A stretch of 33,250 nt of DNA. Source: a virus. The DNA lies in IMG/VR virus record IMGVR_UViG_3300030104_004479, positions 1 to 33,250 of that record; one strand, written 5' to 3'. Both the position numbers and the translations under genes were made by a program. This document shows, one piece after another, positions 1-33,250 of this stretch. Below the pieces are notes generated by a model, which searched no databases, was not told the origin of the DNA, and saw only the letters and a program-made list of their open reading frames with translations. Every line of letters starts with the position of its first letter. Position 1 is the stretch's first letter.

Positions 1-4
1 TGAC

Positions 5-256
5 GTGGTTGACTACTCAACAAGTGAGGTTCCGCAAGAACATAAGTCGTTTAACCTGATTGAACTTGAAAATGGTCAATTTGCACTCTATCCGAACAAC
101 CGTTGCAGAGTCTATGACATCTCTCTTACACCACAAGAGGCGAAAGTACCTGATTTTAAGGTCTCTACGGAGTATTATCAGGTCGAAAACGGTGTAAAAT
201 GGGGTAGATTGGGCGATTGTGACGACTATTTCTGGAAAACACCCGACGAAGAATAA
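5..256 (+). CDS. Small conserved-type phage protein, function unknown (5' end uncertain)
   Basis: An 83-codon frame runs from a GTG at position 5 to TAA. The codon before the GTG is GAC and no in-frame stop is visible in the window, so the true start may lie upstream and the gene may be partial. The product is acidic and Tyr/Asp-rich. Its core reads ELENGQFALYPNN and its end reads KWGRLGDCDDYFW, with no signal peptide or membrane segment. I recall similar small proteins next to the gp25 gene in marine T4-like phages, but I do not know a function. It ends 45 bases before gp25 and a late promoter lies in that gap, so it belongs to the preceding transcription unit. It is probably a genuine gene because it is co-directional and packed like its neighbours. 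Confidence 0.7.
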   Translation: MVDYSTSEVPQEHKSFNLIELENGQFALYPNNRCRVYDISLTPQEAKVPDFKVSTEYYQVENGVKWGRLGDCDDYFWKTPDEE

Positions 257-271
257 AATTGTTAAGAAACG

Positions 272-280
272 CTATAAATA
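272..280 (+). promoter_or_regulatory. T4-type late promoter upstream of gp25
   Basis: CTATAAATA at 272-280 contains the full T4 late -10 octamer TATAAATA, the element read by the phage late sigma-like factor gp55 with gp33 and the gp45 clamp. It lies in one of the few intergenic gaps, 21 bases before the gp25 ATG. The same octamer lies 20 bases before gp8 and 27 bases before the gene at 26820. No -35 element is expected for this class. It probably drives the gp25-gp6-gp7 block. Confidence 0.8.
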
Positions 281-301
281 AACATATAAAAATGTCACAA
301 T

Positions 302-703
302 ATGGCGATCAAACGTATATCAAGGGGTTTTAAGGACATAAGTTTGTCTTTTTTACCTCATCCAGTCACAAATGACCTTCCCATTCTTCTGAATGAGAGG
401 GCAATTGTACGTTCTGTGCGAAATATTGTCGAAACAATACCAACTGAGAAGTTCTTTGACTCTCTTTTTGGTTCTGAAGTACGTGATAGTCTATTTGAAA
501 ACTTTACTCAGTCTACAGTTACAATACTTGAAGATCAAATAAGGACTAGTATTCTAAATTATGAACCAAGAGTTGACAATATTAATGTAGATGTGGATGG
601 TAAACCTGATTTAAACACTTTAGAGGTTACTGTATTCTTTGATATTATTGGTTTAGACGTTCCTACACAAACATTTTCATTCATATTAGAGCCCACTAGG
701 TAA
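302..703 (+). CDS. 25: Baseplate wedge protein gp25
   Basis: A 133-residue homologue of T4 gp25 (132 residues), the small wedge protein of the contractile-tail baseplate that binds gp6 and contacts the sheath initiator. The family hallmark EPR is visible in NYEPRVDNI near residues 88-95, followed by the expected beta-hairpin region (LEVTVFFDIIG). The N-terminal IKRISRGFKDISLSF resembles cyanophage gp25 starts. The ATG at 302 is 21 bases downstream of a late promoter. No clear Shine-Dalgarno is seen. The stop is separated from the gp6 ATG by one base, consistent with coupled translation and with the physical pairing of gp25 and gp6. Length and motif make this a confident call. Confidence 0.92.
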   Translation: MAIKRISRGFKDISLSFLPHPVTNDLPILLNERAIVRSVRNIVETIPTEKFFDSLFGSEVRDSLFENFTQSTVTILEDQIRTSILNYEPRVDNINVDVDGKPDLNTLEVTVFFDIIGLDVPTQTFSFILEPTR

Positions 704-704
704 T

Positions 705-2624
705 ATGCCGTTTACACAGTTTTCAAACTTAGATTTTGAGCAAATAAAAGTTCAAATAAAGGATCATCTTCGGTCAAATTCAAATTTTACTGATTTTGAC
801 TTTGAAGGATCTAACTTTTCAGTCTTAATTGATACTTTAGCGTACAATACCTACATTAATGCGTTCAATGCAAACTTGGTTGTCAATGAATCCTTCCTAG
901 ATTCGGCAAGTGTAAGGGAAAATGTGGTCTCTTTGGCACGAAACATTGGTTATGTACCTCGTTCTAAGACTGCTGCAGTTGCAAAAGTAAGAATTGAACC
1001 AGTTGAACTCGAAAATCCCACAGATATACCATATATACGACTAAAAGCAGGTTTATTTTGTGTTGGGTCAACAAATAATACAACTTTTAGATTTTCTATA
1101 CCCTCAGATATCACCTCTGTAAGAAAAAATAGTGATAATAAGTACGTTTTTGATGATATTGATGTATTTGAAGGCACATATCTAAGTTCAAGATTTAGTT
1201 CAATCTCACCACAAACAAATCGACAAAGATTTATTTTAGATAATCCAAATATTGACACAACAACGTTAAGAGTTAGTGTCAATAGTAGAAAATACTCTAT
1301 GGTTGATAATATTTTATCATTAAACAAAAACTCTGAAATCTTCTTGTTACAAGAAGTTCAGGACGGAAAGTATGAAATATTATTTGGTGATGGTTTATTT
1401 GGTAAACAGTTACAAGATGGTGATAGTATCATTGCATCATATATTGTTACTGATGGTGAAGATGGAAATGGTCCTGCTAACTTCTCATTCCAAGGAACAT
1501 TTTTAGATCATAATGATCCACCTCAATTAATTACTCCAAATGATAATGTAGTACTAACTACTGTTAATTCCGCTTCTAACGGCGGTGAAGCAGAAGATCT
1601 GTCCTCTATTAAGTATTTTGCACCTAGACTTTACTCAGCACAATACAGAGCAGTTACATCAAGGGATTATGAAGCAATTATATCAACAATTTATCCTAAA
1701 ACTGAATCTGTTGCCGTCATAGGTGGGGAAGAATTAGATCCACCACAATTTGGTAAAGTTCAAATTAGTATCAAACCAAAAAATGGAACATTTGTTTCTG
1801 ACTTTGACAAGCAACAAATTAAAAATAAATTAAAGAGTTATGCTATCGCTGGCATCAATTCCGATATAATTGATCTTAAAATCATATATGTCGAACTTCA
1901 TTCAACAGTTTACTATGATTCTTCAAAAATTTTAGATTTTTTAAATTTAAAATCTTCCATTGTTAATGCGTTAACAAACCATTCAAAGAATGTTGAAATG
2001 AATAAGTTTGGTGGTAGATTCAAGTATAGTAAAATCAATCAATTAATTGATAGAGTTCATGAAGGTATTACATCTAATATTACTAAAGTAATCATTAGAA
2101 GAGATTTGAAAGCATCTCTAGATACATTTGCACAGTATGAATTATGTTTTGGTAATCGTTTTCACATAAACCCAGAAGGATTTAATATTAAGAGTACTGG
2201 ATTTACTGTTTCTGGATCGAGTAAGACAGTTTATCTTACAGACGTTCCAAATAAAAGATCAGATGGTTCATTAGATGGTAGTCAAAAAGGTACACTGAGT
2301 GTAGTAAGTACTAATGAAAAAAATCAAAAAAATGTTATTTTAAAAGATGTTGGAATTGTTGATTATAAAAAAGGTGAAATAATATTAAATACAATTAATA
2401 TTACATCAACAGTAGCATCAAATAATATTGTTGAGATTCAGGCATTCCCAGAATCAAATGATATTATTGGATTTAAAGATTTATATCTCTCATTTGACGT
2501 TTCAAATACTACGATAAATATGGTAAGAGACGTAATTGCTTCTGGAGAAGATGTATCAGGCGTTGTTTTTGCAAGAGATTACTACACATCAAGTTACTCA
2601 AATGGGGTGCTAGAGAGGATATAA
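705..2624 (+). CDS. 6: Baseplate wedge protein gp6 (baseplate J-like)
   Basis: A 639-residue homologue of T4 gp6 (660 residues), which forms the ring of the inner baseplate and the clamp around gp7. The N-terminus carries the family pattern DFDFEGSNFSVLIDTLAYNT (about residues 24-43), which aligns with DYDFEGSRLNVLCDLLAYNT of T4. Further matches are ENVVSLARNIGYVPRSK, FGDGLFGKQL and the baseplate-J segment RAVTSRDYEAIISTIYPKTESVAVIGG (quoted here as two parts: RAVTSRDYEAI and the following IYPKTESVAV). The ATG follows the gp25 stop by one base. The downstream gp7-like ATG is three bases after its stop. Together with gp25 and gp7 this is the core wedge trio. No frameshift or truncation is apparent. 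Confidence 0.93.
   Translation: MPFTQFSNLDFEQIKVQIKDHLRSNSNFTDFDFEGSNFSVLIDTLAYNTYINAFNANLVVNESFLDSASVRENVVSLARNIGYVPRSKTAAVAKVRIEPVELENPTDIPYIRLKAGLFCVGSTNNTTFRFSIPSDITSVRKNSDNKYVFDDIDVFEGTYLSSRFSSISPQTNRQRFILDNPNIDTTTLRVSVNSRKYSMVDNILSLNKNSEIFLLQEVQDGKYEILFGDGLFGKQLQDGDSIIASYIVTDGEDGNGPANFSFQGTFLDHNDPPQLITPNDNVVLTTVNSASNGGEAEDLSSIKYFAPRLYSAQYRAVTSRDYEAIISTIYPKTESVAVIGGEELDPPQFGKVQISIKPKNGTFVSDFDKQQIKNKLKSYAIAGINSDIIDLKIIYVELHSTVYYDSSKILDFLNLKSSIVNALTNHSKNVEMNKFGGRFKYSKINQLIDRVHEGITSNITKVIIRRDLKASLDTFAQYELCFGNRFHINPEGFNIKSTGFTVSGSSKTVYLTDVPNKRSDGSLDGSQKGTLSVVSTNEKNQKNVILKDVGIVDYKKGEIILNTINITSTVASNNIVEIQAFPESNDIIGFKDLYLSFDVSNTTINMVRDVIASGEDVSGVVFARDYYTSSYSNGVLERI
2613..2618 (+). promoter_or_regulatory. 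Shine-Dalgarno sequence for the giant gp7-like gene
   Basis: GAGAGG lies inside the last codons of gp6, nine bases before the ATG at 2628. It is one of the clearer ribosome-binding sites in a window where many genes have weak or no Shine-Dalgarno sequence and rely on stop/start proximity. Confidence 0.55.
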
Positions 2625-2627
2625 AAT

Positions 2628-5600
2628 ATGTCGCAAATTGAAAAAAGAATAGAAGTTAACAGAATTATTGAGAATCAGTTACCAGAGTTTGTGGTATCTG
2701 ATTTTCCTAAAGCTGCTGAGTTTTTAAAGCAATATTACATCTCACAAGAATATCAAGGTGGTCCTATTGATTTAACCACCAATTTAGATCGTTATCTTAA
2801 AGTTGATAATCTAGTACCAGAAGTTATTACTGGTTCTACAATATTAACTGCAGATATAACATCTTCAGAAACTGGTATTGGTGTATCATCAACAAAAGGA
2901 TTTCCTTCTGAATATGGTCTTTTAAAGATTGGTGATGAAATTATCACTTATACAGGTATTACAACTAATTCATTTACTGGTTGTGTTCGTGGATTTAGTG
3001 GTGTAACTGGATACAATGTTGGTGTTACATCATCTCTAATAGAAGTTAATAATCAAAAGTTAGTATTTGAAGACACTTCTGCATCATCTCATAAAGAAGA
3101 TGCAACAGTTACTAACCTCAGTGTATTATTTTTACAAGAATTTTATAGAAAAACCAAAAGAACTTTTTTACCTGGATTAGAAGATAATGAATTTCATTCT
3201 GATATTGATGTAGGTAATTTTGTAAAATTTGCTAGATCTTTCTATCAGTCGAAAGGTATTGAAGAATCACTTAAGATATTATTTAAAGTATTATATGGCA
3301 TTAATCCAAAGGTTACAGATTTAGAGGAAAGATTAATAAAACCATCTTCTGCAGAATATATTCGTAGAGAAGTTGTGGTCGCTGAAAATGTAAGCATATA
3401 TGATCCATTAAAGCTTGTTGGTCAAACTATATTTAAATCTACTGATAATAGTACCAATGCTTCGATTTCTGAAGTAGAGATATTGAGTAGAGAAGGAAAA
3501 ACATATTATAAACTCTCATTATTTGTTGGTTTCGATGATAAGGATTTAATTGAAGGTGTATTTACTATACCAGGTAAAACTAAAATATTAGAACCAGTTT
3601 CAGTAGGATTCTCAACTATAACAGTAGATTCTACAGTTGGATTTGGTACTACTGGAACAGTTGTTAGTGGCAACAATACTATTAATTACACATCAAAGAG
3701 TATAAATCAATTTTTCGGATGTACTGGTGTTAATAATAACATTTCAACAGCAGATGACATTAGATCTGAAGAAGTAATATTTGGTTTTGAAGATGGAGAT
3801 TTGGCAAAGAAAGTTGAATTACGAATTACTGGTGTTATTTCTGATTTTGTTCCTGTATCTAATGTAAATCTAATAAAAGAAGGTGAAAAAATATATGTAA
3901 AGAATGTTGGAGAAAAAATAGATAATCCAACAATAAACAAATCTTATAAAGAAATTTTTGCTAATTCTTGGATTTATAATACAAGTTCTAGATATTTTGT
4001 AAAGGAAATTAATTCTGGTAGATTTGTCTTAAATAGTAAGATTGATAGATCAAGTTTAAAATTAGGAGACTCTTTTGCTGTTGTAAAGAGAGGATCTCAA
4101 ACAAATGAAGTAATATTTACTGTTGATAATATAGATTTAAATACAAATTCAGTAGGACCTAGTGGTTTAAGTGGTTGGACTCCTATTGTTAATCAACACT
4201 ATGATATTAGAAGAGTTGTTAATAAAGCAACAAGTTCAGGAATTGAACTAACTGAAGGTAATAATTCAATATTATCTGATGTATTGAATGTTTATAATGA
4301 TAGTTCTGCAGAAGGATATGTAGCATCAAACTCATTACCAAGTTATGATGTACAGAAAAATATTATAAAAGAGACTTTATCATCATCTAATACTGATATA
4401 AATGATTCTGATTTTGCACTTAGAGAATCTAATGCACTTGGACAATATGGATTAATTGCATTTGATTTACCTGCAAATACAAATCTTAAGTTTGTTCAAG
4501 GTGATGCTGTAATTTATAATGCAGGTATTTCTACACTGTCAATGGCAGGTCTTCAGGAAGGAAGATTGTATTATGTAGATGTTCTTCCTGCTGAACCAAA
4601 TTCAGGCATACATTCGATAAGATTGTATAATTCCAGAGCAGAAATTGGAGGATTTGATACAAATATTAAAGTAGGAGTTTCCACAATTGCATTGACAACT
4701 CATACATTTACTTTAGCAGATCATCATAATAAAAAGTTAGGTTCAAATAAAATACTTAGAAAATTTCCATTATCGCAAAATTTATATAAAGTTAAAAATA
4801 ATGAAAGACCAACAAATAATATTGGATTATTAATAGATGGTGTTCAAATACATTCTCCCCTATCTGATGACATAATTTACTATGGTCCACTTAATTCTGT
4901 TGAAGTTTTTAATGAAGGTATAGGTTATGATGTTGTAAATCCACCTAAAGTTGTTGTTGAGAATAGTACAGGAACAACTGCATTAGTGGATCCTATACTA
5001 AGTGGTACAGTTAAAGAAGTTTTAGTTGATCCTCAAGATTTTGATATTGAGAAGGTTAATAGTATTTCATTAACAGGTGGAAATGGTTCTGGATGTTTCC
5101 TTGAACCTATTCTTGGACCAAGATTTAGAGAACTTGAATTTGATAGTAGAGACGTATTCTTTAATGGTGGTGTTTCTATTGCAGAAGAAACAATTACATT
5201 TACTGGATTACATAATTTAGAAGATGGTGAGGTAATATACTACAACAGTAACGGAAATGCAGCCATAGGAATAGGTGCTGCTTATGACCTTACAAATACA
5301 ATAATAGGAACACTTGCAGATGGTGCACCTTATTTTGTAAGGGTGGTTAATTCTAGAACTATAAGATTGTTTAATAAAGTTTCAGATGCGTTAGTTGGCA
5401 CTGCAGGTATCAATACAGTTGGATTGTCTACAGACACTTCAGCAAGTGGTATTCATAAGTTTAGAACTGAATCTAAGAATACTCTTAGAAGTATAAATGT
5501 CATTGAATCTGGTTCTGGTTATCAATATAGAAATTTAAGAGTAGAACCATCAGGTATATCAACTGCTTTTGATACAATTAATTACAAGAATCATGGTTTT

Positions 5601-8600
5601 AATGAAGGTGATATTGTTGAATATTCATCAACAAATACTACTATATCTGGTTTAACAACTACAAATTCATATAAAATTGTTAAAATTGATAATAATTCAT
5701 TCAAACTTGCAAATGCAGGTGTAGGTGGTACATCTACATTTGATTATGATAGGAGTAAATGTGTTAATTTAAATTCTACTGGTACTGGGTATCAGAAATT
5801 TAAATATCCAGACATTAAAGTTAATGTCGATGTTTCTTATGGATCAACGGTAACAGGAACTTTTAACTTCACTCCAATTATTACTGGTCAAATTATTGAT
5901 TCTTATCTATATGAAAAAGGAACAGATTATGGATCAACTATATTAAATCATCAGAAAAATCCCGATGTTACTATTCAAACTGGTAAAGATGCTGCAGTAA
6001 AATGTTTAGTTGTTGATGGTAAAATAGGAAGTGTTACTGTAACTAATAAAGGTGAGCAATATTTCTCAGCACCAGAATTAGAGATAGAGGGGGATGGAAG
6101 TGGTGCTATTCTTAGACCTATAATAGAAAATGGACAGTTATCTGATGTTATTATAATTAATGCTGGAATTGGATACAGCACTGCAAATACAAATGCATTT
6201 GTTAAGTCTAGGGGTAGAAATGGATATTTAGAATCTCGTGTTAGAAATTTAACTCTTAATAATATTAGAGATAATGAATTAGATAATGATTATTTGGATT
6301 CCACTGGATCTGAATTTTCATATAATATTATTGGATATGATCAAGATTTAGCAGATCATTTCTCAGAAAGTTTTGAAAAAGATACGAATACTGGAGAATT
6401 TTTAAATGTAACAGATCATTCACCAATAATTGGTTGGGCATATGATGGAAATCCAATTTATGGACCTTTTGGATATGAAAATCCAGATGATATCAACTCT
6501 ATCGTTAGAATTTTAGACACTGGATATACTTTAAGTTCATCTCAAGTAGAAAATAGACCAACTGGATTTGATGCTGGTAGATTTGTTGAGGATTATGTTT
6601 ATGATGATAGTGGTCAATTAGATATTCATAATGGTAGATTTTGTAAAACACCAGAATTTCCAAATGGAATATATGCATATTTTGCTGGAGTTACAACTAG
6701 CACTTCATCTAATAAGTTAATATCAAAATTCCCATATTTTATTGGAAACACTTATAAATTCCCACTTATTAATGATAACTTGATATTAGATCAAGATTTT
6801 GATTTTAATAGTTCAAACTTATTAAGAAATACTCAACCATATAAAGTTGGTGAAGAGTTTGCTGAGAATGATTTTATAATTGAATCAAATGAATCAATAA
6901 GGCAATTTTCAGTTGTTGAATCAATTCATTCAGGTGAGATTAAAAATTTAAACATTTTAGATGGTGGTTCTGGATATAAAATTGGTGATTTTACAGATTT
7001 TGATGATTCTGAAACAGGTGGTATAGGTTTTCAGGCACAAGTTGATGAAATTGTTGGTATTGGTGTTTCTAAGATTGAAACAGTTTTAACTAGATTTGAA
7101 AATTCTGTATTTGAATGGAAAGATAATCGTGAAGTAATAGCACATCATCTACCTTTTATTGAATTAAATGATCAAGATAATGTGGTGATATCTGGATTAA
7201 GTACAAATATTGTTAATTTAACAGATTCATTTAAAGTTGGTGTAAAAACTGATACAATAGGATTAGCAAAAACAATGGCAGTTAACAATAATGCTGCTGG
7301 AGTTATTGAAGACATTTATGTAAATCAAATTCCAGATACGGTTTCTATTGGTGGATCAATCAGAATTGGTTCTGAAGCAGCTAAAGTTTTAACTTTATTT
7401 GATGTTAATAAAGTAATTAGAATTAGAAGATTTAATACTGGAATTGCTCATACTTATGGTTCTAATATTGACGTATTAAATAACAAAATTTCTATACCTG
7501 TAAGAACGGAAAGATTTAATTCAAAACCTAATGATATAGTATTTTTCAATAGTACTCAGCAAGTTGGTGTTGGTGTAACTTCAGGTAGTGCCATCACAAG
7601 AGATTATCATATAGGGGAAACTAAAATTGAAGTACCTATTCCAACTAGAACAATATATCTACCAAATCATCCATTTATAACTGGACAAGCAGTAAGATTT
7701 GCTATGAATCCTGGTGCAACACCATTTACTGCAAGGGGTGGAGAACATTCCACTACATTTAATCTACCAGATGCAACAACTTCTTTTAGTGATGTTTTCG
7801 TAATTAATAAAGGTGAAAATTACATTGGATTGGTAACTCAAAGATCATCTATAGGTAGTACTAGTGAAGGTGTTTTCTTTAATGGTGGTGGATCATCTTC
7901 AGGTATTTCTTCTGGATTATATTCAATAACTTCAAAGTTTGATCAAGTAATTGGTGATATTGATAGAATAACTTCTACAGTAACAACAAATGTTTCTGCA
8001 GCAGATACAACAACTCACGGATTAGCAATCAATGATGTTGTTAAAATGAATGTAAAACCAAATTTATCTGTTGGGTTTGGTAATAGTTCACCAATATCAG
8101 TAAAATATAACTCACAGTTTGAAAAATTACTCTTTAATGAAGTAGAATTTGCCGCTGCTGATGTAGAAACAAATAGAATTGATATAAGTGGTCATGGATT
8201 TAAAACTGGAGATAAAGTATTTTATGATGGAAATGCCAATGGATTAGAAACAGGATCATATTTTGTATATGAAGTAAGTGATAGGTATTTCCAATTAGGT
8301 GAAACATTCAAGGATGTTACAGTTAATCCACCAAGAATTTTACCAATAACAGCATCTACAGGAGGATCTGGTCAAAAAATTTCTTTAATAAATCCTCAGA
8401 TAAATGTTGTTAAAAATTCTAAAGTAACTTTTGGATTATCTGATACATCATTATCTGGATTTGATTTTAGAATATATTATGATGATGCATTTAAGAGTGA
8501 ATACAATAGTTCTCAAGATACAAATAATTTTAATGTGACTCAATATGGTGTGGTTGGTCTTGGAACTAGTCCATCTGATCCAATTGGAGCTGCTGTAACA

Positions 8601-11600
8601 ATTTCATATTCAAATGAATCTCCTAATGTATTATATTATTCTTTAACAAAAGGTGGATATATTAGTACTTCCGATAAACAAGTTATTAATGGTTCCGAAA
8701 TAAAATATATTGATAGTGCTTATAGTGGAGAATTTAAAGTATTTGATATTACAAATGATACTTTTAAAATTTCACCAAGAAGGACTCCCGAATTTTTGAC
8801 TTATGAAGAAAGAGATTGTGATGTTATTGAGTATTCTACTAGATCTAAAAATGTCGTTGGTTCTATAAAAGATTTAAAAATTACATCTAAAGGATTCAAT
8901 TATAAAGTTTTACCTGGATTTACATCAGTTACTAGTGTTAGAGGTAAGAATGCAAATATTGTAGCAATTTCAACTACAATTGGTTCTGTTAAAGATGCTC
9001 GTATTGTTGATATTGGATATGAATATTCTTCTGATAAGACTTTAAGTCCAGAAGCATTTATTTCACCTACTGTAAATGTTGATAATCTCGATGTTATAGA
9101 GTCAGTTAATGTTATTAGTGGTGGAAAAGAATATACTAGTCCACCCGATTTATTACTCTTTGATCCAATTGATAATAAGATAGTTGATAATTCATCTTTA
9201 ATTGCTAAGGTTCCAAATCAAACTATTGCTGAAGTTGAATTATTTGTACCAATTCAAGGATTAGATTCTATAAGTCATAATATAATAGCAATTAATAACT
9301 CTAATGGTGTTGGAATACGTTCTATGCAGAGTAGTTCTTCTGGATTAGTTACTTGTTTCCTAGATACACCACTTAATGGGTATTTTACTGCACCATTTAC
9401 TACTGGAGATAAAATATTTGTTGAAGGTATTCAACGTGAAGGTGAATCTGGAACTACTGTAGTTGGTGTAGGTACAACTGGAGGACAAGGTGGTATTGGA
9501 ACTTCTACCAATATCATTGGTGATGGATTTAATTCAGAAAACTATAATTACCGTTTCTTTGATGTTATTGAATATTCCAATAGCAATCCAGCAGTTCTCA
9601 AGTTTAGTGTGGCAGGATTAACTACTAATCCAGGTGTTGCAAAGACATTCCAATCTGGTTATGCATCATTAATCAATAAAAATAATTATCCAGTATTAGA
9701 ACCTGTTCAAGTTAGAGGTAAATTCCAACTTAGTGAACAAGTAAGAGTTGATAGTGGTAATGGATATATTGATACCGATCTTATAATTGTTGAAGTTAGA
9801 GATGATTATGTTAAAGTTGATGGTGATTATAGATTGAATAATGGTGATAGGATCAAGGGTATTGTTAGTAATGTAAGTGCAGAAGTAGTTGGTATTATTA
9901 AAAAGGAAGCTAAATTTAAGATAGATTATTCCAGTAAACAAAATGTTGGTTGGACTGATGGTATAGGAAAATTAAATGAAGATTATCAAGTCATACCTGA
10001 CAATGATTATTTCCAAAATCTTTCTTATACTGTTGAAAGTCCGATAGAATGGGAGAAAAGTGTAGATCCAGTTAATAGATTGGTTCATCCTGCAGGATTG
10101 AAGAATTTTGCAGATACTATAATTGAATCTGTATCAGAATCAAAAATTTCATATGGTTCAACAACAGTCAATGCCATAACTTTAGACATTGTTAATGATC
10201 CAAAACGAGTTGATGCTATTAATGTTTTTGACCTTGCTACTGATTTTGATAGAAGAGATAATCAATCCAAATTTGCACAAGTATCTAATAAACAATTAAC
10301 CGACTTTACTAAGTGTAAGTCTAATAGAGTTCTTATTCATGATGATATAAGTAGTAAGTTTTCAAGCAAAGGATTCCAAGCATCAACTACTGAATTAGAA
10401 GAATTAGATAGTACATTCTCTCATTATCTTGTTCAGATAATAGATCCAGATACTTTTGACACTCAAGTTTCTGAATTAATTGTTTTAACAGATACTAATA
10501 ATGCATATTTACTTGAAAAATCAACTGATTTTACAACAACGAAGTTAGGTGATTTTACAGCAGAGTCTAATCCGATAGATCAAACAAAAACTATAAACTT
10601 CTTCCCAACAGAAGTATTTACGAAGGATCATGATATTAAATTATTGAAGACTGACTTTAGAACCGATCAGGTTTCTGCCGCATCTACAAATGAAATTGGG
10701 CAGGTTGAGTTATCATCTACAATTGTTGGTGTTGGTAGTACCACTGTAGGATTTACAACAACTACTATTGTTGAATATCCTAAGACGGACTTTAATGCAT
10801 TACATGCAAGTCTTATTATACAAAATGATCTTACTAAAGATGTAAATTATAGTGAAGTAATTGTAGATTTTGATGGTGTTAATACTTATATCGCTGAGAC
10901 ATTTATTGATACTAGACAAAATTCATCTACCACAAATAAGGTTGGTTTAGTTACTGCAGTATTTGAAGACAATAGAATTAGATTACAATGTTTAAATGAT
11001 CAAGCAACTACTCTTACTGTTAGTGCGAATGTTGTTGGATTAGGAACTACAACTGCAGGAATAGGAACTCATAGATTCGCAGTTCCTGGACAAGAACCTG
11101 GTTCTGAAAGAAGTGCTAGACTTCATTCAGATTATTCATCTGGTACAGGTGCATATACTTTTGCAACCTTAGATAAAAATCTTGATAGTACTATCAAATC
11201 TCTTGTTAGAGTTTCTTGTGGAGAAACATCTGCTATTCATCAATTAATTGGAATGAGAGATATTGATGATGTTTTGACTGTTCAATATCCATTTGTTTCT
11301 GCTGGATCAACAACTGGTATTGGTACATTTGGTGGAGAAATAAGTGGTAGTAATATAAACATTAAATTCTATCCTGATACAGAGTATTCTTCAGCATTAA
11401 CTGAAGTTCAATCATTTAATCAAGTTCTTTACACTACAAATGATTTTGATAATACTGCACCTGTTTATCAATTTGGTGAGGCTGAGAAGAGAATATTCTT
11501 ATCAGCATATGATGGACTTAATGGAAATAGAGCAAATAAAACAGAATTTGATTTAACACACGAAAATACACCAATTTATACTAAAACATTTGATCCTACA

Positions 11601-14600
11601 AATACTGGTATTCTTAGTACAACAACTGGTATATTCACAATCGATAATCATTTTTATAATAATGGTGAACAATTAGAGTATACTCCAAGTTCAACTATCA
11701 TTGGACTTGCTGCAACTGCAGTTTCTATAGCATCTACTGCAAATAGTGCAGGTGTTGTAACTACTATTTTACCAACTACAGTATTCCCTAAAGTAATAAA
11801 TGAGAGACAATTCCAGTTATTTACCAGAAAAGAATATGTAACTGCCTCTGGTGCACTTCCAGTAACATTCACTGGAACTGGATCTGGAAATGCTCATAAG
11901 TTGAATATAACTAAGAAATTATCAAAAACTGTTATTGGTTTAGATGGTATAGTACAACAACCAATCTCATTTACATCAATCGAACATACATTAGATGGTG
12001 CTATTGGCATTGGAATTACACAATTCATATTAAGTGGAATTAGTTCAGTACAACCTAAAGATGTATTGAAGATTGATAATGAATATATGAAAGTTGACCA
12101 GGTTGGATTTGCAAGTGTTCAAAATGGTTTTATTAACGATTCTACTGCAGTTTCCCTTGGAATCGCTACATTGCCTGTTGTGAGGGTGCAGAGAGGATCT
12201 TTAGGTATAGGAGCAACTCCACATAGTGATGGTGCTGCAGTAAGAGTTCATAGAGGATCATTTAATATTGTTGATAGTAAAGTATTTTTCCTTGATCCAC
12301 CTAAAGGAAACACCAGATCAAGAAGGGCAGATGACAATTTACCATTTGTAAAGGCAGAATTTAGTGGTAGAACTTTCTTAAGGAGTGACTACACTACAAA
12401 TATGGTATTTGATGATATCTCTGATGTCTTTACTGGTATTGGTAGAACATATAGTTTAACTGTAGGTGGAGCAAATACCAGTACAGGAGTTGGAATTGGT
12501 AATGGTGTATTATTCATCAATGGAGTTTTCCAAACACCATTAACAGTTAATAACACAGGTAATAACTATGAATTTGAAAATGACACAACTGCGGGTATTT
12601 CAAGTGTTGTATTTACTGGCATATCTTCTGTTAATGGAGATTTTATTAAGTCTGATTTTGACATTAACCAAAATCAATTACCTAGAGGTGGTCTAATTGT
12701 ATCTCTTGGTTCTACACCTGGTTTAGGATATGCTCCTCTTCTTGGTGCTGAAGTTAAACCTAAACTTGATGTTGCAGGATCCATAGTTTCTATTGTTGGT
12801 ATTGGTACTTCTATAGGTGCTCTTGCTAAAGTTCCTGCTAATTCAAGATTGGGTATTCAAACTGCAGATTATGATCATATAACAGGAATTATTACAGTTA
12901 CAACAACTAAAGTTCATGGATTCTCTTTAGATTTTCCTTCTATGGTTAAATTGAGAGATTTAGAATTTACTTGTTCTAATGAACATGCAGGTGTAACTAC
13001 AACATTCTTCCAAGATCATGAACGTCCACTTCATTTAGTTGGAATAATATCAGATAGAACTTTTGAAGTTGATGCTGGTATCTGCACCATACCACATAAT
13101 TATAAGACTGGTGGTAATGCTTGGGAATTCTTTAATGATTTAACATTTGGTAGTGGTTATTATGGTCCTGTTGCTATTGGTGTTACAGACATTGAGTTTG
13201 TTCATAAATTTGCAAGTTCGACTAATAATTCTATTACTGCTAATACTAGTGCACAGTTTACACCGACAGCAGCGAATTATGATTCTCCTAGTGGTAGATT
13301 AAGTCTAACAGTGGGAAGTCATTCTTTACAAGCAGCAACTAAACATACGGTTACTGATGCTCAGTATGATGCTCGTGTTGGTATAATGACTGTTACAGTT
13401 GCTGGACATGGATTTAATAATGGTGATTTTGTTAAGTTTGCAGATAATTCATTAACATTCAAATGTTCAATGGATAATAATGCAACCAATCATACTTATC
13501 CAAGAGCATCTGATCCATCTAGCAATACTTGGTTACAAATTTCAAATAAAACAACTAATACTTTTAGAGTAAATGTTGGAACATCACCAATAGTTACATT
13601 CACACCAACAGGTGCTGATTATAACCCAGTTACAGGATTGATGGAATTAGAGATTGGTGCTCATAGTTTAAATGCAGGTACAAGTATTAGACTTGCACCT
13701 AATTCATTGTCATTTACCTGTGATACTGATAATAATTCAAGTACCAAAACTTATCCTAGATCAACAGATCCATTACATAATACTGCCATTAAGATTCTAT
13801 CTGTAACTGACACTACGATTACTATTCAGACTCTAACAACAATACCATCTACAAACACTGCTAGACATACGTTCTTAAGTGCTTCAAGTGGTGCAGTTAT
13901 TAGTGGTGGGGAATATGTACATACATTTGTAGGAAGTCAGGCAGCAGCAACAAACGGTCTTTCAAGAGCACTTAATACTGTTGTTATAGGAACTGATTCA
14001 CTTGGATTTACTTGTACTAGAGATGATCATAGAGGAATTCATACTTATCCAAGATCTACTGATCCAGCAGCTGGTGCAAGTTTAGGTGTTGAAGAAATTA
14101 ATTCAGAAGCAATAGTTGTTAATGTTGGTTCTGGTGGTGGAGGCGGAACACAAGCAGCTATTAGTGCAGAGGTTGCATTTAACAAGCATAGGTTTGTTAG
14201 TGCTGGTATTAACAGTATTACTGTTACTGGTGGATCATCATTAACAGCAACTGATGCAGATTACAACCCACAAACTGGTGAGTTGGTAGTAACCAAAGCA
14301 TCTCATGGTGTAAGCGGTGCAAGCACAATTACAGTATCAAACGCTGCTTATAATGAAAATACAGGTGTATTAACATTAACTAAGAATTCTCATGGATTCA
14401 ATGTTGGAGATGATATCTTGATTACTGATGGTGCACTAACATTTACTTGCACTAAGGATAATAATTCAACAAATCATCCATATCCAAGATCTACTGACTA
14501 TGCTAGTGGTAAGTGGTTAAAGATTACAAATAAAACTACCAATACGTTTAAAGTTAATGTAAACCCAAATCCAACCTCACCAGTATATGGGCATACATTT

Positions 14601-16817
14601 GTCGCATCAGAAACAGTTGCTGGTGGTATTCAAAAGTCTAATGCTAGTGTTGGTATTCAAACACATAGTATAGTATTCACTTGTGCTAAAGATGCTTTCC
14701 AATCACTTCATCCATATCCAAGACCAGTTGCAGGTGATGGTGATCCAGATCCAGCACATAATGCAACTTTACCAGTTGGTCTAGTTACACCTAATACATT
14801 TAGATTACAAGTTGGTAAATCTCCTGCAGGAACAGGTGGAGCATTAGATCTTAAAATTACTGAAGCAGGTGGTAATTATGTAAATCCATTAATTCAAACT
14901 CCAGATCCAGTTTATGAAAATCTTCCTGTCATAGGTGTTTCTAGATTGGGTATCGGCAAAACTACAAAAACTGGAGACAATCTATTAATTAGTGCAACTG
15001 TTGGTGCTGCTCAAACTACAGTTGGTATTGGATCTACTGGATTTTCTATATTTGACTTTAAAGTAACAAGATCTGGTCATTCGTTTAATGTTGGAGATAA
15101 ATTTAAACCAGTTGGTCTTGTAACAGCCTCAAATCTACAAAAACCAATAGATGAGTTTGAATTGGAAGTAGTCGAAACATTTAATGATTTCTTCTCTGCT
15201 TGGCAATTTGGTGAAATTGATTTCATTGACAGTATTAAGTTGCTGCAGAATGGATCTAGAAGAAGATTCCCATTATTCTTGAATGGTCAATTAATTAGTT
15301 TTGAAAAAGATAGTAATGATTCATTATCAGATCAAATTGATCTTGATGCTGTTCTTGTTATATTCGTAAATGGTGTTTTACAAACACCTAAAATTTCATA
15401 TCAATTTAATGGTGGAACAACCGTATTATTTACTGAAGCACCTTCAGTAAGTGATAAAGTTGATATATTCTTCTATGTTGGTCAGAGAGGAGTTGATATT
15501 GAAATAGTAGATGTACAAGAAACTGTAAAAATTGGTGATGATATTCAATTATTTAAAAATCCTAATTTTGTAGATACTGTTGATCAAGAGAGAAGTAGAA
15601 TTATTAAATCTTTCTTAGGATCTGATATACTTGAAACTGACACATATATTGGTATAGGTATCACTGAGGATCAGGAAAAACCATTACAATGGACCAAACA
15701 GAAAGTTGATAAGATTATTCAAGGTGAAGTAATTAGTAAATCAAGATCAACTATTGAAGCACAAATTTATCCTACTGCTAAAATTATTGGTGATCTGACA
15801 ATATCTTCTGGTAATGGTGGAACATTTGGTGGAATATTTGTTGATGATGCAGAATCATTCTATTATGAAGATACTAATAATCAAGCATTAGCATCTGGTG
15901 ATAGATATGGAATTGGTATCAATGGTGTAGATGCTTTAGTAATCGAAGGAGATACAAGTTTGATTGGTGCTGCATTTACTGCTGTTGTTTCTGCTGCAGG
16001 AACAATACAATCATTAACTACATCTAATGTAGGATCTGGTTACACTGCTGGTCCAATTCATATTAATTTTGCTGCTCCACAGTCTGTTGGAGTAGGTGTT
16101 GGAACAACAGCATTTGCTAAGGCAACTATTACTGGTGGAAAAGTTTCAAATGTTTCTATTGAAAATGTAGGTTTAGGGTATACATTTACTGCACCTCCAC
16201 AAGTTATTATACAACAACCACAAAATCTTACTGAAAGGATTACATCTATTCAAAATGTTGAAGGATATACTGGAGTTATTACTGGTATTACAACAACAAA
16301 TGGAATAGGTGGTCATTCAACAGCACTTAAATTCTTCTATAGAGCAGATAAAACTGCTAATTCATTGTTAGCTCAATATCCAGTGTTCATAACAGACACT
16401 ACAGTTGGAAATGGCGTAACTTCGGTTAATAGTAATAATAATTCTGTAGTTTCTATAGGTACAACATTCTTGGATAATATTTACATAGTAAATGCAATTT
16501 CTTCTTCAGGAGAAAATGGTGAAATTATATGCAATGTTCAAGATGGTTCTCCAATAGTTGGAATAGCAACTACTGGATTCCATAATCCAGCTAACACTGG
16601 ATTAACAACATCATTAGGTAGGTTATCTTGGGGTAGACTATATACAACAGGCAGTAATGTTATCAGAAGTACAACTCCAATTTCAATAGGAGTTACTGGG
16701 TTTACAGTCAATTCTGGATTAACAACTTTCCCAACTGTTCAAAGAAGAAACTTTAAAGATACATCTTTGAAGGGATTAAGATCCACTGGATCGTTGAGAG
16801 TCTTTGGACTTCCATAA
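2628..16817 (+). CDS. 7: Giant gp7-like baseplate wedge protein with repeat-rich extension
   Basis: A 4729-residue uninterrupted frame, more than four times the length of T4 gp7 (1032). Residues ~1-330 resemble the C-terminal part of T4 gp7: SKGIEESLKILFKVLYG (about residues 207-223) against STKGIEASYKFLFKVLYN, then LVGQTIFKST (about 263-272) against LVGQTIYTAT. The gene also sits between gp6 and gp8. The rest is a chain of beta-rich, Gly/Thr/Asn-rich modules: GxGY repeats (~760-1190, 2080-2180, 4460-4530), HGFxxGD units, a YHYH-type domain (~1262-1380), two NGVxQTP units (~3286-3330, 4238-4288) and a tandem FTC/YPR array (~3412-4068). No membrane segment or signal peptide is visible. Expected role: wedge assembly through the N-terminus. 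The extension is likely exposed on the baseplate periphery and may replace missing gp10/gp11-type parts (inference). Confidence 0.85.
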   Translation: MSQIEKRIEVNRIIENQLPEFVVSDFPKAAEFLKQYYISQEYQGGPIDLTTNLDRYLKVDNLVPEVITGSTILTADITSSETGIGVSSTKGFPSEYGLLKIGDEIITYTGITTNSFTGCVRGFSGVTGYNVGVTSSLIEVNNQKLVFEDTSASSHKEDATVTNLSVLFLQEFYRKTKRTFLPGLEDNEFHSDIDVGNFVKFARSFYQSKGIEESLKILFKVLYGINPKVTDLEERLIKPSSAEYIRREVVVAENVSIYDPLKLVGQTIFKSTDNSTNASISEVEILSREGKTYYKLSLFVGFDDKDLIEGVFTIPGKTKILEPVSVGFSTITVDSTVGFGTTGTVVSGNNTINYTSKSINQFFGCTGVNNNISTADDIRSEEVIFGFEDGDLAKKVELRITGVISDFVPVSNVNLIKEGEKIYVKNVGEKIDNPTINKSYKEIFANSWIYNTSSRYFVKEINSGRFVLNSKIDRSSLKLGDSFAVVKRGSQTNEVIFTVDNIDLNTNSVGPSGLSGWTPIVNQHYDIRRVVNKATSSGIELTEGNNSILSDVLNVYNDSSAEGYVASNSLPSYDVQKNIIKETLSSSNTDINDSDFALRESNALGQYGLIAFDLPANTNLKFVQGDAVIYNAGISTLSMAGLQEGRLYYVDVLPAEPNSGIHSIRLYNSRAEIGGFDTNIKVGVSTIALTTHTFTLADHHNKKLGSNKILRKFPLSQNLYKVKNNERPTNNIGLLIDGVQIHSPLSDDIIYYGPLNSVEVFNEGIGYDVVNPPKVVVENSTGTTALVDPILSGTVKEVLVDPQDFDIEKVNSISLTGGNGSGCFLEPILGPRFRELEFDSRDVFFNGGVSIAEETITFTGLHNLEDGEVIYYNSNGNAAIGIGAAYDLTNTIIGTLADGAPYFVRVVNSRTIRLFNKVSDALVGTAGINTVGLSTDTSASGIHKFRTESKNTLRSINVIESGSGYQYRNLRVEPSGISTAFDTINYKNHGFNEGDIVEYSSTNTTISGLTTTNSYKIVKIDNNSFKLANAGVGGTSTFDYDRSKCVNLNSTGTGYQKFKYPDIKVNVDVSYGSTVTGTFNFTPIITGQIIDSYLYEKGTDYGSTILNHQKNPDVTIQTGKDAAVKCLVVDGKIGSVTVTNKGEQYFSAPELEIEGDGSGAILRPIIENGQLSDVIIINAGIGYSTANTNAFVKSRGRNGYLESRVRNLTLNNIRDNELDNDYLDSTGSEFSYNIIGYDQDLADHFSESFEKDTNTGEFLNVTDHSPIIGWAYDGNPIYGPFGYENPDDINSIVRILDTGYTLSSSQVENRPTGFDAGRFVEDYVYDDSGQLDIHNGRFCKTPEFPNGIYAYFAGVTTSTSSNKLISKFPYFIGNTYKFPLINDNLILDQDFDFNSSNLLRNTQPYKVGEEFAENDFIIESNESIRQFSVVESIHSGEIKNLNILDGGSGYKIGDFTDFDDSETGGIGFQAQVDEIVGIGVSKIETVLTRFENSVFEWKDNREVIAHHLPFIELNDQDNVVISGLSTNIVNLTDSFKVGVKTDTIGLAKTMAVNNNAAGVIEDIYVNQIPDTVSIGGSIRIGSEAAKVLTLFDVNKVIRIRRFNTGIAHTYGSNIDVLNNKISIPVRTERFNSKPNDIVFFNSTQQVGVGVTSGSAITRDYHIGETKIEVPIPTRTIYLPNHPFITGQAVRFAMNPGATPFTARGGEHSTTFNLPDATTSFSDVFVINKGENYIGLVTQRSSIGSTSEGVFFNGGGSSSGISSGLYSITSKFDQVIGDIDRITSTVTTNVSAADTTTHGLAINDVVKMNVKPNLSVGFGNSSPISVKYNSQFEKLLFNEVEFAAADVETNRIDISGHGFKTGDKVFYDGNANGLETGSYFVYEVSDRYFQLGETFKDVTVNPPRILPITASTGGSGQKISLINPQINVVKNSKVTFGLSDTSLSGFDFRIYYDDAFKSEYNSSQDTNNFNVTQYGVVGLGTSPSDPIGAAVTISYSNESPNVLYYSLTKGGYISTSDKQVINGSEIKYIDSAYSGEFKVFDITNDTFKISPRRTPEFLTYEERDCDVIEYSTRSKNVVGSIKDLKITSKGFNYKVLPGFTSVTSVRGKNANIVAISTTIGSVKDARIVDIGYEYSSDKTLSPEAFISPTVNVDNLDVIESVNVISGGKEYTSPPDLLLFDPIDNKIVDNSSLIAKVPNQTIAEVELFVPIQGLDSISHNIIAINNSNGVGIRSMQSSSSGLVTCFLDTPLNGYFTAPFTTGDKIFVEGIQREGESGTTVVGVGTTGGQGGIGTSTNIIGDGFNSENYNYRFFDVIEYSNSNPAVLKFSVAGLTTNPGVAKTFQSGYASLINKNNYPVLEPVQVRGKFQLSEQVRVDSGNGYIDTDLIIVEVRDDYVKVDGDYRLNNGDRIKGIVSNVSAEVVGIIKKEAKFKIDYSSKQNVGWTDGIGKLNEDYQVIPDNDYFQNLSYTVESPIEWEKSVDPVNRLVHPAGLKNFADTIIESVSESKISYGSTTVNAITLDIVNDPKRVDAINVFDLATDFDRRDNQSKFAQVSNKQLTDFTKCKSNRVLIHDDISSKFSSKGFQASTTELEELDSTFSHYLVQIIDPDTFDTQVSELIVLTDTNNAYLLEKSTDFTTTKLGDFTAESNPIDQTKTINFFPTEVFTKDHDIKLLKTDFRTDQVSAASTNEIGQVELSSTIVGVGSTTVGFTTTTIVEYPKTDFNALHASLIIQNDLTKDVNYSEVIVDFDGVNTYIAETFIDTRQNSSTTNKVGLVTAVFEDNRIRLQCLNDQATTLTVSANVVGLGTTTAGIGTHRFAVPGQEPGSERSARLHSDYSSGTGAYTFATLDKNLDSTIKSLVRVSCGETSAIHQLIGMRDIDDVLTVQYPFVSAGSTTGIGTFGGEISGSNINIKFYPDTEYSSALTEVQSFNQVLYTTNDFDNTAPVYQFGEAEKRIFLSAYDGLNGNRANKTEFDLTHENTPIYTKTFDPTNTGILSTTTGIFTIDNHFYNNGEQLEYTPSSTIIGLAATAVSIASTANSAGVVTTILPTTVFPKVINERQFQLFTRKEYVTASGALPVTFTGTGSGNAHKLNITKKLSKTVIGLDGIVQQPISFTSIEHTLDGAIGIGITQFILSGISSVQPKDVLKIDNEYMKVDQVGFASVQNGFINDSTAVSLGIATLPVVRVQRGSLGIGATPHSDGAAVRVHRGSFNIVDSKVFFLDPPKGNTRSRRADDNLPFVKAEFSGRTFLRSDYTTNMVFDDISDVFTGIGRTYSLTVGGANTSTGVGIGNGVLFINGVFQTPLTVNNTGNNYEFENDTTAGISSVVFTGISSVNGDFIKSDFDINQNQLPRGGLIVSLGSTPGLGYAPLLGAEVKPKLDVAGSIVSIVGIGTSIGALAKVPANSRLGIQTADYDHITGIITVTTTKVHGFSLDFPSMVKLRDLEFTCSNEHAGVTTTFFQDHERPLHLVGIISDRTFEVDAGICTIPHNYKTGGNAWEFFNDLTFGSGYYGPVAIGVTDIEFVHKFASSTNNSITANTSAQFTPTAANYDSPSGRLSLTVGSHSLQAATKHTVTDAQYDARVGIMTVTVAGHGFNNGDFVKFADNSLTFKCSMDNNATNHTYPRASDPSSNTWLQISNKTTNTFRVNVGTSPIVTFTPTGADYNPVTGLMELEIGAHSLNAGTSIRLAPNSLSFTCDTDNNSSTKTYPRSTDPLHNTAIKILSVTDTTITIQTLTTIPSTNTARHTFLSASSGAVISGGEYVHTFVGSQAAATNGLSRALNTVVIGTDSLGFTCTRDDHRGIHTYPRSTDPAAGASLGVEEINSEAIVVNVGSGGGGGTQAAISAEVAFNKHRFVSAGINSITVTGGSSLTATDADYNPQTGELVVTKASHGVSGASTITVSNAAYNENTGVLTLTKNSHGFNVGDDILITDGALTFTCTKDNNSTNHPYPRSTDYASGKWLKITNKTTNTFKVNVNPNPTSPVYGHTFVASETVAGGIQKSNASVGIQTHSIVFTCAKDAFQSLHPYPRPVAGDGDPDPAHNATLPVGLVTPNTFRLQVGKSPAGTGGALDLKITEAGGNYVNPLIQTPDPVYENLPVIGVSRLGIGKTTKTGDNLLISATVGAAQTTVGIGSTGFSIFDFKVTRSGHSFNVGDKFKPVGLVTASNLQKPIDEFELEVVETFNDFFSAWQFGEIDFIDSIKLLQNGSRRRFPLFLNGQLISFEKDSNDSLSDQIDLDAVLVIFVNGVLQTPKISYQFNGGTTVLFTEAPSVSDKVDIFFYVGQRGVDIEIVDVQETVKIGDDIQLFKNPNFVDTVDQERSRIIKSFLGSDILETDTYIGIGITEDQEKPLQWTKQKVDKIIQGEVISKSRSTIEAQIYPTAKIIGDLTISSGNGGTFGGIFVDDAESFYYEDTNNQALASGDRYGIGINGVDALVIEGDTSLIGAAFTAVVSAAGTIQSLTTSNVGSGYTAGPIHINFAAPQSVGVGVGTTAFAKATITGGKVSNVSIENVGLGYTFTAPPQVIIQQPQNLTERITSIQNVEGYTGVITGITTTNGIGGHSTALKFFYRADKTANSLLAQYPVFITDTTVGNGVTSVNSNNNSVVSIGTTFLDNIYIVNAISSSGENGEIICNVQDGSPIVGIATTGFHNPANTGLTTSLGRLSWGRLYTTGSNVIRSTTPISIGVTGFTVNSGLTTFPTVQRRNFKDTSLKGLRSTGSLRVFGLP
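6411..6770 (+). other. YHYH-type domain inside the gp7-like protein
   Basis: Residues ~1262-1380 contain the ordered motifs PIIGWAYDGNPIYGPFGY, then LDIHNGRFCKTPEFPNG, then IYAYFAG and FPYFIGNTYK. This follows the YHYH protein family, in which a G-Y/W-A-x-DG-x-PIYGP motif precedes LDxxNGR and a GTYHYH element. Here the YHYH element itself is IYAYFA, so the name-giving histidines are lost. The function of the family is not established. I know of it in marine bacteria and phage virion proteins. Confidence 0.7.
12860..14830 (+). repeat. Tandem FTCxxD...YPRxxD repeat array in the gp7-like protein
   Basis: Six units are recognisable by a C-terminal signature F-T/K-C followed by DxN/H and H-x-YPR. 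The FTC/FKC codons start at 12966, 13458, 13713, 14007, 14442 and 14676. YPR is present in the last five units and degenerate in the first. Most units begin with a half reading YxxxTGxxxxTxxxHGFxxGD and end with a strand such as NKTTNTFRVNV. The two most alike (at 13458 and 14442) lie in matching contexts, which suggests a longer duplicated super-unit. Similar repeats occur in marine phage structural proteins as I remember them. Confidence 0.85.
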
Positions 16818-16824
16818 TAAACCA

Positions 16825-16833
16825 CTATAAATA
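16825..16833 (+). promoter_or_regulatory. T4-type late promoter upstream of gp8
   Basis: CTATAAATA in the 36-base gap between the tandem TAATAA stop of the gp7-like gene (16815-16820) and the gp8 ATG. The octamer ends 20 bases before the ATG, nearly the same as at gp25. It gives gp8 and the following 2525-residue gene their own late start, so they need not depend on read-through of the 14-kb gene upstream. Confidence 0.82.
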
Positions 16834-16853
16834 GAAAAAAAAGTTTAATTACA

Positions 16854-18428
16854 ATGTCGGCAATTGTTACTGATCAATTTAGAATTCTAAATGCAAATAA
16901 CTTTGTTGAATCAGTAGAATCTACTAACAATTCATATTATGTTTTTATTGGTTTATCAAATCCAACAACAGTTGGATATGGTAGATCTTCTGGTTGGCAA
17001 TCAAATACACCTCCACCTGAAGATAATTTTTCTTACAGGTCGCATGTTGGTGATACTATGATGTTTGGTAAAAAAATATCATCTGCAAATATTAGAAGAA
17101 TTGTAAGAAAAGTAGATTGGGTTTCTGGTAATAGATATGAAATTTATAGAGATGATTACAGTGTAAAGAATCCTAGTCCAATAAATTCTGCTGCTAGATT
17201 ATACGAAGCAAATTATTTTGTAGTAAATTCTGATTTTAAAGTTTATGCTTGTATTGATAATGGTGGTGATGGATCTAATCCAAAAGGTAGTATATCACAA
17301 GATGAACCAACATTTACTGATTTAGAACCAACAAAAGCTGGTAATAGTGGTGATGGTTATGTATGGAAATATCTATTTACGATTTCGCCAAGTGATATTA
17401 TTAAATTTGATTCAACAGAATATATAACGGTTCCTAATAATTGGGGATCAAATACAGATTCTGGTATTAGAGCAGTTAGAGAAAATGGAGATTCTTCTGT
17501 TAATAATAACCAAATTAAGCATATTTTCATAGAAAAATCGGGTGCTCAATATGCTAACGGATTTGGACAAGAAGTTGATATACTTGGTGATGGAACTGGT
17601 GCAAAAGCAATAATTGATGTTGTTAATGGTAAAATAACTAATGCTACCGTCAGTTCTGGTGGTAAAGGTTATAGTTATGGATTAGTAGATTTAGGAACTT
17701 TAAACAGTAATGTTTCTACTGTAAATAGAGCAAAGTTAGTTCCAATAATTCCACCATCATTAGGTCATGGATATGACATTTACACTGAATTAGGAACTGA
17801 TAGAGTTTTAGTATATGCAAGATTTGATGATTCTACTAAAGATTTTCCAACAGATTCAAAATTTGCACAAGTTGGTATTGTAAAGAATCCTACCAAAGTA
17901 GGAACTGCTGTTACATATACTGATAATACTTTTTCTTCTTTACAGGCAGTTAAGTTTGAAACAATAACTGGAACACCACAAATTGGTGAAGAAATTAAAC
18001 AGACTCTAACTGAAGCACCAAATAATGGAAAAATTGTCACTGCTTATGTTGCTTCTTATGATGATTCTACCAAAGTTCTAAAATATTTTAGAGATAGATC
18101 TTTAAATTATACTACAACAGATGATCAGACTGATTATGCTGGTATATCAACCACTGGTAGAATATATAATTTTGAATCTGTAGCAACAGCAAATCAGATT
18201 AAGGGAGTTACATCTGCTTTCTCTGGATCTATTGATAATAATTTCTCTGGGATATCAACAAATCCTACTGGAACAAAATTAATTAACTTAGGAGTGACCT
18301 TCAACGCAGGGTTATCTGATAGTGAGATAAATAAAGGATCAGGGGAAATAATCTATCTAGATAATAGACCTTTGATTGCTCGAAATTCTCGACAAAAAGA
18401 AGACATTAAAATCATCCTGGAATTCTAA
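16854..18428 (+). CDS. 8: Baseplate wedge protein gp8 with inserted beta repeats
   Basis: A 524-residue homologue of T4 gp8 (334 residues), the wedge dimer that links gp7 and gp10 and triggers outer baseplate rearrangement. Matches include AIVTDQFRI near the N-terminus (T4 AIVTSKFRT), GDGYVWKYLFTISP (T4 GDGYVWEYLFEIPP), TEYITVP (T4 NEYIVVP) and the C-terminus GEIIYLDNRPLI (T4 GEMIYMENRPPI). The extra length lies mainly at residues ~222-300 (about 17518-17750), where GAQYANGFGQ, LGDGTGAKA and GGKGYSYGLVD form the glycine-rich GxGY module also found in neighbouring proteins. The core resumes at FAQVGIVKNPTKVG (T4 FRQISIITNPLEAKA). The gene is preceded by a late promoter and is six bases from the next gene. 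Confidence 0.92.
   Translation: MSAIVTDQFRILNANNFVESVESTNNSYYVFIGLSNPTTVGYGRSSGWQSNTPPPEDNFSYRSHVGDTMMFGKKISSANIRRIVRKVDWVSGNRYEIYRDDYSVKNPSPINSAARLYEANYFVVNSDFKVYACIDNGGDGSNPKGSISQDEPTFTDLEPTKAGNSGDGYVWKYLFTISPSDIIKFDSTEYITVPNNWGSNTDSGIRAVRENGDSSVNNNQIKHIFIEKSGAQYANGFGQEVDILGDGTGAKAIIDVVNGKITNATVSSGGKGYSYGLVDLGTLNSNVSTVNRAKLVPIIPPSLGHGYDIYTELGTDRVLVYARFDDSTKDFPTDSKFAQVGIVKNPTKVGTAVTYTDNTFSSLQAVKFETITGTPQIGEEIKQTLTEAPNNGKIVTAYVASYDDSTKVLKYFRDRSLNYTTTDDQTDYAGISTTGRIYNFESVATANQIKGVTSAFSGSIDNNFSGISTNPTGTKLINLGVTFNAGLSDSEINKGSGEIIYLDNRPLIARNSRQKEDIKIILEF
17518..17720 (+). repeat. GxGY-type beta repeat insertion in gp8
   Basis: Two units, HIFIEKSGAQYANGFG and TNATVSSGGKGYSYGL, are separated by ILGDGTGAKAIIDVVNGK. 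This is the pattern [strand]-GxGY-[P/V strand]-GxGTGAxA seen in gp7, gp14 and the 2525-residue protein, and T4 gp8 has nothing comparable at this position. Confidence 0.7.
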
Positions 18429-18434
18429 AGAAAA

Positions 18435-21400
18435 ATGCCACAGAAGACTAACTTAAATATAAGTCCTTATTATGATGATTTTGATAAGGCAGACAATTTT
18501 TATAAGGTACTGTTTAAACCTGGACATCCAGTCCAAGCAAGAGAATTAACAGGTTTACAATCTGTACTTCAGAATCAATTAGAATCTTTTGGAAGTCATA
18601 TTTTCAAGGAAGGATCAATGGTCATTCCTGGAAATATTGAATATGATCCAACATATTTTGCAGCAAAAATAAATCCAGATCATTTAGGTGTAGATGTTTC
18701 CATATATTTGGACGCAATTATTAATAATAACAATGGTAAAGGAACAAGAGTTAAAGGGCAAAATTCACAAATAGTAGCAACAATAAAAAATTATATTTTA
18801 CCACCAGAAGAAGGTGTTGATGAAATTACTATATTTGTTAAGTATGTTCAATCAGGTACAAGTGGAGAGAGTGAAGCATTCCCTAATGGTGAAATATTAA
18901 CCTTAGAAGAAAATGTAACTTATGGAAATACAACATTAACAGCAGGTGAAACTGTTTTAACGTTGGTTCCTGAGTTGGCAACAGCAACTGGAGCTGCTTT
19001 TGGTGTTAATGATGGTGTATATTTTATTAGAGGAACTTTTGTAGATGTTTCAAAATCCACAATTGTTTTAGAACCATATAATAATAAACCATCTTATAGA
19101 GTAGGTTTTCAGATTTTAGAAGAAATTGTAAATGCAAATGATGATCCTTCTTTGTTTGATAATGCAAAGGGATTTACAAACTTTGCTGCTCCAGGTGCTG
19201 ATAGATTTAAGATAACAGTAAAATTAGCTAAAAAAGCACTATTAGATTTTGAAGATACTAATTTTGTAGAACTATTCAGAGTAAAGAATGGTGAAACTAA
19301 GAAATTACAGAATACTTCTGTATATTCTGAAATTAAAAAATATTTTGCAAAAAGAACATTTGATGAATCTGGAAATTATGCAGTAAAACCATTTACAGTT
19401 AATTTACAAAACTCATTGAATGATGAAATAAGGACTGCTGGTTTATTTACTGAAGGTCAAAAAACTGATGAAGGTAATGATCCATCAGAAGATATAATGT
19501 GCGTCAAATTATCACCAGGTAAAGCATATGTTAGGGGATTTGACGTTTATTTACCAGGTACAACTGTTTTAGATATAGATAAACCAAGAGATACTAAAAC
19601 CGTTAAAAGTGCTTCTGTTTCTTATGAAATGGGAAGTCTATTAAAAGTTAATAATGTACATGGAACACCATTTATTAATATTGGTGGTGATGCTAATAAT
19701 GTTATAGGTTTATATGGTCGTAGGAAAGATAATAACGCTGCTCCTACTGCTGGCACTGATTGGAATGGTGATCATAATCAGGTTGGGCAAGCTCGTGTTT
19801 ATGCTTTTAATACCTCCGATGCACCATATACAGGTGCAAATACTGAATGGGATTTATATCTTTGGGATATTCAAACATTTACAATATTAGAAATATCTAA
19901 TTTAGATACTGCTAATAAAGCTGGAACAAGAGTTCGTGGTTTAAGTAGTGGTGCTATTGGATACTTGGCAAAAGATGCTGGATCTATTCATGCCACAGAA
20001 ATTATAGTAACTCAGACAACTGGAACTTTTGTTCCAGGTGAGTCATTAATATTTAACGAACGAACTTCTACTAGTAATTCATCAATACTTCCTAATGGTA
20101 TTGATGCTTATACTGTAGATGATATTAAGTCAGTTTATCAGGATTCAAAAACTGCTTCTGGTAATGATATACCAATAGGTGCAATTTTTACTGCAGACTC
20201 TGTTCTTTACGATAGAATCTTACCCAATTTTTCACCTACTGATATTTTAGGTATTCTTGGCAATAACTCCAATGCAGCAACTGCAACTTGTCCACTAAGA
20301 AGATTTTCTGGAAAAGTTGGGATTAAGACAGAATCTATAATTTCATATCAAAGAGGTGATTTTACTGATCCAGTATTTAATAGAGTATCTAATATTAGTG
20401 CTGATGGTGCCACTTTAACTCTATCTGAAGTTGCAGATGTTGCTGGTGTTTGTGAAGGTGATATTCCAGTTGCTGGTGTATCTACCGAATCTACTTTCTT
20501 TATAAAATCTCCAAAAATTACAAATTTACAAAAATCTGGTCTCTTTAGTCCTCTACCAAAGAGAAATGTATCTTCTGTAGATGTATCAACTGCTTCATTG
20601 CAGATTAAACGTCAGATAACAGGGCAGAATGCTAGTGGTAATTCAATTACTATGAATAGTAGTGCAGGATTGGATGCAAGTGCTGGAATTACCAGTGCTT
20701 TCTTTGAACCATTTGATGTTGAGAGATATGCGGTCACATATAGTAATGGTACTGTTGAAAAATTAACATCAGATCAGATTACTATAACAAATAATGGTAA
20801 TGATATTAAGTTTTCTGGATTAGCGTTAGCAACTAATAATGCTACTGTTAATGTTACTCTGAAGAAAGTAGGTCTTAATACTAAATCTAAGGATTATATT
20901 AGAAGTGAAAAGGTAACAATAGATAAAACTGCTGGTGTATCAACTACTGGTAACTTATCTCAAAGTGATGTTTATGGTGTTAGAGTTGAAGATAAAGAGA
21001 TTTGTTTAAATGTTCCTGATGTTGCAAATATTGTAGCAGTTTATGAATCTAAAAATACAAGCACACCAACTTTAGATAAATTAACTTTTGTGAGTGGATT
21101 GAGTCTCAATACAAATACTATTGTTGGTGAAAAAGTATTAGGAAATGATAGTAGAGCTATTGGTCAAATAGTTAATAGAGTATCAGATACTGAAGTTGAA
21201 TTTGTATATTTAAATGCAAATAAATTTAATAAAGGAGAACTTGCTACATTCAAAGAATCTAATATTGAAGCAGTAATACAAGTTATTACAAGTGGAAATT
21301 ATACTGATAGAACGAATAACTATCGTTTAGATACTGGGCATAGATCACAATATGCTGATTATTCTAGAATAGTCAGAAAATCAAAGGCATCTGCACCTTC

Positions 21401-24400
21401 TAAAAAATTATTAGTTGTATTTAATAAGTATAAAATTGCTAGTGGTACTACTGGTGATTTGTTTACTGCAAATTCTTACAATAAAGAAAGATATACTTTT
21501 GATATTCCATTTGTTCAAGGTAATAGAGCAACTGATATACTTGATTTTAGACCAAGAGTAAAAACATATACTTTTAGTGAAACTGGTGGATCCCCATTTG
21601 CATTCAAAAATAGAACAAATAATTTTGAGGAAACAATTCCATATGTTGTAGCACCTAATGAGAGTTCTATTATAGGATTTACTTATTATCTACCAAGAAT
21701 TGATAAATTAGTAATTAACAAATTTGAGGAAGTTAAATTAATTAAAGGTGTTTCTGCAGATAATCCTACACCACCAACTGAACTTGGTGATTCTATGGAA
21801 GTTGCACAGATATCACTTCCACCATATCTTTATGATCCAATTAAACAACCAAATATAAAATTATTTGATAATAGAAGATTTACCATGAGAGATATTGGTA
21901 ATCTTGAAAAAAGGATTATTAATTTAGAAACATTTACATCACTTAGTGCATTAGAATTAGATACTAAGACATTATCAGTAAAAGATGCACAAGGTAATGA
22001 TAGATTTAAGACTGGTTTTGTTGTAAATAACTTCAAAAATAGAGACTTTATCGACTTTAATAGAGAAGATGGATCTAGATGTGATGTTAATACTTCAAAG
22101 AATGAATTAATAAGTGCTGTTGATTTTTGGTCATTACGTGCTGAATTAGCATTAAATATAGGTATTGATCCAGCTCAAGCAGATTTAAGTTCTAATCTTG
22201 ATTTATTAGACCCAAATTGTAAAAAAACTGGTGATTTATTAACTTTAGATTATACTGAAGTTGATTGGATTGATCAACCACAAGCAACTCAAGTTGAAAA
22301 TATTAACCCATTTAATGTGATTGTATTTGTTGGTGGTGTAATGTTAGATCCACCATCAGATAATTGGGTTAGAACAATCTATGTTGATGATCATAGAGAA
22401 GAATCAAGTGGTGCAGAATGGGCACAGGTAGCAAATATAGTTAATCAGAACTCTAGTTCATCTTCTAATAGTGTTGATAATGTTGACACTACTGTTAATA
22501 CTGTCGAAATACCAGCAGATCAAGATAGATTTGAGGGTAATCATCAATTAACCACAACAACTAATACAACTACTACAACCACTACAACTACCACAACAAC
22601 AGAGACAGAAACTGAATTTATTAATCAGTTAAATGGACCTTCAAGAGAATTTAATTATGTTGAAAGTGTTAAAGTTTCTGGTGCAACTGATCCATTCATG
22701 AGATCTAGAAATGTTTACTTTGCTGCTAACGGATTAAAACCACTCACTAAACATTATCAATATCTTGATAGTGGTGTTCCTGATGTGTTCCCTAAATTAG
22801 TTGAAATATCAATGACAACTGGAACATTTACAGTTTTTGAAAATGCAAAAGTAGAACTTAATGGAACTCAGATAGGATATATTAGAGTACAAAAACCAAA
22901 TCATAAATTTGGAGATACTAGTAGACCAGATATTGCTGCTGGACTTGGATCACCATCAGTTATTGTTGAAGAGTATACAGTAGATCCTTTTGATAGAGAT
23001 AGACCTGCTCCATCTACAACTTATTCTGCAACATCTAAAATATTTAATACTGATGTTAGTGCTTTAGCAAATCAAGAACAATATTTTGGATATATTGTTA
23101 AAGATGCAACTATTATTGGTGAAACAAGTGGTGCTGTGGCAACAGTTACAAGTGTTGATTTAAATTCTGATAATTGGGGTGACTTGTTAGGTACATTCTT
23201 CTTTAGAAATGCAAATGTAAGTCCTCAACCACCAGTATTATTCTTCTCTGGTACAAAAACCTTTAGAGTTACAGCAGCACCTCCAGGAACGCTTCCATTA
23301 CCTGGTAGCACAGTATTTGCTAGTGATGCTTCTGGTGTATATTCTGGAAGTGGTACTATTTTAACTCAGGAAACTTCTACTGTTGGAGTTAGAAATCCAC
23401 CCCCACCTGCCCAAAGACCAAATGAAGTTACAACAAGTGTAAATGTAAATGTAACAAGTGCAGTGAGTGGTGTTACTCAAAGTGAGGAACTTACTAAAGC
23501 ACCTTATAGAGATCCTCTTGCACAATCATTTACTGTTGATGAGAGTGGTGCTTTCTTAACATCATTTGATGTATACTTTGCTGCAAAAGATCCAAATGCA
23601 AAATGTTTTGTAGAACTTAGAACAGTTGAATTGGGAACACCAACTAGTTTCCTTGTTCAAGATTATGCACAAGTTACATTAAATCCTGAAAATATTAATG
23701 TATCTAATGATGCATCGGTTCCAACTACAATTAGATTCCCATCACCAGTTTATCTTGAACCAAGAACTGAGTACGCTATTGTATTCTTATCACCTGGTTC
23801 TGATTTATATGAAATGTGGGTTGCTACAATGGGTCAGAAAACTGTTAAGAGTACAAATCTTCCTGATGTTCAAGATGTTGTTGTTTCTAAACAGTACATT
23901 GGTGGTAGTTTATTTAAATCACAAAATGGATCTATATGGACACCAAGCCAGTATCAAGATTTAACATTCAAATTACGTAAAGCGGAATTTGTTCCTAGTG
24001 GTACTGTAACATTCTATAATAGTGATATTGGTGCAGGATATAATACTCAAGTATTATCAGACAATCCAATAAGAACTTTACCTAGAAAACTAATAGTTAA
24101 ACTTACAGGTAGTAATGCTGCTTCAGTTGCTAAGTTATCTGCAGGTAGAAAAGTAAGTACTGATAATGGTACTGGTAATGAAAATTCTGCTGAAGATATT
24201 TCAATCACTGGAATTATTGAAGCAAGGGGTTCTGTTATAACACCTGACGTGGGAATATCAACAATTTCTCGTGGTAGTGGTTATAGTCTTACTCAAACTG
24301 GCAGTATTCCACTTATATCACTTACAGGTAATGGTACAGGTCTTACAGCATCAGTTAATACAACTAATGGTGTAGTTGATTCAGATGGAATAAGTAATTT

Positions 24401-26012
24401 ATCTGGTGGATCTGGATTTATTGTAGGTGAAGTATTAACGATTGATAATAGTAGTGGATTTGTTAATTCTGGACAAGGATTTAAATTAGTTGTGACTGCT
24501 ATTAATAATACAACTGATACACTTTACCTAACAGATGTTCAAGGAGAACATTTTATAGCAAATCATCAAATTGTTGATTATGGTGCTAATAAGGATACTA
24601 GAGCATTAACTCCTAATACTAATGTTATTTCTACTCAGTCAACTGCATCAGTTGTTAATGGTGATTTGAATACTGGTAATATCTTTGAGGTTATACAACC
24701 TAATCATGCACATCATGGTATTAATAATAAAATTGAAATTAAGAATGTAATACCAGATACTCCATTAGCACAAACTACTGCAGATTTGGATACCGCAGGT
24801 CAAGAAGTTACTGTTTCTGATGTTAAACCATTTACAATAGCATCTGGTATTGCAACAGATAGAGGTGAAGCATTGATTGGTGAAGAAATAGTTTCTTATA
24901 CTGTTGGTGTAGGTAAATTGACTTTAACTAAGAGAGGTGCATCAAATACTCCAGTTCTTCCACATCCATCAGGTTCTGACATTCAAGTCTATGAAGCAAG
25001 TGGAGTTTCTTTGAGTGGTATTAATACAACATTCAATATTTCTAGTAATGCTACATTAAGAAGTAATTCTAACATTGATAATTATTATCTCGAAGTTAAT
25101 AGAACATCTCTTGATACTTTAACTCAAAGAACAGGAAATGCTTTATTATGCTTTACTAGTGATAAAGCAGTTGGTGGTAATAATGTTGGTGCATCTCAAA
25201 ACCATCAATTTAGTACATTCTCACCACAGTTTAATGTTATTACACCTGGAAAGACAAAGGTTAGCACTTCAGTAAGAACTGTTAGTGGAACTAGTTCTGG
25301 TGGATCAGAAGTATCATTTATAGATCAAGGTTTTGAACCAACTACTTTAAATGAAACTACATTCTTCCCAACACCTAGATTGGTTGCTTCTAGAATTAAT
25401 GAAACTGAATATCTATCAACATTACCAAGAAGTAAATCATTAAGCGTAAAAGTTGATATGGTTTCACCTGACGTTAATTTATCTCCTGTATTAGATGTTC
25501 AAAATGCAACACTCATACTTGGTAGAAATAAAATTAATAACCCTATTGGTAAAGATAATTATGCTACTGATACCAAGACATTACAGACAAGTAATGATCC
25601 ACACGGTTCAATATTCATATCTAAACCAGTTTCTTTACAACAACCAGCAACATCATTAAAAGTGTTGTTAGCTGCTAGTGTTCAACCAGAAGCAGACTTT
25701 AGAGTATATTATAGATTATTCACCGCAGATTCAACGGAAGTTTCACAAACATATAGAGCATTTCCTGGATTCAAAAATCTAAGAGATACTAATGGTGATG
25801 GATTTGGTGATGAAATAATTGACATATCATTAAATGATGGTAGTGCAGATGCTATTGTTGCACCTAATAGACCAGATCAATTCTCAGAATATCAATTCTC
25901 AGTTGATGATCTACAACAGTTTAGTGGATTTACTATCAAAGTTGTAATGACCTCCACAAACGAATCTGTTCCAATTAGAATTAAAGACTTTAGAGCAATC
26001 GCATTGGCATAG
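18435..26012 (+). CDS. Giant DUF4815-type virion structural protein (tail/baseplate)
   Basis: A 2525-residue protein. The N-terminus carries YKVLFKPGHPVQARELTGLQ, then SHIFKEGSMVIPG (about residues 23-70), which I recognise as the DUF4815 phage structural family. Residues ~1290-1320 (ENINPFNVIVFVGGVMLDPP) are followed by a Ser- and Thr-rich linker (poly-Thr at 1373-1389). Residues ~1690-1852 (DPLAQSFTVDESGAFLTSFD through SLFKSQNGSIWTPSQ) form a module common in phage tail proteins and likely a jelly-roll-like or carbohydrate-facing domain (inference). Then come GxGY repeats (~1939-2003), an EEIVSY/RG module (~2113-2190) and a loop DTNGDGFGDE (~2451). The gene sits where T4 has gp9/gp10, directly after gp8. 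I see no convincing gp9 or gp10 match, so an appendage or fibre-attachment role is inference from position. The stop TAG overlaps the next gene's GTG. Confidence 0.82.
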   Translation: MPQKTNLNISPYYDDFDKADNFYKVLFKPGHPVQARELTGLQSVLQNQLESFGSHIFKEGSMVIPGNIEYDPTYFAAKINPDHLGVDVSIYLDAIINNNNGKGTRVKGQNSQIVATIKNYILPPEEGVDEITIFVKYVQSGTSGESEAFPNGEILTLEENVTYGNTTLTAGETVLTLVPELATATGAAFGVNDGVYFIRGTFVDVSKSTIVLEPYNNKPSYRVGFQILEEIVNANDDPSLFDNAKGFTNFAAPGADRFKITVKLAKKALLDFEDTNFVELFRVKNGETKKLQNTSVYSEIKKYFAKRTFDESGNYAVKPFTVNLQNSLNDEIRTAGLFTEGQKTDEGNDPSEDIMCVKLSPGKAYVRGFDVYLPGTTVLDIDKPRDTKTVKSASVSYEMGSLLKVNNVHGTPFINIGGDANNVIGLYGRRKDNNAAPTAGTDWNGDHNQVGQARVYAFNTSDAPYTGANTEWDLYLWDIQTFTILEISNLDTANKAGTRVRGLSSGAIGYLAKDAGSIHATEIIVTQTTGTFVPGESLIFNERTSTSNSSILPNGIDAYTVDDIKSVYQDSKTASGNDIPIGAIFTADSVLYDRILPNFSPTDILGILGNNSNAATATCPLRRFSGKVGIKTESIISYQRGDFTDPVFNRVSNISADGATLTLSEVADVAGVCEGDIPVAGVSTESTFFIKSPKITNLQKSGLFSPLPKRNVSSVDVSTASLQIKRQITGQNASGNSITMNSSAGLDASAGITSAFFEPFDVERYAVTYSNGTVEKLTSDQITITNNGNDIKFSGLALATNNATVNVTLKKVGLNTKSKDYIRSEKVTIDKTAGVSTTGNLSQSDVYGVRVEDKEICLNVPDVANIVAVYESKNTSTPTLDKLTFVSGLSLNTNTIVGEKVLGNDSRAIGQIVNRVSDTEVEFVYLNANKFNKGELATFKESNIEAVIQVITSGNYTDRTNNYRLDTGHRSQYADYSRIVRKSKASAPSKKLLVVFNKYKIASGTTGDLFTANSYNKERYTFDIPFVQGNRATDILDFRPRVKTYTFSETGGSPFAFKNRTNNFEETIPYVVAPNESSIIGFTYYLPRIDKLVINKFEEVKLIKGVSADNPTPPTELGDSMEVAQISLPPYLYDPIKQPNIKLFDNRRFTMRDIGNLEKRIINLETFTSLSALELDTKTLSVKDAQGNDRFKTGFVVNNFKNRDFIDFNREDGSRCDVNTSKNELISAVDFWSLRAELALNIGIDPAQADLSSNLDLLDPNCKKTGDLLTLDYTEVDWIDQPQATQVENINPFNVIVFVGGVMLDPPSDNWVRTIYVDDHREESSGAEWAQVANIVNQNSSSSSNSVDNVDTTVNTVEIPADQDRFEGNHQLTTTTNTTTTTTTTTTTTETETEFINQLNGPSREFNYVESVKVSGATDPFMRSRNVYFAANGLKPLTKHYQYLDSGVPDVFPKLVEISMTTGTFTVFENAKVELNGTQIGYIRVQKPNHKFGDTSRPDIAAGLGSPSVIVEEYTVDPFDRDRPAPSTTYSATSKIFNTDVSALANQEQYFGYIVKDATIIGETSGAVATVTSVDLNSDNWGDLLGTFFFRNANVSPQPPVLFFSGTKTFRVTAAPPGTLPLPGSTVFASDASGVYSGSGTILTQETSTVGVRNPPPPAQRPNEVTTSVNVNVTSAVSGVTQSEELTKAPYRDPLAQSFTVDESGAFLTSFDVYFAAKDPNAKCFVELRTVELGTPTSFLVQDYAQVTLNPENINVSNDASVPTTIRFPSPVYLEPRTEYAIVFLSPGSDLYEMWVATMGQKTVKSTNLPDVQDVVVSKQYIGGSLFKSQNGSIWTPSQYQDLTFKLRKAEFVPSGTVTFYNSDIGAGYNTQVLSDNPIRTLPRKLIVKLTGSNAASVAKLSAGRKVSTDNGTGNENSAEDISITGIIEARGSVITPDVGISTISRGSGYSLTQTGSIPLISLTGNGTGLTASVNTTNGVVDSDGISNLSGGSGFIVGEVLTIDNSSGFVNSGQGFKLVVTAINNTTDTLYLTDVQGEHFIANHQIVDYGANKDTRALTPNTNVISTQSTASVVNGDLNTGNIFEVIQPNHAHHGINNKIEIKNVIPDTPLAQTTADLDTAGQEVTVSDVKPFTIASGIATDRGEALIGEEIVSYTVGVGKLTLTKRGASNTPVLPHPSGSDIQVYEASGVSLSGINTTFNISSNATLRSNSNIDNYYLEVNRTSLDTLTQRTGNALLCFTSDKAVGGNNVGASQNHQFSTFSPQFNVITPGKTKVSTSVRTVSGTSSGGSEVSFIDQGFEPTTLNETTFFPTPRLVASRINETEYLSTLPRSKSLSVKVDMVSPDVNLSPVLDVQNATLILGRNKINNPIGKDNYATDTKTLQTSNDPHGSIFISKPVSLQQPATSLKVLLAASVQPEADFRVYYRLFTADSTEVSQTYRAFPGFKNLRDTNGDGFGDEIIDISLNDGSADAIVAPNRPDQFSEYQFSVDDLQQFSGFTIKVVMTSTNESVPIRIKDFRAIALA
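22551..22601 (+). repeat. Poly-threonine linker in the 2525-residue protein
   Basis: Seventeen codons encode four Thr, one Asn and twelve Thr, then alternating E and T. Codons ACA, ACT and ACC are mixed, so this is not a simple trinucleotide microsatellite. The tract follows a Ser/Asn-rich stretch (NSSSSSNSVDN) and separates the N-terminal and C-terminal halves of the protein. Confidence 0.9.
24251..24445 (+). repeat. GxGY-type beta repeats in the 2525-residue protein
   Basis: Two units, ISRGSGYSLTQTGSI...LTGNGTGLTA and LSGGSGFIVGEVL, at residues ~1939-2003. They match the glycine-rich module in gp7, gp8 and gp14. Confidence 0.65.
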
Positions 26013-26149
26013 TGAAGAATACTATTAATCCTCCAGTAAAATTTCTTTTAGATCCATCAGGATCTGGAAAATTGATTAAATTCTTTTTACCTTTTGATTT
26101 CAGGTCCGTTGAAGAAAAGTTAAAGCATTATCCTTTCAATAAGATATGA
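26012..26149 (+). CDS. Small 45-residue protein with GTG start, function unknown
   Basis: A 45-codon frame starts at GTG and fills what would otherwise be an unexplained 133-base gap. Its start overlaps the upstream stop (TAGTG, 26010-26014) and its TGA overlaps the next ATG (ATGA, 26146-26149), both signs of translational coupling. The frame has no internal ATG, so the GTG is the only plausible start. The product begins MKNTINPPVKFLLDPSGSGK and continues with LIKFFLPFDFRSVEEKLKHY, and is basic with hydrophobic patches. The GSGK sequence is too isolated to be a nucleotide-binding loop. No family is recognised. Exact packing at both ends is the main evidence that it is real. Confidence 0.7.
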   Translation: MKNTINPPVKFLLDPSGSGKLIKFFLPFDFRSVEEKLKHYPFNKI

Positions 26150-26592
26150 AAACTTTTAAGCAATTCCAAGAAGCAATTGCATTAGCTCCACTTGCAATAC
26201 CAGCATCAAAGTTGGTTGGTGCTGGACTTGCTGCAACTGGTCTTACTGGTATGGTATTGCAATCTAAAAAGAAGAAATCTAAAGAAGATGGTCTTCCATT
26301 AGACAAACTAGGTGGAATGCCAGATCCAGTAGAACAGGAACTCAAAAAGAATCCAAAAGCAAAGGAAATATTATCTGGTCCGTTTGATGTTGATCCCAGA
26401 ACTACTAAGGCATATGGAAGAAGACAAGTTAGAGGTCCTAATGGGTATGAGGGATCTAATAATCCTAATGTAGAGAAAGTTAGACAAGAATTAGAAAAAA
26501 GAGGAGATGCTACCCAATTAAATAAATTTAGAGATAAATTCTTAAAGAACTTAAAAAAACCTAGAAGGAAAGTAGACAATGATCCCAGTTGA
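26146..26592 (+). CDS. Conserved-type phage protein with MKTFKQF N-terminus, function unknown
   Basis: A 148-residue basic protein. Its N-terminus, MKTFKQFQEAIALA, is of a kind I recall at the start of many unrelated cyanophage proteins. Residues ~12-40 (LAPLAIPASKLVGAGLAATG and onward) are small and hydrophobic and could form one membrane or membrane-active helix. They are followed by a lysine run (SKKKKSKED). The C-terminal half is charged and Pro/Gly-rich (GPFDVDPRTTKAYGRRQVRG) and ends in a probably helical basic tail. The ATG overlaps the stop of the preceding small gene by ATGA, and the end overlaps the next gene by 14 bases. The opposite strand is also open here but has no matching signals. 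Role unknown; a small virion or assembly protein is possible. Confidence 0.7.
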   Translation: MKTFKQFQEAIALAPLAIPASKLVGAGLAATGLTGMVLQSKKKKSKEDGLPLDKLGGMPDPVEQELKKNPKAKEILSGPFDVDPRTTKAYGRRQVRGPNGYEGSNNPNVEKVRQELEKRGDATQLNKFRDKFLKNLKKPRRKVDNDPS

Positions 26593-26779
26593 AGGACATA
26601 AAAATCTGTTTCGTGATGAAAAAACAGGTGCGATAGTTAATTGTGATAATACAGGATATAGTGATTATGTATCACAAAGAAGAAGACAATTGGATGAAAG
26701 AGCAGAATTAGACATAATGAAGAATGATATTAACGAGATTAAAAGTCTTCTAAAAGAACTAACAAGTAGGATAACATAA
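26579..26779 (+). CDS. Small 66-residue conserved-type protein with C-terminal coiled coil
   Basis: A 66-residue protein reading MIPVEGHKNLFRDEKTGAIV at the start, then NCDNTGYSDYVSQRRRQ, and ending in a heptad-like helix (LDIMKNDINEIKSLLKELTS). I recall this small family (short basic N-terminal domain with RDEKTGAI, then a coiled coil) as common in marine T4-like phages, without an assigned role. The ATG at 26579 lies inside the previous gene, giving a 14-base overlap. It is the last gene of its transcription unit, and a late promoter follows in the 40-base gap. No terminator hairpin is evident. Confidence 0.72.
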   Translation: MIPVEGHKNLFRDEKTGAIVNCDNTGYSDYVSQRRRQLDERAELDIMKNDINEIKSLLKELTSRIT

Positions 26780-26783
26780 TAAA

Positions 26784-26792
26784 GTATAAATA
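26784..26792 (+). promoter_or_regulatory. T4-type late promoter upstream of the fibre/neck gene block
   Basis: GTATAAATA contains the complete TATAAATA octamer (26785-26792) and ends 27 bases before the ATG at 26820. It is the third such promoter in the window and lies in an intergenic gap. It would drive the 75- and 552-residue fibre-like genes, the coiled-coil gene and the gp13-gp14-gp15 neck genes, which are all joined without further gaps. Confidence 0.78.
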
Positions 26793-26819
26793 TATAATAG
26801 ATCTGAATTGCTTTTATAG

Positions 26820-27047
26820 ATGGCAGATATTAAAGTCCGAATAGGGCAACATAACGCAACTAAGGTTATATCCTCACTTGCTGGTGCCCAAACACTATCC
26901 TTATCGGAATTAAGTGATGTAAATGCCTCTAGTTTATCTAATGGAATGGTACTTGTATATAATGGTACAACTAAAAAATTCGACACCACTTTGGAATTGA
27001 CTCCAGGTGCAACCCAGAATCTAGATATTAACGGAGGTAACTTTTAA
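26820..27047 (+). CDS. Small fibre-like virion protein, 75 residues
   Basis: A 75-residue protein. The segment LSLSELSDVNASSLSNGMVL followed by VYNGTTKKFDTTLEL is a pattern seen in phage fibre and appendage proteins (a turn rich in S/D/N followed by a beta pair). The C-terminus NLDINGGNF resembles the end of the next protein (STLDGGTF). Its TAA overlaps the next ATG by one base (TAATG). The start is 27 bases after a late promoter with no obvious Shine-Dalgarno. It is probably a companion or adapter of the 552-residue fibre-like protein, judging only from adjacency and the shared C-terminal motif. Confidence 0.65.
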   Translation: MADIKVRIGQHNATKVISSLAGAQTLSLSELSDVNASSLSNGMVLVYNGTTKKFDTTLELTPGATQNLDINGGNF

Positions 27048-28705
27048 TGGCCAGTGTAATAAGAATCAAACGGTCTTCTGGCACAAGTAAACCTGCCAGT
27101 CTTCAATGGGGTGAGATGGCATATGTAACTGGTATAGGCAGTTACGGTGGTAATAATCAATATAAAGATAGAGTATTTCTTGGAGATGACGGAACCAATG
27201 TAAACCCTGTTGGTGGTCATTATTATACATCTATGATGGAACATTCACCAGGAAATATTGCTGGTGTATCAAATACAAGAAATAGTGATGGTGGTATAGT
27301 TGCTATTCTTGATAGTAATAGAAAAGTAGATTTATGGAATGTAGATAATCTTCGTTTAGATGGGAATACTTTATCTTCAACAGATACGGATGGTGATATT
27401 ACACTTGATGCAAATGGAACTGGAGAAATTGTAGTTCCTGATGATAGTTTCTTTACTTTTGGTACTGGAAAAGATGTAAAATTTGAATATGATGAAGATA
27501 GCACTGATAGATTACAAGTAACTGGTGCACCAATAACATACAATAATACAACTGAATCTACAAGTAAAATTACTGGTAGTGCTGTATTTAAAGGTGGTGT
27601 TGGTGTTGAGAAAAATCTAAATGTTGGTGGATCATTTAGTTCACCTAATGGTGGTACTTTTGACAAAGTTGAAATAAAAGATAATATTATATCAACTCTA
27701 GGTGGTTCTGGAAATCTTTTATATCTTGATCCATATCCAGATGGTTTGAGTAATGAAGGTACTGTTATTATCAAAGGTAGTTTGCAAGTAGATGGTACAA
27801 CAACTTCTGTAAACTCTACAGTTTCAACACTTAATGATCCCATAATGCATCTTGGTGATCTTACAAGTGATAAAACAGTAATGACAACAGCTGCAGTTGG
27901 TGTCAGTACTCTTAGATTAGATTCCCTTGTTGGTATCGCTACAGGTGATGTTATTTCAGGAAGTCCTTTACTAGGTTTATCTGGTGTTGGTACTGTTACT
28001 ACGTTTGATTTAACGAATAAAATTGTTACTATTGATGTAACTGTTCGTGCTCCAGGTATTTCTACTACTACACAATTGACAGTTACTCACGCAAGAGATA
28101 CTCAAACTGATAGGGGTATTTCTTTTGGTTATAATACAAGTGTTGGAGTAGGTAACAATAAATTAGGATTCTTTGGTTACACTGATCAATCACAAACAGG
28201 TAGTAGTGCTCCTGATAGATCTTGGACATATATTCCCGATGCTAGTCTTGCCAATAGTCTAATAACAGGAACCAGAGGATTTCTTGATATTAAAGGTATC
28301 TATTATCAAACTGGTGATTACAATACTCATGGTGTTGTATATTTTGATGCTAATGGATTACAATCTTCAACTAATGCACCAACTTCTCCAGTCATAACCT
28401 CTAAACAGGTTATGGTTGCTATCACTAAAAACACTTTAACAACATCTGGTAATGTAACATTAGCAGTTGGTGATATTGTTAAGCAAGATACTAGTGGTGC
28501 TTATGGTGTAGTTGAAACAGCAGTTAATGCTGGAAATTCAGTTCCTTTAGTTGGTGTTGAAGGTACATTTAATACTACCAATAATTTAAGAAAAGAAGGA
28601 AATAACGGTGCTATCGCTAATTTAAGCGTAAATCCAAGTGCTGTTAATGTTAATTACTCTAACAAACCATCTTGGACTTCAACCCTAGACGGAGGTACAT
28701 TCTAA
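27047..28705 (+). CDS. Tail fibre-like virion structural protein
   Basis: A 552-residue protein. The N-terminus VIRIKRSSGTSKPASLQWGE is a widespread opening of phage fibre and appendage proteins. The region SVDTDGDITLDANGTGEIVV-like (about residues 107-127), FEYDEDSTDRLQVTGAPI (about 145-162) and GSAVFKGGVGVEKNLNVGG (about 177-195) is a repeat class common in marine myovirus fibres. TLNDPIMHLGD (about 262-272), then DRGISFGYN, KLGFFGYTDQ and WTYIPDASL form the next conserved block. Between TLNDPIMHLGD and DRGISFGYN an extra beta segment (GVSTLRLDSLVGIATGDVIS and onward, about 283-350) appears to be inserted. The C-terminus ends STLDGGTF. The gene lies where T4 carries gp11/gp12, but no direct gp12 match is seen. 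Role: virion appendage, probably tail-associated. Confidence 0.72.
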   Translation: MASVIRIKRSSGTSKPASLQWGEMAYVTGIGSYGGNNQYKDRVFLGDDGTNVNPVGGHYYTSMMEHSPGNIAGVSNTRNSDGGIVAILDSNRKVDLWNVDNLRLDGNTLSSTDTDGDITLDANGTGEIVVPDDSFFTFGTGKDVKFEYDEDSTDRLQVTGAPITYNNTTESTSKITGSAVFKGGVGVEKNLNVGGSFSSPNGGTFDKVEIKDNIISTLGGSGNLLYLDPYPDGLSNEGTVIIKGSLQVDGTTTSVNSTVSTLNDPIMHLGDLTSDKTVMTTAAVGVSTLRLDSLVGIATGDVISGSPLLGLSGVGTVTTFDLTNKIVTIDVTVRAPGISTTTQLTVTHARDTQTDRGISFGYNTSVGVGNNKLGFFGYTDQSQTGSSAPDRSWTYIPDASLANSLITGTRGFLDIKGIYYQTGDYNTHGVVYFDANGLQSSTNAPTSPVITSKQVMVAITKNTLTTSGNVTLAVGDIVKQDTSGAYGVVETAVNAGNSVPLVGVEGTFNTTNNLRKEGNNGAIANLSVNPSAVNVNYSNKPSWTSTLDGGTF

Positions 28706-28885
28706 ATGCAGCAAAATAGTGAAGTTGACGTAAATGTTCTTGTGAAAATATATCATCAAAAACTTGCAAATGCATTAAACCAAAACGTTCTTTTAGAAGC
28801 TAAACTTGAAACTTTAAAACAAGATTATGAGGAAAAAATAAATAATCTTCTACAGGACACTGCTAACATCGAGGATAAAGAATAA
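28706..28885 (+). CDS. Small 59-residue predicted coiled-coil protein at the fibritin position
   Basis: A 59-codon frame begins with ATG directly after the previous TAA (TAAATG) and its own TAA overlaps the gp13 ATG (TAATG). It fills an otherwise empty 179-base interval. The product starts MQQNSEVDVNVLVKIYHQKL and continues through LNQNVLLEAKLETLKQDYEE, with Leu/Ile/Val spaced in heptads. This predicts one long coiled coil from about residue 10 to 50, followed by an acidic tail. In T4 this position (between 12 and 13) holds wac, the coiled-coil fibritin whisker. The protein is far shorter and I claim no homology. I recall similar small helical proteins upstream of gp13 in cyanophages. Confidence 0.78.
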   Translation: MQQNSEVDVNVLVKIYHQKLANALNQNVLLEAKLETLKQDYEEKINNLLQDTANIEDKE

Positions 28886-29730
28886 TGGCAAAACCATCAA
28901 CTAGACAAGGACTTATCGATTATTGTTTTCGTAAATTGGGTGCACCAGTTTTAGAAATCAATGTCGATGATGATCAGGTTGATGATTTAGTTGATGATGC
29001 TATTCAACTATTCAATGAACGTCATTTTGATGGTGTTGAGAGAATGTATCTCAAATATCAACTCACTCAAGATGATATTGATAGAGGTGCTGCTAAAAAT
29101 GGAGATGGAGTTGGTATTGTCACAACTACTGCAACTTCAACAAATATCAGTGGTTATGGAACCACTGTTAGTAATTGGTATGAAACTTCTAATTTCTTAC
29201 AAGTTCCCGATTCAGTTATTGGTATAGAAAAAATATTTAAATTTGACACCAGTTCTATTTCTGGTGGAATGTTTAGTATTAAGTATCAATTATTTCTAAA
29301 TGATCTTTATTACTTTAATTCTGTTAACTTATTACAATATGCAATGACAAAATCATATCTGGAAGATATTGATTTTTTACTCACAACTGATAAACAAGTA
29401 AGGTTTAATAAAAGACAAGATAGATTATATCTAGATATAGATTGGGGTGCTGAAAGTGTTGATAATTGGTTAATTCTTGATTGTTACAGGGCATTAGATC
29501 CTGATTCGTTTACTCAAGTCTATAATGACCAGTTTCTTAAATTATATCTTACTGCATTAATTAAAAGACAATGGGGGCAGAATTTAATAAAATTTAGAGG
29601 AGTAAAACTTCCTGGTGGCATTGAACTGAATGGTCGTGAAATATATGATGATGCAGAAAGAGAGATTGAAAGTATAAGATCAAGAATGGCAAATGAATAT
29701 GAATTACCACCATATGATTTTATAGGTTGA
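28885..29730 (+). CDS. 13: Neck protein gp13
   Basis: A 281-residue homologue of T4 gp13 (309 residues), a head-completion and neck protein. It docks under the portal and, with gp14, makes the connector to which the finished tail binds. Family features include TRQGLIDYCFRKLGAPVLEI followed by DDDQVDDLVDDAIQLFNERH (about residues 6-47) and a helical C-terminus. A Thr/Ser-rich loop (GVGIVTTTATSTNISGYGTT, about 76-95) varies in the family. The start overlaps the small coiled-coil gene's stop by one base, and the gp14 ATG follows after six bases. Order 13-14-15 is as in T4, which strongly supports the identification. Confidence 0.9.
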   Translation: MAKPSTRQGLIDYCFRKLGAPVLEINVDDDQVDDLVDDAIQLFNERHFDGVERMYLKYQLTQDDIDRGAAKNGDGVGIVTTTATSTNISGYGTTVSNWYETSNFLQVPDSVIGIEKIFKFDTSSISGGMFSIKYQLFLNDLYYFNSVNLLQYAMTKSYLEDIDFLLTTDKQVRFNKRQDRLYLDIDWGAESVDNWLILDCYRALDPDSFTQVYNDQFLKLYLTALIKRQWGQNLIKFRGVKLPGGIELNGREIYDDAEREIESIRSRMANEYELPPYDFIG

Positions 29731-29736
29731 TGAGAT

Positions 29737-31134
29737 ATGGCATTAAATCCGTTTTTTCTACAAGGTTCTCAATCAGAACAAAGATTGGTACAAAACCTCA
29801 TAAATGAACAATTACAAATATATGGTATAGAAGTTAGTTATATTCCAAGAAAATTTGTAAATGTAAAATCAATTATTCAAGAAGTTCAATCATCAAAATT
29901 TGATGATAATTTTTCTATAGAAGCTTATATTGATAATTATGATGGATATTCAGGAACAGGAGATGTTTTAACAAAATTCGGAATGAGTTTAAGGGATGAA
30001 GTAACTCTTACAATTTCAAGAGAAAAATTTGAAGATTTTATAGCACCATTTATGGCTGCTGATGATTATCTATTATCCACTAGACCAAGAGAAGGTGATT
30101 TAATATTTTTTCCACTAGGACAAAGATTATTTGAAATTAAATTTGTAGAACATGAAGAACCTTTCTATCAGTTGGGTAAAAATTATGTTTATAAACTTAA
30201 ATGTGAACTATTTGAATATGAAGATGAAGTTATTGATACTTCTATTGAAGCGATTGATACTCAAGTTGAAGATGAAGGGTATATTCAAGAATTGCAGTTA
30301 GTTGGAATTGGTAGAACTGCTACTGCTGTAGCATCTATTAATACTGGATATGTTCGTGAAATATTCTTGAATAATGATGGATCTGGATTTACAGGTGTTC
30401 CTGTTGTATCAATTAGCACATCACCTAGTGGACAAATAGGAGACAATGCTACTGCTGTTGCATTTACAACAGAAAGAGCAGGTGTGAGATCAGTTGAGAA
30501 GATATTAATGACTAATGCTGGTGCTAATTATACATCTCCACCAATAATTACAATATCAGGTGGTGGTGGAACAGGTGCTGCTGCAACTTGCTCCGTAGAG
30601 ACTACTTTCAAAGGTGTAATTAGATTTACTATGACAGATAATGGTGTTGGTTATGGAACTGCACCTTTGGTTACAGTTGCACAACCAGGTTCTGGTACCA
30701 CAGCAACTGGAATATCTTCTATAGGTTCTGTAGGTGTATTCAAGCAAATCAATTCAATATTTGTTGAAAATCCTGGTAGAGGTTATGCATCATCACCTGT
30801 TGTTACTATTGCAAATCCAGAAACAATTAGTGGAATAGGTACATATATGTTTAATGAATTAGTACAAGGAATGAGATCTGGAACTCAAGCAAGAGTTAAG
30901 AGTTGGGATTTGGATACTATGATTCTTAAAGTATCGAATGTTGGAATTGGTACAACAACCACAGGATTCTTTGATGGTGAAGATATTAAAGGTCTAGAAT
31001 CTGGTGCTTTGTATAGTGTATCAGCATATGATAAACAGGATGCTAATGATAAATATAATGAAGGTGATATATTTGAAACAGAAGCAGATTCTATTTTAGA
31101 TTTCACAGAATCTAATCCATTTGGTACTTACTAA
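29737..31134 (+). CDS. 14: Neck protein gp14 with inserted beta repeats
   Basis: A 465-residue homologue of T4 gp14 (256 residues), the neck protein partner of gp13. The N-terminal core matches closely: IYGIEVSYIPRKFV (T4 MRGVECYYVPREYV), GDVLTKFGMSLRDEVTLTIS (T4 KSFFSKFGMQVQDEVTLSIN), REGDLIFFPLGQRLFEIKFV (T4 [20 protein letters not shown]) and EPFYQLGKN (T4 DPFYQLGQN). Residues ~200-390 are extra and hold four GxGY repeats. The T4 C-terminal tail signature reappears at the very end (DFTESNPFGTY against FESSPFDNDFMD), so the repeats are an insertion rather than a fusion at the end. The TAA overlaps the gp15 ATG (TAATG). Confidence 0.92.
   Translation: MALNPFFLQGSQSEQRLVQNLINEQLQIYGIEVSYIPRKFVNVKSIIQEVQSSKFDDNFSIEAYIDNYDGYSGTGDVLTKFGMSLRDEVTLTISREKFEDFIAPFMAADDYLLSTRPREGDLIFFPLGQRLFEIKFVEHEEPFYQLGKNYVYKLKCELFEYEDEVIDTSIEAIDTQVEDEGYIQELQLVGIGRTATAVASINTGYVREIFLNNDGSGFTGVPVVSISTSPSGQIGDNATAVAFTTERAGVRSVEKILMTNAGANYTSPPIITISGGGGTGAAATCSVETTFKGVIRFTMTDNGVGYGTAPLVTVAQPGSGTTATGISSIGSVGVFKQINSIFVENPGRGYASSPVVTIANPETISGIGTYMFNELVQGMRSGTQARVKSWDLDTMILKVSNVGIGTTTTGFFDGEDIKGLESGALYSVSAYDKQDANDKYNEGDIFETEADSILDFTESNPFGTY
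30373..30830 (+). repeat. Four GxGY beta repeats inserted in gp14
   Basis: The units read GSGFTGVPVVSIS, GANYTSPPIITISGGGGTGA, GVGYGTAPLVTVAQPGSGTT and GRGYASSPVVTIANP, spaced by 40-60 residues. They share the pattern GxGY-x-x-x-P-x-V-T-I. This is the cleanest set of the module in the window. Confidence 0.85.
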
Positions 31135-31976
31135 TGTTAGGAACATATTTTTATCACGAGATAATACGAAAAACAGTTATTGCTTTTGGTACACTCTTTA
31201 ATGACATATATGTGCGTCATGAGGATGGTTCTGGAAATGATATTAGTGAAATAAAAGTTCCTGTTGCTTATGGTCCTAGACAAAAATTCTTAGCAAGAAT
31301 ACAGCAGCAACCAGAATTGAATAAAGCAGTTCAAATAACATTACCAAGAATGTCATTTGAAATATCTTCTATATCTTATGATTCAACTAGAAAGTCTGGT
31401 ATTACTCAGACTTTTAAAGTAAAAGATGGTGAACAAATGAAGAAGGTTTTTATGCCTGTTCCTTACAATCTTGGATTTGAATTAAATATTCTTACTAAAC
31501 TTCAAGATGATGGACTACAAATTCTTGAACAAATATTACCATTTTTTCAACCAGGATTTACATTGTCAGTTGATTTAGTTAAATCAATTGGTGAAAAAAG
31601 AGACATTCCAATGGTTCTTCAAAGTATCACACAACAAGATGATTATGAAGGAGATTTTGCTACAAGAAGAGCGTTAATTTACACTCTTCAATTTACAGCA
31701 AAAACTTTTATGTTTGGTCCTATTGCAGATACTCCAGATGGACTTATTCGCAAAGTTCAATTGGATTACTATTCAGATACGAATACAAGAACAGCAAAAC
31801 GTGTTCAACGTTATACTGTTGCTGCTAAAGCGAAAAAAGACTATAACGAAGATAATGTTATAGATGCTAAGGATGATCCATTTATAGAACCAGGTGATGA
31901 TTTTGGATTCACAGAAACTTCGACTTTCTTTGGAGATGCTAAAGATTTCAGTCCAACACGTAAAGTAGACCTCTAA
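31134..31976 (+). CDS. 15: Tail sheath terminator / tail completion protein gp15
   Basis: A 280-residue homologue of T4 gp15 (272 residues), the hexameric ring that caps the tail tube and sheath and joins the tail to the neck. Matches: GTYFYHEIIRKTVIAFGTLF (T4 GYFYNSSFRRYATLMGDLF), IKVPVAYGPRQKFLARI (T4 IRVPITYASKEHFMMKL), LPRMSFEISSISYDS (T4 LPRINLHLVDFSYNA), EQILPFFQPGFTLSVD (T4 EQILPYFQPHFNTTMY) and ATRRALIYTLQFTAKTFMFG (T4 LSRRRIEWSLTFEVNGWMYP). The C-terminus has an acidic loop DYNEDNVIDAKD (residues 236-247) resembling a dockerin/EF-hand calcium loop. It overlaps its neighbours by one base on each side (TAATG both times). Confidence 0.93.
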   Translation: MLGTYFYHEIIRKTVIAFGTLFNDIYVRHEDGSGNDISEIKVPVAYGPRQKFLARIQQQPELNKAVQITLPRMSFEISSISYDSTRKSGITQTFKVKDGEQMKKVFMPVPYNLGFELNILTKLQDDGLQILEQILPFFQPGFTLSVDLVKSIGEKRDIPMVLQSITQQDDYEGDFATRRALIYTLQFTAKTFMFGPIADTPDGLIRKVQLDYYSDTNTRTAKRVQRYTVAAKAKKDYNEDNVIDAKDDPFIEPGDDFGFTETSTFFGDAKDFSPTRKVDL

Positions 31977-33214
31977 TGACAATTATTACAGAAAAAAATA
32001 AATCTGGAGATAGTTCTCTTCACGATTGGTTTAATAAATCCAAATCTTCTGATGGTAAGAAAGGTTGGGTTCAGTTAGGTGGTAAATATGCAGGTAAACC
32101 TTGTGCTAAACAACCAGGTCAAAAGACTAAACCTAAGTGTGGTTCTAGCAAGATGAAGAGGAATCTAAATAAGAAAGAGGAGGCAGCAGCTTTCAGACGT
32201 AAAAATAAGAAAGATCCTAATCCAAATCGTAAAGGACGGGCAATTAACGTGAGAACCGAAGAAACTATTGATCAGTCTTTTAGAAGAATTCTAGAAGAGA
32301 AGAAGGCACAGAAATGTTGGCCTGGATATGAGAAGAAGGGAACCAAAAAAATGTTTGGTAAGACCTATAATAATTGCGTTAAAAAAGAAGAAGTAGAATT
32401 AGAAGAAAAGAAAAAAGCAAAAAAAGATTATGATGGTGATGGTACAGTAGAATCTCCAACTGCTGAGTATAAAGGTTCTAGAGATAAAGCTATCAAAAAA
32501 GCGATATCAGTGAAAGAAGGTCATTATGGTTCTGCTGTAAATAAAATTCCAAAAGAATTAGATAAAGCAGTTGCATTGCATAGTAGTCAAGCAAAAAGAT
32601 TGAGGGCATCTGATGAGTTTAAGAAAGATGCTGGTAAGACCGCAAACAAAATACCTGGTCAATTAGATAAGGCAGTTGCAATGCATACTAAGCAAGCTAA
32701 GCAACTTAGAGATGCTGGTGTAGGTGATGAAAAGAATTGTGGATGTGGTCAAACACCCTGCAAAACTTATGGTAAGAAAAAGAAAGAAATGTCAGAAGGT
32801 AAAAAGGATGCTTGTTACCATAAGGTAAAATCAAGATATTCTGTTTGGCCTAGTGCTTATGCTTCTGGTGCTCTTGTTAAGTGTCGTAAAGTAGGTGCTG
32901 CTAACTGGGGTAATAAAACCAAAAAAGAATCATATTCTTGGAGAGATGATTTTGATTATATTAAAGAAGGTGCTGCTTGGACAAGGAAAGAAGGTAAGAA
33001 TAAATCTGGTGGATTAAATGAAAAGGGTCGTAAGTCTTATGAACGTGAGAATCCTGGTTCCGATTTAAAGGCACCAAGTAAAAAGAAAGGTAATAAGCGT
33101 AGAAAATCTTTCTGTGCTCGTATGAAGGGTATGAAGAAAAAATTAACTTCTAAAAAGACTGCAAGAGATCCTAATTCAAGAATTAATAAGTCCTTAAGGG
33201 CTTGGAACTGTTAA
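31976..33214 (+). CDS. Basic, cysteine-containing mosaic protein of marine T4-like phage type, function unknown
   Basis: A 412-residue, strongly basic protein built from short cassettes. These are SLHDWFNKSKSSDGKKGWVQ with KPCAKQPGQKTKPKCG (about residues 14-56), KCWPGYEKKGTKKMFGKTYN with NC (113-134), DYDGDGTVESPTAEYKGSRD (151-170), a 22-residue repeat NKIPxxLDKAVAxHxxQAKxLR (189-210 and 224-245), CGCGQTPC (255-262), DACYHKVKSRYSVWPSAYAS with VKCRKVGAANWG (278-312), and a C-terminal domain from AWTRKEGKNKSGGLNEKGRK to SLRAWNC (334-412). I recall the first and last as separate domains of unknown function (possibly DUF5872 and DUF6321; numbers not verified). Position between gp15 and the terminase suggests a head, packaging or neck-associated role (inference). 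No enzyme motif or membrane segment is visible. Confidence 0.8.
   Translation: MTIITEKNKSGDSSLHDWFNKSKSSDGKKGWVQLGGKYAGKPCAKQPGQKTKPKCGSSKMKRNLNKKEEAAAFRRKNKKDPNPNRKGRAINVRTEETIDQSFRRILEEKKAQKCWPGYEKKGTKKMFGKTYNNCVKKEEVELEEKKKAKKDYDGDGTVESPTAEYKGSRDKAIKKAISVKEGHYGSAVNKIPKELDKAVALHSSQAKRLRASDEFKKDAGKTANKIPGQLDKAVAMHTKQAKQLRDAGVGDEKNCGCGQTPCKTYGKKKKEMSEGKKDACYHKVKSRYSVWPSAYASGALVKCRKVGAANWGNKTKKESYSWRDDFDYIKEGAAWTRKEGKNKSGGLNEKGRKSYERENPGSDLKAPSKKKGNKRRKSFCARMKGMKKKLTSKKTARDPNSRINKSLRAWNC
32540..32710 (+). repeat. Two 22-residue NKIP/LDKAVA repeats
   Basis: Copies at 32540-32605 and 32645-32710 encode NKIPKELDKAVALHSSQAKR+LR and NKIPGQLDKAVAMHTKQAKQ+LR, spaced 105 bases start to start. Each is likely an amphipathic helix. 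The protein matches are strong while the bases differ at several third positions. Confidence 0.88.
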
Positions 33215-33218
33215 TACT

Positions 33219-33250
33219 ATGAAAGATAATTATGACGATTTGAATGATAC
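33219..33250 (+). CDS. 16: Start of next gene, probable small terminase subunit gp16 (partial)
   Basis: An ATG four bases after the preceding TAA opens a frame reading MKDNYDDLND before the window ends. Its position after gp15 and the extra gene corresponds to gp16 in T4-like phages. The N-terminus resembles small terminase starts I recall from cyanophages. Only ten codons are present, so the product call rests on gene order more than on sequence. Confidence 0.5.
   Translation, partial: MKDNYDDLND

Follow-up and report, generated by a model that had tools for sequence, protein, structure and literature searches.

Genes at the locus and continuity of the frame

The DNA analysed, hereafter the window, is a virus record of 33,250 bases whose top DNA matches come from marine phages, namely an uncultured virus, AG-345-E02, and, as the first cultured one, P-SSM2. 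It contains a block of baseplate genes in the order gp25, gp6, gp7, gp8 and VrlC (Table 1), and the position of the giant gene between gp6 and gp8, noted in the first-pass annotation, is borne out by the Pfam matches of both neighbours. The gp7 frame begins with ATG and encodes 4729 residues, with a single stop at the end of the ORF. PHROG 2885, which represents P-SSM2-type giant gp7 proteins, matches its product with 3980.7 bits, the best stretch covering residues 3–3640, while the VrlC homologue is 38% identical to VrlC of phage HTVC008M over the N-terminal ~500 residues of VrlC. Protein roles outside the cited papers are assigned partly from general background knowledge. At the left edge, positions 2–256 encode the C-terminal end of a protein that begins upstream; it matches the beta-trefoil family PF22509 below the cut-off (22 of 26 bits). 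Towards the right edge, positions 31976–33214 encode a 412-residue protein with a C-terminal DUF6321 (E = 1.6e-22), and the part bearing this domain is common to several PHROGs of unknown function.

Table 1. Baseplate genes of the window and subdivisions of the giant gp7; residue numbers refer to the gp7 chain.
Feature	Position	Strand	Evidence
gp25-like wedge protein	302..703	+	PF04965, E 1.7e-12; PHROG 261
gp6-like wedge protein	705..2624	+	PF21379, E 6e-17; PHROG 219
Giant gp7, baseplate wedge protein, 4729 residues	2628..16817	+	Collinear with P-SSM2 gp7; PHROG 2885 'baseplate wedge subunit', E 0
Core piece A1, residues 6-65, N-terminal helices	2643..2822	+	HMM A1; AlphaFold model
Inserted beta module, residues 66-160, between core helices	2823..3107	+	Absent in compact gp7s
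Core piece A2, residues 161-300	3108..3527	+	HMM A2; PDB profile search, E 5.9e-9
Inserted region, residues 301-2449, module-like; modelled parts beta-rich	3528..9974	+	A2-B gap comparison
YHYH-family domain, residues 1262-1358, within the insert	6411..6701	+	PF14240, E 1.5e-23, 84.2 bits (cut-off 25)
Core piece B, residues 2450-2506, DNDYFQNLSYTVES...VNRLVHPAG	9975..10145	+	HMM B
C-terminal extension, residues 2507-4729	10146..16814	+	Follows B
Repeat stretch, (F)TC..D....YPR motif, residues ~3540-4066	13245..14825	+	Sequence inspection
gp8-like wedge protein	16854..18428	+	PF09215, E 1.6e-16; PHROG 438
VrlC homologue, 2525 residues, with DUF4815	18435..26012	+	PF16075, E 2.5e-55

The closest well-annotated counterpart is gp7 of P-SSM2 (AAX44489.1, 5195 residues, 'baseplate wedge initiator'). 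It occupies the same locus, 4722 of the 4729 window residues align to it with ~50% identity, and its three core pieces come in the same order (A1 7–66, A2 162–300 and B 2474–2527). It differs in being 466 residues longer, mainly through extra repeat copies around residue 4000. Judged from this alignment, the window protein is a member of an already annotated family and a full-length orthologue of P-SSM2 gp7.

An assembly error joining two genes had been suspected at first. In 79 of 80 IMG/VR relatives, the gp7 frame stays open as far as the available DNA reaches, piece B is present in all 35 ORFs of at least 2510 residues among the 80 close relatives of the window, and P-SSM2 gp7 is collinear; an assembly join can therefore be excluded and the 4729-residue frame is real. 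The single exception is broken at 748 residues and lies on a 235,761-base contig (L015:10001–21347), where the gp7 gene runs through several frames with the matching query pieces adjoining; a 648-residue ORF in the gp6 position, ahead of the split gene, is whole. These breaks are likely to be sequencing indels, real decay being possible. They are what can be said for an artefact of assembly or frame that fuses several genes, an explanation of negligible probability against which stand the annotation of P-SSM2 gp7 as one gene, the agreement of all 35 long relatives and the presence of a homologue in virions. In a proteomic study (PMC9146016), the protein list of CsCl-purified S-SZBM1 particles contains a 'baseplate wedge initiator' of 6619 residues, a length equal to that of the gp7-core-bearing gene of this phage; its row has the values 71 and 13.5%, taken here as peptides and coverage.

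Homology to T4 gp7 and division of the core

The protein had been described as gp7-like on the basis of two motifs. Both, SKGIEESLKILFKVLYG and LVGQTIFKST, are present at residues ~207–272, in the helical and the following beta part of A2, respectively, and homology to gp7 was confirmed by profile searches, searches of PDB chains and Foldseek. When residues 1–450 were used as a single sequence against PDB chains, T4-family gp7 proteins took ranks 1 and 2 (E = 0.0029 and 0.087), with the match covering T4 residues ~729–814; the whole 4729-residue chain as a single query gave no PDB match at E ≤ 1. A profile of 94 relatives, without a T4 row, found two T4-family gp7s at E = 5.9e-9 and 1.1e-6 (next match 0.032), and a profile of 20 compact gp7s, i.e. 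relatives that lack giant inserts, found them at 2.6e-10 and 4.3e-9 (next match 0.1) and aligned A1 and A2 to T4 residues 645–832 as one block. The matching part of T4 gp7 is thus this internal region and not the extreme C-terminus, as had been thought. The T4-derived Pfam models of gp7 (helical, V and VI) gave no match to the window protein at E ≤ 1, and the N-terminus could not be usefully aligned with T4 by global hhalign.

The AlphaFold model of residues 1–345 has a mean pLDDT of 68, with block values of 49–57 over residues 1–60; helices are predicted in A1 at residues 3–17, 20–25, 27–42 and 49–56. Among 516 Foldseek matches of this model, the only one at E ≤ 0.001 is a T4 baseplate chain, 5iv5_BJ (1004 residues, E = 2.9e-4, TM-score 0.13), most likely gp7 by its chain length and by the presence of 5iv5 among the listed gp7 entries; the gp7 chain 5hx2_A ranks sixth (E = 0.086). 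The VIA-align matches listed for the core model are all to the inserted module at residues 64–165, T4 gp7 not being among them. Because TM-scores are low and the first helices are poorly modelled, the claim of homology rests on the sequence evidence.

T4 gp7 is present as one copy per wedge and six per baseplate. The T4 protein (1032 residues; PDB entries 5IV5 and 5HX2) shares with the window protein its place between gp6 and gp8 and the core, where A1 and A2 correspond to T4 645–832 and B, with its 'HPxG' motif, to T4 ~865–890, but it carries ~640 residues ahead of the core and has no module insertions. The absence of a counterpart to the N-terminal part of T4 gp7, noted earlier, holds, but its extent is T4 residues 1 to ~644 rather than ~700 residues: the core of the window protein starts at residue 6, and PHROG 964 and PHROG 20454, both matched by T4 gp7, are absent among the window matches at E ≤ 1.

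HMMs for the three pieces were built without T4 sequences, from seeds that include the window and several relatives, and were compared with 377 negatives (20 other phage structural proteins and shuffled and reversed sequences). The A2 model found all seven T4-family gp7s at E values from 4e-11 to 4.9e-9, the best negative being a window protein at 0.021, and the B model found all seven at 9.4e-6 to 9.3e-4 (best negative 0.014). By itself, A1 gave E values of 0.0053 for RB49 and 0.019 for avDM7, whereas its values for the remaining five did not improve on the best negative (0.031); it aligns in the T4 family only jointly with A2, by way of the compact forms. Direct hhalign comparison of B with T4-family gp7 is weak (probability 7%, E = 0.005). 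In sequences outside the B seed, B was found at 5.2e-23 (P-SSM2), 1.9e-19 (P-SSM4), 3.7e-18 (MA01) and 3.1e-17 (S-SRM01). Its consensus in compact gp7s is DNxYYQxxSYVxxS...HPAG, phiM19 reading HVSG at the end. A compact core of 284 residues matches T4-family gp7 in one piece (for example, query 3–273, E = 4e-5), and residues 226–283 of this core match ACG-2014f gp7 at 49%, ~2400 residues past the start of that gene.

In the window protein, a 95-residue module separates A1 from A2, 2149 residues separate A2 from B, and 2223 residues follow B. An N-terminal core with a long extension had been proposed; the extension does make up most of the chain and is module-like, but the core is split, and with B at residues 2450–2506 roughly half of the additional residues interrupt it. 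The order of the pieces is constant. An A2-bearing ORF is present at 229 of 240 IMG/VR loci, and in every one of the 229, compact ones included, A2 starts between residues 28 and 163; A1, detected in 225 of them, always precedes A2, and B, detected in 115, always follows it. Complete compact ORFs (449–1678 residues) have all three pieces in this order in 59 of 62 cases, and B is found in 79 of 80 compact relatives. In the S-PM2-type set (n = 69), the 3000-base flank is too short to reach B, which accordingly scores 0 of 69. The distance from A2 to B is 39–767 residues in 79 compact relatives versus 2064–2235 in 36 close relatives of the window. All 229 A2-bearing relatives are core-first, so that the rearranged architecture which had been supposed is not supported; it is at least as likely that T4 gp7, with its 640-residue N-terminal part, is the departure. 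The useful part of this corrected anatomy is a minimal gp7 core of ~280 residues, as in phage OC, with two fixed insertion sites. No description of a split gp7 core was found in the open-licence papers searched, which does not prove its absence in print.

Inserted modules and C-terminal extension

The first inserted module is lacking in compact proteins such as those of OC and YB07, in which A2 directly follows A1. For model residues 64–165, the top VIA-align match is 9in6_M (Z 10.8, 76 residues aligned, rmsd 2.3), which like 8vjh_A (Z 9.9, 74 aligned, rmsd 1.5) and 8rk3_b (Z 9.7, 75 aligned, rmsd 1.9) belongs to a phage tail protein. Many F1-ATPase barrels come next, with Z-scores of ~7.6–8.0, so the module as modelled is a common small barrel that resembles domains of phage tail proteins.

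Within the large insert, residues ~1112–1477 are found again by blastp in S-PM2, MA01 and, up to residue 1376, P-SSM4; in an alignment of 72 giant gp7s from two groups, 32 columns are invariant. The model of residues 1040–1490 (mean pLDDT 68) has no PDB match at E ≤ 0.001; its best Z-score is 4.2, to Ig-like domains, for its 77–157 part. The YHYH-family domain lies in this recurring stretch. For such domains, a zinc hydrolase with conserved histidines has been proposed (PMC7824862). The motif reads YAYF in the window, where Y310, A311 and F313 are conserved at 90% or more in the 72-row alignment. A regular expression matched 48 of 113 ORFs and none of the matches reads YHYH, the other 65 ORFs giving no match. 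If the motif supplies two of the proposed zinc-binding histidines, an assumption taken from the family name, its change to YAYF makes a YHYH-type metal-dependent hydrolase active site unlikely in the window protein.

By core HMM coordinates, the C-terminal extension measures 2668 residues in P-SSM2, 1174 in S-PM2 and 13 in phiM19. Its repeat stretch gives several overlapping alignments to P-SSM4 gp7. Self-BLAST of the giant gp7 produced no off-diagonal pairs, and the repeats were judged by eye and with a regular expression.

Relatives, neighbouring baseplate genes and proposed role

The very large size of the chain, remarked upon at the outset, is real, yet ordinary for the cyanophage group. 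In hand-picked records of 14 cyanophages, gp7 measures 1942–7312 residues (P-SSM2 5195, P-SSM4 7312, S-PM2 3048, S-SRM01 3895, MA01 1942 and nine others 3274–7124), and with the window included the median is 4729 residues (n = 15). Phages of other hosts have shorter forms: 503 residues in YB07, 631 in OC, 896 in Melnitz-3, 1007 in phiM19 and 1016 in HTVC008M. Among the 19 named core-first records that were sized, those of at least 1942 residues are the 14 cyanophages. IMG/VR also contains compact-type ORFs that are incomplete at 1475–1878 residues, so long forms may extend beyond cyanophages. The proteins of OC (an Ochrobactrum phage) and YB07 (a Stenotrophomonas phage) have the three pieces at the same locus, in genomes with DUF4815/VrlC in which the gp10 C-terminal domain and gp11 were not found; they differ from the window in having no giant inserts.

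T4 gp7 contacts gp10, gp8 and gp6 (PMC3004832), and cyanomyoviruses are described as being without g10, g11 and g12 (PMC2984593). We compared the gp10 C-terminal domain, gp11, the gp9/10 N-terminal family and DUF4815/VrlC in 15 genomes, five T4-type and ten core-first; gp12 was outside this set, as were F86 and AS-yj, which took part in the HMM tests. The gp10 C-terminal domain and gp11 are present in all five T4-type genomes and were found in none of the ten core-first ones, five of which have a gp7 of 503–1016 residues. DUF4815/VrlC occurs in all ten core-first genomes versus none of the T4-type (the T4 genome itself has gp10 and gp11 and lacks DUF4815/VrlC). The gp9/10 N-terminal family is present in seven of the 15, namely the five T4-type genomes, P-SSM4, where the member is annotated as gp9, and Melnitz-3. 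The exchange of gp10 and gp11 for VrlC goes with a core-first gp7, long or short, and their absence tracks VrlC and the lack of the T4 N-terminal part, not giant size; as the 15 genomes are essentially two clades, this mutual exclusion amounts to about one evolutionary contrast.

The extension had been suggested to replace gp10 and gp11, or a fibre. The former idea is not supported, since gp10 and gp11 are equally not found with gp7s of 503–1016 residues and their loss needs no giant extension; that it stands in place of a fibre is possible. A core that is solely N-terminal and anchors one long C-terminal extension replacing gp10 and gp11 is improbable: the strongest T4 match is indeed N-terminal and the gp10 C-terminal domain and gp11 were found in none of the ten core-first genomes, but piece B sits far down the chain and the two genes were equally not found beside short gp7s.

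According to PMC7029224, cyano- and pelagimyophages lack T4 gp7, with VrlC apparently taking its place. For the genomes tested, our sequence comparisons contradict this statement and indicate that cyanophages do have gp7. In the Pelagibacter phage HTVC008M, gp055 (L259:33435–36485, 1016 residues), labelled 'head closure Hc2', carries the gp7 core (A1 9.9e-10, A2 1e-29, B 6e-21) and lies between gp6 and gp8, with VrlC coming next as a separate gene; it differs from the window protein in being short. HTVC008M VrlC itself reaches only chance level (A2 0.011, B 0.83), and the window VrlC gave no match to the core HMMs at E ≤ 1.

We consider it likely, with a probability of about 0.8, that the window protein is the gp7 of a T4-like (Kyanoviridae) cyanophage, with its split core in the wedge and its inserts and tail as baseplate periphery. 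As in T4 and XM1, the wedge core would be built by A1, A2 and B folding jointly with gp25 and a pair of gp6 chains. By analogy, the inserts and the tail may protrude at the wedge rim and form a periphery that contacts the host surface or docks fibres, and that, together with VrlC, would stand in for the N-terminal part of T4 gp7, gp10 and gp11. In simpler phages an early loop carries such attachments. XM1 gp17 (242 residues) is described as the orthologue of T4 gp7, and its loop 80–106 and C-terminus 201–242 bind spikes (PMC10457771); in E217, loop 76–123 of gp45 (504 residues) holds a fibre (PMC10329688), and from its triplex role we read gp45 as a probable gp7 equivalent. The first insert of the window protein also follows the N-terminal helices, a comparable site. 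An hhalign comparison of the compact profile with E217 gp45 gave a short match at the SKG helix with a non-significant E of 0.14, which leaves the loop comparison with E217 only suggestive.

More tentatively, and at somewhat less than even odds, we propose that gp7 itself is the baseplate periphery in marine cyanophages: it would display thousands of residues through two fixed loops of its core and its C-terminus, at the sites where simple phages hold their fibres, take over, with VrlC, the place of gp10, gp11 and the N-terminal part of T4 gp7, and be the first to contact the host in phages that lack long fibres. With the corrected anatomy of gp7, it becomes testable which components build the outer baseplate of the T4-like phages that infect marine cyanobacteria and make the initial contact with the host.

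What the modules do within such a periphery can be read in two further ways. They could be receptor-binding adhesin domains, making the wedge protein the main host-recognition protein, a reading that we find possible but rather doubtful. It would agree with inserts and tail that vary most in size around a preserved core, with the restriction of the long forms among the 19 sized records to cyanophages, with the resemblance of the first inserted module to domains of phage tail tips and tailspikes, and with S-SZBM1, which by TEM has no long tail fibres (PMC9146016). Against it, the big insert is near-constant in close relatives (2064–2235 residues, n = 36), identity to P-SSM2 of ~50% along the chain means slower change than we would expect of a receptor-binding part, the low-confidence model of residues 1040–1490 matches no carbohydrate-binding fold, and the incomplete compact-type ORFs of IMG/VR may take long forms beyond cyanophages. 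Alternatively, the modules could be passive bulk, a structural skirt or spacer that sets the width of the baseplate or protects it and that grew by module duplication. Lengths graded from 503 to 7312 residues at one locus, and the location of most of the additional P-SSM2 residues in the repeat stretch, are in line with this; the recurrence of residues ~1112–1477 in S-PM2, MA01 and P-SSM4 (to 1376), with more invariant columns than bulk needs, counts against this reading, which is rather unlikely.

Three genes after VrlC in HTVC008M (NC_020484 44145–46025, 46673–49735 and 49760–51649) are named 'baseplate wedge initiator'; the two that were scanned, gp059 and gp062, have no gp7 core pieces at E ≤ 1. 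PHROG 3465, the best match of HTVC008M gp055, is also labelled 'head closure Hc2', and three PHROGs matched by the window gp7, plus one matched weakly, are filed under 'head and packaging'. In the neck protein of the window (29737–31134; PF11649, PHROG 460), residues ~186–372 match giant-gp7 module families and a tail fibre family; on the strength of these matches to giant-gp7 families, the 'head closure' label may have been passed on by a module that gp7 and the neck protein have in common.
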